A stretch of DNA of 64,000 nt from Lentibacter sp. XHP0401 (GTDB lineage Bacteria; Pseudomonadota; Alphaproteobacteria; Rhodobacterales; Rhodobacteraceae). Of this stretch, positions 1 to 64,000 are shown piece after piece; the stretch's first letter is position 1, and each line of letters starts with the position of its first letter. Both the position numbers and the translations under genes were made by a program. The stretch lies in assembly GCF_025751535.1 (NCBI RefSeq), contig NZ_JAOWLC010000006.1, positions 62,001 through 126,000 of the forward strand, in the 5' to 3' direction. Below the pieces are notes generated by a model. It had not been told where the DNA came from and did no database searches. It saw only the letters and a list, made by a program, of their open reading frames with translations.

Positions 1-620
1 TGATCCTGCGTGAAGTTGGTAAACCCCGCCGCCGCAAGGTGCACCCCGTCAAGGCGGCATTGTGCAAGCCCGTGCGAAGAGGCTTCCATCGCGGCGTGGG
101 TGATGCCCGCATCATAGGCCTGTTTCAGCGTGCGGTGTAGCGTGATAGGCTCAGGCGTTGTGTGCGCCAAAGGCGCGCTCCAGTCGCCCTCAACGCCGGT
201 TGTGCCGAGGTTGACGGCAGGCAAACCAAGCTCCTGCCAGATCATCCGCGCAAAACTGGAAACACTGGTCTTGCCGTTGGTCCCCGTCACCGCAATCATA
301 ACTTCAGGCTGCGCCTCAAACCAGAGCGCCGCCGTATACGCCAGAACCTGCCGTGGGTTTTCGCTCACAACCAAAGCCGCATCAGAGGCCTTAAGCTCAT
401 CGCGCGCAATCGCTGCACCCTCTGGGTCTGTCAGAACCGCGCCGGCGCCCATCCGCAAGGCATACTGGATAAACTCACCGCCATGAACCTTGGTTCCGGG
501 AAGGGCGGCAAACAGAAAGCCGTCTTTCACCTCGCGGCTGTCAACAGCAAGTCCGCTGATGCTGACATCGCCTCCACTGGTCGCCGTCAGCCCCAGTTCG
601 CTCAGTTTTTTATGCCCCAC
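1..620 (-). CDS. murE: UDP-N-acetylmuramoyl-tripeptide synthetase MurE (partial, N-terminal part)
   Basis: MurE adds meso-diaminopimelate to UDP-MurNAc-L-Ala-D-Glu in the cytoplasmic stage of peptidoglycan synthesis. About 206 codons are present; the gene runs off the window start, so the central and C-terminal ligase domains are missing. The visible part reads GHKKLSELGL at the start, has the SGLAVDSREV segment typical of the Mur N-terminal domain, and the ATP-binding loop GTNGKT near residue 112, followed by the NLGTTG and TTPEP stretches of MurE. I chose the GTG at 620 because it places KKLSELGL at the N terminus; no ATG lies nearby. It follows ftsI by about 16 bp and so belongs to the dcw operon. 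Confidence 0.93.
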   Translation of the reverse strand, partial: MGHKKLSELGLTATSGGDVSISGLAVDSREVKDGFLFAALPGTKVHGGEFIQYALRMGAGAVLTDPEGAAIARDELKASDAALVVSENPRQVLAYTAALWFEAQPEVMIAVTGTNGKTSVSSFARMIWQELGLPAVNLGTTGVEGDWSAPLAHTTPEPITLHRTLKQAYDAGITHAAMEASSHGLAQCRLDGVHLAAAGFTNFTQD

Positions 621-636
621 CGCCGCCTCTTATCCG

Positions 637-2418
637 TTAATTCGATGTGAGCGTTATACCAGCCAATTCACCCTGTTCAACTTCTGGTCTTAGCCCGAGC
701 AACGGCGCAATACGATTAATGAACTCCGCCGCCACAGGAACAGCCGTCCAGCCCGCGCTGCGACGGTTCTCGCCCATCGAGTACACCTCGGGCTCATCCA
801 GCGTGACAATCAAAACATACCGCGGATTGTCTGCCGGAAAAATGCTCGCAAATGTGGCGATAACCTTATCGTCATAATACCCGCCACGCGCCTTCGGCTT
901 GTCAGCTGTGCCGGTCTTGCCACCCACAGCATAGCCCGCCACATCCCCGAAACTGGCCGTGCCATCCGTGACAACCTTGCGCAGCAAGCCGTTCATCTCG
1001 AAAGCCACCTGAGGTGACACCACCTGCGCACCATAATTCGGCCCGCTCTGCTTGATCAGAGTTGGCGTAATCTTGCGCCCGCCATTGGCGATGGTCGCAA
1101 AGGCCGCCGCAAGGTGCATCGGCGTCGCGGACAGGCCGTGGCCATAAGAAATTGTCATGGTCGAAATTTCCGACCAGTTTTTCGGAATAAGCGGCTGACC
1201 GCCCCCTGCCTCGGGCATTTCAACTGCCGTGGGCTCCAGCATCCCGAGGCTTTCGAGAAACTCTCTCTGACGCTTCGCCCCGATCATCTGCGCAATCCGC
1301 GCTGTCCCGATGTTGGAGCTCTTCGTCAGAACCGTTTCCACGTCCAGCTCTTTGCCGTAGTTGTGAAAATCCCGAATGCGGTATTTGCCCCAAACCAGCG
1401 GCCCGCGTGTGTCGATCATGGTGCTCGGGCTCACCAGACCCAGTTCATAAGCCTGCGCAATGGTAAAGACCTTGAAAGTCGAACCAAGTTCATACACTCC
1501 CTGAAGCGCGCGGTTAAAGAGCGGGCTGTCGTCAGGGTCGCCCTCAACAGGCGGCAAGGGGCGGTCGTTCGGGTCAAAATCGGGCAGGCTCACAACCGAG
1601 ATCACCTCGCCAGTGTGCACATCCATCAGGATGCTCGCAGCCCCTTTCGCGCCCATCAGCCGCATCCCGCCATACATCACCCGCTCGGCAGCCGTTTGCA
1701 CTGTCAGGTCAAGCGAAAGCTGCAAGGGGCGCGCGCCATTGCTCGGATCGCGCAGATATTCGTCAAACTGCTTTTCAACACCAGCCATGCCGATCACTTC
1801 CGCCGCATGCACGCCCTCACGGCCAAAACTTGTTCCACCCATCACATGGGCAGCCAACTTGCCATTGGGATAAAGACGCGCCTCGCGCGGACCAAAAAGC
1901 AACCCGGGCGAACCGATATCATGCACAAGCTGAAGCTGCTCGGGGCTGATTTTCTTTTTCACCCAGACAAATTTGCGCTTGCCGGTAAAATCCTTAACCA
2001 GCCGTTCTTCATTGAGATCAGGGAAAATCTTCACAAGTTCTTTCGCCGCCCTGACAGGCTCGATCATTTCCTGAGGCTGCGCATAGAGTGAATGGGTTTC
2101 AATGTTCGTGGCCAGAACACGGCCGCGTCGGTCCACAATATCGGCCCGCTGCGCCAGAATATCGAGGCCCGTGCTTTGCGCACGGATTTCTGTCGGTTCC
2201 GACCCTGCCAAAAGCCCCATACGCGCGCCGATCACGGCAAATGCGCAAAAGAACATAATCCCGAGCACAACAAGGCGCCCCTCGCCGACCGAGCGCAACT
2301 CGTTCTGGATCGCCTCATGGCGCACCGTGGTGTTACGCTTCTCGATCGCGTCAGGATCATTGCCTTTTTTGCGTGCATCCAGAATGGCAGCCAGAGGTCT
2401 GAGAGGAATACGTGTCAT
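637..2418 (-). CDS. ftsI: Peptidoglycan D,D-transpeptidase FtsI (PBP3)
   Basis: FtsI cross-links septal peptidoglycan and is recruited to the divisome together with FtsW and FtsL. The 593-residue protein has a short cytoplasmic N terminus, one membrane span near residues 51-70, a PBP dimerisation domain and a C-terminal transpeptidase domain. All three catalytic motifs are visible: STFK (313-316, acylated serine), SSN (367-369) and KTG (501-503). The start overlaps the end of ftsL by 4 bp, which indicates translational coupling inside the dcw operon. The length is usual for the family and nothing is missing. Confidence 0.97.
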   Translation of the reverse strand: MTRIPLRPLAAILDARKKGNDPDAIEKRNTTVRHEAIQNELRSVGEGRLVVLGIMFFCAFAVIGARMGLLAGSEPTEIRAQSTGLDILAQRADIVDRRGRVLATNIETHSLYAQPQEMIEPVRAAKELVKIFPDLNEERLVKDFTGKRKFVWVKKKISPEQLQLVHDIGSPGLLFGPREARLYPNGKLAAHVMGGTSFGREGVHAAEVIGMAGVEKQFDEYLRDPSNGARPLQLSLDLTVQTAAERVMYGGMRLMGAKGAASILMDVHTGEVISVVSLPDFDPNDRPLPPVEGDPDDSPLFNRALQGVYELGSTFKVFTIAQAYELGLVSPSTMIDTRGPLVWGKYRIRDFHNYGKELDVETVLTKSSNIGTARIAQMIGAKRQREFLESLGMLEPTAVEMPEAGGGQPLIPKNWSEISTMTISYGHGLSATPMHLAAAFATIANGGRKITPTLIKQSGPNYGAQVVSPQVAFEMNGLLRKVVTDGTASFGDVAGYAVGGKTGTADKPKARGGYYDDKVIATFASIFPADNPRYVLIVTLDEPEVYSMGENRRSAGWTAVPVAAEFINRIAPLLGLRPEVEQGELAGITLTSN

Positions 2419-2792
2419 TGGTCTGCCCCGTTCTGCTCGATCCCGTCACTCGAAACTTCAACCGAGCCGTCAAGATCAAACTCAAGCTCCAGCTCGTCTT
2501 CCACAGTGACAGGGTAATTCACTTCATCAATCGCGCCGAAATGCTCAGGCGAGAGCGGCAAAAGCCCGATTTTCTCAAAGTTCAACTCGGCCAGCTCATG
2601 CAGCCGGTCGGGGCGGTTCTGATAGGCCCATTCCGCCCGCAAAATTGCCAGCCGTGCACGTGCCTCACCGATTTCGCCCTGTAATTTCCTGGAGTTGCCG
2701 TAGGCTTCCTGCGTCTGGTAATTTTCGTGGTAAGCCCAGAACGCGCTGCCAATCACACAGATTGCCGTCAGCAAATAAACGATGGTTCTCAT
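2415..2792 (-). CDS. ftsL: Cell division protein FtsL
   Basis: This 125-residue bitopic protein has a single N-terminal membrane span (about residues 4-20) followed by an alpha-helical, charged periplasmic segment with the heptad character of FtsL, and an acidic tail. FtsL forms the FtsQLB complex that activates septal peptidoglycan synthesis by FtsWI. FtsL proteins are poorly conserved in sequence, so the call relies mainly on topology, size and position exactly between rsmH and ftsI, which is where ftsL sits in the dcw cluster. It overlaps both neighbours by 4 bp. Confidence 0.88.
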
Positions 2793-3775
2793 AGGACCCC
2801 CTCTCCCAGTTGCGGCGCGCCGATAGCTCTTGCACTCACAGCGCGCGCGTCAGCCTCGGTGCGGCGCGCAAGGCGCAAAAGCGCGCTGCGGCTGCGCGGG
2901 TTCTGCTCAAGCTCTTCTGCGTTCGGCCCGATGGCCTTCTTGTTGATCAACTTGAATGTCGCAGGTTCGGGCGTCTGCTCGGGCGCATAACGGCTGCCGC
3001 CGCCGGCCTCGCCCGCCCGTTCGCGCATGAAGCGCTTCACAACACGGTCTTCGAGCGAATGAAACGAAACAACAGCCAGAATGCCGCCGGGTTTCAGCGC
3101 GCGTTCTGCCGCCTCAAGCCCTGCCACCAGCTCACCAAACTCGTTGTTCACCGCAATCCGTATCGCCTGAAAGCTGCGTGTCGCAGGGTGGCTCTGGCCG
3201 GGTTTGGGCCGCGGCATCACGCTCTGGATAATCTCGGCCAGATGGCCCGTGGTTTCAATCGGCGCCACCGTGCGCGCCTTGACAATCGCCTTAGCAATCC
3301 GTCGGCTTGCGCGGTCTTCTCCGAAAAGGTAAATAATATCAGCAATTTGGGCCTCTTCGAGCTCGTTCACAAGCTCCTTGGCCGAGCGCCCTTGCTGGCT
3401 CATTCTCATGTCGAGCGGCCCGTCCCCCTGAAAGGAAAACCCGCGCTCGCGCAGATCAAGCTGCATCGAACTCACGCCCAAATCAAGCACAACACCGTCC
3501 ACGCCCGTGGCCACGGTATCAAGCTTGGAAAATTCGGTCTGGTGAAGCTCGACACGGTCGCCATAAGGCGCGGCCCAGCCTTTCGCCAACTCATGCGCCA
3601 GCGGGTCACGGTCAATCCCGATCAGCTTGTCGGCACCCGCTTCAAGCAAGCCCTGCGCATAGCCGCCTGCGCCCAGCGTTCCATCAACCCACACGCCACT
3701 TACCGGCGCGACATGGTCAAGAATAGCCGTGAGCAAAACCGGAATATGCCTGCGGTCTGGTGTGGCATGTTCCAT
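2789..3775 (-). CDS. rsmH: 16S rRNA (cytosine(1402)-N(4))-methyltransferase RsmH (MraW)
   Basis: RsmH uses S-adenosylmethionine to methylate N4 of C1402 in the 16S rRNA decoding centre. The 328-residue protein begins with the family N terminus HIPVLL, has the SAM-binding segment [10 protein letters not shown] near residues 31-40, the IGIDRDPLA acidic-loop motif, and the characteristic [15 protein letters not shown] stretch near the C terminus. It lies 6 bp after mraZ and overlaps ftsL by 4 bp, as usual for the second gene of the dcw operon. Confidence 0.97.
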
Positions 3776-3781
3776 CTCGCG

Positions 3782-4288
3782 CTATTCCCCGCTCACAGCC
3801 TTATCAAGGTAAATCAATGGGTCGAAATCTTCAGGAAGGTCATCAAGCCACTCTTCGGTCTTGGCGAGCTCTTCTTTTTCATAGGTCTCGGGATTCCAGA
3901 TCTGGAAAGTGTCTCCCGCCGCAATGAAGAAGGCTTCATTCGTAAGGCCGATCTTGTCCCGCAGCTTTTGCGGCAGAACCAGACGGCCCGTCTCGTCCAC
4001 AGTCGTCGGCAATGATTGCCCTTGATAGAGCCGTTGCAAAACTTTGCGCTCTGTCGAGCCGCGCGGCAATTTAGCAATCTTGTCATCAACCTCGTTGATG
4101 GCCTGCACAGTATAACAATCAAGAAAATTTCTACGGTGGTCGCCATAGACAATCACAAGCTCGGGCGTGTCACCTTCGCGCCAGTCGGGGTCAGAGGCTT
4201 CCAGAACACGCCGAAAAGAGGCCGGAATTGACACCCGCCCCTTAGCATCCACCTTATGGTGGCTTTCGCCGCGAAATCTACGAACCAC
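3782..4288 (-). CDS. mraZ: Transcriptional regulator MraZ
   Basis: MraZ is the DNA-binding autoregulator at the head of the dcw cluster. The 168-residue protein shows two SpoVT/AbrB-like half-domains, each with the loop signature: DAKGRVSIPASFR near residue 15 and DETGRLVLPQKLR near residue 100. The start is a GTG at 4288 reading VVRRFRGE; the N terminus is the one expected for the family. The region upstream contains candidate MraZ-binding TGGG repeats (see 4739-4752 and 4872-4908), consistent with autoregulation through an unusually long leader. Confidence 0.96.
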   Translation of the reverse strand: MVRRFRGESHHKVDAKGRVSIPASFRRVLEASDPDWREGDTPELVIVYGDHRRNFLDCYTVQAINEVDDKIAKLPRGSTERKVLQRLYQGQSLPTTVDETGRLVLPQKLRDKIGLTNEAFFIAAGDTFQIWNPETYEKEELAKTEEWLDDLPEDFDPLIYLDKAVSGE

Positions 4289-4340
4289 TCTGGGCCGCCT
4301 CTCTATAGTTCCCCAAAAAATCTTGTTTTAGATGAGGAAA

Positions 4341-4374
4341 CGGCGGTTGATCTGCTGCCACTGATCAACCGCCG
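4341..4374 (-). promoter_or_regulatory. Stem-loop in the mraZ leader
   Basis: The arms CGGCGGTTGATC (4341-4352) and GATCAACCGCCG (4363-4374) are perfectly complementary over 12 bp with a 10-nt loop. On the mRNA (minus) strand the hairpin ends about 52 nt before the mraZ GTG and is followed by only three T residues, so it is not a clean terminator. A role in attenuation, mRNA stability or DNA binding is possible; the structure is seen directly, the role is inference. Confidence 0.55.
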
Positions 4375-4738
4375 CCCTCGTCCCGCTTTGCGGGATTGTC
4401 CAGCTGCGCGCGCCACCTGGGGGGGATGTCTGCTCGCCCGCGCGCCGGATCTCTTGTTCTGATGAAGCGGGTGCCTGTATGAAACCTGACTTAGGGAGTT
4501 TTGTTTCGGGGTCTTTTTGATCGCCCCTTTGTTTCCCAACCTCATCTCGTGAAACATGGATGCCATGGGAATTCATGGTAATCAATAGTTTTTTGAGGAC
4601 CGAAGCCACATTATCTAGTCCAAACAGCCGATCAGAACTAGATGTAGTAGGGTTTTCACCTCAAGAATACACCAACTGTAGCGATAAACTGCGAAGTTTA
4701 TACTATATATGGTGACGCTCGCCCCCTCTAAGGCGTGA

Positions 4739-4752
4739 CCCATAAAATCCCA
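4739..4752 (-). promoter_or_regulatory. Candidate MraZ box pair (promoter-proximal)
   Basis: On the minus strand two TGGG elements start exactly 10 bp apart (TGGGATTTTATGGGTC). MraZ is known to bind direct TGGGN repeats spaced by 5 nt upstream of its own operon. This pair lies just upstream of the A/T-rich segment TATATAGTATA that is a plausible -10 region. Two repeats are fewer than the three or four usually described, so the call is tentative on its own. Confidence 0.45.
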
Positions 4753-4871
4753 CTTTTTTTGAGAAATCGCGAAGTAACTGCTCAAACCACTGCGCTGCCT
4801 GGTCAGAAATACGCTAAATCACTCGAATCAAACCGTTGATTCGGCGAAATGCTCCCTGAATCAAAAGGGAC

Positions 4872-4908
4872 GCCCATGATTTCCCATGGCACATCCCATC
4901 AATTCCCA
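4872..4908 (-). promoter_or_regulatory. Candidate MraZ box array (four TGGG repeats)
   Basis: Reading the minus strand, four TGGG elements occur in a row, with complements CCCA at 4905-4908, 4895-4898, 4883-4886 and 4873-4876. The steps are 10, 12 and 10 bp, close to one helical turn, which is the layout of known MraZ operators (TGGGN separated by 5 nt). The array lies about 585 bp upstream of mraZ and immediately after the mrp stop codon, so it could control a distal dcw promoter. Confidence 0.6.
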
Positions 4909-4921
4909 CAGAGTGTTCGGC

Positions 4922-5977
4922 TCAGATCAGTTTTTGGGCCAAATCCGCATAAATCGCCGCCGCAGCACTCTCGCCCGCGGCCACAGGCTGCCCTGCATCC
5001 CCGCCAAGCCGCGTATCAAGATCAATCGGAAGCTGCGCCAGAAGTGGCGCTCCAAGGCGCTCGGCCTCAAGCCCGACACCACCGTGCCCAAAGAGATGCG
5101 CCTCATGTCCGCACTTGGGACATATATAGAGAGACATGTTCTCGATAAGCCCGATCACCGGCACCTTAAGCTTCTCGAACATATCAATCGCCTTACGCGC
5201 ATCAATCAGCGCCACATCCTGCGGGGTCGAGACAATAACCGCCCCGTCCAGCACTTTCTGCTGGCCCAAAGTGAGCTGCACATCTCCCGTTCCGGGCGGC
5301 AGATCAATCACCAAGACATCCAGCTCCCCCCAATCCACCTCGCCGAGCATCTGTTGCACCGCACCCATAAGCATCGGCCCGCGCCAGACAACGGCCTGTT
5401 TTTCGTCCACCATCAGGCCTAGCGACATCATTTTAAGGCCATGCGCTTCAGGCGGCACAATCAACCCGTCAGGCGATTGTCCGGGGCGTGCACTCACGCC
5501 CATCATCCGCGGCTGGCTCGGCCCGTAAAAGTCCGCATCCAACAAGCCGACTTTCTGCCCCGCGCGGGCCAGCGCCACAGCAAGGTTCACACTCACGGTT
5601 GATTTGCCCACACCGCCCTTGCCTGAACCAACAGCAATAATGCGCTTTACCCCTTTGGGGCGGATGTCCTTGCGCTTGGGGTCAGGATGCCCGCCAATGC
5701 TCAGCTTCGGCGGCGCTTTGGGCGCGGCCTGCGCCCCATGGGCCGTCAACACCGCAGACGCACTCTCAACCCCGTCAAGTTTTTCAACCAGTTCAACCGC
5801 CGCCTTGCGGATAGGCTCCATCTTGGCCGCATCCTCAGGGCTTGCAGCCTCAATCACAAAACGCACAGCCCCGCCGTCAACCGTCACAGCGCGCACCATA
5901 TCTGCCTGCGCAAGGCCGCGCCCGTCAGGAAGCAGCAAACGGTCAAGTTCTGCCAGTATCTGTTCTTTCGTCGCCAT
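4922..5977 (-). CDS. mrp: Iron-sulfur cluster carrier protein Mrp/ApbC (P-loop ATPase)
   Basis: Mrp/ApbC is a cytoplasmic Fe-S cluster carrier of the MinD/ParA-like ATPase class. The 351-residue protein has an N-terminal MIP18/DUF59-like domain (about 1-85), then the deviant Walker A motif SGKGGVGKST near residue 118, the DADFYGPSQP segment, and near the C terminus the CPKCG motif whose two cysteines bind the cluster at the dimer interface. It is transcribed alone on the minus strand. The candidate MraZ array follows its stop codon. Confidence 0.95.
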   Translation of the reverse strand: MATKEQILAELDRLLLPDGRGLAQADMVRAVTVDGGAVRFVIEAASPEDAAKMEPIRKAAVELVEKLDGVESASAVLTAHGAQAAPKAPPKLSIGGHPDPKRKDIRPKGVKRIIAVGSGKGGVGKSTVSVNLAVALARAGQKVGLLDADFYGPSQPRMMGVSARPGQSPDGLIVPPEAHGLKMMSLGLMVDEKQAVVWRGPMLMGAVQQMLGEVDWGELDVLVIDLPPGTGDVQLTLGQQKVLDGAVIVSTPQDVALIDARKAIDMFEKLKVPVIGLIENMSLYICPKCGHEAHLFGHGGVGLEAERLGAPLLAQLPIDLDTRLGGDAGQPVAAGESAAAAIYADLAQKLI

Positions 5978-6176
5978 GGTCGCGCTCCTTATTATCTTAT
6001 GCGCATAGGTGCGCCTCCTGCGTCAAATTACAACCCGAAAGGTCGATTGACGTTCACGTAAGGACGTATGCAAATGCTGCATAGCGGCATTGCCAAACTA
6101 GCCCTTTTCGCAGTTGCAGCATCCCCCTATATCCCCGTCAACAGATACACAAACACGCACATGATTGAGTAAAACA

Positions 6177-6404
6177 ATGAACCACGTAGTAGCAACAACA
6201 TCGAACGCCTTCAGCGAAGCCATCGCGGAAGTCATCGGCAGCGGCATCCGCCTTGTTTCAAACGCAGCAGAATCTTTTGCGATGCACCGCCAATACCGCA
6301 AAACAGTTTCCGAGCTGTCAGCCCTTACAGGTCGCGAACTTGCCGACCTTGGCCTTGATGCCTCAAACGTGCACGCAGCTGCATACGAAGCCGTCTACGG
6401 CTAA
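6177..6404 (+). CDS. DUF1127 domain small protein
   Basis: This 75-residue protein ends with the DUF1127 (YjiS-like) signature: a basic YRKTVSELSALTGRELADLGL stretch and a conserved short tail. Small arginine-rich DUF1127 proteins are abundant in alphaproteobacteria, and in some species have been tied to RNA turnover or phosphate and stress responses; the role here is not known. An in-frame TTG at 6165 would add MSKT; I prefer the ATG at 6177, although neither start has a strong ribosome binding site. Two tandem hairpins follow the gene. Confidence 0.85.
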   Translation: MNHVVATTSNAFSEAIAEVIGSGIRLVSNAAESFAMHRQYRKTVSELSALTGRELADLGLDASNVHAAAYEAVYG

Positions 6405-6417
6405 ACAAACACCCGGT

Positions 6418-6488
6418 TTGTGCCGGTTCTCCTCCCTTTTCCGGCACAAGAATGCGCGGCGGGCCCCTCCTCCCTTAAGGCCCGCCGC
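6418..6488 (+). terminator. Tandem hairpins, bidirectional terminator between DUF1127 gene and uvrD
   Basis: The first hairpin pairs TTGTGCCGG (6418-6426) with CCGGCACAA (6441-6449). The second pairs GCGGCGGGCC (6456-6465) with GGCCCGCCGC (6479-6488) and is followed on the plus strand by CTTCATTTCT. The two flanking genes converge here, so the structure can end both transcripts. The T-tract is weak. Confidence 0.65.
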
Positions 6489-6514
6489 CTTCATTTCTCC
6501 CCTCCCCGAAAAAA

Positions 6515-8839
6515 TCAGAACGGTATCGTGTCGGCATCCGCCGCACTCACGATAAAACGCGCAACAACTTTCTTTGTGCCCGCCTTGTCAAAGGCAATCG
6601 ACAGTTTGTCACCTTCTACAGCCGTGACATCTCCGTAGCCGAACTTCTGGTGAAACACCCTTTCCCCCACAGAAAATGACGAAACCGCAACAGCCTCGAT
6701 CACGATGTTACGGCTCTCTTGCGCCTGCCCGCTCGGGCGCTGTGCTGTGCGCGCCTGCATCCGTTTCCAGCCGGGCGAGTTGTAAACATCCGCATCCGAA
6801 ACAGCCTGATCAAGCCGCGAGCGCCCTCCCGTTTGCGCTGCGCCATATCCGCCGCCATAGAGCCCCGGCGGGGTCAGCACTTCCACATGCGCTTCAGGCA
6901 GCTCGTCAATAAATCGGCTCGGCATCTGGCTCTGCCATTGGCCATACACACGGCGGTTGCCCGCAAACGAAATGGTGCAAAGCTCCTCGGCCCGCGTGAT
7001 GCCCACATAGGCCAGCCGCCGCTCTTCCTCGAGGCCCTTCTGCCCGCTCTCGTCCATCGAGCGCTGCGAGGGGAAAAGCCCGTCTTCCCAACCGGGCAAA
7101 AACACAGCCGGAAACTCAAGCCCCTTCGCGGCATGCAGCGTCATGATCGAGATTTTCTCGTCCGCATCGTCCTTGTCATTGTCCATGATCAAGCCGACAT
7201 GTTCCAGAAACCCTTGCAGGTTCTCGAACTGCTCCAGCGCTTTCACAAGCTCCTTGAGGTTTTCAAGCCGCCCCGGTGCTTCGGGTGATTTGTCGTTCTG
7301 CCACATCCCGGTGTAGCCGCTTTCATCAAGGATAATCTCGGCCAGTTCGACATGGGTTACCTCAGGGCTCGCCTCAAGCCGCTGCCAGCGCCTTAAGTTG
7401 TCCAAAAAGCGCTGCAATTCCACCGCGCCCTTGCCGCCCAGTCCTTTGGCATCCAGAAGCATCTGCGCACCCTCATGCAGCGGCAAAAACTGGCTGCGCG
7501 CTTCCACCTGTATTTTCTGCTGCGCCTTGTCGCCCAACCCGCGCTTGGGGGTGTTCACCACCCGCTCAAAGGCAAGGTCATCCTCAGGGCTCACCACAAG
7601 GCGAAAGTAAGCCATCGCATCACGAATCTCCATCCGCTCGTAAAACCGCGGCCCGCCGATCACCCGATATGGCATCCCGATGGTCAGAAAGCGGTCCTCG
7701 AACGCGCGCATCTGGTGGCTCGCGCGCACAAGGATCGCCATGGAATTCAGCGAAATAGGCCGCATCCCGCGCGTGCCCCGCTGCAAGGCCTCTGCCTCCT
7801 CGCCAATCCAGCGTGCCTCTTCCTCGCCGTCCCAATGGCCGATCAGGCGCACCATCTCGCCGTCCTCTGCCTCGGTCCATAGCTCCTTGCCAAGCCGCTT
7901 CTCATTGCCCGAAATAACACCCGCCGCCGCAGCCAGAATATGCGGCGTGCTGCGGTAGTTCTGCTCCAAGCGGATCACTGCCGCACCGGGAAAATCCTTC
8001 TCAAAGCGCAGAATGTTGCCAACTTCGGCCCCGCGCCAGCCGTAGATCGACTGGTCGTCATCGCCCACACAACAGATGTTCTTATGCCCACCCGCCAGCA
8101 AACGCAGCCACAAATACTGCGCCACGTTCGTGTCCTGATACTCGTCCACCAGCACATATTTGAACCAGCGCTGATACTGCGCCAAAATATCCTCATGCTG
8201 CTGGAAGATCGTCACCACATGCAAAAGCAAATCACCGAAATCAACCGCATTCAGCTCCTTGAGCCGCGTCTGGTATTGCGCATAAAGCTGTGGCCCCAGC
8301 CCGTCATAGGCACTGCCTTCCGCCGCAGGCAGGTTCTCGGGAAGCCAGGCGCGGTTCTTCCAGTTGTCGATAATCCCCGCCAACATCCGCGCAGGCCAGC
8401 GCTTGTCATCCACATCCGCCGCCTGTACCAACTGCTTGAGCAAACGCAACTGGTCATCCGTATCCAGAATGGTGAAATTGCTCTTCAGCCCCACAAGCTC
8501 CGCATGGCGTCTGAGCAACTTCACGCAAATAGAGTGAAACGTCCCAAGCCATGGCATCCCCTCGACAGACTGCCCCAGCAACCGCGCCACCCGCTCTTTC
8601 ATCTCCCGCGCGGCCTTATTGGTGAATGTCACCGCCAATATCTCGTTTGGCTGCGCGCGCCCGGTATTGAGCAAATGCACAATCCGCGTGGTCAAAGCCT
8701 TGGTCTTGCCCGTGCCGGCTCCCGCGAGCATAAGCACCGGCCCGTCCAGCGTCTCAACCGCCGCACGCTGTTCCGCATTCAACTCGTCCAGATAGGGCGC
8801 GCCCCGCGCCATGAGGGCTTTTTCCGATAGAGAAACCAC
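6515..8839 (-). CDS. uvrD: ATP-dependent 3'-5' DNA helicase UvrD/PcrA
   Basis: UvrD/PcrA is the superfamily 1 helicase of nucleotide excision and mismatch repair, and removes RecA filaments. The 774-residue protein shows the ordered motifs: Q-motif LNAEQRAAV, Walker A GAGTGKT, motif Ia TFTNKAAREMKERV, Walker B VDEYQDTN, motif III GDDDQSIYGWRGA, motif IV RLEQNYRST, motif V TLHAAKGLEF and motif VI VGITRAEE. The C terminus has the Tudor-like FGYGDVTAV segment that binds RNA polymerase in PcrA. It is a single-gene unit on the minus strand. Confidence 0.96.
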   Translation of the reverse strand: MVSLSEKALMARGAPYLDELNAEQRAAVETLDGPVLMLAGAGTGKTKALTTRIVHLLNTGRAQPNEILAVTFTNKAAREMKERVARLLGQSVEGMPWLGTFHSICVKLLRRHAELVGLKSNFTILDTDDQLRLLKQLVQAADVDDKRWPARMLAGIIDNWKNRAWLPENLPAAEGSAYDGLGPQLYAQYQTRLKELNAVDFGDLLLHVVTIFQQHEDILAQYQRWFKYVLVDEYQDTNVAQYLWLRLLAGGHKNICCVGDDDQSIYGWRGAEVGNILRFEKDFPGAAVIRLEQNYRSTPHILAAAAGVISGNEKRLGKELWTEAEDGEMVRLIGHWDGEEEARWIGEEAEALQRGTRGMRPISLNSMAILVRASHQMRAFEDRFLTIGMPYRVIGGPRFYERMEIRDAMAYFRLVVSPEDDLAFERVVNTPKRGLGDKAQQKIQVEARSQFLPLHEGAQMLLDAKGLGGKGAVELQRFLDNLRRWQRLEASPEVTHVELAEIILDESGYTGMWQNDKSPEAPGRLENLKELVKALEQFENLQGFLEHVGLIMDNDKDDADEKISIMTLHAAKGLEFPAVFLPGWEDGLFPSQRSMDESGQKGLEEERRLAYVGITRAEELCTISFAGNRRVYGQWQSQMPSRFIDELPEAHVEVLTPPGLYGGGYGAAQTGGRSRLDQAVSDADVYNSPGWKRMQARTAQRPSGQAQESRNIVIEAVAVSSFSVGERVFHQKFGYGDVTAVEGDKLSIAFDKAGTKKVVARFIVSAADADTIPF

Positions 8840-8976
8840 GTTTTATCACTTCTTTTCCGCTCAATTCAGCTCCGATACCTAAAGATTTTCCAGCCCAAGT
8901 CAAAGCAATGTTCGCCTTGTGTTCCACCCATCCCCGCAAATCAGTCTTTTTTTTTGCCATAAATATCCCGGGGAGC

Positions 8977-9027
8977 GCGAGGGGCAGAGCCCCTCGCTAC
9001 CGCGCCGCGTTCCAAAGAACGCGGCGC
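8977..9027. repeat. Tandem perfect palindromes (REP-like)
   Basis: Two adjacent hairpins lie between the divergent uvrD and 2-hydroxyacid dehydrogenase genes. The first pairs GCGAGGGGC (8977-8985) with GCCCCTCGC (8989-8997). The second pairs GCGCCGCGTTC (9002-9012) with GAACGCGGCGC (9017-9027). Both are perfect. As they sit upstream of both genes they are not ordinary terminators. The pattern of two GC-rich palindromes in tandem is typical of dispersed extragenic palindromic repeats, but no second copy is visible in this window. Confidence 0.5.
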
Positions 9028-9071
9028 AATCCCACTGGACATTCCCAACGCCCCCGCGCTCAATACGCTCC

Positions 9072-10223
9072 ATGGACCTGCACGCCAAATACCCGAGCAT
9101 TGATGATCTGCGCACACGCGCCCAAAACCGCATCCCGCATTTCGTGTTTGAATACCTCGACAGCGGCACAGGCCGCGAAATGACAACCCTCAGCAACCGC
9201 ACCGCGCTTGATGCGGTCAAGTTCCTGCCCTCCGTGCTGCATGGCCCGCAAAGCCCCGACCTTTCCCGCAGTTTTCTCGGCCAAACCTACGCCGCCCCCT
9301 TCGGCATCGCCCCCGTCGGCATGTCGGGCCTCATCTGGCCCGATGCCGAACGGCTCCTCGCCGCCGAGGCCGCCCGCGCAAATATCCCCTATTGCCTCTC
9401 GACAGTCGCGGCCCAAACGCCCGAACATGTCGCGCCTGTGCTTGGCAGCAAAGCATGGTTCCAGCTCTATCCGCCCAAAGACGAAGCCATCCTCAAAGAC
9501 ATACTCGCCCGCGCCAAAGCAGCGGGCTTTCACGCCCTCGTGCTCACCCTTGATGTCCCCGTCGCCTCGCGCCGTGAGCGTCAGACACGCTCTGGCCTCA
9601 CCCAGCCGCCAAGGTTCGGCCCACGCCTCTTGTGGCAAACCGCCCAACGCCCCGCATGGGCCATGGCCATGCTCAAAACAGGCGCGCCCCGTATGCGCCT
9701 GCTCGACAGTTACGCCAGCAACACCCGCAGCCTCTCGTCCACGGCCCACATCGGCTACCTGCTGCGCACCTCGCCCGATCATGCCTATCTCGAGCGCGTT
9801 CGTGCGCTCTGGGAAGGGCCCCTCATCGTCAAAGGCATCCTTGATTCAAGCTCGATCCCGATGATCGAGCAAACAGGCGTCGATGCGCTCTGGGTTTCCA
9901 ATCACGCAGGCCACCAGTTTGACGGTGCCCCCGCCAGCATCGACATGCTGCCCCATATCCGCGAGGCTTCCGATCTTCCCATCATATTTGACAGCGGGAT
10001 CGGCGGCGGCCTCGATATCCTGCGCGCTATGGCTCTGGGGGCCGATTTCGTCATGCTCGGGCGCGCATGGCACTACGCCCTCGCCGCTCTCGGCCCGCGC
10101 GGACCACAGCACCTCACCGATATGCTTACCCAAGACCTCATCGCCAATCTCGGCCAACTTGGTGTGCAAAACCTGACCGATCTTCCCCAGCGCCTTATCA
10201 CACCTCACTCTACGGCGCGGTAA
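9072..10223 (+). CDS. FMN-dependent alpha-hydroxy acid dehydrogenase (LldD family)
   Basis: The protein (383 residues from the ATG at 9072) belongs to the FMN-dependent 2-hydroxyacid oxidase/dehydrogenase family, TIM-barrel enzymes that oxidise lactate, glycolate or mandelate. Visible landmarks are the N-terminal FEYLDSGTGRE (normally FDYxDGGA), the FGIAPVGMSGL segment, the YCLSTVAAQTPE substrate loop, the catalytic histidine in SNHAGHQFDG (usually SNHGGRQLD) and the FMN-phosphate loop DSGIGGGLDI. The altered residues around the active site make it an outlying member, so I do not assign lactate as substrate. The frame is open further upstream to 8919 but that part overlaps the palindromes and lacks family similarity. 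Confidence 0.85.
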   Translation: MDLHAKYPSIDDLRTRAQNRIPHFVFEYLDSGTGREMTTLSNRTALDAVKFLPSVLHGPQSPDLSRSFLGQTYAAPFGIAPVGMSGLIWPDAERLLAAEAARANIPYCLSTVAAQTPEHVAPVLGSKAWFQLYPPKDEAILKDILARAKAAGFHALVLTLDVPVASRRERQTRSGLTQPPRFGPRLLWQTAQRPAWAMAMLKTGAPRMRLLDSYASNTRSLSSTAHIGYLLRTSPDHAYLERVRALWEGPLIVKGILDSSSIPMIEQTGVDALWVSNHAGHQFDGAPASIDMLPHIREASDLPIIFDSGIGGGLDILRAMALGADFVMLGRAWHYALAALGPRGPQHLTDMLTQDLIANLGQLGVQNLTDLPQRLITPHSTAR

Positions 10224-10426
10224 ACCCCGGACATGGCTGCAAGCGCATCCTCCGCATTCCTCACCAAACTCTCGGCCATTGCGGGTGCGGCGGGCACAAT
10301 CGCTTTCTGCCCCGAAAGAAAACTGCGGCAACCGGCTTGCATATCCTGCGGACCTTGCGTCTCATTGGTTTCGTCGTCCCTATCGCGCATAAGGCCGCTT
10401 TCCGAAGAGCCATCTGGCCCAATCAC
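10205..10426 (-). CDS. Possible small protein, unrecognised
   Basis: A GTG-started frame of 73 codons overlaps the end of the hydroxyacid dehydrogenase by 19 bp on the opposite strand. Its product is acidic and polar at the N terminus with a C-terminal alanine-rich helix (SLVRNAEDALAAMSGVYRAV) that looks protein-like. There is no clear ribosome binding site and no family I recognise. It may be spurious; I list it because it fills the gap between two genes and its composition is not that of a shadow frame. Confidence 0.3.
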   Translation of the reverse strand: MIGPDGSSESGLMRDRDDETNETQGPQDMQAGCRSFLSGQKAIVPAAPAMAESLVRNAEDALAAMSGVYRAVE

Positions 10427-10518
10427 GCGAATATGAATGAGCTATAGCCTCGATTGGTAAGAAAATGTTACCAATGCCCGAGAATCGAATACGCCTCTCA
10501 GATCAAGGAGCCCACCCC

Positions 10519-13500
10519 GTGCCCGAGTTCAAGAAAATCCTCATCGCCAACCGTGGCGAGATCGCCATTCGCATCATGCGCGCGGCCAATGAAATGGGCA
10601 AAAAGACGGTCGCTGTCTACGCCGAAGAAGACAAACTCGGCCTGCATCGTTTCAAGGCCGACGAGGCCTATCGCATCGGCGAGGGGCTCGGCCCCGTGGC
10701 GGCTTATCTGAGCATTGATGAAATTATCCGCGTCGCCAAACAATCCGGCGCCGATGCCATTCATCCGGGCTACGGCCTGCTCTCGGAAAACCCCGAATTG
10801 GTCGATGCCTGCGAAGCCAGCGGCATCACCTTCATCGGCCCCAAGGCCAGCACCATGCGCGCTCTGGGCGACAAAGCCAGCGCGCGGCGCGTGGCTGTCG
10901 AGGCGGGTGTGCCTGTCATCCCCGCTACCGAGGTTCTGGGCGATGATATGGACGCTATCATAGCCGAGGCCAAAGACGTCGGCTTCCCGCTGATGCTCAA
11001 AGCCTCGTGGGGCGGCGGCGGACGCGGAATGCGCCCCATCCTGAATGCGCAAGAACTGCCTGAAAAAGTGAAGGAAGGCCGCCGCGAGGCCGAAGCCGCC
11101 TTTGGCAACGGTGAGGGCTATCTCGAGAAAATGATCATCCGCGCCCGCCACGTCGAGGTGCAAATTCTGGGTGATACCCACGGCCAGATCTATCACCTCT
11201 GGGAGCGCGACTGCTCGGTCCAGCGCCGCAACCAGAAAGTGGTGGAGCGCGCACCCGCCCCCTACCTCACGCAGGAACAGCGCGAGGAAATCTGCGAGCT
11301 GGGTCGCAAAATCTGTGCACATGTGAACTATGAGTGCGCAGGCACCGTCGAGTTCCTCATGGATATGGACAGCGGCAAGTTCTACTTTATCGAAGTAAAC
11401 CCGCGCGTGCAGGTCGAGCACACCGTGACCGAAGAAGTGACGGGTATCGACATCGTGCAAGCCCAGATCAAGATCGCCGAGGGCAAAACCCTGCAGGAGG
11501 CCACAGGCAAAGCTTCACAGAGCGATATTCACCTGAACGGCCACGCCCTGCAAACGCGGATCACCACAGAGGATCCGCAAAACAACTTCATCCCCGATTA
11601 TGGCCGCCTGACGGCCTACCGTTCGGCCACGGGCATGGGCATCCGCCTTGACGGCGGCACCGCCTACGCAGGCGGCGTCATCACCCGCTACTATGACAGC
11701 CTGCTCGTCAAAGTCACCGCCCACGCCCAGACCCCCGAAGCCGCCATCGCCCGCATGGACCGCGCCCTGCGCGAATTCCGCATCCGTGGGGTCAGCACCA
11801 ACATCGCTTTCGTCGAAAACCTGCTCAAGCACCCGACGTTCCTGAGCAATGAATACACCACCAAATTCATCGACGAGACACCGGAGCTTTTCGAGTTCGA
11901 GCAGCGCCGTGACCGTGGCACGAAAGTGCTCACCTATATCGCCGATATCACAGTCAACGGTCACCCCGAGACAACAGGCCGCGATAAGCCGCGTGCCGAT
12001 ATGAAAGACCCGCGCGCACCTGCACGCCATGTCGAGACACCTCCCAGCGGCACACGCAACCTGCTGGAAGAGCACGGCCCCAAAGCCGTCGCCGACTGGA
12101 TGCTGGCGCAAAAGCAACTGCTTCTCACCGACACAACCATGCGCGATGGCCACCAGTCCCTCCTCGCCACCCGTATGCGCTCGATTGATATGATCAAGGT
12201 CGCGCCCGCCTATGCCGCCAACCTGCCACAGCTTTTCTCTGTCGAGTGTTGGGGCGGCGCAACCTTCGATGTTGCCTACCGCTTCCTGCAAGAATGCCCG
12301 TGGCAGCGCCTGCGCGATCTGCGCCGCGCCATGCCCAACCTGATGACCCAGATGCTGCTGCGCGCCTCCAACGGCGTGGGCTACACCAACTACCCCGACA
12401 ATGTAGTGCAAAGCTTCGTCGCCCAGGCCGCCAAATCGGGCGTTGATGTCTTCCGCGTGTTTGACAGCCTCAACTGGGTTGAAAACATGCGCGTCGCCAT
12501 GGACGCGGTGCAGGACAGCGGCAAACTCTGTGAAGGCACGATCTGCTACACAGGCGATATCCTCGATCCGGACCGCGCCAAATATGACCTCAAGTATTAC
12601 GTCAACATGGCGAAAGAGCTGGAAGCCGCAGGCGCACACATCTTGGGCCTTAAGGATATGGCCGGCCTGCTCAAACCCGCCTCCGCCGAAATCCTCGTGA
12701 AGACTCTCAAAGAAGAAGTCGGCATTCCCGTGCACTTCCACACCCACGACACATCAGGCATCGCAGGCGCAACCATCCTCGCCGCCTCCAAAGCGGGCGT
12801 GGATGCCGTCGATGCTGCCATGGACGCCTTTTCTGGCGGCACATCGCAACCCTGCCTCGGCTCCATTGTTGAATCCCTGCGCCATACCGAGCGCGACACA
12901 GGCATAAGCCCCACTGCCGTGCGCGAAATCTCCGATTATTGGGAGCAGGTTCGCGCCCAGTATACTGCTTTCGAGAGCGGCCTCGCCGCCCCCGCCTCGG
13001 AGGTTTACCTGCACGAAATGCCGGGGGGCCAGTTCACCAATCTCAAGGCACAGGCCCGCTCCCTCGGGCTGGAGGAGCGCTGGCACGAAGTCGCCAAAAC
13101 CTATGCCGATGTAAACCAGATGTTCGGTGATATCGTCAAAGTCACGCCAAGCTCCAAAGTCGTGGGCGATATGGCCCTGATGATGGTCTCACAAGGCCTC
13201 ACCCGTGCCGATGTCGAGAACCCGGACAAAGACGTGGCCTTCCCCGATAGCGTCATCGACATGATGCGCGGCAACCTTGGCCAGCCTCCGGGCGGCTTCC
13301 CTGACGGGATTGTCAAGAAAGTGCTCAAAGGCGATGCCCCCGACACCTCCCGCCCGGGCGCGCACCTTGAACCTGTTGATATCGAAGCCACCCGCGCAAG
13401 CGTGGTGGAAGAGCTTGAAGGCCTCGCTATTGATGACGAAGATCTCAACGGCTACCTGATGTATCCCAAAGTCTTCATGGATTACATGGGCCGCCACAAA

Positions 13501-13962
13501 TCATACGGCCCCGTTCGCACGCTGCCGACCAAAACGTTCTTCTACGGCATGGAACAAGGCGAAGAGATCACTGCCGAGATCGACCCGGGCAAAACCCTCG
13601 AAATCCGGCTCTCTGCCGTGGGCGAAACCACCGATGATGGCGAAGCCAAGGTATTTTTCGAACTCAACGGCCAGCCCCGCACCATCCGCGTGCCCAACCG
13701 CTTGGTCAAATCCCAAACCGCCCAGCGCCCCAAAGCCGAGCTCGGCAACCCCGATCACATCGGCGCGCCCATGCCGGGAGTTGTCGCCTCTGTCGCGGTC
13801 ACCGTTGGCCAGACCGTCAAGGAAGGCGATATGCTCCTCACTATCGAGGCTATGAAAATGGAAACAGGCATCCACGCCGAGCGCGACGCCACAGTGAAGG
13901 CCGTGCATGTGCAGGCTGGTGGCCAGATTGACGCCAAAGACCTGATGATCGAACTGGAGTAA
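10519..13962 (+). CDS. pyc: Pyruvate carboxylase
   Basis: Pyruvate carboxylase makes oxaloacetate from pyruvate, bicarbonate and ATP, the main anaplerotic step in Roseobacters. The 1147-residue single-chain form has the biotin carboxylase domain first (KKILIANRGEIAIRIMRA; ATP-grasp GGGGRGM near residue 170; EVNPRVQVEHTVTE), the carboxyltransferase domain (TTMRDGHQSLLATRMR near 560) and a C-terminal biotinyl domain with EAMKMETG, the biotinylated lysine near residue 1113. I chose the GTG at 10519 because it follows AAGGAG at 10505-10510 by 8 bp and gives the family N terminus; an upstream in-frame extension has no such support. Confidence 0.97.
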   Translation: MPEFKKILIANRGEIAIRIMRAANEMGKKTVAVYAEEDKLGLHRFKADEAYRIGEGLGPVAAYLSIDEIIRVAKQSGADAIHPGYGLLSENPELVDACEASGITFIGPKASTMRALGDKASARRVAVEAGVPVIPATEVLGDDMDAIIAEAKDVGFPLMLKASWGGGGRGMRPILNAQELPEKVKEGRREAEAAFGNGEGYLEKMIIRARHVEVQILGDTHGQIYHLWERDCSVQRRNQKVVERAPAPYLTQEQREEICELGRKICAHVNYECAGTVEFLMDMDSGKFYFIEVNPRVQVEHTVTEEVTGIDIVQAQIKIAEGKTLQEATGKASQSDIHLNGHALQTRITTEDPQNNFIPDYGRLTAYRSATGMGIRLDGGTAYAGGVITRYYDSLLVKVTAHAQTPEAAIARMDRALREFRIRGVSTNIAFVENLLKHPTFLSNEYTTKFIDETPELFEFEQRRDRGTKVLTYIADITVNGHPETTGRDKPRADMKDPRAPARHVETPPSGTRNLLEEHGPKAVADWMLAQKQLLLTDTTMRDGHQSLLATRMRSIDMIKVAPAYAANLPQLFSVECWGGATFDVAYRFLQECPWQRLRDLRRAMPNLMTQMLLRASNGVGYTNYPDNVVQSFVAQAAKSGVDVFRVFDSLNWVENMRVAMDAVQDSGKLCEGTICYTGDILDPDRAKYDLKYYVNMAKELEAAGAHILGLKDMAGLLKPASAEILVKTLKEEVGIPVHFHTHDTSGIAGATILAASKAGVDAVDAAMDAFSGGTSQPCLGSIVESLRHTERDTGISPTAVREISDYWEQVRAQYTAFESGLAAPASEVYLHEMPGGQFTNLKAQARSLGLEERWHEVAKTYADVNQMFGDIVKVTPSSKVVGDMALMMVSQGLTRADVENPDKDVAFPDSVIDMMRGNLGQPPGGFPDGIVKKVLKGDAPDTSRPGAHLEPVDIEATRASVVEELEGLAIDDEDLNGYLMYPKVFMDYMGRHKSYGPVRTLPTKTFFYGMEQGEEITAEIDPGKTLEIRLSAVGETTDDGEAKVFFELNGQPRTIRVPNRLVKSQTAQRPKAELGNPDHIGAPMPGVVASVAVTVGQTVKEGDMLLTIEAMKMETGIHAERDATVKAVHVQAGGQIDAKDLMIELE

Positions 13963-14010
13963 GCTTAAGGAGTGCGCTCCCGTCCCGCTTATTCTGTTCT
14001 AAAAGACCTG

Positions 14011-14046
14011 CGGCCCGCCCTGTCAAACAGGCGGGCCGTTTCTTTT
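14011..14046 (+). terminator. Rho-independent terminator of pyc
   Basis: A GC-rich hairpin pairs CGGCCCGCCCTG (from 14011) with CAGGCGGGCCG (to 14038), with one bulged base and a 5-nt loop, followed by TTTCTTTT. It lies about 50 bp after the pyc stop codon. Confidence 0.85.
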
Positions 14047-14184
14047 GAAGCCCTATCGCCAGCCCCCCGTCCCTCCCTCGGAAAGCACCCGCAACGCCTG
14101 TGCACACAACTGCTGCTATGCGGGCTTTTCCGCCGTTGGTTCTCTACGGTGCCAATGTCCACTCGTGCAGTTGCGCGTTTCGAG

Positions 14185-14676
14185 TCAGAAAAACACGGAT
14201 GCGCAAACAGCCGACACCCAAAGGCCCATACCGAAACTGAAATGTGCGAATAAGCTCTTAAGACGTGCGATGCTCGGGTTAGGCATGTTCCGAGCAAACA
14301 ACCCCGCCCCCATACCCGGCTGAAGCACGAGAAAGGGGGCCAGCACCGTCAATGCACCAACCCCTAATGCAGGCAACAAACTGGGAGCTTCCAGCCAGCC
14401 GTCACCGACAAGAGCAAGAAAGCCGAGAGCAAACACAATGCCAATCAGATAATGTAAACTCCAACCGGTAACGCGTTCGAATGGAATAGATTGGCTCGCC
14501 GAAATCGGGTGATGTCTAAATTTCCCTCGGATCAGATGGCCAAACCAACGCCCGACCATGCCATAGTTGAGTGATTGTTGAGACAGAATGCGCTTCTGGG
14601 CAAGTGCGATCAAATCCATGAAAGCAGTCGCACCAACCCCAATGAAAGCAGCGTTCAGAAGAATGTGTGTCATCAT
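14185..14676 (-). CDS. DUF2938 family membrane protein
   Basis: The 163-residue product has four hydrophobic segments (roughly residues 5-25, 74-95, 100-120 and 138-160) and the family landmarks FMDLIALAQ near the N terminus, GHLIRGKF and GWSLHYLIGIVFA in the middle, and PGMGAGLFARNMP near the end. DUF2938 proteins are inner-membrane proteins of unknown function. The gene is divergent from a MerR-family gene and its promoter has the 19-bp-spacer architecture that MerR regulators act on, so it is the likely target. Its natural inducer cannot be read from the sequence. Confidence 0.8.
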   Translation of the reverse strand: MMTHILLNAAFIGVGATAFMDLIALAQKRILSQQSLNYGMVGRWFGHLIRGKFRHHPISASQSIPFERVTGWSLHYLIGIVFALGFLALVGDGWLEAPSLLPALGVGALTVLAPFLVLQPGMGAGLFARNMPNPSIARLKSLFAHFSFGMGLWVSAVCASVFF

Positions 14677-14721
14677 AGCATAAGGCCCTCAAATCTTGTT
14701 GATATTTTGCAAGAGGGACAC

Positions 14722-14752
14722 AACATACAACTTCAAGCCAACTTGAGGTCAA
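14722..14752 (-). promoter_or_regulatory. MerR-type promoter with 19-bp spacer and SoxR-box-like palindrome
   Basis: On the minus strand a -35 element TTGACC (complement at 14747-14752) and a -10 element TATGTT (complement at 14722-14727) are separated by exactly 19 bp. The spacer contains the interrupted palindrome CTCAAG-TTGG-CTTGAAG. Overlong spacers with a central dyad are diagnostic of promoters activated by MerR-family proteins. It drives the DUF2938 gene and lies immediately upstream of the divergent MerR gene. Confidence 0.8.
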
Positions 14753-14756
14753 CGTC

Positions 14757-15188
14757 TTGATAGATATTTCCGAACTCTCCCGCTTGAGCGGATTTTCAGC
14801 TTCAAAACTTCGCTACTATGAAGAAGTGGGCCTGATCCGTTCCGTAGGGCGGCGGGGCTTGAAGCGCCTTTATGAGAATGAAGTAAAGGCGCGAATTTCA
14901 CTTATAGCTTTGGCTCAAACTGCGGGGTTTTCCCTGTTGGAGATTAAAGAAATGATTGGAACAGAAGGCACCCCGGACTTAAAGCGCAGTGCTTTGGAAG
15001 CAAAGGCAGACGCTATAGATGTGACGATTAGAGAATTGACCAGCTTACGGGATGGCCTTCGCCATGTCATGAACTGCACCGCACCCAGTCACTTAGAGTG
15101 CCCTCGGTTTCAGCGGATCATGCATGTCGCACTAACCAGGAAACGGCCTGGTGCGGCAAAACGTCGAAACAGACCAACAAACGGCTAA
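14757..15188 (+). CDS. MerR family transcriptional regulator
   Basis: The 143-residue protein begins with the MerR winged-helix domain (IDISELSRLSGFSASKLRYYEEVGLI) and continues with the RRLYENEV-type wing and a long coiled coil. The C terminus has CTAPSHLECPRF, two cysteines and a histidine that could bind a ligand or metal, but not the CX2CXCX5C iron-sulfur motif of SoxR. The start is the TTG at 14757, giving the usual short N terminus. It is divergent from the DUF2938 gene; the shared 80-bp region holds a SoxR-box-like dyad. The activating signal is unknown. Confidence 0.88.
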   Translation: MIDISELSRLSGFSASKLRYYEEVGLIRSVGRRGLKRLYENEVKARISLIALAQTAGFSLLEIKEMIGTEGTPDLKRSALEAKADAIDVTIRELTSLRDGLRHVMNCTAPSHLECPRFQRIMHVALTRKRPGAAKRRNRPTNG

Positions 15189-15714
15189 AGGACTTGCGGG
15201 CGACTTGCCCCGCGGTGGCGTTGCAAATGTGATCAGTGGTTGAGCCATGTAACCGGAACGCGCAGCATTGCGGACACTCGCGCATCATACTGCATTCTGG
15301 GCCCGCACCCGATATTTGTTGCAAAGCACCAGAAGCTCCGCCCTTCCGCCATCCGGGCCTGCGCGCCCCCCCTCGTTCCTAATTTTTCTTCACTGCGCCG
15401 TCCGCTCTGTTCACGTTCGGCCCGTTTTTCTTGTCTTCCTAAAACCCGTTTTGGCGGTGCACGGGGTGTGCACGCATGGTGCACGCATATCACCCCCCTG
15501 GAATCACTGGTTTTTGCAAATCTTAACGCCGCAGACGGCTGGCCGTTTTTCACGCTGAAATCCGTCCGAACCCTGCTGCTTTCCGGCCACCAAGAGGGGC
15601 TCCCCGACCTGTCTTCGGCCCGTCATTTGCATTTCTGAGAAATAATCGCAGCATTATGCACTTTTCCTCTTGCAGCCCCGCGCTTCATTTATTAGATCAG
15701 CGCTACCCAAGGAA
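15189..15714. other. Intergenic region with a conserved repeat element, no gene seen
   Basis: About 525 bp separate the MerR gene from tRNA-Gly. Long open frames exist on both strands but have no ribosome binding sites and no protein-like composition. The main content is the 48-bp GTGCAC element at 15453-15500, which has a near-identical inverted copy at 43388-43435. A conserved CTTAAC lies about 20 bp beyond the element in both places. Confidence 0.6.
15453..15500 (+). repeat. 48-bp dispersed element with three GTGCAC boxes (copy 1)
   Basis: Three palindromic GTGCAC hexamers start at 15457, 15468 and 15479, that is at exact 11-bp intervals, and the block ends in CACCCCCCTG. It matches the reverse complement of 43388-43435 at 47 of 48 positions; the single difference follows the third box. 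Similarity also extends weakly upstream (AAACCCGTTT versus AAACCGTTT). The regular helical phasing suggests cooperative protein binding. I do not recognise the element. Confidence 0.75.
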
Positions 15715-15789
15715 GCGGGCGTAGCTCAGGGGTAGAGCATAACCTTGCCAAGGTTAGGGTCGGGCGTTCGAATCGCCTCGCCCGCTCCA
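15715..15789 (+). tRNA. tRNA-Gly (anticodon GCC)
   Basis: The 75-nt sequence folds as a cloverleaf: acceptor stem GCGGGCG with CGCCCGC, D arm containing AGCTCAGGGGTAGAGC, anticodon stem TAACC/GGTTA with loop TTGCCAA (anticodon GCC), T arm with TTCGAAT, discriminator T and an encoded CCA. All invariant positions are present. Confidence 0.97.
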
Positions 15790-15935
15790 ATTTCTCTCTC
15801 GGGAGAAGACAGATAGGGTCGCCTTCGGGCGGCCCTTCGTCGTTTCAGAGGTGCTTCGCGCAGGGCTTTCACCAAACATTAAGAGACCTCCCATAATGTA
15901 ACGGGATGCCTCGCTCGAAAATAAATCTGGAAATT

Positions 15936-16175
15936 TTAGAAAACTTTGAAGGTCAACGTGGTCAGTGAGCGTTCAATCCCGGCAATATCAAGCAATTGGT
16001 CATTGATAAACTTCCCGATGTCCTCACCCTTGGGCACATAGACTTTCAAAATCAGGTCCCACTCGCCGCTTGTCGAATAAAGTTCGGAGTGCAATTCCTT
16101 CAGCACAAGCTCCTCGGCCACCTTATACGTGGTTCCGGGCTTGCACCGCAGCTGAACAAACACACAATCCGACAT
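15936..16175 (-). CDS. Lrp/AsnC ligand-binding domain protein (stand-alone RAM domain)
   Basis: The 79-residue product consists only of an effector-binding RAM domain (VFVQLRCKPGTTYKVAEELV, then TSGEWDLILKVYVP and LTTLTFKVF); the helix-turn-helix of Lrp proteins is absent. Such stand-alone domains assemble into rings and may bind amino acids or modulate full-length Lrp proteins. The ATG at 16175 is preceded by GAGGAGAGAG, which settles the start against the longer frame. It lies divergently from hisB. Confidence 0.88.
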   Translation of the reverse strand: MSDCVFVQLRCKPGTTYKVAEELVLKELHSELYSTSGEWDLILKVYVPKGEDIGKFINDQLLDIAGIERSLTTLTFKVF

Positions 16176-16305
16176 GGCTCTCTCCTCGTTGACTTGCAGG
16201 GCGACACTGCCACGCTGGCGCAACAGGCGCAACGGCTCTTGTCGCTAAGGGCTTTTCCGCAGCGCAGAGGCCGCCTATAAGCACCCAAGAACAAAGGGAA
16301 AGCTC

Positions 16306-16893
16306 ATGCGCAAAGCCACCGTCACCCGCACTACAAACGAAACCAGAATCACCGTCTCACTCACGCTTGACGGAACGGGCACATATGACAACCAAACAGG
16401 TGTCGGCTTTTTTGACCACATGCTCGACCAACTCGCGCGCCATGCCATGCTCGACATGACAGTGCGTTGCGAGGGCGATTTGCACATTGATGACCACCAC
16501 AGCGTCGAAGATGTGGGCATCGCGATCGGACAGGCGCTTGCGCAAGCCGTGGGCGACAAGGCAGGTATAAACCGCTACGGCTCCTGCCTTTTGCCGATGG
16601 ATGACGCCCTCGTGCGCGCCGCGCTCGACATTTCGGGCCGCCCCTTTCTGGTGTGGAATGTCGACATGCCCACAGCCAAAATCGGCACGTTTGATACCGA
16701 GCTCGTCCGCGAGTTCTTCCAGGCCTTCAGCACCCATGCGGGCCTTACCCTGCATGTCGATGCGCTCCACGGCTTCAACTCGCACCATATCGCCGAAGCG
16801 GCCTTTAAGGCCGTCGCCCGTGCACTACGTGTCGCGCTTGAGGCCGACCCGCGCGCCGCAGGAGCCATCCCCTCGACAAAAGGCACGCTCTAA
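16306..16893 (+). CDS. hisB: Imidazoleglycerol-phosphate dehydratase HisB
   Basis: HisB catalyses the sixth step of histidine synthesis, dehydrating imidazole-glycerol phosphate. The 195-residue monofunctional enzyme shows the two manganese-binding repeats: [12 protein letters not shown] with [11 protein letters not shown], and [14 protein letters not shown]. The phosphatase domain of the E. coli bifunctional enzyme is absent, as normal here. It is followed directly by hisH with no spacer, beginning the his cluster of this window. Confidence 0.97.
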
Positions 16894-17532
16894 ATGCTCA
16901 CGGCCATCGTAGATTACGACAGCGGCAATTTGCACTCTGCCCACAAAGCCTTCGAGCGCATGGCGCGCGAGGGCGCACATGGCGATATCATCGTCACCTC
17001 CGAGCCTGATACGGTTCTCAAAGCCGACCGTGTCGTGCTGCCGGGCGATGGCGCATTCCCGGCTTGCCGCAAATCCCTGTTTGATCACAAAGGCATTTTT
17101 GAAGCCGTTGAAGAAGTGGTCATCCGCCGCGCACGCCCCTTCATGGGCATCTGTATCGGCATGCAAATGCTCGCCACGCGCGGGCTGGAATATGAATCCA
17201 CAGAAGGGTTTGACTGGATCGCAGGAGAAGTGCGCAAAATCACGCCCTCAAGCCCCGCGTGCCGCGTGCCGCACATGGGCTGGAACGCGCTCAAAATCGA
17301 GCATGATCACCCTGTTTTTGAAGGCATAGAACAAGGCAAGCACTGCTACTTCGTGCACTCTTACCACTTCGTCGTCGCAGCCCCCTCCCAGCGCCTTGCA
17401 AGCACCGACCACGGCGGCGACATCACAGCCGTTGTAGGCCGTGACAACCTTGTCGGAGTGCAGTTTCATCCCGAAAAAAGCCAAGAGACAGGGCTCAGGA
17501 TGATCGCCAATTTTCTTGGTTGGAAGCCTTAA
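16894..17532 (+). CDS. hisH: Imidazole glycerol phosphate synthase, glutaminase subunit HisH
   Basis: HisH hydrolyses glutamine and channels ammonia to HisF. The 212-residue class I amidotransferase has the nucleophile elbow GICIGMQML (Cys near residue 87) and the His-Glu pair in QFHPEKSQ near residue 195. It starts immediately after the hisB stop codon, so the two are co-transcribed. A DUF2147 gene converges on it with no gap. Confidence 0.96.
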   Translation: MLTAIVDYDSGNLHSAHKAFERMAREGAHGDIIVTSEPDTVLKADRVVLPGDGAFPACRKSLFDHKGIFEAVEEVVIRRARPFMGICIGMQMLATRGLEYESTEGFDWIAGEVRKITPSSPACRVPHMGWNALKIEHDHPVFEGIEQGKHCYFVHSYHFVVAAPSQRLASTDHGGDITAVVGRDNLVGVQFHPEKSQETGLRMIANFLGWKP

Positions 17533-17922
17533 TTACTTCGTCCGCGTCCACGTCTGCTTGCCACAAACCGCGCCAACGCAACCACTCAGTTTCATACGCG
17601 CGCCTTGAACCATCATCTTGCCCTCAAGCGTGCGGTTAAACTTCGGAATCAAAACACGCCCCTCATAGAAATCAGGTTTGGTTTCGATCATATCAAACAA
17701 AATACGCTTACCCACATTGGGTGTCACAACCGCACGGTTCTGCGCGTCATAGGCTTTGATAATCGTTCCGCAAAGCGTTTTGCCGCAAGGGGCCACGCTG
17801 ACAATACCGGTCTGGCCCTTGTCGTCGGGTTCGGTCTGCCAAAGCCCCTTTGCACTGTTCGCCTGCACAGCCACAGGGGCGGCCAATGCAAATGCCACTG
17901 CCAGAAAAAGCGTGTGTCTCAT
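17533..17922 (-). CDS. DUF2147 domain secreted protein (copy 1)
   Basis: The 129-residue protein has a cleavable signal peptide (MRHTLFLAVAFALAAPVAVQA) and a DUF2147 domain with KGLWQTEPDD and CGKTLCGTI; cysteines are placed as in its neighbour. DUF2147 proteins are small periplasmic proteins of unknown function. The start at 17922 gives the signal peptide; a longer frame to 17997 does not. It is convergent with hisH and next to a paralogue at 18047-18436 on the same strand, which points to tandem duplication. Confidence 0.85.
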   Translation of the reverse strand: MRHTLFLAVAFALAAPVAVQANSAKGLWQTEPDDKGQTGIVSVAPCGKTLCGTIIKAYDAQNRAVVTPNVGKRILFDMIETKPDFYEGRVLIPKFNRTLEGKMMVQGARMKLSGCVGAVCGKQTWTRTK

Positions 17923-18046
17923 CGCGTCGCTCCAGAATAGGGCCCAAAGCACAATGCTTTGGACCACAGATGCTGGATATACGGCGAAACACTTCAAACG
18001 GGTTGATTTTATTTACCCCCGTCTTGCTTCTTCGGCGCTTTTTGGC

Positions 18047-18436
18047 TTATTTGATTTTAGTCCACTTCTGGCTTGAACAAAGCAACCCGCCTGCAACACA
18101 GCCCTTAAGGGTCAGGTTGTTTCCGTTCACTTGCATTTTGCCGATGTAGATTTTGTCATTAGAAGGCCGCCAGACCTTGCCTTCATAGGCTCCGCCGCCT
18201 TTCGGCGTCATGCCACGAACAATCTGTTTGCCCTTGTTGGGCGAGTTGTATTCGCCGCTAGCATTGAAGGATTTGGCGATCGTGCCGCAAACATTCGCGC
18301 CACATTTGCTCATCTGAACATGAGCATACGACCCATCGTCAACTTCTGTCTTCCACATGCCAAGCGCGGGTTCGGCAACTACCGCTCCTGCCGCCCAAAA
18401 GCCCGCAACAGCCAAAATTAGTGTCTTCTTCATCAT
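18047..18436 (-). CDS. DUF2147 domain secreted protein (copy 2)
   Basis: The 129-residue product has a signal peptide ending near AVVAEP and the domain features LGMWKTEVDD and CGANVCGTI, clearly related to the product of 17533-17922. The start at 18436 follows GGGAGGACTT, a strong ribosome binding site; a second in-frame ATG comes directly after. It lies upstream of its paralogue on the minus strand and divergent from hisA, so the pair interrupts the his cluster. Function unknown. Confidence 0.85.
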   Translation of the reverse strand: MMKKTLILAVAGFWAAGAVVAEPALGMWKTEVDDGSYAHVQMSKCGANVCGTIAKSFNASGEYNSPNKGKQIVRGMTPKGGGAYEGKVWRPSNDKIYIGKMQVNGNNLTLKGCVAGGLLCSSQKWTKIK

Positions 18437-18563
18437 AAGTCCTCCCTTATCCAATAATCATGAGGCACTCTGGCGATTCCACGCAAGCCTGACTTGAGGT
18501 CACATTGCATTTCGCGCCCGCCCGTGCATAAAGCTTCCAACGCCAAATATGCAGGACAACCCG

Positions 18564-19286
18564 ATGATCCTTTACCCCGCGATCGACCTAAAAGATGGCC
18601 GCGCCGTGCGCCTTGTGCATGGCGAAATGGAGCGCGAAACCGTATTCAACGAAAATCCCGCCGCACAAGCGATGGAGTTTGTTCAGGCTGGCTGCGAATG
18701 GCTACATCTGGTTGACCTTAACGGAGCCTTTGCAGGCGAGCCTGTCAATGACGCGCCCGTTGAGGAAATCCTCAAGCAATGCAAGGTCCCCGCCCAACTT
18801 GGCGGCGGCATCCGCGACATGGCCACCATCGAACGCTGGATCAGCCGAGGCCTCGCCCGCGTGATCCTAGGCACTGTGGCCGTCGAAAACCCCCAGCTCG
18901 TGCGCGACGCCGCCCGCGAATTCCCCGGCAAAGTCGCCGTCGGCATTGATGCCCGCAAAGGCATGGTCGCCACCAAAGGCTGGGCGGAAGAGACCAACGT
19001 CAACGCGACAGATCTCGCTAAATCCTTCGAAGACGCAGGTGTTGCAGCCATCATCTATACTGATATCAATCGAGATGGCGCTATGAAAGGCCCCAATGTT
19101 GCCGAGACAGCTGCCCTTGGCAATGCTGTCAGCATCCCCGTTATCGCTTCAGGTGGGGTCAGCTCACTCGCCGACCTGCAGGCACTTAAAACCTGCGGCG
19201 CTCCTTTGAATGGCGCGATATCCGGTCGTGCGCTCTATGACGGCGCGATAGACCTCAAAGAAGCCCTTACGCTTCTGAGATCCTGA
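18564..19286 (+). CDS. hisA: Phosphoribosylformimino-5-aminoimidazole carboxamide ribotide isomerase HisA
   Basis: HisA performs the Amadori rearrangement of ProFAR to PRFAR in histidine synthesis. The 240-residue TIM barrel begins [12 protein letters not shown], with the general base Asp in AIDLKDG, a phosphate loop LGGGIR and the second half-site [14 protein letters not shown] chose ATG 18564 because AGGAC lies 6 bp before it and the result is the canonical N terminus; the ATG at 18549 would add five residues. Confidence 0.96.
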
Positions 19287-19523
19287 CGTGGGCGCAAAGA
19301 ACAATGTCTTTTTTCATCGCCCCCAACCCTGCCGGTCCTGATCTTTGGTGCCCTCGCTTTGGCCTCGGCAGCCCTCGCAAGTAAGAGTCACCGTCACTTC
19401 AAGTGCTGGATGTCTTTAACGATCTTGAGCGCGCTGCTTAAACACGCCTGCAAAAACAAAGCGAATTGAACTGTCTTTCTCGGCTCTGTAGACAGTCCCT
19501 ACGCTGCAATCAAAGGCTTCAAC
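19287..19523 (+). other. hisA-hisF spacer with a possible broken small membrane-protein frame
   Basis: In this 237-bp spacer an ATG at about 19303 begins MSFFIAP, and after a frame change the sequence continues as a strongly hydrophobic LPVLIFGALALASAALAS stretch typical of a membrane span. One base lost in the run of C residues would explain the break. No intact gene can be supported, and the reading may be coincidence. Confidence 0.25.
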
Positions 19524-20285
19524 ATGCTCAAAACCCGTATCATCCCCTGCCTCGATGTCGCCGACGGGCGTGTCGTCAAAGGCGTGAACTTCGTCGATCT
19601 CGTCGATGCGGGCGACCCTGTCGATGCCGCCAAGGCCTATGATGCTGCGGGGGCTGACGAGCTTTGCTTCCTCGACATTCATGCCACCCATGAAAACCGT
19701 GGCACAATGTTTGACATGGTCACCCGCACAGCCGAACAGTGCTATATCCCACTGACAGTTGGTGGTGGCGTGCGTACCGTGCAGGACGTGCGCGATCTCT
19801 TGCTCGCCGGCGCCGACAAAGTCAGCTTCAACTCCGCCGCCGTGGCCAACCCCGACGTCGTCGGCGAAGCCTCGGCACACTTTGGCAGCCAATGCATTGT
19901 TGTGGCGATTGACGCCAAGACAGTCAGCCCCGGAAAATGGGAGATTTTCACCCACGGGGGCCGCAAACCCACAGGTATAGACGCGGTCGAGTTTGCCAAA
20001 CTCGTTACCAAAAACGGCGCCGGCGAAATCCTTCTCACCTCAATGGACCGTGACGGCACCAAAGCAGGCTACAATCTCCCGCTCACCCGCGCCATCGCCG
20101 ATGCCGTCAGCGTGCCTGTGATAGCTTCAGGCGGCGTCGGGACACTTGAGCACCTTGTCGAAGGCGTCACCGAGGGGCACGCGAGCGCTGTGCTCGCCGC
20201 CTCAATCTTTCACTTCGGCACATATTCCATCCGCGAAGCCAAAGACTACATGCAGGCCGCGGGCATCCCCATGAGGATCGAATAA
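19524..20285 (+). CDS. hisF: Imidazole glycerol phosphate synthase, cyclase subunit HisF
   Basis: HisF joins ammonia from HisH to PRFAR, producing imidazole-glycerol phosphate and AICAR. The 253-residue TIM barrel has the N-terminal [17 protein letters not shown] with catalytic Asp, the phosphate loop GGGVRT, and [14 protein letters not shown] with the second catalytic Asp. Its TAA stop shares one base with the hisE ATG, which indicates translational coupling. Confidence 0.97.
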
Positions 20286-20590
20286 TGACTCTGGAAGAAC
20301 TGGAAACCATCATCGCCACCCGCGCCGCCGCCTCCCCCGAGGAAAGCTGGACTGCAAAGTTATTGGCACAGGGCCGCGATAAAGTCGCCGAAAAGCTTGG
20401 CGAAGAGGCAATCGAAACGGTAATCGAAGCCGTAAAAGGCAATAAAACGGGCCTCACATCCGAGGCGGCCGATCTGATCTTTCACCTGCTCGTCGTGCTT
20501 CACGCCAATGATGTGAAAGTCTCAGATGTAATGGCCGAGCTTGCCCGCCGCCAAAGCCAGTCAGGCCTCGCTGAAAAAGCTTCGCGCTAG
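20285..20590 (+). CDS. hisE: Phosphoribosyl-ATP pyrophosphatase HisE
   Basis: HisE hydrolyses phosphoribosyl-ATP to phosphoribosyl-AMP. The 101-residue MazG-like helical protein has [18 protein letters not shown], which contains the metal-binding EExxE motif, and a later [13 protein letters not shown] helix. It overlaps hisF by one base. Its TAG stop shares a CTAG tetranucleotide with the stop of the convergent CoA-binding protein gene. Confidence 0.96.
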
Positions 20591-21060
20591 AGCTTCGAGC
20601 TGATCACGCCGGTATTGAACCCGCCCCGGCGCAACTCACCAAAAAGGCGCTGGTATTCAATCTTCGGACAGCGGTTCATCACCACATCCACCCCGCGCGC
20701 ACGAGCCAGTGCAGCGGCCTCTTCATGCACAACACCGATTTGCATCCAAATGCTCTGAAGCCTGGGCAACCGCTCCAAAGCCTCCTCAACGATCGGCAAA
20801 ACATCCTCCGAACGGCGAAATATGTCGAGAAAATCAGTATCATCGGGTAGATCCGCAAGACCCGCCACATAAGGTGCGCCCATAAAGTCCTGCCCTACAT
20901 AGGCGGGGTTCACCGGCAGTATCTCATATCCGCGCAGCTTGAGATACCGCCCGACAAAGTAGCTTGGCCGCGTCTCCTTGCTTGAAAGCCCGACAATGGC
21001 AACACGCTTGGCACGCTGCAAAACATCTTTCAGAAAACGGTCAGTGTAATTCTCAGACAT
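20587..21060 (-). CDS. CoA-binding domain protein (YccU-like)
   Basis: The 157-residue protein has a single CoA-binding Rossmann domain: [44 protein letters not shown], then [13 protein letters not shown] and [18 protein letters not shown]. It resembles the CoA-binding half of succinyl-CoA synthetase alpha subunits but lacks the ligase part. The physiological role of these small proteins is not established. It is convergent with hisE and downstream of the rlmB terminator. Confidence 0.9.
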
Positions 21061-21087
21061 GCTTTAGTCCTCCAGTGCCTTTGAGCC

Positions 21088-21118
21088 AAAAAAAAGCGCC
21101 CAAGTCAAACTTGAGCGC
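21088..21118 (-). terminator. Rho-independent terminator of rlmB
   Basis: On the minus strand GCGC-T-CAAGT pairs with ACTTG-G-GCGC around a 3-nt loop and is followed by eight T residues (A run at 21088-21095 on the plus strand). It lies about 120 bp after the rlmB stop codon. Confidence 0.88.
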
Positions 21119-21238
21119 AGTTACGGAACGAGGGACAGTATTACGAAAGCAGGTGTTCCATCCTGCTTCTGGGATAGATGTAGGGACGAATCCGAACTTA
21201 AAAAGAGGATGTAAAAAACCTGTGAACAAGATGTTAAA

Positions 21239-22030
21239 TCAGGCAGTTTTTTGCCGAGTGGCCGCATATAGTGAAACCGCAGCCGCATTGGATACATTGA
21301 GCGAACCGAAATCACCCATGAAGTCGATCCGTGCCAGCACATCGCATTGTTCTTTGGTTTTCTCCCGCAGGCCTGGCCCCTCTGCCCCGAGCACAAGCGC
21401 AACGGGACGGTCTTCAAAACTGGCGATTTCCGCCTCCAGTGTCGTGTCTGCTTCACCGTCGAGCCCGATCACGAAATATCCATAGCCCTTCAATTCTTCC
21501 ATCACGCGGGCCAGATTGGTCACGCGCAGGTAAGGCTGGCGCTCTAGCGCTCCGCTGGCTGTCTTGGCCAAAGCTCCCGTTTCAGGCGCAGCGTGGCGCT
21601 TGGTGCCAATCACGGCGCGTGCGCCGAACACTTCGGCCGAACGCAGGATCGCGCCCACATTGTGAGGGTCTGAGACACGGTCCAAAAGTAAAACCCGCGC
21701 AGGCCGCTCATCTCCGCCGCTCACACAGGCATCGGCCACCGAGCCCCAATCAAGCGGCTTTACCTCCAGCGCAGCACCCTGATGCACAGAGTTAGGATCA
21801 AGCGGAGCAGCAAATTTGCGCGGGTCTGAAAGCTCGGGAGTAACCCCGCTCGCCGCAATCACATCCGCCAACTTGGCCTGGGCATTCAACGTCACAACAA
21901 GGCGCAATTTGACGCGCTTGGGGTTGGCCAGAGCATCGCGCACAGCATGCAGACCAAAGAGCCAGACCGTCTCGGCCGCCTCAAGTTTTTTACCGCGTTC
22001 TTTTTCAACAACCCACTTTGGCTTTTTCAT
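21239..22030 (-). CDS. rlmB: 23S rRNA (guanosine(2251)-2'-O)-methyltransferase RlmB
   Basis: RlmB is a SPOUT-class methyltransferase acting on the peptidyl-transferase centre. The product of about 263 residues has an N-terminal substrate-binding domain (WLFGLHAVRDALANP) and the SpoU domain with motif 1 DRVSDPHNVGAILRSAEVFGA, motif 2 LVLGAEGPGLR and motif 3 LNVSNAAAVSLY, which form the trefoil knot. The ATG at 22030 gives MKKPKW; an ATG at 22060, preceded by GAGAGAAAT, would add ten residues and cannot be excluded. Confidence 0.93.
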   Translation of the reverse strand: MKKPKWVVEKERGKKLEAAETVWLFGLHAVRDALANPKRVKLRLVVTLNAQAKLADVIAASGVTPELSDPRKFAAPLDPNSVHQGAALEVKPLDWGSVADACVSGGDERPARVLLLDRVSDPHNVGAILRSAEVFGARAVIGTKRHAAPETGALAKTASGALERQPYLRVTNLARVMEELKGYGYFVIGLDGEADTTLEAEIASFEDRPVALVLGAEGPGLREKTKEQCDVLARIDFMGDFGSLNVSNAAAVSLYAATRQKTA

Positions 22031-22139
22031 CGTAAGACCCTGTTTTGACGCCGAGACCATATTTCTCTCACTTGCGCCGCTTATCATGCCAATTTGGTGT
22101 TGACGACCCCAAGCCAGCCAAGTAATCACCGCCCTCAGT

Positions 22140-22223
22140 GGGCGACAGGCCGCAAGGTGTGGCAGGGGACTGTAACTCCCTCGCGGAGACGCACGCCTGG
22201 TTCGATTCCAGGGTCGCCCACCA
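22140..22223 (+). tRNA. tRNA-Tyr (anticodon GTA), island attachment site
   Basis: The 84-nt sequence forms acceptor stem GGGCGAC/GTCGCCC, anticodon stem GGGGA/TCCCT with loop CTGTAAC (anticodon GTA), a long class II variable arm with a GCG-GAGA-CGC stem, and T arm CCTGG-TTCGATT-CCAGG, discriminator A and an encoded CCA. The core is unusual: position 8 reads A instead of T and the D arm is atypical. Its last 23 bases are duplicated at 37998-38020, marking it as the integration site of the island, with the tRNA left intact. Confidence 0.88.
22201..22223 (+). repeat. Attachment site attL (23-bp direct repeat)
   Basis: The last 23 bases of tRNA-Tyr, starting TTCGATTCCAGG and ending in CCCACCA, recur identically at 37998-38020 in the same orientation. 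Bases just outside the repeat differ at both places, which fixes the core length. This is the classic outcome of integrase-mediated insertion at a tRNA 3' end. Confidence 0.93.
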
Positions 22224-22286
22224 TTTTACTCAACATGCTGTTTTTTATGGACGTGAGGTGCTACAATGCACCTCATACTGGCTATA

Positions 22287-22316
22287 TTCGATACAAACAG
22301 ACGTGATTTCGATACA
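22287..22316 (+). repeat. Paired TTCGATACA repeats, left end
   Basis: Identical 9-mers TTCGATACA lie at 22287-22295 and 22308-22316, 21 bp apart, just before the integrase ATG at 22317. The same pair with the same 21-bp step occurs near the right end (37887-37916). Position and phasing suggest arm-type binding sites for the integrase or an excisionase, and the left pair could also act as an operator for the integrase gene. Confidence 0.65.
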
Positions 22317-23960
22317 ATGAGTGACGAAGGCAAGATTCCCTACCTGAAGATCGACCGTGGTCGATACTTCTACCAGCGTCGCGTTCCTCAGAAGATGCAG
22401 GCCCATCTCGGCATTCGTCGGTGGCAGTTGCCATGCGGCGATGTCAGCTACTCCAAGGCGGTTCAGATGGTCGTGACTTGGGCTGAGGAGCATGACGAGC
22501 TTATTGCCAGCCTGCGCGACCCTGACAAGCTAAGGAAGGCTGGTGTGACCGCTGTCCGTGAGGCGAAGGCAAAACGTGCCGTTGCATTCGATGAATTTGA
22601 CCTCCCCCGCTTCTATGAGATGACAGAGCGGCTTGAAGGGGAGAAACAGTATTTTCCAAAACATACCATTCCCCGCCCATGGCAAGCTGCTGCAAAGATG
22701 TTGCAAAGCGCCGAAGCAGCCTATGCGGGTCAACCCGATCAAGAAACTAACATCAACACAATCAATTTCTGGATTGAAGAAACGCGACGTGGCGACCCGC
22801 CGAACAGGATCAAAGAAGTTCCCAGATATCCGCAGTTGGTAAAGCACATCGAAACCTTGGACCCAAAACTCGTTCGAGATGCAAAGATCAGACTTATCGA
22901 CCTGCCCCCACCAATGGCACCAGAACTGTATCTGGACTGGTTAGTAGAAGCCTACGATGTCGGGTTTGGACCAGATCGAGAGCCGCCAGTTGATGCTGAT
23001 CAGAAAGATGAGCATGACTTCATCAAACGAAAGCTGGAGCGAAAGATTTCCGAGCTTTCCCCTGACCCGAATACCATCACCGCAGTCACCGAAAGATATT
23101 GTGATTTCAACTCGATCCGATCGGGCACACGTTCAAAGTATCGTCGCGAACTTGCCCGCCTTATTGAGATCACACGAGACGTGCCTATTGGGCACGTGCG
23201 CACAGAACACTTACGCCAGTTGCGAGACAAACTGATTGGTGAAATCAAACCTGCATCGATCCAAGCAGTCTTCACCCCGATCAAAGGCATCTTCAACTTC
23301 GCGTTCGACGAAGACCTGATCAACGTCAACCCAATGGCTGGTGTCAAACTCCCCCGTGACAAGCGGCCAATCGAAGAGCGGAAATGGAAACCATTCGAAC
23401 CTGCCGAGATCAGACGCATATTGGATGCCGCAGAAGCCACATGGGGCAAGCCTGCGAAAGGTCTCACTGATGAACGCCGCAAAGCCATCCATATGGTGGT
23501 CCGTGTTCTCGCATTTTCGGGGATGCGGCCCGTCGAAGTCATTCGACTCACAGCAGATGATGTCGATGATAAGTTGATCAGGATCAAAGGAAGCAAAACG
23601 GAGAGTTCGACACGAGTCGTACCACTACATCCAGAGCTTGCGGGCCTCCACGATTGGATTGCCAATGGCGGCTTAACGACATTCCAAACAATCAAGACAG
23701 ATAAAGTTGGTTCAGTGCGGCACAACTTTGCAAGACTGCTTCGTGAACAGATGCGAGACCCCATCAAAGACCCACAAAAGGCGCTTTACTCGCTACGTTC
23801 AACGTTCGTAAACGCGATGCGTCGCGCTGGTGCAGACATTCAGGTGCAACGGGCAATCCTCGGCCACAAGGAGGCTGGTGCAATCCGTCACTACGACGAT
23901 GGCCCGGAATTTGATGTCAAACGACGCTGGGTCAATGCGACCGACCCAAGGGTTCTGTGA
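22317..23960 (+). CDS. Tyrosine recombinase (site-specific integrase)
   Basis: This phage-type integrase of 547 residues inserts the island at tRNA-Tyr. The N-terminal 40 residues (YLKIDRGRYFYQRRVP) resemble the small domain seen at the front of many alphaproteobacterial island integrases; a SAM-like core-binding domain lies near 240-340. The catalytic domain shows Arg in FSGMRPVEVIRL, Lys in IKGSKTESSTRVVPL, YSLRST (normally HxLRHT), and the final His and Tyr in ILGHKEAGAIRHYDD. I chose ATG 22317; upstream codons overlap the paired repeats. It stands alone next to attL. Confidence 0.95.
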   Translation: MSDEGKIPYLKIDRGRYFYQRRVPQKMQAHLGIRRWQLPCGDVSYSKAVQMVVTWAEEHDELIASLRDPDKLRKAGVTAVREAKAKRAVAFDEFDLPRFYEMTERLEGEKQYFPKHTIPRPWQAAAKMLQSAEAAYAGQPDQETNINTINFWIEETRRGDPPNRIKEVPRYPQLVKHIETLDPKLVRDAKIRLIDLPPPMAPELYLDWLVEAYDVGFGPDREPPVDADQKDEHDFIKRKLERKISELSPDPNTITAVTERYCDFNSIRSGTRSKYRRELARLIEITRDVPIGHVRTEHLRQLRDKLIGEIKPASIQAVFTPIKGIFNFAFDEDLINVNPMAGVKLPRDKRPIEERKWKPFEPAEIRRILDAAEATWGKPAKGLTDERRKAIHMVVRVLAFSGMRPVEVIRLTADDVDDKLIRIKGSKTESSTRVVPLHPELAGLHDWIANGGLTTFQTIKTDKVGSVRHNFARLLREQMRDPIKDPQKALYSLRSTFVNAMRRAGADIQVQRAILGHKEAGAIRHYDDGPEFDVKRRWVNATDPRVL

Positions 23961-24000
23961 GATGAAATACATCTGCATGAGCGTGTGATATACCCTTAAA

Positions 24001-24036
24001 AATAAGGGCATTTGTAAAATTTCAGATGCCCTTATT
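24001..24036. terminator. Bidirectional hairpin terminator after the integrase
   Basis: AATAAGGGCATTTG (24001-24014) pairs with CAGATGCCCTTATT (24023-24036) over 14 bp with one T-G pair and an 8-nt loop. A/T-rich ends on both sides provide T-tracts in either direction, as fits the convergent integrase and metallopeptidase genes. Confidence 0.75.
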
Positions 24037-24131
24037 GGAACAAAACCTACTCACTATTGGGACGCTTCTCCTATAGAATGACACCGGACTAGACCAGCAT
24101 AGGTGCTGGTAACTTATCATATCATTTTGCG

Positions 24132-24860
24132 TCATTCGCTTATGAGATGCTCGACCAATCCATCCAGATGATGCTTGGCCTTACGCCAGTCTCCGGCGTG
24201 GGCGTCGATCAACTTCCAGAAATTCGGTCCATGATCGTGGTATTTGAGATGAGCAAGCTCATGAACCAGCACGTAGTCGATACACGCACGGGGTGCTTTG
24301 ATCAGATGCGAATTTAGGATGACTTCGCCCGCTGGCGAACAACTTCCCCACTGGCGTGACATTTCAAGCAAGCGAAACGGCGGTGGAGCAGTGACCCACG
24401 GCAGCGATTGGGACAGGCTGTCGATCCGTCGGGCAAGGTAGTCACGACCTTTGACGCGGTACCAAGCTCTAACACGTCCCCTTATGTCGTCAGGTGTTCC
24501 AGTCGCGGATTGGACTTCAAGTCGGTTGCCTATGAGGCGGACCGCTGCTGGCTTACCCGTAACGGGGATGACCTTGAGCATATAGCGACGACCGAGATAC
24601 AGGACTTGCTCACCAGACACATACCCCTTGGGTCGAACATGGACATAGCGTTCTCGGGCCTCTTGGACATGGTTGGCCACCCACTTGGCACGTTTCTGAA
24701 CGGCGCTTTTGATGCTGCTGTCATCGAAGCCTTTGGGAGCATCGACAGACACAGAGCCATCAGGATTCACGTGGATTGCTACACGGGATGTGCGGGCGTC
24801 GTCATAGGCCACCTGATACGGGATACGGTCATCCCCATATACCAGCACAAACTGGGTCAC
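24132..24860 (-). CDS. YgjP/DUF45-type metallopeptidase associated with the type I RM operon
   Basis: The 242-residue protein has the zinc-binding HELAHLKYHDHGPNFW motif near residue 200, giving HExxH and a third histidine, together with the upstream RWGSCSP segment (here RQWGSCSPAGEVILNSHLI) of the YgjP/DUF45 family. Members are predicted metal-dependent hydrolases often found behind hsdR. Its start overlaps the end of hsdR by 4 bp, so it is the last gene of the hsd operon. Its substrate and its contribution to restriction are not established. Confidence 0.9.
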   Translation of the reverse strand: MTQFVLVYGDDRIPYQVAYDDARTSRVAIHVNPDGSVSVDAPKGFDDSSIKSAVQKRAKWVANHVQEARERYVHVRPKGYVSGEQVLYLGRRYMLKVIPVTGKPAAVRLIGNRLEVQSATGTPDDIRGRVRAWYRVKGRDYLARRIDSLSQSLPWVTAPPPFRLLEMSRQWGSCSPAGEVILNSHLIKAPRACIDYVLVHELAHLKYHDHGPNFWKLIDAHAGDWRKAKHHLDGLVEHLISE

Positions 24861-27800
24861 TGAGAGTTTCTCACTGATCCAGCACGGACAACGGCGAGAA
24901 CCTGATCAATCAGCGCGTATGCCGCATCGGTGCCGCCAAGCAGGTTGAAATACCGCACCAGCAGGCTTTTCTTGATCGCGGCCTCTAGGTTTCCTGGACT
25001 AATCGAATGGGACTGCACCGCATCTATTACCACAGACTCGATATACAGTGCTTCCTCGACAAGCTTGTCCTCGGTTGGATTCGTTCCGTTCAAATGATCA
25101 AGCAGTAGCCCGTAGTAAGCTTTAGCACGTGGCTGATCAGTGAAACGATCTGGGACACCAGGCGTGTTGCGCTCAGCAACCTGTTCTTCAAGGTCTTTGA
25201 ACATAGTGTATTGCTTACCAGGATGATCGAACATCGCCTCGGCGGCTTGGATCGCTTCTTTCAGCAGTTCTGAAAACACACGTTGGGCATAGGGATCATC
25301 GATCAGGTCTTGCTCGATGGTTTTGCGAAGACGGGTTTTGATGACATCGGCTTCGGTGCGGGTCTTCTCGTCCGTCCAATCATCGGGGCAATCATCCTGT
25401 CCAAGCGTATCAACTCGTATAAAGCCCTCGGGATCAATGATTTCGATACCGTTGACCTGCTTATCAACCATGCGCCTGATCTGGTCTTCGTATGCCGAAA
25501 AATCGACAGTCTCACCAGCATCGCGCTTGGCCTGCACACGCAGTTCTGTGAAGAACCGCAAATCGCGTTTGTAACGCTGGATCGTCTTCTCATCGAATGC
25601 ACCATCTTCAAAGAAGGTGCGGGATGACAGGGCCAGCTTCAGGCACATGCCAAATGCCGTAAGCGCGTCGTAGAAGTCTTCGCGCACCTTCTGAGCCTGA
25701 TCGAAGCTGTGGCCTGCCTCATCCTCTGTGACTCTTGGCACCAACACGCGGCGAAGCTGCTCACGGTCCCCTTTGTTTTGAACGGACCCAAAGATCGCCC
25801 ATAGGGCATCATGCAGGCTTGGCAGGCGTTTGTATTCTGTCGAGACGTTGGAGAACGTGCCAACCAGATCATCAACCTCATACCCGTTCTGGGTCTGTGC
25901 CGCGAGGTCTTGGTAATCCTGAATGGATGTGTCCAGTTCGGCCAAGATACCACGGTAGTCGATCAGATAGCCGAACTGTTTGGCCTCATGCAGGCGGTTC
26001 ACCCGTGCGATGGCTTGCAGCAAGTTATGGCTTTTGAGGTGCTTGTCGATGTAGAGGACAGCGTTGCGCGGCTCATCAAAGCCCGTCAGCAGCTTGTCCA
26101 CGACGATCAGGATGTCAGGCGCACCGTCTGTAGCAAAGCCAGCGATGACATCGTTCTCATACGCATCAGGGTCATTGCCGACGGTTTGGTTCCACCATGT
26201 TTGCACTTCGGGTGTCTTGGCCTCATCGGTGTCATCATGGCCTTCACGGGTATCGGGTGCCGATATCACAACGGCACTGGTGACCATACCAGTATCATCC
26301 AGTGCTTTCTTGTATCTGATCGCCGACAATTTACTGTCGGTGGCAAGCTGCGCCTTGAGGCCAGGACTTTGATCAATGAAGTTTTGCTTGAAGTGTTTGG
26401 CTATATCCCGTGCGATGAGTTCGATACGACGCTCAGCTTTGTAGACTTGCCCACGGGTCGCATATTTCTGCTTTAGATCGGAAAGCTGCTGTTCGGACAG
26501 ACCTTCGGTTCTTTGTTCGAACCAAACATCGACAGCACGTTCGTTGATATCAACGATGGGCTTGCGTTCTTCATAAACCAACGGGGTGACCGCACCGTCT
26601 TCAACGGCATCCTGCATGGTATAAGCATGAAGGATAGGACCGAACTTGTTACGGGTCTTGTCTTCTTTCAACAACGGTGTGCCAGTGAAGGCGATGAACG
26701 CCGCGTTCGGCAAAGCCTGCCGCATTCTTTCATGATTTTCGCCACCTTGGCTACGGTGACCTTCATCAACCAGCACGATCAACTTGTCTGACGTATTCTT
26801 GCACTCGGGCATTTTGGTGGCTGAATTGAATTTTTGTAGCAGCGTGAAGATGATCCGACCGTTCCCCGATCCGATCTGCTTCGCCAGATCACGACCCGAC
26901 TGCACCTTGGCCTTCTCACCGTCCTTCTTAGTCGCAACGACCGATCCGAATGCACCGCCTGTCAGGAACGTCGCAGCTAGTTGCTTCTCAAGGTCAACGC
27001 GGTCGGTGACGATGATGATACGGCTGCTGGCAAGCTCGGGATCGAGCAACAGTGCTTTGGTAAGCAATACCATCAAGTTCGACTTGCCTGACCCAGTGGT
27101 GTGCCAGATCACGCCGCCTTCGCGACGACCATCGGGCTTTTGCTTGGCCACCTGTGACAGGATCGCTTTGACACCACCGAACTGCTGGTATCGCGCTACG
27201 ATCTTTTTGGTGCCACGGTCGTAGAAAATGAAGCGCCTGGTGAAGTCGAGCAGCCTGTCGGGCCTAAGCAGGCTGATGATCATGCGATCCTGCTCAGTGG
27301 GCAGCACAAGGCCGCTGTGCAGGCGCTCAAAGTCATTCCTAGCCCAGCGCGGTTTGTCGGCAAACAGCAGGGCCTTCTGATCCTCGCTCAGCGGTGTGGA
27401 TTTCACATCCTGCATCTGAGCCTCAGAAATTTCTTCCTCTTTCCACGCCCCCCAGAACTTTTTCGGCGTTTCGGTCGTGCCGTACTTGGCATCGGTGCCC
27501 GAGATCGACAGCAGCAGTTGCGAATACGCATAGAGTGTCTGGATGCCCTGATTCTTCTGGTTTCGATTGTGCTGACTGATCCCTTCGGCAACCATGGACT
27601 TCTCTACTGACGACGACGTGGGTCGCTTTGCCTCGATTACCACCAGCGGCAGGCCGTTCACGTAGCACACGACATCGGGCCGATACTGTCTCTTCCCAGC
27701 GGGGCGTTCCACGCTGAGTTCTTCGGTAACATGGAACAGGTTCGCATCCACGTTGGCCCAATCAACCAACGGGACGGTAACGGATGTCTTGTGGCCCTCC

Positions 27801-28129
27801 ACAAACTCGTCAACCGTGATGCCAAGCGTCAACTGCTTGTAGATCGCTTCATTCGCCGCGATCAGACCTTCGTTCAGCTTGGTGGTAGTGATCGCCTTGA
27901 TCACCTGATTGATACCACTACCCGACAACGGATGTTGCTGTCCCTTGAAGTCAAACCGATGCGCGGCCAACCACTCGCGCAACACAGGGTCCAGTAATAC
28001 CGACCGTTCAGACCCACGCATTGCCAGTGCATCGGCAGGCGGCAGATAGGTCCAGCCCATGACCATGAGGACGTGCAAAGCGGGTAGCTTTGATGCTGCT
28101 TCTTCGCGGGTGTCGGGGGTGTGAGTCAT
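24857..28129 (-). CDS. hsdR: Type I restriction enzyme R subunit HsdR
   Basis: HsdR is the translocating and cleaving subunit of type I restriction. The 1090-residue protein has an N-terminal PD-(D/E)XK nuclease domain (YRPDVVCYVNGLPLVVIEAKRP, Asp and EAK near residue 155-175), a superfamily 2 motor with Walker A TGSGKSNLMVLL, the DEGHRSQ box, FTGTPLL and a later VDKLLTGFDEPRNAVLY segment, and a helical C-terminal domain that docks on the methylase. I chose ATG 28129, 7 bp after GGAG. It lies downstream of the coiled-coil gene and overlaps the metallopeptidase. Confidence 0.96.
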   Translation of the reverse strand: MTHTPDTREEAASKLPALHVLMVMGWTYLPPADALAMRGSERSVLLDPVLREWLAAHRFDFKGQQHPLSGSGINQVIKAITTTKLNEGLIAANEAIYKQLTLGITVDEFVEGHKTSVTVPLVDWANVDANLFHVTEELSVERPAGKRQYRPDVVCYVNGLPLVVIEAKRPTSSSVEKSMVAEGISQHNRNQKNQGIQTLYAYSQLLLSISGTDAKYGTTETPKKFWGAWKEEEISEAQMQDVKSTPLSEDQKALLFADKPRWARNDFERLHSGLVLPTEQDRMIISLLRPDRLLDFTRRFIFYDRGTKKIVARYQQFGGVKAILSQVAKQKPDGRREGGVIWHTTGSGKSNLMVLLTKALLLDPELASSRIIIVTDRVDLEKQLAATFLTGGAFGSVVATKKDGEKAKVQSGRDLAKQIGSGNGRIIFTLLQKFNSATKMPECKNTSDKLIVLVDEGHRSQGGENHERMRQALPNAAFIAFTGTPLLKEDKTRNKFGPILHAYTMQDAVEDGAVTPLVYEERKPIVDINERAVDVWFEQRTEGLSEQQLSDLKQKYATRGQVYKAERRIELIARDIAKHFKQNFIDQSPGLKAQLATDSKLSAIRYKKALDDTGMVTSAVVISAPDTREGHDDTDEAKTPEVQTWWNQTVGNDPDAYENDVIAGFATDGAPDILIVVDKLLTGFDEPRNAVLYIDKHLKSHNLLQAIARVNRLHEAKQFGYLIDYRGILAELDTSIQDYQDLAAQTQNGYEVDDLVGTFSNVSTEYKRLPSLHDALWAIFGSVQNKGDREQLRRVLVPRVTEDEAGHSFDQAQKVREDFYDALTAFGMCLKLALSSRTFFEDGAFDEKTIQRYKRDLRFFTELRVQAKRDAGETVDFSAYEDQIRRMVDKQVNGIEIIDPEGFIRVDTLGQDDCPDDWTDEKTRTEADVIKTRLRKTIEQDLIDDPYAQRVFSELLKEAIQAAEAMFDHPGKQYTMFKDLEEQVAERNTPGVPDRFTDQPRAKAYYGLLLDHLNGTNPTEDKLVEEALYIESVVIDAVQSHSISPGNLEAAIKKSLLVRYFNLLGGTDAAYALIDQVLAVVRAGSVRNSQ

Positions 28130-28186
28130 ACAACACTCCAATGCAGTGCAACTTTGGCAAGGTGCCGTGAAAATATAACCGAGCAG

Positions 28187-28861
28187 CTATTTGAAAGCAT
28201 ATTGGCTGAACTTCTTTGTTTCTTCATCCATAATTCCAGCCGCCCATTCACCGTCGGCGGTCCATTCAGCAACGGCCACTTCATACCCAATGCGTGTACC
28301 GCGTTGAGCAGCAAGCTTGTCGATATGGTGTATGATGGCGTTGCGGCGTTGGCGCGTTAGCGGTCGCCCCCAGCTTGTTTGATAGGTCTTGGCCAATGGG
28401 TCGGTTAGTCGTGCCCGCATTACATAGCGGATGATTTCGCGGCGCTCACTTTGACGAAGCCCACGGGTTTTTCCGACGCGGTAGCCGTAGAAGGTAAGCG
28501 GGGAGACATCCTCACCATACCAACTTTGGCCGCGTGGTAATGGGTTTTCAGATTTGTAGTCTCTATGCGCTTTGGCAACTGAATTGGGCATACCTTTGGA
28601 GACGAGGCTGTCAAATTCTTTTTCTGCATCGGCTTTCTTACGTTCCCGCTCAAGCCGCTGTGCCTCCCGATGCTGCCGATCTAATTCCTCTTGCTCGGCC
28701 CGCTCCTTGGTCAAACGCTCCAGTTCTTTGGTACGCCGCTCTTGCTCCAATCGCTTCTGTTCTTTTTGCTCTTCGGTCTCGCGATAAAAAAAGAACCAGA
28801 TCGCCAAAGCGATGAGGGCATAAAATAAGAGTTTGATTAAACTGAGGGAGGCTCCGTCCAT
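28187..28861 (-). CDS. Membrane-anchored coiled-coil protein of unknown function inside the hsd operon
   Basis: I do not recognise this 224-residue protein. Residues 8-26 are one hydrophobic span (LIKLLFYALIALAIWFFFY), residues 27-90 form a highly charged coiled coil of Glu, Arg and Lys repeats, and residues about 95-224 form a basic soluble domain containing YGYRVGKTRGLRQSERREII and TSWGRPLTRQRRNAIIHHID. The predicted topology is a short N-out or N-in anchor with the bulk probably cytoplasmic. Its ATG shares one base with the hsdS stop codon, and hsdR follows after 57 bp, so it is co-transcribed with the restriction genes. A role in tethering, scaffolding or signalling is inference. Confidence 0.85.
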   Translation of the reverse strand: MDGASLSLIKLLFYALIALAIWFFFYRETEEQKEQKRLEQERRTKELERLTKERAEQEELDRQHREAQRLERERKKADAEKEFDSLVSKGMPNSVAKAHRDYKSENPLPRGQSWYGEDVSPLTFYGYRVGKTRGLRQSERREIIRYVMRARLTDPLAKTYQTSWGRPLTRQRRNAIIHHIDKLAAQRGTRIGYEVAVAEWTADGEWAAGIMDEETKKFSQYAFK

Positions 28862-30060
28862 TAGACCACTACCCGCCGCTTCCCCGTGAGAAGCTGCTGC
28901 ATCAGGGCCTTCTTCTCGGTGCGGAGTTTGGTGAGATCGGCTTGCACGTCATTCACAAACCGATCCGCATCATCCAGTGTCTCTGTGATCTTTTCCTGCT
29001 CGGCCAAGCTTGGAAAGAATGACTCAATCTTCGCGAGGTCTTTCTTGGTGATGTGTTTCATACTGGTCCCGTGAACCTTTGAAACAAGTTTGCCGATTTC
29101 GTGTGTTATCAGGTGAAAACCAAACATCTTTAGTGTGTCCGACTTCGGCACGACCTTAAAAATATGTTGGTTCAACACAGCCACAGGCCCAGTCCAGATG
29201 AATGTGTCGAGTGTCGCTGACCACGACAAAAGGAAATCACCACTTCGGATCGTGTGCTTTTCGTCCACCACACCATCATAGTAGTTGATCGCGTCAGTTG
29301 AACCCGTGAGGTTTTGTATCCTGATGATAGGAAAACCCACATCACCCCAATCATCTGGTTTGAACGCACGACCATTTATGAAATCGAAGTGATCCACCAG
29401 CTTTCCACTATTCCATGGCTGACCTTCGAACACGGGGAAGCGGCGTTTGCCTGTGAGGAGTTGCTGCATGAGGGCGCGTTTTTGGGTGCGGGCGTTGCTC
29501 AGCAGGGCCTCGGTCTTTTCAATGGCCTGATCCCACGTCGAGAGGATATCCGCGATCTTTTGTTGTTCGGGGAGTGGGGGGAGAAGTATAGGGAACGTGA
29601 ATAGCTCTTTGAGGGTTATCGAGACTTGATTGGCATTGCCTCGCACCAGACCCGAAATGAAGGTGATGAACCGATTGTCCTTTAGGTGAGGATACAAAAT
29701 TTCAGATATGACTCGATCTTTTTTTGGGGCCAGTTTCACTAAGTTCTGGTTCAAAAGACTGCCTTTGAAGTTCGCTGGTATACGAACTGCCTTGCCAACC
29801 ATTGAGTCCAGAAGATGTGGTCGGGACCCCACAGTGCTTACAATGATGTCCCCACCAAATAATTGCCAATCACTAAAGCCATCCGCCCTGTCTTCAGCAA
29901 CATACTTCGGATTGTTTGAGTGCAAACCGTCTCGTGTTGTATCGGAAATGCGAATGACCCGCACACCATTTTCAGAGTAGTCGGATGAATCGAAGGCGAA
30001 CCCTTTTTTGTAGTTCACCACATCCCCAAGACTGGCTTTGCTCCACCCCTCAGGAACCAT
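28861..30060 (-). CDS. hsdS: Type I restriction-modification specificity subunit HsdS
   Basis: HsdS gives the target specificity of both methylation and restriction. The 399-residue protein has two target-recognition domains (about 1-150 and 205-350), each followed by a helical spacer with the conserved LPPLPEQQKIADILSTWD (about 165) and FPSLAEQEKITETLDDAD (about 365) segments, and each half ends in the repeat ALMQQLLTGKRR. The bipartite target cannot be read from sequence. The ATG at 30060 overlaps hsdM by 11 bp. Confidence 0.95.
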   Translation of the reverse strand: MVPEGWSKASLGDVVNYKKGFAFDSSDYSENGVRVIRISDTTRDGLHSNNPKYVAEDRADGFSDWQLFGGDIIVSTVGSRPHLLDSMVGKAVRIPANFKGSLLNQNLVKLAPKKDRVISEILYPHLKDNRFITFISGLVRGNANQVSITLKELFTFPILLPPLPEQQKIADILSTWDQAIEKTEALLSNARTQKRALMQQLLTGKRRFPVFEGQPWNSGKLVDHFDFINGRAFKPDDWGDVGFPIIRIQNLTGSTDAINYYDGVVDEKHTIRSGDFLLSWSATLDTFIWTGPVAVLNQHIFKVVPKSDTLKMFGFHLITHEIGKLVSKVHGTSMKHITKKDLAKIESFFPSLAEQEKITETLDDADRFVNDVQADLTKLRTEKKALMQQLLTGKRRVVV

Positions 30061-31558
30061 AACCAAGCTCCTGCAAATACCCTGCCATGCGGGTTTCTAA
30101 TTCGGCTAGATCGTCTTTCAACTTTACCCGTTCGGCCCGCACCGCCATCAGATCAATCTCGTCTTCCTCTTCAAACGTGTCCACATATCGTGGTATGTTC
30201 AGGTTGAAGTCGTTCTCAGCGATCTCGGCCTGCGTTGCACGATAGGCGTACTTCTCCACCGATGCGCGATCCGTGAATGTCTGCATGATCTTGTCGATGT
30301 TGGACGGTTCCAGCGCGTTCTGGTTGCTGCCTGATGCAAACTCTCGGCTGGCATCGATGAACAGCACCGAGTCGTCCGCCTTGTGTTTGCGGAACACCAA
30401 CAGCGCGGCAGGGATGCCAGTCCCAAAGAACAGTTTTTCGGGCAGGCCGATCACCGCATCCAGCAGGTTCTCCTCAATCAGCTTCTGACGGATTTTCCCC
30501 TCGGTCGATCCACGGAACAGAACACCATGGGGAACGACGACCACGGCACGGCCCGTCTTGGGTTTCAGCGTCTCGATCATGTGCAGGATGAACGCATAGT
30601 CGCCCTTGGTCTTGGGCGGGATACCACGACGGAAGCGTCCGAATGTATCAGCCTCTGCGGTCGCAGTCCCCCATTTGTCCAGAGAGAACGGCGGGTTGGC
30701 GACGACCACATCGAAGTGCCGCAGCGCATCTTCCTTCACCCGGAGCTTCGGGTTGCGGATGGTATCACCCCAGAGGACTTCGTGGTTTTCTTCGCCGTGC
30801 AGGAACAGGTTCATCTTGGCCAACGCCCATGTGGACCCGATGGATTCCTGCCCGTAGAGAGCGTAACGTTTGGTCCCCGTCTTGTTGCGTATCTGACGCC
30901 CGCATTTCATCAGCAGCGACGCGGACCCGCAGGTTGGATCACAGATGTCATCCCCTTCTTGAGGATCGGCCAGACGCGCCATCAGGTCGGACACTTCGGG
31001 TGGTGTATAGAACTCGCCAGCCGTTTTGCCCGCTGTCGCCGCGAAGTGTTTGATCAGATACTCATAAGCCCCACCGATGATGTCCAACTGCCCCACACGG
31101 GACGGACGCAGGTCCAACGCGGGCTTGGCGAAGTCCTCTAGCAGGTGGCGCAGCAGGTCGTTTTTCTGTTCCTCATCCCCCAGCTTGGTGCTGTTGAAGT
31201 GGATGTCTTGGAACACCTGATCCAGCTTGTTGCCGTTGGCCTCTTGGATGGCATGGAGGGCCTTGTCGATGCGTTCACCGTTACCAGCCTCATGGCGACG
31301 CTTGTGCAGCGTGTGGAAGCTGGCATCGGGTGGTAGCACGAACGACTCCTGCTGCATCATCGCAGCGACCAGTTCTGGGCTGTCAGGGTGTTCCGCCTGA
31401 TACGTGGCGAGATGGTCTTTCCAAACATCAGAGATGTATTTCAGGAAGAGCATGGTGAGTACGTAGTCTTTGTAGATCGATGGATCGACCACACCACGGA
31501 AGGTATCACACGCCGACCACGCCGCATTGTTGATTTCGGATTGGGAAACTTGGGTCAT
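30050..31558 (-). CDS. hsdM: Type I restriction-modification DNA methyltransferase HsdM
   Basis: HsdM is the N6-adenine methyltransferase subunit, working as M2S1. The 502-residue protein has an N-terminal HsdM helical domain (NNAAWSACDTFRGVVDPSIYKDYVLTMLFLKYIS), then GEFYTPPEVSDLM, the SAM motif DPTCGSASLL and the catalytic NPPFSLDKW. C-terminal coiled-coil residues contact HsdS. It overlaps the XRE regulator gene by 4 bp upstream and hsdS by 11 bp downstream. Confidence 0.97.
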   Translation of the reverse strand: MTQVSQSEINNAAWSACDTFRGVVDPSIYKDYVLTMLFLKYISDVWKDHLATYQAEHPDSPELVAAMMQQESFVLPPDASFHTLHKRRHEAGNGERIDKALHAIQEANGNKLDQVFQDIHFNSTKLGDEEQKNDLLRHLLEDFAKPALDLRPSRVGQLDIIGGAYEYLIKHFAATAGKTAGEFYTPPEVSDLMARLADPQEGDDICDPTCGSASLLMKCGRQIRNKTGTKRYALYGQESIGSTWALAKMNLFLHGEENHEVLWGDTIRNPKLRVKEDALRHFDVVVANPPFSLDKWGTATAEADTFGRFRRGIPPKTKGDYAFILHMIETLKPKTGRAVVVVPHGVLFRGSTEGKIRQKLIEENLLDAVIGLPEKLFFGTGIPAALLVFRKHKADDSVLFIDASREFASGSNQNALEPSNIDKIMQTFTDRASVEKYAYRATQAEIAENDFNLNIPRYVDTFEEEDEIDLMAVRAERVKLKDDLAELETRMAGYLQELGYGS

Positions 31559-32013
31559 TTATGTGCTGCCTGTTTGAATAAAAGAGTGATCAAGCCTTGG
31601 TATTGGGAGGGATCAAATGGGTTCGACTTAACCTCGGTCGGCTGGGTGGCTTCTTGTTGAAGGATTTCGACAACGGCCTCCCCTACCAGTTCTGGGGCAG
31701 GACGCACATCGAGAGCTTGTGCCTGTTGTTCCACCATGGCCACGATTTCTGCAATACGACGGTAGTGAGCATGGTGTGCGGGTAGCGCGTCATCACCTTG
31801 AAGAAGCTTTCGGGGATCAACGCCGTACAGGTCTGCCAATTCAAACAGACGTTCGGCACTTACAGTTTCGGATTTATGCTCCAGCCGCCAAATCTGTACA
31901 CGACTGACACCCAAGGCTTTAGCGGCATCATCCATACTCATATCAGACCGCTCCCGAGCAGTTCGGATGCGGTCAAAAAGGTGTTTCGTTGAATCGCTTG
32001 AAAGTTTGGCCAT
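31555..32013 (-). CDS. XRE-family regulator heading the hsd operon
   Basis: The 152-residue protein has an N-terminal helix-turn-helix (RSDMSMDDAAKALGVSRVQIWRLEHKSETVSAERLFELADLYGV) and an acidic C-terminal part with an alanine- and glutamate-rich helix. It overlaps hsdM by 4 bp, so it heads the operon, and probably controls it as controller proteins do in other restriction systems. The ATG at 32013 gives MAKLSSDS; the longer frame adds an unlikely cysteine- and aromatic-rich leader. It is divergent from a small Cro-like gene across about 90 bp. Confidence 0.88.
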   Translation of the reverse strand: MAKLSSDSTKHLFDRIRTARERSDMSMDDAAKALGVSRVQIWRLEHKSETVSAERLFELADLYGVDPRKLLQGDDALPAHHAHYRRIAEIVAMVEQQAQALDVRPAPELVGEAVVEILQQEATQPTEVKSNPFDPSQYQGLITLLFKQAAHK

Positions 32014-32058
32014 TTCATATCGTGTAACGATTTGGAAGAAGATGCAACAAACATGCAA

Positions 32059-32096
32059 ATTACCTGTGACGAATCATTTGTTACATGATAGGTAAT
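32059..32096. promoter_or_regulatory. Candidate operator between divergent HTH genes
   Basis: ATTACCT (32059-32065) and AGGTAAT (32090-32096) form a 7-bp inverted repeat across 24 bp, lying between the XRE gene and the Cro-like gene. Additional TGTAAC/GTTACA words occur in the same 90 bp. A divergent switch like those of phages or controller-regulated restriction systems is possible. Confidence 0.35.
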
Positions 32097-32102
32097 GGCC
32101 TT

Positions 32103-32321
32103 ATGACACTCAAGGATTACCTCGATCAGAACAAACTTAGCCTGAAAGCTTTCGGTGACCGCTGCGGCGTTAGTGCTCCAACGGTAATGAGGGCACGAGA
32201 TGGTATTAACATTCCATCCCGCAGAACGCTTCGGGCAATCGTCGATGCCACGAACGGGGCTGTCAGCATACAGGAATTGGTCAGGGTCGATCACGATACC
32301 GATGTGGCGCAGCAAAACTGA
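32103..32321 (+). CDS. Small Cro/C1-type helix-turn-helix protein
   Basis: The 72-residue product is little more than a helix-turn-helix: LDQNKLSLKAFGDRCGVSAPTVMRARDGINIPSRRTLRAIVDATNGAVSIQEL. Its size and position, divergent from a larger XRE regulator, recall the Cro partner of a CI/Cro-like switch. I chose ATG 32103; an in-frame ATG at 32085 would add MIGNGL. Targets are likely the shared intergenic region. Confidence 0.82.
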   Translation: MTLKDYLDQNKLSLKAFGDRCGVSAPTVMRARDGINIPSRRTLRAIVDATNGAVSIQELVRVDHDTDVAQQN

Positions 32322-32405
32322 AAACTGGTGAACGTTACCATATGCCGTAGCACTATGTTTGGCGGTTGCCCCGAAAAAAACGATTACTCACACTGGGAGA
32401 CACAA

Positions 32406-32720
32406 ATGAAAATCATTCAAATCACGGCATATTTGGCCTTGTTCGGCACCACGGCTATTGCTGACAGTGATCCGAAATACAAAGACCCAAACGTAATCCT
32501 GGCCGATCTTCGGGAGTCACAATCGATTTGCCAAACTATGGCTGACGGGCAAACCAACGCAGAAATTTTCGGGATCACTTTCTCCCGAGTGGGTAACAAA
32601 TGCCAGTACGCCAACGGGGAATTGGATGATAACGTCCGAGCCTTTCTTGAAGACCAAAAGCTGGATTGGGCTGGCGTCAGCGGGCGCGACGGTCTTTGGG
32701 TCGTTGTGGATGGCAACTGA
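32406..32720 (+). CDS. Small secreted protein, unrecognised
   Basis: The 104-residue product has a typical signal peptide (MKIIQITAYLALFGTTAIA, cleavage near AIADS) and a mature domain with two cysteines (ICQTM and NKCQYA) that may pair. The ATG at 32406 follows GGGAGA by 6 bp. I recognise no family. It is island cargo immediately before a convergent ribbon-helix-helix gene. Confidence 0.7.
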   Translation: MKIIQITAYLALFGTTAIADSDPKYKDPNVILADLRESQSICQTMADGQTNAEIFGITFSRVGNKCQYANGELDDNVRAFLEDQKLDWAGVSGRDGLWVVVDGN

Positions 32721-32724
32721 ACGG

Positions 32725-32892
32725 TCATCCCTGACCTTCATCACCATCTTCATCATACTCACATGCATAATATTCACGAATGCAGTCGGATAGGATCGCA
32801 CCACAGAATCTTTGTTCAACCTGACGAAGATGCAAAAGGATATCCCAAGCTTCTGTATCAACACCTTTGACTGTGACCTTTTTTCTATCCAT
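32725..32892 (-). CDS. Ribbon-helix-helix (CopG-like) small protein, 55 residues
   Basis: A short frame too small for ordinary ORF lists. It begins at the ATG at 32892, 6 bp after GGAGGA, a strong ribosome binding site. The product starts MDRKKVTVKGVDTEAWDILL and continues with an AILSDCIREYY helix: a short beta strand followed by two helices, which is the ribbon-helix-helix layout of CopG/Arc proteins, then an acidic tail. It is divergent from the putative HUH initiator gene across 162 bp. CopG-type proteins repress rep genes of rolling-circle plasmids, so it is a candidate repressor of that gene (inference). Confidence 0.7.
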   Translation of the reverse strand: MDRKKVTVKGVDTEAWDILLHLRQVEQRFCGAILSDCIREYYACEYDEDGDEGQG

Positions 32893-33054
32893 CTCGCGTC
32901 CTCCGATTGTCTAACTGTATTTAGCACCAGGGGTCATCCCGATGGGCACAGTTATTCTGGCCAGTATTTATTTTGCTAAACGTGAGCATTTCGACGGGCG
33001 ATTTACCTAGATACCTTTACGGGCCTCATTTTGTTGGTCCGAAAGGAACAAGTA

Positions 33055-34275
33055 ATGTCGAGATTATCAAAGAAGACACTTCAGAAAAGACGCCGAAGTG
33101 AAAGTATTCATAGTGGCACGGTATACCAACAAAAGGTTGCCATTCTTGAACACTTACAGCAGGCGCTTACACCTGAAAATGCACAGTGGATTCAGCCGAT
33201 CCTAAACCGAGTTGGCCGATGCAAACCAGCCTATCGATGCAACTCAAAGCACTGCCCCACTTGCTCTAACGCAAAACAATCCAAAGCAGTCAGAAAGAAA
33301 ACCAAACAGTTGAAACCACTGGGCAAAGCCCAAGCAACAACCACCAGTTCAAAATCTAAAGAATATCGTGTACGCGGCGGGCAACGTATGATGGACGCGT
33401 TTGAGGGCTTGCCTACAGCGATGCTACATTGCTTCACGGTTAATCTATGCCTTGTCTCTTTCGACGATGATCTCAAAGAAACCAAAGAGCGGTATCTTTT
33501 GAAGCTACGGAAAGTGTTAAACAAATTGACCGATGGAGCCATTGCACGAGGAAAATTTGACATTGTATCAAAATATGCTGATGATCTGCCATCGGAGTTT
33601 CCAGATATCGATCTCCCCTTTGGCGTTTTCAACGCTGCATTACCTCACACTCGGCACGTGATGCTCCATATCCATTTTTTGCTGTTCGATCCGTGGATGA
33701 CGCGAGTAGAGCTACGGAACCTCTTTGCCAAAGAGTTTCCTGGCAGCAATAGGGTTTGTGCACGTCGCACCAGAGATCATACTGTGTTGGAGTGCGGCAC
33801 CATGGTAGGTGGCGCTCAAGGGTACCTAGAATACATGTGCATGGAGAAAGTTGAATTGTCCTTCGGAGATCAATCTGCTGACGCTGCTTTAGAATTCGTC
33901 CAGATCGATAGCACTTGGGACAGAAGAAACCGAAATTTCTCTTTTGGGAAATCCATATCAGTCAGCGGTATAGTCATCGACCAAGATCGTGTAAAATACC
34001 TCGAACGAGAAAACCGATTACAATGGATCAAGAAGAACTGGTCAAAGTTGAGTTATGCTGAGAAGTTCATTCATCAGTGGATGTCCAACGGTATAGATAT
34101 CTTGGCTGGTATCAAATCCCTGCCAAATTACCGCGCTCAGTTCATAGACAAGTTCAGTGCAGTCTTGCTCTTACATTGTAACTGGGTAAGATGGAATTTC
34201 TTTGAAGTAATTGATTTCGTTGGCTTCATGAGTGCGTCAGACTCAGAGTTGGCCCTGTTAGAACCACCAGACTAG
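33055..34275 (+). CDS. Putative HUH-type (rolling-circle) replication or relaxase initiator
   Basis: The 406-residue protein has a basic N terminus, a cysteine cluster CNSKHCPTC (residues 62-70) like the zinc site at the front of Rep_1-type initiators, then three segments in the order of HUH nucleases: FTVNL (about 127-131), LHIHFLLF with the His-hydrophobe-His pair at 205-207, and GYLEYMCMEK (about 256-265) with a candidate nucleophilic Tyr260 and Lys265. Motif spacing fits, but the family match is by eye only. ATG 33055 follows AAGGA. The C-terminal third is unrecognised. It may replicate or mobilise the excised island. Confidence 0.6.
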   Translation: MSRLSKKTLQKRRRSESIHSGTVYQQKVAILEHLQQALTPENAQWIQPILNRVGRCKPAYRCNSKHCPTCSNAKQSKAVRKKTKQLKPLGKAQATTTSSKSKEYRVRGGQRMMDAFEGLPTAMLHCFTVNLCLVSFDDDLKETKERYLLKLRKVLNKLTDGAIARGKFDIVSKYADDLPSEFPDIDLPFGVFNAALPHTRHVMLHIHFLLFDPWMTRVELRNLFAKEFPGSNRVCARRTRDHTVLECGTMVGGAQGYLEYMCMEKVELSFGDQSADAALEFVQIDSTWDRRNRNFSFGKSISVSGIVIDQDRVKYLERENRLQWIKKNWSKLSYAEKFIHQWMSNGIDILAGIKSLPNYRAQFIDKFSAVLLLHCNWVRWNFFEVIDFVGFMSASDSELALLEPPD

Positions 34276-34505
34276 CGATTAGAGAAGACCTTTTTAGACT
34301 TGCTCAAAATTGGAATAAAATATCTCGTCTCCCCGCTAAAAACGCAGGTTAATTGAGCATCAACGCCAAAACACGCTGTAAGTAAATGCAGCGAACGGAG
34401 AGCGTGTGTGTTACATAATCCAGACCTGCATTTGTTGGCCTACCATCGGTTCTTTTGCGCTGCATTCATAAATAGAGTTGAACGAACATCAACTTGGAGA
34501 CAGCG

Positions 34506-34910
34506 ATGCCACGCAAACATCAGCCAACAATCACGAACATCGAACCTACCAAAGCCGAACTTCAAAAACTACGGGAAGAGGTATCTCGTGAGAACAAGTC
34601 ACGCGATGCTTCTGGATTACCACCGTTCAATGAAGCGGAAACGTTTGACCGACGCGCAGCAAAGCTGGCAGACGACAAATTTGAAGAACTGTTGGAGCCA
34701 TATCTGGTTGCAGCGTACGAAATCTACACTGGTAGCCCTGGCGTGGCCAACAGGCTCAAGCAACACATTGACGTATACCAACACGCCGAAAAAGCAATGC
34801 TCGACGATACAGGACTGCGTCGGCCAAATCCAAAGCCGTTCAACATGATGAAATTTCTGAGCATGTATTTTGGTGAAGAGCTTCCAGTTGCATCTCGACG
34901 GAACCGCTGA
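34506..34910 (+). CDS. Hypothetical protein, unrecognised
   Basis: The 134-residue product is charged and probably helical, with KAELQKLREEVSRENKSRDASGLPPFNEAETFDRRAAKLADDKFEELLEPYLVAAYEIYTG split over the first two thirds, and a conserved-looking end (NMMKFLSMYFGEELP). No signal peptide or membrane span is seen. The ATG at 34506 follows GGAGA by about 6 bp. It comes after the HUH-like gene by 230 bp on the same strand and may share its transcript. Confidence 0.7.
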   Translation: MPRKHQPTITNIEPTKAELQKLREEVSRENKSRDASGLPPFNEAETFDRRAAKLADDKFEELLEPYLVAAYEIYTGSPGVANRLKQHIDVYQHAEKAMLDDTGLRRPNPKPFNMMKFLSMYFGEELPVASRRNR

Positions 34911-34963
34911 CTGCAATATTGGCACCCGATGGTAACGTGGCCGAACTGGTCGGAATTAGCAGC

Positions 34964-35518
34964 CTATCGCTGACTGGCTGGCAGTGTTCGGTATAGCGTT
35001 GGTACCGAGATTCCAAACGCAGCCGCAATGTCGATGGCAGGTGTTCCGGCCTTGAACATCGCCTTAGCGCCACTAATCTGCTGATCCGTCATTTTGCGTG
35101 GACGACCACCAACGCGACCTCGACTCCGCGCTGCTGCAAGTCCGATATTGGTCCGCTCAATGAGTGTATCACGCTCCAGTTGCGCACAGGCCGCCATCAC
35201 CGTGAATAACATCTTACCTGTCGGTGTTGTGGTATCGATAGCCTCAGTCAGCGACTTGAAACCTATGCCCCGCTCTTCAAAATCAGTCACGATCTTGATC
35301 AAGTGGGATACCGATCTCGCCACACGGCTAAGGCTAAGGCAAACGAAGGTATCGCCTGTGCGGCAGAATTCGAGGGCTTCCTTCAACGTGGAGCGATCCG
35401 CTTTCGCCCCAGATGCGACTTCTTGAAAAATGCGTTCACACCCCGCTCGTGCCAGTTGATCGATCTGGCCATCAAGATTTTGGGTAGCGGTCGAAACTCT
35501 CGCGTATCCAATCAGCAT
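34964..35518 (-). CDS. Serine recombinase (resolvase/invertase family)
   Basis: The 184-residue protein has the resolvase catalytic domain with the nucleophilic serine in IGYARVSTATQNLDGQ, the LSLSRVARSVSHL and FTVMAACAQLERDTLIERTNIGL helices, and a C-terminal helix-turn-helix (GTPAIDIAAAFGISVPTLYRTL). Such enzymes resolve cointegrates or invert short segments at res/dif-like sites. No transposase accompanies it. Its 5' end abuts the start-less remnant at 35605-35835, which suggests that it arrived by insertion. Confidence 0.95.
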   Translation of the reverse strand: MLIGYARVSTATQNLDGQIDQLARAGCERIFQEVASGAKADRSTLKEALEFCRTGDTFVCLSLSRVARSVSHLIKIVTDFEERGIGFKSLTEAIDTTTPTGKMLFTVMAACAQLERDTLIERTNIGLAAARSRGRVGGRPRKMTDQQISGAKAMFKAGTPAIDIAAAFGISVPTLYRTLPASQR

Positions 35519-35604
35519 CGCATCCCCCTGTCATTCTTGAAACTCATCAGATCATAAAGGGATCGAGGGTAAATTTCGAGCAAGGGTTACGAGAAGCACA
35601 AACA

Positions 35605-35835
35605 TTGGATGTCAGGTGTTTCATCTTGGCCGGGTTTCGAGCATCGCCAACGACCGATATCGAGAAGTGCCTCAAGCGCGACAAGTTGCCAATCATGGTT
35701 AAGGATATATCTGTTGAGCCGTCGATCACAGGAAACGTTGACCCAAGTGCAATTGCTTTCACATTTGCCCAAAAAATTTATGCTGAAGCTGGCGTTTCAC
35801 TCAAGCCTCGTATTCGCGGTGACAGTTATACGTAA
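35605..35835 (+). pseudogene. Possible 5'-truncated gene next to the resolvase
   Basis: From about 35521 to 35835 an open frame reads like a real protein (IIKGSRVNFEQGLREAQ, later PIMVKDISVEPSITG and FTFAQKIYAEAGVSLKP), but it has no ATG or GTG; the first usable start is the TTG at 35605, preceded by GAGAAG. The frame is closed by a stop codon inside the divergent resolvase gene. The simplest reading is the C-terminal part of a gene cut by the resolvase insertion. A genuine 76-residue gene from the TTG is the alternative. I recognise no family. Confidence 0.4.
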
Positions 35836-35878
35836 CGGCAACATCTTTCATGAAAGTAGTAGACATCACACTGACTTG

Positions 35879-36916
35879 TCAGTTGATGAACCCATCTTCC
35901 TTCAAGCGTTCCAACGCAGCCGTTACTGCTGGTTCAGGGAAGCTGGCACGTTTGTGGTCGTTCCAAGCTTCTAATGCGCGTGACATATCAGGCTGAGTCG
36001 TAATGCCTTCAGTGACCGACAAGAAGTGCACACTTGCCAAAAGTTCCATACCATACGGACTTTCATAACCTTCGATGAGAAGTGAAAGTTTCTTGATGGC
36101 GTCGGACACACCCACATCATTTGATCTCAGATACTCATCAGCCGCAGCGTACGTTCCGGATGTCACAACGACTTCGCGGTCTTCGCTGGTATAGCCACAG
36201 ATGTAGTGCTTCGCTTCCATCGCCTTGAATGCTTCATGTAGAGTCACGGAATATGGTCCGTATTGCTGCTTTGAAAACTGAAGACCGAAGTCAATGCCAA
36301 GCACTTGTAAGAAGTACGCGATCTTTTGCGCAGTTAGCCTCGTGAGATGCCCACCGAAGAATTTTTCAAGTTCGGCGAACGCGACCATCATGGAGGCACG
36401 ACCCGTAGTTAGATCATTGGGAACATGTGCTTGCTCAGGTTGTGCTGACTGATCTGCTGGTCCGAAGATGACGAAATGCACGTCAGGTAGCTGTGATGCT
36501 GCCTGTTCGATAAGCGGCCTAACGTCAGCCCAGTCGAGACCTCCGTTACCGCATCCGAGTGGTGGTATCGCTACAGATTTTATACCCAATTCGCGTATTT
36601 GATCGATGAAGTCCACAAGGCCATCTTTGACGTATTCAATCTTTGACCGCGAACGCCAGTGCTGCTTCGTTGGAAAATTGATCAGGAACCTATGCTTGCC
36701 ATCGTCGAGAAAATCGTTGTTGTCGAACACGAACATTTGCCCTGGGGACAGCTTATTGTCGTCGCACAGGCTCTTATAGGCTTTGAAGTTGTCAGGCCAG
36801 CGGCGTTTGAACTCTAAGGCTACACCTTTCCCCATCACACCGACGCAGTTCACGGTGTTCACAATGGCCTCGGTGGGCGCTTCAAACATATCGCCGTTTT
36901 TGTATTCGATGGTCAT
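35879..36916 (-). CDS. darG: DarG-type DNA ADP-ribosyl glycohydrolase antitoxin (macrodomain)
   Basis: DarG reverses the ADP-ribosylation of DNA by DarT and also binds the toxin. The 345-residue protein has an N-terminal macrodomain with GDMFEAPTEAIVNTVNCVGVMGKGVALEFKRRWP split across the ADP-ribose pocket, and the IPPLGCGNGGLDW loop near residue 118. The C-terminal half (LTAQKIAYFLQVLG, QYGPYSVTLHEAFKAME) matches the toxin-binding part of DarG proteins. ATG 36916 lies two bases after the darT stop, so translation is coupled. The pair forms a DarTG toxin-antitoxin system. Confidence 0.92.
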   Translation of the reverse strand: MTIEYKNGDMFEAPTEAIVNTVNCVGVMGKGVALEFKRRWPDNFKAYKSLCDDNKLSPGQMFVFDNNDFLDDGKHRFLINFPTKQHWRSRSKIEYVKDGLVDFIDQIRELGIKSVAIPPLGCGNGGLDWADVRPLIEQAASQLPDVHFVIFGPADQSAQPEQAHVPNDLTTGRASMMVAFAELEKFFGGHLTRLTAQKIAYFLQVLGIDFGLQFSKQQYGPYSVTLHEAFKAMEAKHYICGYTSEDREVVVTSGTYAAADEYLRSNDVGVSDAIKKLSLLIEGYESPYGMELLASVHFLSVTEGITTQPDMSRALEAWNDHKRASFPEPAVTAALERLKEDGFIN

Positions 36917-36918
36917 GA

Positions 36919-37632
36919 CTAAAAGTAACACCCAGGTTTCACGTACACAGGTATTTGTGTGTTCGATGCCTTAACCCAAGCCTCGACCTCCTCCAAGTGC
37001 GTATCGCTCTTCAACACGATGCACGAAACTTCATTCATCTGCAAATGATCCTGCACCATGAACTCTGCCATGCGCTTCTTACTGCGCATTTGATGTTCGA
37101 CAGGGTAGTCACGGTCATGTTGCCAGCGACATACGCCAGCATAGCCGATTTCTGGAATGCGACCCATCTTCGGGTTGTCGTCGAAAAGACTCCAGTCAAC
37201 GTGCGTTTCCAGTTCATCATGGTTGTTGTTGTAGGTTGCGGGAAGACCTGAGTTGCAGGCGATGTCGGTATACCAACACGTCCGTCCAGAGCCGAACAAT
37301 GCTGCTGGTTCCACCACAAGGTATGCCACATCGTCCATTGTTGCAATTCCAAGGTTCTGCCCGTCTGGTGCCTTGAGAGGCACATTTCCGATATGGATCG
37401 AGTATGCCATTTTCGTGCAAGGGGAAAAGTAGAACGGTACGAAGTCATTCACGTTTGAACCGCATGGTGTCGTGAACTCTGACGAACCGCGTCGGGCCAC
37501 AATGTCATCGAAAGAGATGCGGTAACCCGCTTGAACATTCGGATTATTCTTCGCAAACAAACGACCAGAAGACAAATATGCCTGCAAATTCTGGTGATGC
37601 GTCATACGAAAAAGGAAACGAGATGGTGACAA
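36919..37632 (-). CDS. darT: DarT-type DNA ADP-ribosyltransferase toxin (DUF4433)
   Basis: DarT transfers ADP-ribose from NAD+ to bases in single-stranded DNA, blocking replication; DarTG systems act in phage defence. The 237-residue protein has the NAD-binding N terminus LFRMTHHQNLQAYL (family form RITHxxNL), FYFSPCTKMAYSIHIGN (family form PFYFxPRSPMLY), and the catalytic glutamate in KKRMAEFMVQDHL. The Arg usually found in PRSPM reads Thr-Lys here. The frame starts with TTG at 37632, giving MSPSRFLFRMTHHQ; no strong ribosome binding site is seen, which would keep expression low. darG follows directly. Confidence 0.9.
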   Translation of the reverse strand: MSPSRFLFRMTHHQNLQAYLSSGRLFAKNNPNVQAGYRISFDDIVARRGSSEFTTPCGSNVNDFVPFYFSPCTKMAYSIHIGNVPLKAPDGQNLGIATMDDVAYLVVEPAALFGSGRTCWYTDIACNSGLPATYNNNHDELETHVDWSLFDDNPKMGRIPEIGYAGVCRWQHDRDYPVEHQMRSKKRMAEFMVQDHLQMNEVSCIVLKSDTHLEEVEAWVKASNTQIPVYVKPGCYF

Positions 37633-37886
37633 TGCAACGGTCCAATTATTTCAGGGATAACTTATCTGTTGATTAACACGGCGACTGCATCTGTGCCAGC
37701 GCAGCCGCAAACCGCTTCGCCAATTGGTGCGGCGGTCGCGGATGCGGACCAATTTGCTACACCTAAATGGTGACAATCATTCACTTTCGGTCATGACGCA
37801 CTCCCGTCACTACCGAATACTTATGAATTTATCACTAGACCTGAAACGGGCCGTTTCTGACAAAACATCGATACCACCCTTCTGGT

Positions 37887-37916
37887 TTCGATACATTCAG
37901 TCACTTTTTCGATACA
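37887..37916 (+). repeat. Paired TTCGATACA repeats, right end
   Basis: TTCGATACA occurs at 37887-37895 and 37908-37916, again exactly 21 bp apart and in the same orientation as the pair at 22287-22316. A third, imperfect copy (ATCGATACC, 37867-37875) lies 20 bp to the left. The pair ends about 80 bp inside the right attachment repeat. Arm-type integrase sites are the likely explanation. Confidence 0.65.
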
Positions 37917-37997
37917 TATAAGAAAAACATCCATAGACCACCTCTCAAAAATCCTTCGAAAATAAGGATAATTGCGAGTATTAGAGCTTATGGTGAA

Positions 37998-38020
37998 TTC
38001 GATTCCAGGGTCGCCCACCA
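37998..38020 (+). repeat. Attachment site attR (23-bp direct repeat)
   Basis: These 23 bases repeat the 3' end of tRNA-Tyr (22201-22223) exactly, including the encoded CCA. Sequence to the left is not tRNA-like, so this is the displaced copy left by insertion and it marks the right boundary of the island. Confidence 0.93.
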
Positions 38021-38165
38021 CTTACAAACATGACCACCCCCGCGAGAGAGAGACTATTGCCCTCTACTTTTAGGGTTATTGTTTCCAAATCCCTCCAATA
38101 CCCTTGGAAGGCGCACAAGATTGTATCTATAGTGGCAACAAAATAGCGAGATCCGAGCAAATCCC

Positions 38166-39170
38166 ATGGCCAGAAAACCGAAGAAACCTCAAAATTTCAA
38201 TGTTTTCGTAGTCGGTCAAGCAGGGCGATTGCAATATGAGGCGCTGCTATTCGTCGCCTCGTTGCGCGAATTCAGCCCAGATTTCAAAGGCCGCGTTATC
38301 ATAGCCGAACCGCAGCCCGGCCCGCTTTGGCCTCGTGATCCTCGCATGGATGATGCTCTCGTGCTCGAAGCGCTCAATGCACTCGAAGTCGAGATCATAC
38401 CGTTTGAAAGCAAGGCCTTCGGAAATGCATACGCCTACGGAAACAAGATCGAAGCGCTCATGGCATTGCCAAAGGGTGAGCCGTTCGTATTCTTTGACAC
38501 AGACACACTGATCACCGGTGATCTCGCCTCAGTGCCGTTTGATTTCAACAAGCCCTCGGCCTCGCTGAAGCGTGAAGGCACGTGGCCCACTCTTGAGCTA
38601 TACGGTCCGGGCTATGGCCAGATCTGGAAATCACTCTATGACAAGTTCGGGCTGGATTATGAAAGCTCGCTCGACATGTCGCAGCCTGATGAATACTGGC
38701 GGCGCTATCTCTATTTCAACGCAGGCTATTTCTACCATAAATGTCCGCATGAATTTGGCGAAAAGTTTCTGCAATACGCCTTGGCAATACGCGATGACGC
38801 TCCCCGCGAGCTTGTCTGTCAACCCATGGACCCGTGGCTTGATCAAGTTGCCCTCCCCCTTGTCATTCATGCACTGGGGGGCGGCCGTAACACTCTGCAA
38901 GACGGCTATTTGGACGGTGCTGTGAGTTGTCACTATCGTCTTTTTCCAATGCTCTACGCACGCGAGGCCGACCACGTTGTAGAGGCACTGGAACAAGTCT
39001 GCGCGCCCAACAAGATCAAGAAAGCCCTCAAAGCCTACAACCCGATCAAACGCATGGTCTATCAAGGCCGAGGCCATAAAGTGCGTGATTTATTTGACCA
39101 GAACGATTTACCACGCAAGGAACAAGCGATCCGCAACCGCATCAAACGCGAAGGCTTCTGGATGCGATGA
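38166..39170 (+). CDS. Glycosyltransferase-like protein (GT-A fold, DxD motif)
   Basis: The 334-residue protein begins with a Rossmann-like FNVFVVGQAGRLQYEALLFVASL and has FVFFDTDTLITGDL near residue 110, a DxD-type metal and sugar-nucleotide site, then a FNAGYFYH segment as in GT8-like retaining transferases. A QPMDPWLDQVALPL stretch resembles the acceptor-side region. Substrate is unknown. It is the first gene outside the island on the right; the spacing to the next gene, 225 bp, suggests a separate unit. Confidence 0.6.
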   Translation: MARKPKKPQNFNVFVVGQAGRLQYEALLFVASLREFSPDFKGRVIIAEPQPGPLWPRDPRMDDALVLEALNALEVEIIPFESKAFGNAYAYGNKIEALMALPKGEPFVFFDTDTLITGDLASVPFDFNKPSASLKREGTWPTLELYGPGYGQIWKSLYDKFGLDYESSLDMSQPDEYWRRYLYFNAGYFYHKCPHEFGEKFLQYALAIRDDAPRELVCQPMDPWLDQVALPLVIHALGGGRNTLQDGYLDGAVSCHYRLFPMLYAREADHVVEALEQVCAPNKIKKALKAYNPIKRMVYQGRGHKVRDLFDQNDLPRKEQAIRNRIKREGFWMR

Positions 39171-39395
39171 CCGAGGCTTACGATTGTGATGTATCTTGTC
39201 GGCGGGGTTGGCTCTGCTCTGCACCAGATCTACCTCAAAGCGCGGTAACGTTTTTCTCTGGACGGCGCACAGAGGCGCACAACCGTTCTGCGCAGCGCGC
39301 TTTATCAGCGCGCATGTTCTTCATGAAATACCCGCAGTTGTGGGCGCGCTGAACATTGCCTAATCTGCGTTCAAACACACAAATGGGAGGCCAAA

Positions 39396-40676
39396 ATGGC
39401 TTACGGATTCGACACCCTTCAAATTCACGCAGGCGCAGTGCCAGATCCTGCAACAGGCGCACGACAAACACCAATCTACCAGACAACAGCTTATGTTTTT
39501 CGTGATGCCGACCACGCAGCCGCCCTCTTTAACTTGCAGGAAGTCGGCTACATTTATTCACGCCTGACCAACCCCACGGTTGCCGTTCTGGCCGAGCGCA
39601 TTGCAACACTTGAGGGTGGCCAAGGTGCTGTCTGCTGCTCGTCAGGCCATGCCGCCCAGCTCATGGCCCTTTTCCCGCTAATGGCTCCTGGCCGCAACAT
39701 CGTTGCCTCATCGAGGCTCTATGGCGGAACGATCACCCAGTTCAGCCAAACGATCAAACGCTTCGGCTGGTCGGCCAAGTTTGTTGACTTTGATGATCTG
39801 GACGCGGTCAAAGCGGCCATCGACGATGACACCCGCGCAGTTTTCTGTGAATCCATTGCAAATCCGGGCGGCTACATCACCGACCTCGATGCAATTTCTG
39901 CCATCTCGGATGCAGCCGGCATCCCGCTCATTGTCGACAATACCTCAGCCACACCTTACCTCTGCAACCCGATTGAGCACGGCGCAACGCTGGTTGTCCA
40001 CTCCACCACAAAATACCTCACAGGTAACGGAACAGTCATGGGCGGCTGCGTTGTTGACAGCGGCAAGTTTGACTGGTCGGCATCCGATAAATTTCCCTCG
40101 CTGTCCGAGCCCGAGCCCGCTTATCACGGCCTCAAGTTCCACGAGACTTTTGGCGCATTGGCCTTCACCTTCCACGGCATCGCCATCGGTCTGCGTGACC
40201 TTGGCATGACGATGAACCCGCAGGCTGCGCATTACACGCTTATGGGTATCGAAACCCTGAGCCTGCGCATGGAGCGCCATGTGCAGAACGCTGAAAAGAT
40301 TGCGGGCTGGCTCGAAGGCCATGACGCCGTGGATTACGTGACTTACGCGGGCCTCAAATCCTCGCCATATTACGACCGGATCGAGCGAATTTGCCCTAAA
40401 GGGGCTGGCGGACTGTTCACCATCGCGCTCAAGGGCGGGTATGACGCTTGCATCAAATTTGTCGACAACCTCGAAATCTTCAGTCACGTCGCCAATCTGG
40501 GTGACACACGCAGCCTTGTGATCCATTCTGCCTCAACGACCCATCGCCAGCTGACCGCTGAACAACAGGAAGCAGCAGGAGCCGGGCCAAGTGTCGTACG
40601 TATTTCCATCGGTATCGAAGACCCAAAAGATCTGATTGCAGACCTTGAGCAGGCGCTCGCCAAGGCCGGCGCATAA
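39396..40676 (+). CDS. metY: O-acetylhomoserine sulfhydrylase (PLP-dependent)
   Basis: The enzyme makes homocysteine from O-acetylhomoserine and sulfide, the direct sulfhydrylation route to methionine. The 426-residue Cys/Met-metabolism PLP protein has FDTLQIHAGAVPDPATGARQTPIYQTTAY split at the N terminus, GGQGAVCCSSGHAAQ, YGGTITQF, and the PLP lysine in VVHSTTKYLTGNG near residue 208. The long insertion before the C-terminal domain separates MetY from shorter MetB/MetC enzymes. ATG 39396 follows GGGAGG. No SAM riboswitch is recognisable upstream. Confidence 0.93.
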   Translation: MAYGFDTLQIHAGAVPDPATGARQTPIYQTTAYVFRDADHAAALFNLQEVGYIYSRLTNPTVAVLAERIATLEGGQGAVCCSSGHAAQLMALFPLMAPGRNIVASSRLYGGTITQFSQTIKRFGWSAKFVDFDDLDAVKAAIDDDTRAVFCESIANPGGYITDLDAISAISDAAGIPLIVDNTSATPYLCNPIEHGATLVVHSTTKYLTGNGTVMGGCVVDSGKFDWSASDKFPSLSEPEPAYHGLKFHETFGALAFTFHGIAIGLRDLGMTMNPQAAHYTLMGIETLSLRMERHVQNAEKIAGWLEGHDAVDYVTYAGLKSSPYYDRIERICPKGAGGLFTIALKGGYDACIKFVDNLEIFSHVANLGDTRSLVIHSASTTHRQLTAEQQEAAGAGPSVVRISIGIEDPKDLIADLEQALAKAGA

Positions 40677-40805
40677 GCGCAAAAGAAGCGTAATTTAGCC
40701 AGATGTCGCCGTGACGCAGCCATGGCGGCATCTGGTCTGTTTTATTCATCAAGGTATTGATATAATAAGAGCTAATAGCGTTGTGATCGGCTTTAAGGCG
40801 GTTGT

Positions 40806-43328
40806 ATGAAACCCAATTTTGCTCTGACATTATCCTTTGAAGGCATCGGCCTTCTGCACAGATCTGATACCGGTTGGGACCGGGTCGGAGAAGTGCCTCT
40901 TGATGTGCCTGATCTGCCTCAAGCTTTGAATTTGTTGAAGAAAACAGCAAGCGAGCTAACTTCGGATGCGCTCAATGCAAAGCTGGTTTTACCATCTGAA
41001 CAGATAAAATACATCCGTCTGCCTGCACCTGAAGGCGGACGCGATGCGCAGGAATCTGCTGTGCGCGCCGCGCTTGATGGGACGACTCCCTACGCACTCG
41101 ACGAGTTGTCTTATGACTGGTCCGAATCTCACGGTGAACTCACAGTTGCCGCCGTAGCGCGCGAAACTCTGCGTGAGGCCGAGGGCTTTGCCCGTGAAAA
41201 CGGGTTCGACCTTGTATATTTTGCAGCACAACCCGAGGCCGAAGAGTTCTCGGGGGAACCATTCTTCGGCAAATGTGAAAGCTACGCCGCTGAAAGCCCC
41301 GTGGAACGCGACAATGAGGCGGTCAAAGTGACGGGTGTGGCGCGGATGCCCGATCCTGTTACGGAGCCAAAGCCCTTCCCGACAGCGCCCACAGAGACCA
41401 AATCAGACGATACATCAAACAACGAAGCTGCCGTGCTCCCCCCCGTAACGGACGAGTTTTCCGCGCCTGAAAAAGCGCCTGAAATGCTTGAAAACAAAGC
41501 ACCTGAACCGAAGCAACCTGAGCCAGAGCAGGCTCCTCCCGCCGCCGCTTTTTCATCGCGGCGCAGTGAGGGCGGGGACGGCGCACCGCCTGTGCTGTCC
41601 GGTGTGACACGTCATGAAACGGGCCAAAAGCCCAGTGCCGTTGCGCCAACTATTCCTCTGCCTGCGTCTGAAAGCGAGACACCCGAAAAGGCGCCGCTTG
41701 CGCCGCCCATGCCCAAAGCCGCACCGGCGCCTATTGCCGGTGCTGAACGAAGCGCCATGTCTTTTTTTAGCCGGCGCAGTTCAGATACAAAAGCTCCCGC
41801 AGGCAAAATCGCCCCCCCCCCGCCTGCTGCGGCCCGTAAACACAACGACTCCCCAACGCCGCCTTTGCCTGCCCCCCCACCTAACATTGTACCGCCCTCC
41901 CAGAGCGAAAAGCAGCGCCTCACGGTCTTTGGCGCACGCAAACCCGAGAAGCTTGAAGCACCCGTTGCTGTTATGGGTAAACCACGGTTTTTAGGGCTTA
42001 TTTTAACGGCAGTTCTGCTCGTTTTCCTTTTGGGTGTTGCCGCTTGGGCCTCCATTTTTGTCGGCGAAGGGCTGTCTCGTTTCCTCGGCAGCGAGCGCAC
42101 CGATGTAGCGACTGCGCTGCCTGATCTTGATGAAACCGAGATTGAGGGTGAAGAGGCGATGTTGCCCGAAAATCCGCTGGAGCTTGCATCCCTTTCGGGC
42201 ACGCCCGAGGGGATAGTCGAAAACGGCGACGCGCGCGCAACTGTCCAGCCGGTTTCCCCCATCACAGTTCAGGAAGCCCAGGAAAATTATGCAGTTACAG
42301 GCATTTGGACCCTGCCACCGAGTGCGCCTGACGCGCCCGCTCTGGTGCGGGATGATGACCTTTACATCGCCTCGATTGACAGTGAAATCGGGTCTCAAGA
42401 TGCGATTGCGCTGCCACCTTTGGCGCTTGAGCAGGTTGATGGTGGGCTTGGAGAACAGGCCAATCCTTCTGCGCAGGGCCAACAGTTTGAACTGAACGAA
42501 AACGGTCTTGTAATCGCCACGCCAGAGGGCGCGATCTCGCCAGAAGGACACATGGTCTTCGCAGGAAAACCTCCTTACTTTCCAAAGTCTTACCCTGACA
42601 GAAGTGAGGCTCCCGAGGCTGTTGAAGAGGCTCCGAACGCGCTTGCGGCATTTCGGCCCAAGGCGCGGCCTGAGGGGCTGGAAGTGGCCAATGAGCGGGC
42701 CAATCTGGGCGGTTTGAGCCTGAATGAACTGGCTGCGATTCGACCCAAGCTGCGCCCGCCTTCGGCCACGGAAATTGCCGCCGCTGTGCCCCGCGCGGAG
42801 CCTGATCCTGCCCCGAGTGCCGAGCTAGAGGCCGCTATTGAAGAGGCGATTTCCCAAGCTGTTCCGCCCACGGCCGGAGCGGTTGTGATCAGGGTTCCGA
42901 ACGCGGACACGCGCGACCTTGACCCGAACGCTACACCACAGGCTGTAGCCCGTTCCGTGAAGCCCAAGGATCGCCCCCGCAACTTTGACCGCATCGTCAA
43001 GCAGGCTGAAAGAAACCAGCAAGAAGAAGAGGTTACGCAGGTTGCAGCGGTTGCGCCCCGCACTGTTGCACCGGCCATTCCGTCACGCTCCTCGGTTACC
43101 AAACAGGCCACAGTGCGCAACGCAATCAACCTCAGACGGGTGAACCTGATCGGAGTTTACGGCAAGCCGTCGAGCCGCCGTGCACTCGTCAGATTGTCTA
43201 ACGGTCGCTACCGCAAAGTCGCTGTCGGTGACCGTATTGATGGGGGTCGCGTCTCGGCCATTGGCGACACCGAACTGCGCTATCAGAAGAACGGCCGTGA
43301 TGTGACTTTGAAGATGCCGAAAGGCTGA
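40806..43328 (+). CDS. Large bitopic membrane protein with GspL/PilM-like N terminus and GspC/PilP-like C terminus
   Basis: The 840-residue product has an N-terminal domain (about 1-150) with strand patterns like actin-like pilus and secretion assembly proteins, a proline- and glutamate-rich low-complexity stretch (about 180-390), one membrane span near 398-418, a long acidic linker with repeated FRPKARPEGL / IRPKLRPPSA motifs, and a basic C-terminal domain (about 770-840) ending in LIGVYGKPSSRRALVRLSNGRYRKVAVGD, reminiscent of the PilP/GspC homology region. Similar proteins in Rhodobacteraceae have been labelled translation initiation factor 2 in error. Function unknown; a cell-envelope scaffold is likely. 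Confidence 0.75.
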   Translation: MKPNFALTLSFEGIGLLHRSDTGWDRVGEVPLDVPDLPQALNLLKKTASELTSDALNAKLVLPSEQIKYIRLPAPEGGRDAQESAVRAALDGTTPYALDELSYDWSESHGELTVAAVARETLREAEGFARENGFDLVYFAAQPEAEEFSGEPFFGKCESYAAESPVERDNEAVKVTGVARMPDPVTEPKPFPTAPTETKSDDTSNNEAAVLPPVTDEFSAPEKAPEMLENKAPEPKQPEPEQAPPAAAFSSRRSEGGDGAPPVLSGVTRHETGQKPSAVAPTIPLPASESETPEKAPLAPPMPKAAPAPIAGAERSAMSFFSRRSSDTKAPAGKIAPPPPAAARKHNDSPTPPLPAPPPNIVPPSQSEKQRLTVFGARKPEKLEAPVAVMGKPRFLGLILTAVLLVFLLGVAAWASIFVGEGLSRFLGSERTDVATALPDLDETEIEGEEAMLPENPLELASLSGTPEGIVENGDARATVQPVSPITVQEAQENYAVTGIWTLPPSAPDAPALVRDDDLYIASIDSEIGSQDAIALPPLALEQVDGGLGEQANPSAQGQQFELNENGLVIATPEGAISPEGHMVFAGKPPYFPKSYPDRSEAPEAVEEAPNALAAFRPKARPEGLEVANERANLGGLSLNELAAIRPKLRPPSATEIAAAVPRAEPDPAPSAELEAAIEEAISQAVPPTAGAVVIRVPNADTRDLDPNATPQAVARSVKPKDRPRNFDRIVKQAERNQQEEEVTQVAAVAPRTVAPAIPSRSSVTKQATVRNAINLRRVNLIGVYGKPSSRRALVRLSNGRYRKVAVGDRIDGGRVSAIGDTELRYQKNGRDVTLKMPKG

Positions 43329-43387
43329 CCTGAAGATCAGGTTAACGCGGCGATTCTACCTGTTAAGCTTTACCGAAGCCGTAAAAA

Positions 43388-43435
43388 CAGGGGGGTGATA
43401 TGTGTGCACCATGCGTGCACACCCCGTGCACCGCC
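43388..43435 (-). repeat. 48-bp dispersed element with three GTGCAC boxes (copy 2, inverted)
   Basis: On the minus strand this block equals the element at 15453-15500 except for one base. The GTGCAC boxes lie at 43404-43409, 43415-43420 and 43426-43431, at 11-bp steps, next to a run of six G residues. It sits between the 840-residue protein gene and the YqaA-type gene. In both copies a CTTAAC follows about 20 bp beyond the C-run end. Confidence 0.75.
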
Positions 43436-43517
43436 TGAAACGGTTTTTTATTTACCGAAAATTGATTAATACAGCGTGCGCTGCCTGCCCGCTGCGCCCG
43501 AAGGAGCCGCACCCACT

Positions 43518-43955
43518 ATGAGCGATCTGAGCGTCTACGGCGGGCTTTTTCTATCCGCCTTTTTGGCAGCAACCCTCTTGCCTGCGCAATCCGAACTGGT
43601 GCTGGCCTCGCTGCTGGCATCGGAAAGCCGCAGCGCAGCGGTGCTGATTTTGGTGGCGAGTTTTGGCAACGTCTTGGGCGCGCTATTCAACTACTGGATC
43701 GGGCGCGGCGCGAATGCGCTTCAGGGCAAGCGCTGGTTCCCCATCGGGGCCGAAGCTCTGGCGCGGGCGGAAGGCTGGTATCACCGATACGGGCGCTGGT
43801 CATTGTTGCTGAGTTGGGCGCCTGTGGTCGGTGATCCGCTCACTTTGGCGGCGGGTGTGCTGCGCGAGAACATTTGGGTGTTTCTCACTCTGGTCACGCT
43901 GGCCAAAACCGGGCGCTATCTTGTGGTGGGCGCGCTTGTCTGGGGCTGGCTGTAA
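43518..43955 (+). CDS. YqaA family membrane protein (DedA-related)
   Basis: The 145-residue protein has four hydrophobic segments and the family landmarks LPAQSELVLASLL, FGNVLGALFNYWIGR, RYGRWSLLLSWAPVVGDPLTLAAGVLR and the final KTGRYLVV. YqaA proteins are small relatives of the DedA/VTT lipid-scramblase-like family; their role is not known. I chose ATG 43518, the only start giving the usual N terminus; AAGGAG lies 11 bp upstream. It is followed by an Lrp regulator after 152 bp. Confidence 0.88.
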   Translation: MSDLSVYGGLFLSAFLAATLLPAQSELVLASLLASESRSAAVLILVASFGNVLGALFNYWIGRGANALQGKRWFPIGAEALARAEGWYHRYGRWSLLLSWAPVVGDPLTLAAGVLRENIWVFLTLVTLAKTGRYLVVGALVWGWL

Positions 43956-44085
43956 AACAGTTGCAGCGCGCAGTTGCGAGGCCAAGGGTGATCTGGATGT
44001 GAAAGCTCAAGCCCGCATGTGGCGGCTTCCTGCGCAACTCAACGCGCGTTACGAAAATGTTACGCGGGTTTCTCGCATTATTTAC

Positions 44086-44099
44086 CTTACTACCGTAAG
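44086..44099. promoter_or_regulatory. Small palindrome in front of the Lrp gene
   Basis: CTTAC (44086-44090) and GTAAG (44095-44099) form a palindrome with a 4-bp centre only 8 bp before the Lrp start codon, next to two GTTACG words at 44048 and 44059. This could be an autoregulatory site. Short palindromes are common, so support is weak. Confidence 0.3.
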
Positions 44100-44107
44100 C
44101 TCGAAGC

Positions 44108-44563
44108 ATGAGAGACCAAATTGATTCAAAACTTATCACCGCTTTACAGGAAAACGCGCAACTGACCTCGCAAGAACTGGCCGAGCGGCTTGGCCTGTCG
44201 GCCAGTCAGGCGGCACGGCGGCGTCAGAAGCTTGAGGCGAGCGGTGTGATCCGGGGCTATCGGGCCGAGCTGGATGCCGCAGAGCTCGGGCTTGGCGTAC
44301 AGGCGTTTGTGCAGGTGCAGCTGCTCAACCACGACAGGAAAATAACGCAGAGTTTCAACAAATTGATGGTTTCGCAGCCCGAGATTGTCTCGGCTTGGGC
44401 AATGACCGGCGATGCGGACCTGCTGCTGAGGATTTACTCTAAAGATCTTGCCTCGCTAAATGCCCTCATCCATGACATTCTGCTGGCGCACGGGGCGGTG
44501 AGCCGTGTGCACAGCCAGATAGTCATGAACCAGATCAAACAAGACGCGCCGTTGCCAGCTTAA
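44108..44563 (+). CDS. Lrp/AsnC family transcriptional regulator
   Basis: The 151-residue protein has the N-terminal helix-turn-helix (IDSKLITALQENAQLTSQELAERLGLSASQAARRRQKLEASGVI) and a C-terminal RAM effector domain (VQAFVQVQL, WAMTGDADLLLRIYSKDL). Lrp proteins respond to amino acids; the ligand cannot be deduced. Its stop codon overlaps the ATG of the CPA2 antiporter gene by one base, so both are one transcript, which is an uncommon pairing. Confidence 0.92.
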   Translation: MRDQIDSKLITALQENAQLTSQELAERLGLSASQAARRRQKLEASGVIRGYRAELDAAELGLGVQAFVQVQLLNHDRKITQSFNKLMVSQPEIVSAWAMTGDADLLLRIYSKDLASLNALIHDILLAHGAVSRVHSQIVMNQIKQDAPLPA

Positions 44564-46422
44564 TGCACTCAATGCTTTTACTCCCTACGATTTATCTTTT
44601 GGCAGCGGTCATTGCCGTGCCTCTTGCCTCGCGTTTGGGGCTTGGCTCGGTCCTTGGGTATCTCAGTGCTGGCGTGCTGATCGGGCTTATGCCCGGCCTT
44701 GGCGAAGCCACCCGCAGTTTGCAGCATTTTGCCGAATTCGGCGTTGTGATGATGTTGTTTATAGTCGGGCTTGAGCTGACGCCCGGCACCCTTTGGGCGA
44801 TGCGGCACAAGCTTGTCGGGCTGGGCGGTTTGCAAATACTGCTGACGTGCCTTGCGGTGTTTGTTGCCGCCTCGGCCTTTGGACTGGCGTGGCAGACGAG
44901 CCTTGCCATTGGGCTGGTGCTTGCGCTGAGTTCGACTGCTATCGTGCTGCAAACGCTGACGGAAAAGGGACTTGTGCAGACATCCGGGGGGCGCTCTGTT
45001 TTCTCGGTTCTGTTGGCGCAGGACATTGCCGTTATCCCGTTTCTGGCGCTTATTCCCTTGCTGGGTGTGGCAGGGCTTGCCGCGATAAACGCGGATGGCT
45101 CGATTGCGCTGGCCAGCGAAGAGGCTGTTCATGATGCCACTTTATTCGAGAGCCTGCCTGCCTGGGGCGTGACACTCGCCACTCTGGCCACGATTGCTGT
45201 TGTGATTGTGGCGGGCATGTTCCTGAGCAAGCCGCTGTTTCGCTATATTCATGCAACGCGCTTGCGCGAGATGTATACGGCACTTGCCCTGCTGATTGTG
45301 ATTGGCAACGCTTATATCATGACCCTTTTGGGCCTTTCACCTGCTTTGGGCGCGTTTCTGGCGGGGGTCGTTCTGGCGAACAGCGAGTTTCGCCACGAGC
45401 TTGAGAGCGATATCGAACCTTTTAAAGGCCTGTTGCTGGGGTTGTTCTTCATCACTGTTGGTGCCTCGATCAACTTTGAGGTTCTGACGGCAGAACCCGC
45501 TTTGTTGCTGGGGCTGGCCTGCGGGTTGATTATGTTGAAAGGAAGCGTGCTGTTTGTGCTTGGCTACGGTTTCGGCTTGCGCAAGCGGGAGCTTTGGCTC
45601 TTTACGCTGGCACTGGCACAAGCGGGGGAGTTCGGCTTTGTGCTTGTGTCGTTTGGCGGGCAGCAAGGGGTGTTTGGTGACTCTCTTGGCAACCGTCTGA
45701 ACCTGATTATCACCCTGTCGATGCTTATGACGCCGATGTTGTTTCTGGCGTATGATTTTGTCTCCAACCGTTTTGAAGGCGTAAAACACGTCAGCGAGCC
45801 TGACAAGATCGACAAGCAAGGCGCGGTGATTATTGCCGGAGTGGGCCGCTTCGGGCAGATCGTGAACCGGCTTGTCGAGAGCAGCGGGTTCAAGACCGTG
45901 GTTCTGGACAACAACCTCAAGCGCATCCAGCTGATGCGCAACTTCGGGTATCGCGCATTTTTGGGCGACCCGACACGCCCCGAGCTTTTGCGCGCGGCTG
46001 GCTTGCGCGATGCGGCTGTTCTGGTTGTTTCGCTGGATGATGTGGAAGCAGGATTGCGGCTGGTGCGCCATGCGCGCAAGGAGCGGCCGGATATTCATAT
46101 CATCGCGCGGGCCCGTGACCGCCACCATGTTTTTGCGCTCTATGAGGCCGGAGCTAATGACATTGTGCGCGAGCTTTTTGACAGCTCGTTGCGCGCGGGG
46201 CGCTATGTGCTCGAAAACGTGGGCATGACGGAATATGAAGCGGCCGAGGCCGAGCAGGCGTTTTATGCCCATGACCGTCTGGCGCTGAAGGAACTGGCGG
46301 AGCTTTGGAAGCCCGATCAGGACATGAGCACCAACGAGGCTTATCGCAAGCGCGTGCGCGAGCTGGAGAAAGAGCTGGAACTGTCGCTTCAGGCTTTGGC
46401 CGAGGGCAAGAAGAGCGATTAA
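44563..46422 (+). CDS. Monovalent cation:proton antiporter, CPA2 family with TrkA-N domain (KefB/KefC-like)
   Basis: The 619-residue protein has about 12 membrane spans (1-400) with LALSSTAIVLQTLTEKG and the SPALGAFLAGVVLANSEFRHELESDIEPFKGLLLGLFF signature split across spans 5 and 8-9, then a cytoplasmic RCK/TrkA-N domain (IIAGVGRFGQIVNRLVESSG, near 423) that binds nucleotides, and a short helical tail. KefB/C proteins export potassium under electrophile stress, gated by glutathione; that specific role is inference. It converges with paaX, overlapping by 4 bp. Confidence 0.93.
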   Translation: MHSMLLLPTIYLLAAVIAVPLASRLGLGSVLGYLSAGVLIGLMPGLGEATRSLQHFAEFGVVMMLFIVGLELTPGTLWAMRHKLVGLGGLQILLTCLAVFVAASAFGLAWQTSLAIGLVLALSSTAIVLQTLTEKGLVQTSGGRSVFSVLLAQDIAVIPFLALIPLLGVAGLAAINADGSIALASEEAVHDATLFESLPAWGVTLATLATIAVVIVAGMFLSKPLFRYIHATRLREMYTALALLIVIGNAYIMTLLGLSPALGAFLAGVVLANSEFRHELESDIEPFKGLLLGLFFITVGASINFEVLTAEPALLLGLACGLIMLKGSVLFVLGYGFGLRKRELWLFTLALAQAGEFGFVLVSFGGQQGVFGDSLGNRLNLIITLSMLMTPMLFLAYDFVSNRFEGVKHVSEPDKIDKQGAVIIAGVGRFGQIVNRLVESSGFKTVVLDNNLKRIQLMRNFGYRAFLGDPTRPELLRAAGLRDAAVLVVSLDDVEAGLRLVRHARKERPDIHIIARARDRHHVFALYEAGANDIVRELFDSSLRAGRYVLENVGMTEYEAAEAEQAFYAHDRLALKELAELWKPDQDMSTNEAYRKRVRELEKELELSLQALAEGKKSD

Positions 46423-47195
46423 GCGTTTTGCTGTGCTGCCAGATCAGCCAGCGCCGGGCGTGGGAGCGCTTCAAACACTTGCAACGTAAGCACGCGTGCC
46501 CTGTGGCCAGCCCAATCTGCGCCAAGCAATACTTCGTGCACCTCGGGTTGGCGCAGAACGATGCGGCGCCAGTAGTGTAGCACCAGAAACCGCAGGGCGA
46601 GCCTTGCTTCATCAGTGAGCCCTTTGCCCTCAAGCGCCGGCACGAGAGCATCAAGTGTTTGCTCATAGAGTGCGAACTCTTCAAGGACCTCATCGGTCGT
46701 CAGCGCTGCGCGCATCCACTCGGGCACATCGGCAGCTGGCAGGCTGAGCGGAGCGCCTTCTGCAGGCTTAGCGGACACAAGAATGTTCGGCCCGATAAGG
46801 GCCGTTTTGGCGCGGCCTTCGGCAGCGGCATCTTCGATCAGTTCGATTTGCCAGTCGGCCCCCTGCCCGCTTTGCACATTGCGGTAGATACGCGCGTAGG
46901 CGGCACGGGTGAGCGCCTCGCCTGTTTCAGACAGGTGATAGGCAGAGCGGCGGCCCGTTCTCACGGCCTCAAGCCAGCCGTCCTTGCGCAGGCGATGCAG
47001 CGCGACGCGCAAGGCCTCGGGCTTCACGCCAAAGGGCGCTGTGAGTGCCGCAAGAAGCTGGCTGTCTATCAGGTCGACTTTCGCGGGCGCGATATCGCCA
47101 AAAATAGTCACGATGAGCGACCACGTTTTCAGGGGGCCCTGCGCGTGCAGGGCCGTGAAGGTTGTGTCAAAAAGCTCTGATGCACCCGAGTTCAT
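46419..47195 (-). CDS. paaX: PaaX-family transcriptional regulator
   Basis: PaaX represses phenylacetate catabolism and is released by phenylacetyl-CoA. The 258-residue protein has the N-terminal winged helix with KTWSLIVTIFGDIAPAK and VALHRLRKDGWLEAVRTGRRSAYHLSETG, followed by the PaaX-C dimerisation region ending VLHYWRRIVLRQPEVHEVLLGADWAG. It lies 47 bp downstream of paaZ on the same strand. A second regulator, TetR-type, is encoded at 51886-52482, so the cluster may have two layers of control. Confidence 0.9.
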   Translation of the reverse strand: MNSGASELFDTTFTALHAQGPLKTWSLIVTIFGDIAPAKVDLIDSQLLAALTAPFGVKPEALRVALHRLRKDGWLEAVRTGRRSAYHLSETGEALTRAAYARIYRNVQSGQGADWQIELIEDAAAEGRAKTALIGPNILVSAKPAEGAPLSLPAADVPEWMRAALTTDEVLEEFALYEQTLDALVPALEGKGLTDEARLALRFLVLHYWRRIVLRQPEVHEVLLGADWAGHRARVLTLQVFEALPRPALADLAAQQNA

Positions 47196-47242
47196 GCAAG
47201 AACAGTAGCGCGGGCGCGTCAGGCGTTAAAGGGTATTCCCTG

Positions 47243-49249
47243 TCAAATCGCATTCATGGTGAGGAGTTCATAGCTTGCGCAGGCTTCATCATCCTGATTG
47301 GTCAGGCTGACATGCCAGCGCACCTCGCCGTATTCCTCGTTGCGGGTTGTTTTACGCTTGACGGTGAGCGCAACTTTGATGGCATCACCAGCGACAACCG
47401 GCTTCATGAAGCGCAGGTTATCAAGGCCTGTATTGGCCAAAACCGGCCCTTCGTTGGGCTCCACAAAGAGGCCAGCGGCGAAGCTGATGAGGAGGTAACC
47501 ATGCGCCACACGCCCCGGGAAGAAGGGGTTTCGCGCGGCGGCCTCTTCATCCATGTGGGCATAGAAGGTATCGCCCGTGAAATTGGCGAATGTCTCGATG
47601 TCTTCGAGCGTGATGGTGCGGCTTGCCGTGTGCAGCGTTTCACCCAAGGCAAGCTCGCCAAAGCGGCGGGTGAAGGGGTGTGCGGGGCCGATGGTTTGCG
47701 TGGCCCCCGGAACCCATTTCTGGCCAATGCTTGTGAGCATGTCGGGGCTGCCCTGAATGGCCGTGCGCTGCATGTAGTGCATGACACCGCGGACGCCGCC
47801 CATTTCCTCGCCGCCGCCTGCGCGGCCCGGTCCGCCGTGCACCATATGCGGAAGCGGTGAGCCGTGGCCGGTGCTTTCTTTCATGGAGTGACGGTTGTTG
47901 ATGTAAATGCGCCCGTTCCATGGCGCAGCCTCGGCAACGAAGGATGAAGCGATATCGGCATCTGCGGTGATGAGCGAGGTGACAAGACTACCCTCGCCTT
48001 TCGCCACAAGCGAAGCCGCGTGAGCCAGATCGCGGTAGCCCATAACGGTGCTGACGGGGCCGAAAGCCTCGGTTGCGTGCACCTCTGTGGCGGTGTCGGG
48101 GTTTTCGCAATGCAGGAGCACGGGGGAGACGAATGCGCCCTCTGTTGGAACGCGGGCCTCGTCGCGCCATACGATCTTGCTCTCGGTGGCGAGCTTGTCG
48201 ATCATCGCCAAGACATCGCGTTTCTGGCTGGCACTGACGAGCGCGCCCATCTTCGTGCCCTCTTCGCGCGGATCGCCGATTGTGAGGGTGTCGAGCTTGG
48301 CGGAGATCGCTTTTGTGACAGCCTCAACCTGCGCTTCGGGAACCATGATGCGGCGGATCGCGGTGCACTTCTGGCCTGCCTTGGCGGTCATCTCGCGGGT
48401 GACTTCCTTGATGAAGAGGTCAAACTCTTCCGTCCCGGGGGCGGCATCAGGGCCAAGCACCGAGGCGTTGAGGCTATCTTGCTCGGCGATAAAGCGCGTA
48501 GAGTTTTTGGCGATATTGGGGTGTGAGCGCAGCATGAGCGCGGTTTGCGCGGAGCCTGTGAAGCTGACCACATCCTGAGGGCCGAGGCCTTCGAACAAGT
48601 CGCCCACACCGCCCGAAATGAGCTGCAATGCGCCTTCGGGGAGGATGCCGGACTCGAGCATGATTTTGACCGCGAGCTCGGTGACATAGGCTGTCGAGCT
48701 TGCGGGCTTCACAATCGCGGGGACGCCTGCGAGGAGGGTTGGTGCGAGCTTTTCCAGCATGCCCCAGACGGGAAAGTTGAAGGCGTTGATATGAACGCCG
48801 ACACCGCGCAGGGGCGTGCAGATGTGCTGGCCCATAAAGGTGCCGTGGCGGGAAAGCTGCTCCAGCTCGCCATCGACATAGACATGTGCTTCAGGCAACT
48901 CGCGGCGACCTTTGGAAGCGAACACAAACATCGTGCCGATGCCGCCGTCGATGTCGATCAGGTGATCTTTTTGCGTGGCGCCGGTGTGAAAGCTGAGATC
49001 ATAGAGCGCTTGTTTGTGCTCGCCGAGGTGCATGGCGAGGGCTTTGACCATCTTGGCGCGCTCGTGGAAATTGAACTTGCGCAGAGCCGGCCCGCCGACT
49101 TCGCGGGCATGGGTGAGCATGGCCAATGTATCGAGCTTGCTTGAGCCGATGCGTGCAAAAGGCGCACCTGTAATGGCGCAGTCCACGTTACGGGCGGCAT
49201 CATCCGGCTGGACCCACTGCCCCACCGCGTAGCTTGCAATCTCTTTCAT
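47243..49249 (-). CDS. paaZ: Bifunctional oxepin-CoA hydrolase / 3-oxo-5,6-dehydrosuberyl-CoA semialdehyde dehydrogenase PaaZ
   Basis: PaaZ opens the oxepin-CoA ring and oxidises the resulting aldehyde. The 668-residue protein has an N-terminal aldehyde dehydrogenase domain (about 1-515) with the Cys nucleophile in [11 protein letters not shown] and a C-terminal MaoC-like hotdog hydratase (about 530-668) with [15 protein letters not shown] and [10 protein letters not shown]. Both domains look complete, so the dead-end tropone-type by-product route needs no explanation from a broken PaaZ. ATG 49249 follows GGGAGATAG; longer frames lack this. Divergent from paaG. Confidence 0.96.
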
Positions 49250-49289
49250 GGCTATCTCCCTTTTCTCATGGTTGCATAATTTATTGACC

Positions 49290-49301
49290 AACCGTTCGGT
49301 T
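49290..49301. promoter_or_regulatory. Candidate operator in the paaZ-paaG divergent promoter
   Basis: The perfect palindrome AACCGTTCGGTT sits in the middle of the 93-bp region between divergent paaZ and paaG. It has the form of TetR-type operators (ACCG-N2-CGGT), which fits the TetR gene in the cluster. A wider inverted repeat, TTGCATAA (49272-49279) and TTATGCAA (49301-49308), overlaps it and may be a second site. Confidence 0.6.
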
Positions 49302-49342
49302 TATGCAAGCTTGATCTTGAACCGAAAGCTTGGGAGGGTGTT

Positions 49343-50128
49343 ATGTCGGATACTATTTTGGTGGTGAAACACCCGCTTTGGCACGAGATTACGCTAAACC
49401 GTGCGGATAAGCTCAACTCTTTTAACGAGGAAATGCACCTTGCTTTGCGCGCAGCTTTGGAAGCTGCGCGAGACGAAGGCGCGCGGGCTGTGCTGCTGAC
49501 GGGTGCGGGGCGCGGCTTTTGTGCGGGGCAGGATCTGGGCGACAGAGACCCCAGCAAGATGGACGGGCCACCCGACCTTGGCGAGACAGTGCGCAGGTTT
49601 TATGCGCCTTTGGTCAATTTGATACGGTCGCTGGAGTTTCCTGTGATCTGCGCCGTCAATGGCGTTGCTGCGGGGGCCGGGGCCAATCTGGCGCTGGCGT
49701 GTGATATGGTTCTGGCCTCGGATAAGGCGAAGTTTATTCAATCGTTCAGCAAGGTTGGCCTGATCCCCGACACGGGCGGGAGCTTTCATTTGCCCCGCCT
49801 TCTTGGAGAGGCGCGTGCCAAGGGACTGGCCTTTACCGCGCAGCCGATGAGCGGACAACAGGCCGAGGACTGGGGCCTCATCTGGAAATGCGTTGAAGAT
49901 GCGCAGCTTATGGACGAGGCGCGCGCGCTGGCGGAGCAGCTTGCGAGCGGGCCGACACTTGGCTTGAGCCTGACCAAAGCGGCCATTCAGGCGGCTGCGG
50001 TGAACACGCTGGAAGAGCAACTCGAGCTTGAGGCAGGCTATATGAAGCGCTGCGGCGAGAGCCATGATTACGCCGAGGGCGTGAGCGCGTTTCTGCAAAA
50101 ACGCGCGCCGGAGTTTAAGGGGAAATGA
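49343..50128 (+). CDS. paaG: 2-(1,2-epoxy-1,2-dihydrophenyl)acetyl-CoA isomerase PaaG
   Basis: PaaG isomerises the ring epoxide to the seven-membered oxepin-CoA. The 261-residue crotonase-fold protein has LTGAGRGFCAGQDLGDRDP (oxyanion loop and PaaG-typical Asp region), AVNGVAAGAGANLALACD, and FSKVGLIPDTGGSFHLPRLLG with the catalytic aspartate. It starts the plus-strand operon paaG-paaI-paaK-tetR and overlaps paaI by 4 bp. Confidence 0.94.
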   Translation: MSDTILVVKHPLWHEITLNRADKLNSFNEEMHLALRAALEAARDEGARAVLLTGAGRGFCAGQDLGDRDPSKMDGPPDLGETVRRFYAPLVNLIRSLEFPVICAVNGVAAGAGANLALACDMVLASDKAKFIQSFSKVGLIPDTGGSFHLPRLLGEARAKGLAFTAQPMSGQQAEDWGLIWKCVEDAQLMDEARALAEQLASGPTLGLSLTKAAIQAAAVNTLEEQLELEAGYMKRCGESHDYAEGVSAFLQKRAPEFKGK

Positions 50129-50574
50129 GCATGACACCGAAGGAACGCGCCGAACGCTCGGCTGCGGCGATGTGGGACGGCGACAAAGCCTCCGAGTGGA
50201 TCGGGATGGAGCTTGTGAGCGTGGATGAAGGCGTGGCTGTGCTTGAGATGACGGTGCAGAAGCATCACACCAACGGCCACAAAACCTGCCACGGCGGGGT
50301 GAGTTTTATGCTGGCGGACAGCGCTTTTGCCTTTGCGTGTAACTCGCGCAACCAGAACACTGTCGGGCAGCACACGTTTATGAGCTATCTTGCGCCGGGC
50401 TTTGAGGGCGACCGTTTGCGCGCCGAGGCGCAGGAAGTGTCCCTGACAGGGCGCAGCGGGATATATGATGTGGTTGTGAGCAACCAAAAGGGAGAGGTGC
50501 TTTGCGAGTTTCGCGGCATTTCACGCGCCGTTGCCGGCACATTGTTTGACGAATCTGAGGGAGAAAAACGATGA
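50125..50574 (+). CDS. paaI: Hydroxyphenylacetyl-CoA thioesterase PaaI
   Basis: PaaI hydrolyses dead-end CoA thioesters of the phenylacetate pathway and frees CoA. The 149-residue hotdog protein has KTCHGGVSFMLADSAFAFACNS, which carries the catalytic Asp and the dimer helix, and SLTGRSGIYDVVV near the end. Its start overlaps paaG and its end overlaps paaK by 4 bp each, so the three are translationally coupled. Confidence 0.94.
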   Translation: MSMTPKERAERSAAAMWDGDKASEWIGMELVSVDEGVAVLEMTVQKHHTNGHKTCHGGVSFMLADSAFAFACNSRNQNTVGQHTFMSYLAPGFEGDRLRAEAQEVSLTGRSGIYDVVVSNQKGEVLCEFRGISRAVAGTLFDESEGEKR

Positions 50575-51881
50575 AAGACCTGACACCGAAGAAGAGCGAT
50601 CTGGACCCGATCGAGATTGCCTCGCGGGACGAGATTATGGCGTTGCAGCTTGAGCGGATGAAGACCACGCTGAAGAGCGCTTATGACAACGTCCCTATGT
50701 ATAAAGAGCGCTTTGATGCCGCCGGGGTTAACCCTGACGATCTGAAAAGCCTGAGCGATCTGGCGAAGTTTCCGTTTACTTACAAAGACGATCTGCGCGC
50801 CAACTATCCCTTCGGGCTTGCTGCTGTGCCACGCGAGGAACTTGTGCGTATTCATGCCTCATCGGGCACAACGGGCAAGCCGACCGTGGTTGTTTACACG
50901 CAGAACGATATTGATGTCTGGGCAGAAGTTGTGGCGCGCAGCTTGCGCGCCTCGGGGCTTAAACGCGGTGATACGGTGCACAATGCTTACGGCTATGGCC
51001 TGTTTACCGGCGGGCTTGGTGCGCATTATGGTATCGAGCGTTTGGGCGCGACTGTTGTGCCTATGGGCGGCGGACAGACTGAAAAGCAGGTTGGCCTCAT
51101 CACCGATTTCAAGCCGCAGGGGATTATGGTGACACCCTCTTATATGCTCAATATCCTTGAGGGCTTTCACAAGGCAGGGATCGACCCGCGCAAGAGCAGC
51201 CTTGATGTGGGCGTCTTTGGCGCGGAGCCTTGGACGAACGCCATGCGGCTTGAGGTAGAAGCGGCCTTTGATATGCATGCTGTTGATATTTATGGGCTTT
51301 CCGAGATTATGGGGCCAGGTGTGGCCAATGAATGTGTGGAAACCAAAGACGGGCTGCACATTTGGGAGGATCACTTCTACCCCGAAGTCATCAACCCCGT
51401 CACAGGCGAAGTGCTGCCTGATGGAGAGGAAGGCGAGCTTGTGTTTACCACCCTCACCAAGACAGGGATGCCGATGATCCGCTACCGCACACGCGACCTT
51501 ACCCGTCTGATGCCGGGCACGGCGCGCTCAATGCGGCGGATGCAGAAGATCACCGGACGCAGCGACGATATGATCATCCTGCGCGGTGTGAATGTCTTTC
51601 CGACGCAGATCGAGGAGCAGGTTATGGCCACAGGCGGGCTTGCGCCCTACTTCCAGATCGAGCTGTATAAATCGGGCCGAATGGATGCGATGCGGGTGTT
51701 TGTGGAAGCCAACCCCGATGCCGCCGACAACCTTTCGCGCACAGCGGCGCAGCGAATGTTGACCAAGCATATCAAGGATATGGTGGGCGTGAGCACCGAG
51801 GTGATTGTGGGGGATCCCGGCTCGGTCGAGCGCTCGCAAGGCAAGGCCGTGCGCGTAGTCGATAACCGCGACAAGGGGTAA
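50571..51881 (+). CDS. paaK: Phenylacetate-CoA ligase PaaK
   Basis: PaaK activates phenylacetate to phenylacetyl-CoA with ATP, the entry step of the pathway. The 436-residue adenylate-forming enzyme has SSGTTGKPTVVVYT (P-loop), AYGYGLFTGGLGAHYG, the YGLSEIMGPGVA motif and TKTGMPMIRYRTRDLT with the AMP-binding Asp and hinge. Length and motifs are standard. It ends 4 bp before the TetR gene. Confidence 0.95.
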   Translation: MKDLTPKKSDLDPIEIASRDEIMALQLERMKTTLKSAYDNVPMYKERFDAAGVNPDDLKSLSDLAKFPFTYKDDLRANYPFGLAAVPREELVRIHASSGTTGKPTVVVYTQNDIDVWAEVVARSLRASGLKRGDTVHNAYGYGLFTGGLGAHYGIERLGATVVPMGGGQTEKQVGLITDFKPQGIMVTPSYMLNILEGFHKAGIDPRKSSLDVGVFGAEPWTNAMRLEVEAAFDMHAVDIYGLSEIMGPGVANECVETKDGLHIWEDHFYPEVINPVTGEVLPDGEEGELVFTTLTKTGMPMIRYRTRDLTRLMPGTARSMRRMQKITGRSDDMIILRGVNVFPTQIEEQVMATGGLAPYFQIELYKSGRMDAMRVFVEANPDAADNLSRTAAQRMLTKHIKDMVGVSTEVIVGDPGSVERSQGKAVRVVDNRDKG

Positions 51882-51885
51882 GGCC

Positions 51886-52482
51886 TTGGCACGGACACAA
51901 GCGAAGGACCACGCGGCCAAACAAGAGGCCATTCTGGAAGCGGCGGCGCGGGTGTTTGCCAGCGAGGGGTTTGATCGCGCCTCGATGGCGGCGCTGGCGC
52001 GGGAAGCCGGTATTTCGAAGGCCAATATCTACCACTATTACGACAGCAAGGATGCTTTGCTGTTTGACCTGCTCGACAGTCACCTCAAGGCGCTGCGCGA
52101 CAGGTTGGTGGCCGTGAAACTCGAAGGGTTGAGCCCACCTGAAAAGCTGGCGGCGCTTTGTATCGAAGTGCTTCTGGCCTATCAGGGTGCAGACAATGCC
52201 CACCGTGTGCAAAGCACGGGGATGGACCATCTGCCCGAGGACGAGCGGCAAATTCTCGCGGCGTATCAGCGCGATATGGTGCGGCTTGTCTCAAGCGTTG
52301 TCGCCGAGAATGCGCCCGAGGTGTTTGAACATGACCCGGCCAAGCTGCGCCAGGTGACCATGTCGGTTTTTGGCATGTTGAACTGGCATTACATGTGGAA
52401 CGCGGGCGCGGACGATGCTGCGCGCCGTGCTTATGGCGCGCAGGTGGCCCAACTGACGCTGGGCGGGCTTAAGGCTCTTTAG
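51886..52482 (+). CDS. TetR family regulator of the paa cluster
   Basis: The 198-residue protein has the TetR N-terminal helix-turn-helix (ASEGFDRASMAALAREAGISKANIYHYYDSKDALL) and an all-helical ligand domain. It begins at a TTG four bases after the paaK stop codon and closes that operon. TetR-type PaaR proteins control phenylacetate genes in other proteobacteria; the AACCGTTCGGTT palindrome at 49290-49301 is a fitting target. Its end overlaps the convergent diiron-like gene by 4 bp. Confidence 0.88.
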   Translation: MARTQAKDHAAKQEAILEAAARVFASEGFDRASMAALAREAGISKANIYHYYDSKDALLFDLLDSHLKALRDRLVAVKLEGLSPPEKLAALCIEVLLAYQGADNAHRVQSTGMDHLPEDERQILAAYQRDMVRLVSSVVAENAPEVFEHDPAKLRQVTMSVFGMLNWHYMWNAGADDAARRAYGAQVAQLTLGGLKAL

Positions 52483-53228
52483 GCAGGTGCTGCAAGGCCA
52501 TGCACGGCGAGCGCGGCACTTGCCTTTTTCGCCCATTCGGCCCCCTGCTCTGCTCCGCTGGCGCTGCGCAGGCCTTGGGCTTTGAGCTTGGCGAGTTTGT
52601 CATCCGATGCAGCCGAGAAGCTCGCCGCAACGCGGGGCCACCAATAGGCAACGCTGGCTTCAACTTCGGGGCGTGCATCCCCTTCGACAAGCTTTGCAAC
52701 GCCTTCGGCGGCAAGCTCTGTATGGCGTGCCTCGCGCGGGGCAACTTCGCGCAGGACTTCGGCCAAGGGCTGATAGGAAACCTGCGCCATATCAGCGAGT
52801 TGCACATCAACTGCAAGACCCATGAGCAGGTTCATCACCACGGCATCTGTCCAGCCCGTGAGCGGGTAGTTGAACAGCGCAAGACGCATATCATGCTCAG
52901 AACGGGTTGCGCCGATATCGGCATCACGCGGCAGGCGGGCTGACCACGGGTGATGCCGCTCGTAGCGGGTTGCGTCGGCGCCGAATTCGCTCATCAGGGC
53001 AAGGACGCGCTCGGCGTGATCGGTCTTTTCAAGCACAATCCGCGCGGCGGCGATGCGCTCTTTGATACCCGGGCCTGCGTTGATCACATCGGCAAAACCT
53101 GCGGCGCCAGCGAGTTCGCTGTCTACAAAAGTAGCCATGAGCTTCATCAGCTCGGCGCGGTAGCGCGGCGGCACGTTGCTTGGGTTGCTCAAGACTCCGC
53201 CTTCGGCGAGGTAGCTTTCGATATCCAT
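52479..53228 (-). CDS. Additional PaaA/PaaC-like ferritin-fold protein
   Basis: The 249-residue protein belongs to the phenylacetic acid catabolic (PaaA/PaaC, PF05138-type) ferritin-like family: it has ARIVLEKTDHAERVL and EVAPREARHTELAAEGV, two E-x6-H type half-sites that could hold a diiron or be structural. It is distinct from the paaA and paaC genes downstream in the same operon. ATG 53228 follows AGGAGG. A role as an auxiliary or alternative oxygenase subunit is inference. Confidence 0.82.
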   Translation of the reverse strand: MDIESYLAEGGVLSNPSNVPPRYRAELMKLMATFVDSELAGAAGFADVINAGPGIKERIAAARIVLEKTDHAERVLALMSEFGADATRYERHHPWSARLPRDADIGATRSEHDMRLALFNYPLTGWTDAVVMNLLMGLAVDVQLADMAQVSYQPLAEVLREVAPREARHTELAAEGVAKLVEGDARPEVEASVAYWWPRVAASFSAASDDKLAKLKAQGLRSASGAEQGAEWAKKASAALAVHGLAAPA

Positions 53229-53241
53229 TTGGGCCTCCTGA

Positions 53242-54312
53242 TTATTGGTCATAATCGACTTTCACATTCGCGCTCACCGGGAAGGTTTGGCAGGAGAGAA
53301 CATAGCCTTTCTCGACTTCGTAATCTTCCAGCGCATGGTTGGCGCGCATGTCGACTTCGCCTTCGATCACACGGCAACGACAGGTGGAGCAGACCCCTGC
53401 CTTGCAGGCATAGGGCGCGTCCATGTTGCCTGCGCGGGCGATATCAAGGATGCTTGTTTCGACGTCAGCTTCCATCGTTTGGGTGGCACCATCGAGTGTG
53501 ACTGCAAGGGTGATTTGCGCGGCAGCGGCGGCGGCTTTTGAAGCGGCTGGCTTGGCGAGGCGACCGGGCTGGGACGAAGCGAAGAGCTCGAATTTGATCT
53601 GGGCCTCGGTGAGGCCGTGATCCTTGAGCGCCTTGGCGATGCCGAGCATCATCGGCTCGGGACCGCAAATAAAGGCAGTGTCGACCGACGCAATGTCGAT
53701 CCATGATTTGAACAGCTCGGCGCATTTCTCTTCAGTCACGCGGCCGGAGAAAAGCTCGATATCCTGCGCGTCTTGCTCAAGGATATGGATGACATTGAAG
53801 CGCCCCATGTAAAGGTTTTTCAGGTCTTCCAGCTCTTCGCGGAACATGATCGTGCTGACGCCGATATTGGCGTAGACCAGCGTAAAGTCGGCGTTTGGCT
53901 CAGCCTCCAGCGTGGTTTTGATGAGCGAGAGAACCGGCGTGATGCCCGACCCTCCGGCAAAGCCGAGGTATGTTTTGGAGGTGCTGGCGTCGAGCGGGGT
54001 GAAAAAGCGGCCCATGGGCGGCATGGCCTCGATGCGTGCGCCAACGGCGAGGTCTTCGTTGGCCCAGGTGGAGAAGGCGCCGCCATCGACGCGCTTGATG
54101 CCCACTTGCAGGATGCCCTCGCTTTTGCCCGAGCAGATCGAGTAGCTGCGGCGGATTTCCTCGCCGTCAAAATCGCGACGGAAGGTGAGATACTGGCCTT
54201 GGGTGAAGTCAAACTCTGACGCCGCGCCGTTGACGGGCTTCAGAGTGACAACAACAGCGTCGCGGATGGTTTTGCGGACATCTGTGACTTCGAGTTCATG
54301 AAAGCGGGGCAT
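53242..54312 (-). CDS. paaE: 1,2-phenylacetyl-CoA epoxidase reductase subunit PaaE
   Basis: PaaE passes electrons from NADPH to the PaaABC oxygenase. The 356-residue protein has an FAD domain with RRSYSIC (RxYS type), an NAD(P) domain with GFAGGSGITPVLSLIK and FICGPEPMM, and a C-terminal plant-type 2Fe-2S domain with the cysteines in CKAGVCSTCRC and a fourth in LSCQ. All cofactor residues are present. It lies 8 bp after paaD. Confidence 0.96.
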   Translation of the reverse strand: MPRFHELEVTDVRKTIRDAVVVTLKPVNGAASEFDFTQGQYLTFRRDFDGEEIRRSYSICSGKSEGILQVGIKRVDGGAFSTWANEDLAVGARIEAMPPMGRFFTPLDASTSKTYLGFAGGSGITPVLSLIKTTLEAEPNADFTLVYANIGVSTIMFREELEDLKNLYMGRFNVIHILEQDAQDIELFSGRVTEEKCAELFKSWIDIASVDTAFICGPEPMMLGIAKALKDHGLTEAQIKFELFASSQPGRLAKPAASKAAAAAAQITLAVTLDGATQTMEADVETSILDIARAGNMDAPYACKAGVCSTCRCRVIEGEVDMRANHALEDYEVEKGYVLSCQTFPVSANVKVDYDQ

Positions 54313-54320
54313 GTTTCACC

Positions 54321-54779
54321 TCAGATACATTTGAAATAGTCGAAAGGTTCAAGGCAGCTTTTGCAGCGCCATTGGGCCTTACACGGGGTGGAGCCGAACT
54401 GGGAAAGCCTTTCCAGGTCAGTGCTTTGGCAGCGCGGGCAATGCGCCGGTCCGCCTGCGGGCCGGGGCGGCGCGATACCGTATTTTTCAAGCTTGGCGCG
54501 GCCCGTTTCTGTGAGCCAGTCAGTTGTCCAGGGCGGGCTGAGCTGGCGTTTCAGCGTGAGCTTCTCGATGCCGTGGCCGCGCAGGGCAGTTTCGATATCG
54601 AGGTTGATGATGCTTGTCGCGGGGCAGCCTGAATAAGTCGGCGTCACGGTGACCTCGAGCGTATCGCCGGCCCACTCGACATGGCGGATGATGCCCAGAT
54701 CCGTGAGCGAGATCACGGGGATCTCGGGATCGGGGACATCATCGAGCCATGCGTAGACCTGCGCGACACTCGGTTTCAT
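54321..54779 (-). CDS. paaD: Phenylacetate-CoA oxygenase maturation protein PaaD
   Basis: PaaD is thought to help assemble the iron centre of the epoxidase. The 152-residue protein has a DUF59/MIP18 domain (VPDPEIPVISLTDLGIIRHV, SGCPATSIINLDIE) and a C-terminal zinc-ribbon (CPRCQSTDLE, then CKAQWRCKSCLEPF). ATG 54779 overlaps the paaC stop codon (TGATG); an ATG at 54785, closer to GGGAG, would add MV. It is third in the minus-strand operon paaABCDE. Confidence 0.94.
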   Translation of the reverse strand: MKPSVAQVYAWLDDVPDPEIPVISLTDLGIIRHVEWAGDTLEVTVTPTYSGCPATSIINLDIETALRGHGIEKLTLKRQLSPPWTTDWLTETGRAKLEKYGIAPPRPAGGPAHCPRCQSTDLERLSQFGSTPCKAQWRCKSCLEPFDYFKCI

Positions 54780-55531
54780 CACCATGTCGCTCCCGGATAG
54801 GCGCGTTGAAGCCACTGCATCTGGGTGAGGATGTGGCCCAAATGCTCGGTGTGCATCTTGCCGTTGCGCCCGCCTTTGTGGCCGAAGCGGCTTTCCGGCA
54901 GGGCCAGCGTGGCCTCGGCCATGGTTGCGGCAACAGCGGCATCGTAAGCCTCGCGCAGGCTGGCCAGATCGGGGGCAATGCCCTCTTTCGTGGCGGCGTC
55001 ATCAACGGCATCGGGCGTGAAAAGCTCGCCCACATAGGGGTAGAGATAGTCGAGCGCGTCCTGCATCCGCTTGTGGCTTTCAGCCGTGCCATCGCCAAGG
55101 CCCACGACAGTGTCCCGCGAACGCTCTACATGATAGCTCACTTCTTTGATGGCTTTGTCGGCAATGTCGGAGACACGCTTCTCCGAGCTTTTTTGCAGCT
55201 CTTGCAGCATCAGCAAGTGCCACTGATCAAAGAGATACTGGCGCATCAGTGTGCGGCCGAAATCACCGTTGGGCAACTCGCAGAGGAGCGCATTGCGGAA
55301 ATCCCATGCATCGCGCAGAAAGGCGATATCATCGGCGGTTTTGCCTGTGCCTTCCTCTTCGGCGGCGAGGCCGAGCCAGAGCTGGGTCTGGCCGATGAGA
55401 TCAAGCGCCGTATTGGCAAGCGCGATATCTTCCTCAAGCACGGGCGCGTGGCCGCACCACTCGGAGACGCGGTGCCCCAAGATAAGCGTGTTGTCCCCCA
55501 TCCTGAGGGCAAAGTCGTAAAGCGTGCTCAT
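54779..55531 (-). CDS. paaC: 1,2-phenylacetyl-CoA epoxidase subunit PaaC
   Basis: PaaC is the structural subunit that pairs with catalytic PaaA. The 250-residue ferritin-fold protein has LRMGDNTLILGHRVSEWCGHAP, TALDLIGQTQLW and SYHVERSRDTVVGLGDGT. As is usual for PaaC, the metal ligands are not fully conserved. I chose ATG 55531, which follows paaB by one base; longer frames overlap paaB and are not supported. Confidence 0.95.
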   Translation of the reverse strand: MSTLYDFALRMGDNTLILGHRVSEWCGHAPVLEEDIALANTALDLIGQTQLWLGLAAEEEGTGKTADDIAFLRDAWDFRNALLCELPNGDFGRTLMRQYLFDQWHLLMLQELQKSSEKRVSDIADKAIKEVSYHVERSRDTVVGLGDGTAESHKRMQDALDYLYPYVGELFTPDAVDDAATKEGIAPDLASLREAYDAAVAATMAEATLALPESRFGHKGGRNGKMHTEHLGHILTQMQWLQRAYPGATW

Positions 55532-55532
55532 G

Positions 55533-55817
55533 TTACATGGCCCCCACATCTTCGGGAATGTCAAAGAACGTCGGGTGACGGTAGACCTTGCTTTCGCTTG
55601 GCTCGTAGAGCGGGCCTTTGTCAGACGGGCTTGAGGCCGAAATGTGCTTGGCCTCGACAACCCAGATGCTTTGGCCTTCGTTGCGGCGCGTGTAAACATC
55701 ACGCGCGTTTTTGATCGCCATTTCGGCATCGGGCGCATGCAAGCTGCCGACGTGACGGTGTGACAGGCCGTGTTGGCCACGGATGAAAATTTCCCAGAGG
55801 GGCCATTCTTTAGACAT
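55533..55817 (-). CDS. paaB: 1,2-phenylacetyl-CoA epoxidase subunit PaaB
   Basis: PaaB bridges the two PaaAC heterodimers. The 94-residue protein carries the family sequence WPLWEIFIRGQHGLSHRHVGSLHAPD at the N terminus (split by residue 13) and RNEGQSIWVVEA in the middle. ATG 55817 follows GAGAGGAAG. paaC follows after one base; upstream lies an unrelated secreted-protein gene. Confidence 0.96.
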   Translation of the reverse strand: MSKEWPLWEIFIRGQHGLSHRHVGSLHAPDAEMAIKNARDVYTRRNEGQSIWVVEAKHISASSPSDKGPLYEPSESKVYRHPTFFDIPEDVGAM

Positions 55818-55837
55818 CGTTTCTTCCTCTCATTATT

Positions 55838-56221
55838 CTAGCAGGTGCAGTGCAGGCCGGGCGCGTCGTTTTCGGTGGGGCAGTAGAGTTCCTGCCGTGC
55901 AAAGCCGAAGCTGAAGTCGGCAAAATCCGCAACAAAGCCGCCATTGGCCCAGCACCATGTTCCCGTTCCATAGACCTCGTGAAACGCAACGCAGCTTTTC
56001 CCGAGATAGATCTTTTCAATACCTGAAATGTTCTGTGTCATTGCGCCCGAGCCTTTGGTGCGCGTCACGGGATCTTTGGATGACAAAATAAAGCCTGCCT
56101 CATTGCAGGCAAGGTTGTATTCGTGTCCGCCCGAGACATAGGCCTCGGCTGCGCCCGCCAGCATGAACCCTGCCAATGCGAGCGCCGAAAGACCTGTTTT
56201 GAAACGCAGCATTCGTGACAT
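55838..56221 (-). CDS. Small cysteine-rich secreted protein inside the paa operon
   Basis: The 127-residue product has a signal peptide (GLSALALAGFMLAGAAEA) and a mature part of about 100 residues with six cysteines (NLACNEAG, GKSCVAF, GTWCWANG, ELYCPTEN, LHCTC), which suggests disulfide bonds in the periplasm. I recognise no family; the pattern loosely recalls small periplasmic proteins of Rhodobacteraceae. It lies between paaA (4 bp away) and paaB (20 bp away) and must be co-transcribed, yet all known pathway enzymes are cytoplasmic. Confidence 0.72.
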   Translation of the reverse strand: MSRMLRFKTGLSALALAGFMLAGAAEAYVSGGHEYNLACNEAGFILSSKDPVTRTKGSGAMTQNISGIEKIYLGKSCVAFHEVYGTGTWCWANGGFVADFADFSFGFARQELYCPTENDAPGLHCTC

Positions 56222-56225
56222 CGGC

Positions 56226-57218
56226 TTATTCCGCAGCTGTTTTCAATGCGGCGCGTTTTTCAGCGTGCGCCAAGAGGCCATCGCGGACCCATGCGCCATC
56301 GTCCCAGGCTTTGTTGCGCGCGGCGAGGCGGTCGGTGTTGCAGGGACCATTGCCTTTGATCACGTCAAAGAACTCGTTCCAGTCGGGCTCGGAGAAGTCG
56401 TAACCGCCCTTCTCCTCGTTCCATTTGAGGTTCTCGTCGGGCACTGTGAGGCCGAGATATTCGGCTTGTGGAACGGTCTGGTCGACAAATTTCTGGCGCA
56501 GCTCGTCGTTGCTGTCCATCTTGATTTTCCATGCCATTGACTGGGCCGAATGCACAGAGTCGGCATCGCTGGGGCCGAACATCATCAGGCTTGGATACCA
56601 CATGCGGTTGAGCGCATCCTGCGCCATTTTCTTTTGCGCATCTGTGCCGTTGGCCATCTTCATCATGATGTCGTAACCTTGGCGCTGGTGGAAGCTTTCT
56701 TCCTTGCAGATGCGGATCATCGCACGGCTGTAGGGGCCGTAGGATGTGCGCTGAAGGGGAACCTGATTCATGATCGCCGCGCCATCAACAAGCCAGCCGA
56801 CTGCGCCCATATCCGCCCAGTTCAGCGTGGGATAGTTGAAGATCGAAGAGTATTTCATGCGGCCAGAGAGCAGATCTTCTGTGAGTTCGTCGCGGCTGAC
56901 ACCCAGTGTTTCGGCGGCAGCGTAGAGGTAGAGACCGTGGCCTGCCTCGTCTTGCACTTTGGCCAGCAGGATTGCCTTGCGCTCAAGCGTGGGCGCGCGG
57001 GTGATCCAATTGCCTTCGGGGAGCTGGCCGACGATTTCGGAGTGCGCGTGCTGGCCCATCTGGCGGATCAGCGTTTTGCGGTAACCTGCCGGCATCCAGT
57101 CTTTCGGCTCAATCTTGATATCCTGGTCGATACGATCCTGAAAGGCCGCTTCTTCGGGGGACATATCTTCGCGGGATTTAACACCCTCGCCCGTTGATTT
57201 TACCATCTGTGCATACAT
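56226..57218 (-). CDS. paaA: 1,2-phenylacetyl-CoA epoxidase catalytic subunit PaaA
   Basis: PaaA is the diiron subunit that epoxidises the aromatic ring of phenylacetyl-CoA. The 330-residue protein has the ligands in [15 protein letters not shown] (ExxH) and [15 protein letters not shown] (ExxxH type), and [19 protein letters not shown] near residue 55. ATG 57218 follows GAGGAGGACAC; the longer frame to 57374 overlaps paaJ and is a shadow. It begins the epoxidase part of the minus-strand operon. Confidence 0.96.
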
Positions 57219-57231
57219 GAGTGTGTCCTCC

Positions 57232-58437
57232 TCAGACCCGTTCAATGATGATTGCTGCGCCTTGGCCAACGCCAACGCACATGGTGCAGAGTGCATAGCG
57301 GCCACCGCTGCGCTTGAGTTCGTAAGCCGCTGCCATGACGAGGCGCGCGCCCGACATGCCGAGCGGGTGGCCAAGTGCTATGGCCCCGCCGTTCGGATTG
57401 ACGTGCTCGGCATCATCAGCCACGCCGAGGGCGCGCAAGGTTGCGAGACCTTGGGACGCAAAAGCTTCGTTCAGCTCGATCACGTCCATGTCTTCGATTG
57501 AAAGGCCCGCGCGGGCGAGCACTTTTTGCGAAGCCGGCACGGGACCGATGCCCATGATGCGCGGGGCAACGCCTGCGGCAGACATGCCGACGACACGGGC
57601 GAGCGGCGTGAGGCCTTGGGCCTTTGCCGCCTCTTCCGAGGCCAGAAGCAGCGCGGCGGCACCATCGTTGACGCCCGAAGCGTTGCCAGCGGTGACAGTC
57701 TTGCCCTCACCGTTGATGGCGCGGAGTTTGGCGAGCTTGTCTGCGGTGCTGCCTGCGCGGGGGTGTTCATCGGTATCAAACACGATCGCGTCGCCCTTGC
57801 GCTGCGGGATCGTTACAGGGGTGATTTCGTCGGTGAATTTGGCTGCGGCCTGCGCCGCCTCGAAACGGGCTTGGCTACGGGCTGCGAAGGCGTCCTGGTC
57901 TTCGCGGGAGACGCCATAATCCTCGGCCACGTTATCGGCTGTTTCGGGCATGGAATCGATACCATGCGCGGCTTTCATCTTGGGGTTTACGAAGCGCCAG
58001 CCAATGGTTGTATCGTAGACGGCATTGCTGCGCGAAAAGGCGGTTTCGGCCTTGGGCATTACGAAGGGCGCGCGGCTCATGCTTTCAACGCCACCTGCGA
58101 TGACCATGTCGTAGTCACCTGCCTTGATGGCGCGGGCAGCCATGCCGACAGCATCCATACCTGAAGCGCAAAGGCGGTTGATGGTTGTGCCGGGAACCTC
58201 GACAGGCAAGCCTGCGAGAAGCGCGGCCATACGAGCGACATTGCGGTTGTCTTCCCCTGCCTGGTTGGCGGAGCCGTAGATCACATCGTCAATCGCGGCC
58301 CAGTCTACACCCGGGTTGCGGGCCTTGAGCGCGGCAATAGGCAGCGCGGCCAGATCATCGGCGCGCACAGATGAAAGTGAACCGCCGTAGCGGCCGATGG
58401 GTGTACGGGTTGCATCACAAATAAAGGCCTGCGCCAA
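57232..58437 (-). CDS. paaJ: 3-oxoadipyl-CoA/3-oxo-5,6-dehydrosuberyl-CoA thiolase PaaJ
   Basis: PaaJ performs both thiolytic cleavages at the end of the pathway, yielding acetyl-CoA and succinyl-CoA. The 401-residue thiolase has the acylated Cys in [14 protein letters not shown], the NEAFASQ and [16 protein letters not shown] segments and the second Cys in [12 protein letters not shown] prefer the TTG at 58437, because AGGAG lies 8 bp upstream and it yields [18 protein letters not shown], the family start; ATG codons at 58470 and 58476 would add a tail lacking similarity. Confidence 0.93.
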
Positions 58438-58504
58438 AGCTGCGTCTCCTGTTGAGTGGTCCTGTTGCATCAGCATACTGCATGGGGGCACGATTCGACG
58501 CAAG

Positions 58505-58553
58505 CAATATGTTACACATGTTATGCATATTTTTATTTTTTCGTAACATATTG
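58505..58553. promoter_or_regulatory. Perfect 11-bp inverted repeat between paaJ and the acyltransferase gene
   Basis: CAATATGTTAC (58505-58515) and GTAACATATTG (58543-58553) are perfect inverted repeats around 27 A/T-rich bases. The flanking genes diverge, so it is not a terminator for either. It lies 68 bp upstream of the chosen paaJ start and about 85 bp upstream of the acyltransferase, suitable for an operator or looping site. The binding protein is unknown. Confidence 0.55.
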
Positions 58554-58638
58554 GCGGATTTCAGCAAATTGTTCAAAATATTGCCGCATTGCTGTTATAG
58601 CCGCTGCTCAAGGGAAGTATTTGAAGTAAACAGTGACC

Positions 58639-60624
58639 ATGACACCTGACACAAAAGGCTATCGCCCCGAGATTGACGGGCTGCGGATGATCGCGGTTGT
58701 GGCTGTGGTGCTGTATCACTTCGGCCTGCCCGGCCTTGGCGGCGGATTTGCCGGTGTTGACGTGTTTTTTGTCATTTCGGGCTATCTGATTGGCGGCATC
58801 TTGTGGCGTGAGATGCTGGCGAGCGGACGGATTTCCCTCTCGCGGTTTTATATCCGCCGTGTGAAACGGCTCGCGCCTGCGTTTTTTGCTATGGCCTTGG
58901 CGGCGAGCGTGGTGGCTTGGTTTGTGCTGCTGCCGTTCGAGTTTCGGGAGTATGGCAAATCGCTGATTGCGGCGACGGTTTATCTGAGCAACGTGTTATT
59001 TTACCGAGGCGCCGGATATTTTGATATCGGCGCGGAAAACAAGGTGCTTTTGCACACGTGGTCCCTGTCGGTTGAAGAGCAGTTTTATATTTTCCTGCCA
59101 CTGGCGCTGTTGCTTCTGGCGCGCTGGCCACGGCTGTTTGTGGGCTTCCTGTGGCTTTGCTTTGCGGTGTCTCTGGCGGCTTCTGTCGCCCTGACGCCGA
59201 GCCACCAGACAGCAACATTCTATCTTTTCCCTTTCCGCGCATGGGAGCTGTTGGCGGGCGTTCTACTGGCGATCCGGAGCCATGGCCGCGCACCTCTCAG
59301 GGCGCGTGCATGGGTGAGCTGGCTGGGGCTTTTGCTTGTGGTTGCGAGCCTTGTGATGATTGATGCGTCGCGTGGGTTTCCCGGCTGGCAAGTGATGTTT
59401 CCTGTGCTCGGCACGGTGCTTTTGTTGGCAAACGGTCAGGCGCAGAACGGGGTGAATGCGGCTTTGAGCACGCGCGTTCCTGTATTCTTCGGCAAGATAT
59501 CCTACTCGCTTTATCTTTGGCACTGGCCTGTCTTTGTGCTCTCGCTCTATTGGCGCGGCAGCTATGCGGGCGGGTTTGAGGCTGTGCTCTGGATGGGGCT
59601 GAGCGTGGTTTTGGCGTGGCTCTCCTGGCGATATATCGAAACGCCGTTTCGCGAAATGCGCGCGCCGCGCGGCCGGGCCGTTTTGGGCGCGCTGGCGGTG
59701 CCCTCGGCAGTGGCTTTGGGCCTTGGTGCACTGGCCTATCTGAAAGACGGGCTGCCCACGCGCTTTGACATGAAAACCCAAGCGCATATTGCCGCGAGTG
59801 GTGATTTTTTGCAGGACTTCTCGCGCTGTTACACGCCGGGCGAAGGCGTTTTTGACGGAGTGGAGCTTTGCCCCATCGGGCCGGAAGGCGCGCCTGAAGT
59901 CTTGATCTGGGGTGACAGTCACTTGCGCGCCATGAAGGAAGGGCTGGAACTGGCGGCTTGGGAGGCAAGCACTCCTGCGCTCATTATATGGCATGCGGGC
60001 TGCCCTCCGCTGTTTGGCGTGAGCAAGACCGAGAGCTATGCTACGCCAGCCGAAGATGCGGCCTGTGTGGCGGATAAGGCCATGATTGCGCGGGATATGG
60101 GAACGCTTGAAAGCGTGCGCGATGTGCTTCTCGTTGGGCGCTGGTCTTACTATGCCAGCGGCACGGGTGTGGGCCTTGATGAAGACAACACGATTGCACT
60201 GAGCGGCTATGGCGCGACGGGTAATACAGCTGTGCTGCGTGCGGGGCTTGCGGCGACATTGCCTATGCTTGAAGAACAGTTTGGCCATGTGCATGTGCTT
60301 GAGCAGATGCCCGAGTTGCCAAGCTATGACAGCCGCGAGGCGGCGCGGCTTCTGGCGCATGGGCGGGCTGGTGAAGAAGAGATTGCCGCGCGCGCGACTG
60401 TTGCTCTGGCAGAGGCTGAGACGCGGTATAGCTTGGCACGGGAAGCCATGAGCGCGGCTCCTGTGATCAGGACCTGGGATGCGGTTTGCGATGCTGAAAA
60501 CTGCACGGCCTTGCAGGGTGATGCGAGCTGGTATTTCGACAACAACCACATCACCAATACCGCCGCGCGGGCGATGGCAGCGCGGTTTGCGCCCTTGTTT
60601 AGCGGGAACTTGACCTATGAGTGA
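58639..60624 (+). CDS. Acyltransferase 3 family protein with SGNH domain (OafA/YrhL-like)
   Basis: Proteins of this type O-acetylate surface polysaccharides. The 661-residue protein starts YRPEIDGLRMIAVVAVVLYHF with the catalytic-site His of the acyltransferase-3 domain, has about 10 membrane spans up to residue 365 with FFVISGYLIGGILWREM, SLSVEEQFYIFLPLAL and GKISYSLYLWHWPVFVLSLYW, and a C-terminal SGNH hydrolase-like domain with VLIWGDSHLRAM near residue 415. ATG 58639 is two codons after an in-frame GTG. The GMC oxidoreductase gene overlaps its end by 8 bp. Confidence 0.93.
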   Translation: MTPDTKGYRPEIDGLRMIAVVAVVLYHFGLPGLGGGFAGVDVFFVISGYLIGGILWREMLASGRISLSRFYIRRVKRLAPAFFAMALAASVVAWFVLLPFEFREYGKSLIAATVYLSNVLFYRGAGYFDIGAENKVLLHTWSLSVEEQFYIFLPLALLLLARWPRLFVGFLWLCFAVSLAASVALTPSHQTATFYLFPFRAWELLAGVLLAIRSHGRAPLRARAWVSWLGLLLVVASLVMIDASRGFPGWQVMFPVLGTVLLLANGQAQNGVNAALSTRVPVFFGKISYSLYLWHWPVFVLSLYWRGSYAGGFEAVLWMGLSVVLAWLSWRYIETPFREMRAPRGRAVLGALAVPSAVALGLGALAYLKDGLPTRFDMKTQAHIAASGDFLQDFSRCYTPGEGVFDGVELCPIGPEGAPEVLIWGDSHLRAMKEGLELAAWEASTPALIIWHAGCPPLFGVSKTESYATPAEDAACVADKAMIARDMGTLESVRDVLLVGRWSYYASGTGVGLDEDNTIALSGYGATGNTAVLRAGLAATLPMLEEQFGHVHVLEQMPELPSYDSREAARLLAHGRAGEEEIAARATVALAEAETRYSLAREAMSAAPVIRTWDAVCDAENCTALQGDASWYFDNNHITNTAARAMAARFAPLFSGNLTYE

Positions 60625-62176
60625 GCTTCTGCGCGCCTCTTGGGATGTCGTGATTATCGGCACAGGCATGGGCGGCGGCACGCTGGGCCGTGCGCTGGCG
60701 GGGGCCGGCAAGAAGGTGCTTTTCATCGAGAAAGGTCCGAGCGGACAGCGCCGCGAAGAAACGCCGCTGAGCCACGATATTTTTGTACCCGAAGCGCGGC
60801 TTGCGCGGGGGCTTTGGCCTGCGCCGATGCGCGCCGTTGTCGACGGGATCGAGCAGAGCTTTTACGGACCTCTTGGGGCAGGTGTTGGCGGCAGCTCGGT
60901 GTTTTATGCGGCCACTTTGGAGCGCCCTGCCCCGCAGGATCTGGACAGCACGAACGAGCGGCCCCACCCCACCGGCGGCTGGCCTGTGTCATACGCTGGT
61001 TTCGAGCCTTACCTCGCGCGCGCGGAAGCGCTGTATCATGTCCGTGGCGGCGCAGATGCCCTAAGCCCCGAGCCAAGCTGCGTATTACCTGCGGCGGACG
61101 CCATGAGCGAGGTGGACCGGGTGATTGCCGAGCGGCTGAGCGCAGCGGGAATGCACCCCTATCATCTTCATTCTGCTGTGAAAAACGTTGAAGGCTGCAA
61201 GAATTGCCTTGGCTTCAAATGCCCGATGCCCTGCAAGATGGATGCGCGCTCGGCGGGTGTTGAACCCGCGATTGCGAGCGGCAATGCGGCGCTTCTTGAC
61301 AGTGCCGAAGTGACGCGCCTTGTGGGTGACGGGCAGAAGATCAGCCATATCGAGCTGCGGATTGGTGGCGAGCACCACGAGCTCCATGCGCCGCTGTTTG
61401 TGCTAGCGGGCGGGGCTTTTGGCAGCCCGCGTTTGTGCCTTGGCTCGGCATCCGAAGCCTTCCCCGAAGGGGTGGCAAATGCGAGCGGGCTTCTCGGGCG
61501 GGGGCTTATGTTTCACCTCAACGAGATGTTTGCAGTCTGGCCCGGGATCAAGGACGGCGGACCTTCAAAGTCCGTCGGATTTCGGGATTTGCTTTGGTAT
61601 GAGGGCGAGCGGCTCGGCATGGTGCAGGCGATGGGAATTGATGCCTCATATGGTGAGATTTTGCACTACTTGCGGCTGAGGCTGGCGCGTAATGCGTTGG
61701 GGCAGAAGCGGCTTGTTCAGGAGGCCGCGCGGCTGCCTGCGGCTGTTGCGGCCAAGGTTCTGGGCAATGCCAAAGTGTTTGTCGGGCTGATGGAAGACCT
61801 CGCTTATGACGACAACCGCGTATTGCCGCCCGAAGGCGATGTGATTGCGTTTGAATACCGTTTGAATGACGAGCTCTTGAAGCGGAGAAAGCTGTTTCGC
61901 CGCGCGATGAAGCAAGCGTTCAAAGGCCAGCGGCAGATGTTCCTTTCGGGTTCACCAGAGCTGAATTATGGCCACCCTTGCGGGACAATGCGCTTTGGAA
62001 ATGATGCGAAACGCTCGGTTTTGAACGGCGATGGGCGGGTGCACGAACTGCGCAATCTTTATGTGGCAGACGCGAGCTTTATGCCAAGTTCGATGGGCGT
62101 GAACCCGTCACTGGCGATTGCGGCGCAGGCCCTGCGCGTGGCGGAAGCGATACTGGAGAGGGTCGAGTATGAGTGA
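60617..62176 (+). CDS. GMC-family FAD-dependent oxidoreductase
   Basis: The 519-residue flavoprotein has the FAD dinucleotide loop WDVVIIGTGMGGGTLGRAL with LFIEKG, GVGGSSVFYAATLERP, and the C-terminal GMC segment HPCGTMRFG with NLYVADASFMPSSMGVNPSLAIAAQA split around it. Residues about 193-208 contain CKNCLGFKCPMPCK, a four-cysteine cluster seen in some GMC enzymes that could bind metal. The substrate is unknown, probably an alcohol or sugar. It is coupled to the acyltransferase upstream and to the SDR gene downstream (8-bp overlaps). Confidence 0.9.
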   Translation: MSELLRASWDVVIIGTGMGGGTLGRALAGAGKKVLFIEKGPSGQRREETPLSHDIFVPEARLARGLWPAPMRAVVDGIEQSFYGPLGAGVGGSSVFYAATLERPAPQDLDSTNERPHPTGGWPVSYAGFEPYLARAEALYHVRGGADALSPEPSCVLPAADAMSEVDRVIAERLSAAGMHPYHLHSAVKNVEGCKNCLGFKCPMPCKMDARSAGVEPAIASGNAALLDSAEVTRLVGDGQKISHIELRIGGEHHELHAPLFVLAGGAFGSPRLCLGSASEAFPEGVANASGLLGRGLMFHLNEMFAVWPGIKDGGPSKSVGFRDLLWYEGERLGMVQAMGIDASYGEILHYLRLRLARNALGQKRLVQEAARLPAAVAAKVLGNAKVFVGLMEDLAYDDNRVLPPEGDVIAFEYRLNDELLKRRKLFRRAMKQAFKGQRQMFLSGSPELNYGHPCGTMRFGNDAKRSVLNGDGRVHELRNLYVADASFMPSSMGVNPSLAIAAQALRVAEAILERVEYE

Positions 62177-62939
62177 CGCAGACGAGCGGCTATTGGAGAG
62201 CGTCGCGGTTGTGACAGGGGCAGGCTCGGGGCTTGGTCGCGCTTTGGCGCGCGGTCTGGCAGCGCGAGGTGTGAAAGTTGCCGCTTTGGGGCGCAGGCTT
62301 GCGGCACTGGAAGAGACAGCGGCGGGGCACGACAGGATTGTGCCGATTGCTTGCGATGTGTCCGACGCGGCGGCACTTGAGGCCGCGTTCTCCGAGGTGC
62401 GTGAGCGGCTCGGGCCTGTGCTTTTGCTCGTGAACAACGCGGCGGTCTTTCCGCGCCGCGATGTGTTTGACGAGAGCCATGAAAGCTTCATGCAGACGGT
62501 GGCAACAAACCTTGGCGGCACGTTTGGTGCAACACGCCTCGCGCTTGAGGATATGGCCGAGGCGGGCTTCGGGCGCATTGTGAATGTGGCGAGTTTTGCC
62601 GATATGGCGCCGCTGCCGGCCTCGGCGGGCTATGCTGTTTCCAAAGGCGCGCAGCGGATTTTGACGCGTGCTTTGGTGGCTGATCTGGCTGACCGTCTGC
62701 CTGATATTGTAATCAGCGACTGGTTACCCGGGATACTGGCAACGGATATGGGTGTGCCTAACGGGCTTACCCCCGAAACTGCTGCAAAGTGGGGCATCGC
62801 ACTGGCCCTTTGGCATGACCGGAGCCTGAACGGTGTGACATTTGAAATGATGCGCGAATTGCCACCTGTGCGCAGCCTGAAGGCGCGACTTAAAGACAGG
62901 CTTTTGCTGCGCCGAGCACCGAAACCGCGGATACTTTAA
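62169..62939 (+). CDS. Short-chain dehydrogenase/reductase
   Basis: The 256-residue SDR has the cofactor motif VTGAGSGLGRALA, an alkaline NADP-type KVAALGRRLAALEE segment, NNAAVF, the catalytic serine in NVASFADMAP, and the YAVSK active-site tyrosine and lysine. Substrate unknown. It overlaps the GMC gene by 8 bp, which suggests a joint redox step in the same pathway, and it converges with the WecG-type gene by 4 bp. Confidence 0.92.
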   Translation: MSDADERLLESVAVVTGAGSGLGRALARGLAARGVKVAALGRRLAALEETAAGHDRIVPIACDVSDAAALEAAFSEVRERLGPVLLLVNNAAVFPRRDVFDESHESFMQTVATNLGGTFGATRLALEDMAEAGFGRIVNVASFADMAPLPASAGYAVSKGAQRILTRALVADLADRLPDIVISDWLPGILATDMGVPNGLTPETAAKWGIALALWHDRSLNGVTFEMMRELPPVRSLKARLKDRLLLRRAPKPRIL

Positions 62940-63787
62940 CGCAGTTTTAAGGCTTCACGGATAAGGCGCGGCAGGATCGCAAAGCAGCGCGCATAGCGCG
63001 GGATGAGCCGTGTGGGCGCAAGAGCCGCGCGCCATGCCCATTCCATTGCGATGGCTTGCACCCATTTCGGCGCACGGTTCTGAGCGCCTGACAGAAAGTC
63101 GAGGCCCGCGCCGAAACAGGCGAAACCGAGGCCTGGGGCGAGACTGCGACCACGGGCCGCAAAGGCCTCTTGCTTGGGGGCGCCAAGCGCAAGCAAAACA
63201 AGACCTGCGCCTGAGGATTCGAGCTCTTCCAGCATTGCGGCGGCCTCATCACTTGCGGGATCAAACCCCATGGGAGGCGATATTTTTTCTACAATATCAA
63301 TCCCTTGAACCTGTTCCTGCAGGGCAGCGGCCGAAGCCGTGAGGCTTTCATCTGTCGAGCCGAAGAGCGCAACTTTCACACCCTGCTGAGCGGCAAGCCC
63401 GGCCAGAGGCAGCACCATTTCGGAGCCTGGAACGAGGGAGACAGGACGGCGCGCGAGCCTGGACAGCCAGACAACAGGGTTGCCATCGGCGACGACCAGA
63501 TCTTGCGCGGCGTAGGCTTTGGCGAAGCTTTCAGAGGTGTGCAGCTTGACCAGATGATCCAGATTGATCGTGGCAAGTGCAAAGCCTTCATGACGTGCGA
63601 ATCTCTCCTCTACAGCCACCAGAAGCGCCTGTTTGGAAGGGATATTCACTACGATGTCTTGCCCTTTGGCCTTGAAAATCAACTTGATCACCCGTTTGAA
63701 ACCATAGTTCAGCGCATAAACCGCTTTCAACGCCCTTGGTAGGCATAAAAAATGCCAAAAATTTGACGCTTGCCCCAGTCTTGCCAC
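62936..63787 (-). CDS. WecG/TagA/CpsF family glycosyltransferase
   Basis: This family adds N-acetylmannosamine-type sugars during polysaccharide or teichoic acid synthesis. The core reads FALATINLDHLVKLHTSESF, LVVADGNPVVWLSRL, VALFGSTDESLTAS and LVLLALGAPKQEAFAARGR, the GT26 landmarks. The full frame has 283 codons, but members usually begin near QDIVVNIPSK, so the true start may be the GTG or TTG codons around 63680-63690; no ribosome binding site decides it. It lies in a surface-polysaccharide type neighbourhood. Confidence 0.9.
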   Translation of the reverse strand: MARLGQASNFWHFLCLPRALKAVYALNYGFKRVIKLIFKAKGQDIVVNIPSKQALLVAVEERFARHEGFALATINLDHLVKLHTSESFAKAYAAQDLVVADGNPVVWLSRLARRPVSLVPGSEMVLPLAGLAAQQGVKVALFGSTDESLTASAAALQEQVQGIDIVEKISPPMGFDPASDEAAAMLEELESSGAGLVLLALGAPKQEAFAARGRSLAPGLGFACFGAGLDFLSGAQNRAPKWVQAIAMEWAWRAALAPTRLIPRYARCFAILPRLIREALKLR

Positions 63788-63884
63788 TTTTCGCGGCCAA
63801 ATTGAGGCTGAATTTGGTGAAACGAGCGCCCCGACCGAAGCTATACCGGCTTTGCGTGCGGTGACATTTCTATGGAGGCGAGAC

Positions 63885-64000
63885 GTGAAAAGAGTTGCGA
63901 TTGTCGGCTGTGGTTTTGTTGCTGACCTTTACATGCGCTCGTTCGCGGTTCACCCCGAGATCGAGGTTGTGAGCTGCTATGACCGCGATGAAGCGCGGCT
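63885..64000 (+). CDS. Gfo/Idh/MocA family oxidoreductase (partial, N-terminal part)
   Basis: The last 116 bases encode VKRVAIVGCGFVADLYMRS, the NAD(P)-binding fold of sugar-modifying oxidoreductases, followed by HPEIEVVSCYDRDEAR. The GTG at 63885 follows GGAGG by 7 bp. The rest lies beyond the window. It may act on a nucleotide sugar in the polysaccharide pathway suggested by its neighbours. Confidence 0.85.
   Translation, partial: MKRVAIVGCGFVADLYMRSFAVHPEIEVVSCYDRDEAR

What the first reader, a model, noticed from the sequence alone, without database searches (positions are those of the whole stretch)
24132..32013. Type I restriction operon with an embedded membrane-anchored coiled-coil protein and a metallopeptidase
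XRE regulator, hsdM, hsdS, an unknown protein (28187-28861), hsdR and a YgjP-type peptidase are fused by 1-11 bp overlaps into one operon (57 bp before hsdR). The unknown protein has one membrane span, a long charged coiled coil and a basic C-terminal domain with YGYRVGKTRGLRQSERREII. A membrane anchor inside a restriction operon suggests that the complex is tethered at the envelope, for example where phage DNA enters, or that it senses injection. This is the best candidate here for an undescribed defence variant.
Basis: partly seen in the sequence, partly recalled or inferred. Interest (0 to 1): 0.75.

Follow-up and report, generated by a model that had tools for sequence, protein, structure and literature searches.

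The report
Membrane-anchored gene swapped into restriction operon
A bacterium's DNA-cutting defence operon carries, in a slot where relatives hold quite different defence genes, a membrane-anchored protein of an apparently undescribed family that also turns up beside many other antiviral systems, so it is probably an exchangeable defence part rather than a piece of the DNA-cutting enzyme.

Summary
In detail: XRE, hsdM, hsdS, a 224-aa membrane/coiled-coil protein ("CC"), hsdR and ygjP form one tight operon, on a 15.8-kb island between tRNA-Tyr and a repeat of its end. CC reaches no curated family. It has one membrane span, a long coiled coil and a compact all-helical C-terminal domain (CTD; AlphaFold pLDDT 89-93) without a convincing structural relative. 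Two tests place it. (1) Its three closest homologues also sit between hsdS and hsdR; the 17 more distant membrane-type relatives do not, and 12 of those 17 lie by BREX, Lamassu, DUF4011, DISARM-like, Type ISP, HNH/DUF262 or other recognised defence genes. (2) The slot is exchangeable: in related operons (HsdR 38-88% identical) it holds Kiwa, Shedu, Fic, Abi, kinase, GIY-YIG, PDDEXK, DUF3800 or unknown genes, or nothing (at least 18 changes on a 24-HsdR tree; one clade for CC-bearing HsdRs rejected). CC is most likely an embedded, inner-membrane-anchored defence module acting on incoming phage DNA by a Kiwa/SNIPE-like principle (inferred), not a dedicated tether of this enzyme. Embedding in this slot is known; the protein family appears undescribed. 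Function is untested.

The parts
28187..28861 (-). CC: 224-aa protein; single membrane span (about residues 6-27), charged coiled coil (to about residue 88), all-helical CTD (about residues 93-219) with GYRVGKTRGL...R...WGxP...R...AVAEW..D
   Evidence: homologues
28861..30066 (-). hsdS specificity subunit, upstream border of the cargo slot (ATG start 30060)
   Evidence: Pfam Methylase_S 1.8e-37
30050..31558 (-). hsdM adenine methyltransferase subunit
   Evidence: Pfam N6_Mtase 4.6e-104, HsdM_N 6.9e-23
24857..28129 (-). hsdR restriction/translocase subunit, downstream border of the cargo slot (an upstream TTG start at 28141 is also open)
   Evidence: Pfam HSDR_N, SWI2_SNF2 2e-71; PADLOC REase_I E 0
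24132..24860 (-). YgjP-like (SprT/M48-type) zinc metallopeptidase, last gene of the operon
   Evidence: Pfam YgjP-like 1.2e-56; a homologue follows hsdR in 24 of the 24 operons compared, the window included
31555..32058 (-). XRE-family HTH regulator, first gene of the operon (ATG start 32013)
   Evidence: Pfam HTH_3 6.5e-10
22266..23960 (+). tyrosine integrase of the island
   Evidence: Pfam Phage_integrase 3.4e-10; PHROG_1 1e-42
22201..22226 (+). island end: 3' end of tRNA-Tyr (gene 22140-22223)
   Evidence: ARAGORN; direct repeat
37998..38023 (+). second copy of the tRNA-Tyr 3' end (96% over 26 bases), other end of the 15.8-kb island

Best explanation
The operon is a Type I restriction-modification operon on an integrated island, and its hsdS-hsdR junction is a cargo slot for exchangeable defence genes. 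The occupant here is a member of an apparently undescribed family: an inner-membrane-anchored protein (short N terminus outside, one span) whose coiled coil oligomerises and holds a small all-helical CTD in the cytoplasm near the membrane. Most likely it is a defence module in its own right that uses location to tell phage from self: the CTD binds incoming phage DNA or the injection apparatus at the inner membrane and blocks it or exposes it to the cell's DNA-destroying machines, the principle of Kiwa (which occupies the same slot in two relatives) and SNIPE. Shown: gene, operon, island ends, slot exchange, family distribution, no match to known nuclease families. Predicted: membrane span, topology, fold. 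Inferred: anti-phage activity, oligomerisation, independence from HsdRMS, and the ligand of the CTD.
For: Slot exchange: HsdR 88% identical (G145) has two other genes, 80% (G307) KwaA+KwaB (PADLOC 3e-55, 1e-100), 68% (G271) nothing, 60% (G197) a 158-aa protein plus a kinase. A Kiwa pair again in G855; Shedu+DUF3800, Fic, NucS+Abi, PDDEXK, GIY-YIG, AAA ATPase in plasmid operons, as annotated (Shedu also by PADLOC). At least 18 changes of slot content on a 24-row HsdR tree; CC-bearing HsdRs as one clade rejected (p-AU 1.5e-92). Membrane-type homologues beside other systems: BREX (L049, L010), Lamassu LmuA/LmuB (L038), DUF4011-MTES_1575 proteins (L009, L042), DrmMI-like methylase with a DpdE/DrmD-like helicase (L043, L046) or alone (L047), Type ISP methylase + PLD-SNF2 helicase (L041), HNH + DUF262/HEC-05 (L040). 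21 of 21 examined members have a strongly hydrophobic N-terminal span. CTD conserved and folded with confidence. Precedents: SNIPE, single N-out span with cytoplasmic domains, cuts DNA during injection (PMC13190303, abstract and sections 5 and 9 read); Kiwa, as summarised in PMC12904381 (passages).
Against: No assay exists. The CTD has no recognised catalytic motif and no convincing structural relative, so 'blocks or cuts' is not derived from the fold. The CTD is not uniformly basic (net -2 to +11 over 18 members), which weakens direct DNA binding. Topology rests on charge bias, weak for the window protein (-1 before, 0 in the 25 residues after the span) and contradicted in L033 and L042 (negative after the span) and L039, L043, L046 (+1 before it). 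The closest homologues are all in hsd operons (3 of 3, plus the window), which would also fit a dedicated partnership. Proteins with the same CTD but no comparable span occur beside the same kinds of system (L014, L015, L016, L026), so the anchor is not essential to what the CTD does. Three of 21 loci show no recognised defence gene.
Confidence: 0.45

Rival explanations
1. Adaptor: CC docks DNA-targeting machines (here HsdRMS, elsewhere BREX, Type ISP, DISARM-like, DUF4011 helicases) on the inner membrane through its CTD, raising their local activity where DNA enters.
For: Most recognised neighbours are DNA-translocating or DNA-modifying machines; CC sits at a fixed place inside operons (hsdM-S-CC-R in four; directly after the DrmMI-like gene in L043, L046, L047); the CTD looks like a binding domain without catalytic motif; the closest clade is hsd-only (window and 3 of 3 homologues).
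Against: Partners are unrelated proteins, so one small domain would have to bind many surfaces unless it binds the shared substrate, DNA; operons with HsdR 68-88% identical lack CC; Lamassu and DUF4011 loci share no subunit with hsd.
Confidence: 0.22
2. Abortive-infection effector: CC oligomerises through its coiled coil and, when the CTD senses infection, damages or depolarises the inner membrane so that the cell stops growing.
For: Small single-span protein with a coiled coil and a conserved cytoplasmic sensor-like domain; the same slot carries Abi, Fic and kinase genes in relatives.
Against: The span is an ordinary hydrophobic anchor; proteins with the same CTD and no comparable span occur beside the same systems, which a pore model does not need.
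Confidence: 0.15
3. Non-defence passenger or regulator: a mobile-island gene (for example an anti-restriction, stability or expression-control protein) that happens to sit in defence operons.
For: 3 of 21 membrane-type loci show no recognised defence gene and 2 only a weak or distant one (not every neighbour was scanned); slots can hold genes of unknown role.
Against: 16 of 21 loci have recognised defence or restriction genes within 10 kb, of at least six unrelated kinds. Ten of 21 have an adenine-methylase-type gene there, while N6_Mtase matches number 28 in 20 relatives (about 71 Mb; my arithmetic), i.e. expected within 10 kb of under 1% of random loci; relatedness of loci is not corrected for.
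Confidence: 0.18

Closest known systems
Genes embedded between hsdS and hsdR of Type I operons (DarTG2 in EPEC, PMC12255303; TgvAB in V. cholerae and RloF in Campylobacter, PMC11411939)
   Same: Position inside a Type I operon, between specificity and restriction genes; [quoted passage not shown]
   Different: Those cargos are toxin-antitoxin or GmrSD-like systems; CC is a single membrane protein and matches none of their domains.
SNIPE (PMC13190303)
   Same: Topology: short periplasmic N terminus, single span, elongated cytoplasmic part with a C-terminal domain; members with and without a predicted span in one family.
   Different: [quoted passage not shown] CC matches neither and is embedded in other systems' operons.
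Kiwa (KwaA-KwaB)
   Same: Inner-membrane defence system found in the very same hsdS-hsdR slot of two relatives (G307, G855).
   Different: Two genes, with a separate DNA-binding partner KwaB and a multi-span KwaA (recalled); CC is one gene with one span and matches neither PADLOC family.
HEC proteins ('guilt-by-embedding', Payne et al. 2024 preprint, seen only as cited)
   Same: Single genes embedded in multigene defence loci.
   Different: CC matches no model in PADLOC 2.0.0, which includes HEC-05.

Membership tests
Type I restriction-modification operon | HsdM, HsdS and HsdR with their defining domains in one operon | tested here: met
Type I restriction-modification operon | methylation and ATP-dependent restriction activity | not testable with these tools
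   needs methylome sequencing and restriction assays
Embedded defence gene of the hsdS-hsdR slot | lies between core genes of a defence operon, in the same direction | tested here: met
   same place in L033, L034, L035
Embedded defence gene of the hsdS-hsdR slot | alternates with known defence genes at related operons | tested here: met
Embedded defence gene of the hsdS-hsdR slot | anti-phage activity | not testable with these tools
   plaque assays needed
SNIPE | N-terminal single membrane span | tested here: met
   hydropathy, 21 of 21 members examined; orientation inferred from charges only
SNIPE | DUF4041 domain | tested here: not met
   not among the Pfam matches at E 1 or better
SNIPE | GIY-YIG nuclease domain | tested here: not met
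   not among the Pfam matches; CTD predicted all-helical, without strands
Kiwa | KwaA membrane protein plus KwaB (DUF4868) | tested here: not met
   no PADLOC match of CC; the other genes of the operon are hsd, XRE and ygjP genes
Zorya | ZorA/ZorB motor plus ZorC/ZorD | tested here: not met
   no PADLOC match of CC at E 0.1 or better and no Zorya gene among the six operon proteins scanned

The most novel reading that the evidence does not exclude
The CTD is a general front-end of prokaryotic DNA immunity: a small helical domain that binds a feature common to entering DNA or to injection machinery, fitted with a membrane anchor in many lineages and plugged into otherwise unrelated DNA-targeting systems (Type I RM, BREX, Type ISP, DISARM-like, Lamassu, DUF4011) so that they act at the membrane where phage DNA enters. 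It would be a shared membrane-docking module for classical restriction enzymes.
Probability: 0.2. Interest if true: 0.85.

Novelty: new variant of a known kind. Interest (0 to 1): 0.6.

Why it matters
It identifies a conserved, apparently undescribed domain family, membrane-anchored in many members, that recurs beside at least six unrelated kinds of defence system, and it documents a Type I restriction lineage whose hsdS-hsdR junction works as an interchangeable cargo slot (Kiwa, Shedu, Fic, Abi and others). That makes two things testable: whether location at the membrane is used by restriction-type systems to tell phage from self, and whether unknown occupants of this slot are new defence genes.

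Tried and rejected
Known-family explanations: GspM (NCBIfam E 6e-5, 22.8 bits against a cut-off of 60), Vpu, YebO, Rz-spanin and similar weak matches cover the span and charged segment and were rejected as composition. The best PDB sequence match (FAM155A, E 0.0019, query residues 6-104) covers mainly the same part; a second (inorganic triphosphatase, E 0.11, residues 102-208) is not significant; the CTD profile finds nothing at E 1. The GYxVGKT...R motif looked to me like a GIY-YIG start; rejected because the CTD is predicted all-helical. VIA-align's best row (Bcl-xL, Z 5.4, rmsd 4.9 over 90 residues) is within the range its note gives for a common helical arrangement; this does not show that the fold is new. 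Foldseek gave nothing better than E 1.8.

Dead ends: viral-contig scans with the whole protein and with two sub-family profiles found no relative (a third profile found three); no phage record matched; one soluble homologue had no DNA match in E. coli genomes. Whole-genome searches with CTD profiles gave 8 of 398 (phylum sample) and 2 of 385 (class sample, broader profile); the genome sets differ and only the top candidates of a loose first look are scored, so these are lower bounds, not prevalences. In my notes ygjP was missing in G276; a six-frame check corrected this: my ORF caller had chosen an overlapping ORF. The label DUF3800 for the L075 slot gene was by eye; it did not match the L072 DUF3800 protein, so I recounted with it as unknown: still 18 changes.

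Literature: searches did not turn up a description of this protein family (listings, plus passages of five papers); the BREX survey PMC12839542 has no occurrence of 'transmembrane' in its main text. Subscription papers and most preprints are not in that library, so absence from print is not shown.
Full report
OBSERVATION. Pfam identifies HsdM, HsdS, HsdR, a YgjP-like metallopeptidase and an HTH regulator, and PADLOC and NCBIfam agree for the three Hsd subunits. CC (28861-28187) reaches no curated cut-off in Pfam or NCBIfam and has no PADLOC match; PHROGs gives only weak matches. The operon lies on an integrated island: an integrase gene stands just after tRNA-Tyr, and the last bases of the tRNA gene recur at 37998-38023 (26-nt repeat, 96%), enclosing 15.8 kb.

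ANATOMY OF CC. One hydrophobic span starts at residue 6, followed by a highly charged segment. AlphaFold2 with 18 sequences gives a single helix from residue 3 to 88 and a compact all-helical CTD (mean pLDDT 92.6; the CTD alone 89.3, pTM 0.84). All 21 members examined have a strongly hydrophobic N-terminal span (18; L009, L010, L045). The charge bias suggests N-out/C-in, but only loosely: among 18, the stretch before the span is net zero or negative in 15 and the 25 residues after it net zero or positive in 16; for the window protein the values are -1 and 0. The CTD is the conserved part. Residues invariant over the 18 include S120, P121, L122, G126, Y127, V129, G130, T132, G134, R140, Y160, W164, G165, P167, R172, H179, R187, R190, A196, V197, W200, D203 and W206; over 24 CTDs, including seven from proteins without the anchor, a core of L, Y, V, G, R, W, R, A, W and D remains invariant. 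Foldseek and VIA-align found no convincing relative.

WHERE HOMOLOGUES LIE. I examined 21 distinct membrane-type loci: the window, 15 from the scan of bacterial and archaeal genomes, three from viral contigs and two from plasmids (one of them, L010, with a stop inside the coiled coil). In four (window, L033, L034, L035; 56-62% identity to the window protein) CC lies between hsdS and hsdR, with ygjP after hsdR. The other 17 are elsewhere. Twelve of these have recognised defence or restriction genes within 10 kb: L009 and L042 next to DUF4011-MTES_1575 proteins; L010 after BrxL and L049 divergent from a BREX locus with PglX and BrxC; L043, L046 and L047 directly after a DrmMI-like methylase, with an HNH gene downstream in L046 and L047; L040 with HNH and DUF262/HEC-05 genes and L045 with an HNH_2 gene; L041 upstream of a PLD-SNF2 helicase and a Type ISP methylase; L038 with LmuA and LmuB of Lamassu and a YaaC-like gene; L050 with a C5 methylase, a WYL protein and a PDC-M26A-like gene. 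Two are weak (L036: one PDC-S32-like gene; L044: an SNF2-type helicase about 6.7 kb away). In three (L037, L039, L048) I recognised none, though not every neighbour was scanned. As a rough yardstick, N6_Mtase matches number 28 in 20 relatives of about 71 Mb together, so a random locus would have one within 10 kb in under 1% of cases (my arithmetic); here 10 of 21 loci (window, L033-L035, L040, L041, L043, L046, L047, L049) have an adenine-methylase-type gene or fragment within 10 kb (relatedness among loci is not corrected for, and the two counts do not use one and the same model). The family is rare: 7 of 394 genomes of the taxonomic family gave a match at E 0.001 or better, the window's own included, four of them of the membrane type (G000, G193, G237, G016).

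CTD WITHOUT THE SPAN. Proteins of about 160-360 aa carry the CTD without a comparable hydrophobic stretch (maximum 19-residue hydropathy 0.5-1.4 in nine of ten; L032, with an uncertain start, 1.9). They lie next to BREX genes (L014, L015), hsd-like genes (L016; L031 at about 4 kb) or Type ISP plus PLD-SNF2 genes (L026). On a Proteus plasmid the CTD is inside an 850-aa protein near annotated restriction and methylase genes. So the CTD is the common unit and the anchor an option, as with SNIPE, where 34% of homologues lack a predicted span (PMC13190303, section 9).

RECIPROCAL TEST: THE SLOT. Searching with HsdR rather than CC found 8 of 394 family genomes, the window's included, and 2 further ones in a sample of 372 genomes of the class. 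In these ten operons the hsdS-hsdR gap holds CC in 2 (window, G193), KwaA+KwaB in 2 (G307 and G855), a 158-aa protein plus a kinase in 1 (G197), DUF3800 in 1 (G276), unknown genes in 2 (G145, G845) and nothing in 2 (G271; G269, which has RhuM between hsdM and hsdS). Twelve plasmid operons, picked by me for variety from 439 matching records, most of them (351) Klebsiella, hold nothing in 3, and otherwise PDDEXK, Fic, NucS+Abi, a 278-aa unknown, YecA, AAA ATPase plus unknown, GIY-YIG, Shedu+DUF3800 and TIGR04141, by the records' own annotation. With L034 and L035, which were found through CC, this makes 24 operons; a ygjP homologue follows hsdR in all 24. On the HsdR tree slot content changes at least 18 times; leaving out L034 and L035, 17 times. 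Having CC or not changes at least 3 times (2 without those two), and a tree with the four CC-bearing HsdRs as one clade is rejected (p-AU 1.5e-92). In the seven closest operons (L033-L035, L067-L070) HsdM is 72-95%, HsdR 60-88% and YgjP 41-77% identical to the window's, while HsdS (28-42%) and the slot differ.

MECHANISM. Shown: an exchangeable slot, and a family concentrated beside DNA-targeting systems. Predicted: anchor, coiled coil and fold. Inferred: a defence module acting at the inner membrane on incoming DNA. Two studied systems make this plausible: SNIPE, an N-out single-span protein that cuts phage DNA during injection, and Kiwa, which a review describes as a membrane complex brought to the injection site. 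Kiwa's presence in the same slot shows that membrane systems occur there. Against a dedicated tether: operons with close HsdRs lack CC, and CC relatives have unrelated partners. The adaptor reading stays open because the closest clade is hsd-only and the CTD has no catalytic signature.

WHAT IS KNOWN. Embedding of defence genes in this slot is established (DarTG2, PMC12255303; TgvAB and RloF, PMC11411939; abstracts and passages read), and the RptR paper already calls the site a potential hotspot. What appears new is the protein family and its spread over systems; the searches that failed to find it are listed under Tried and rejected, and they cover an open-access library only.

Noticed in passing
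window 35879-37632 (- strand): A DarT-DarG pair (DarT: Pfam 1.4e-28, PADLOC 2e-37; DarG: PADLOC 1.6e-113, Macro domain 6.1e-21) on the same tRNA-Tyr island, so the island carries at least two defence systems.
   Followed up: partly
window 22224-38023: 15.8-kb genomic island between tRNA-Tyr and a repeat of its 3' end, with integrase, hsd operon, a resolvase (34964-35518, Pfam Resolvase 1.4e-42), and DarTG.
   Followed up: yes
[quoted passage not shown]
   Followed up: yes
L087 4268-6501: Shedu (SduA 1.4e-170) plus DUF3800 in the same slot, with RhuM between hsdM and hsdS: one hsd operon carrying three further genes.
   Followed up: partly
L040, L043, L046, L047: Recurrent set DpdE/DrmD-like helicase - DrmMI-like methylase - CC homologue - HNH_2, with DUF262 in L040 (not every member in each locus): looks like an unnamed DISARM-like defence operon with CC as a standing member.
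   Followed up: partly
L053 7639-10191: 850-aa protein with the CTD in its middle and no Pfam or PADLOC match, on Proteus plasmid pHFK418-NDM beside annotated restriction endonuclease, GIY-YIG, helicase and methylase genes.
   Followed up: no
L010 8701-9411: CC homologue after brxL on a Pseudorhodobacter plasmid with an in-frame TAG in the coiled coil, possibly a decaying copy.
   Followed up: no
L067 3488-4474: Two unknown genes (113 and 214 aa) in the slot of the operon closest to the window (HsdR 88% identical); no Pfam or PADLOC match, hence candidates for further unknown defence cargo.
   Followed up: no
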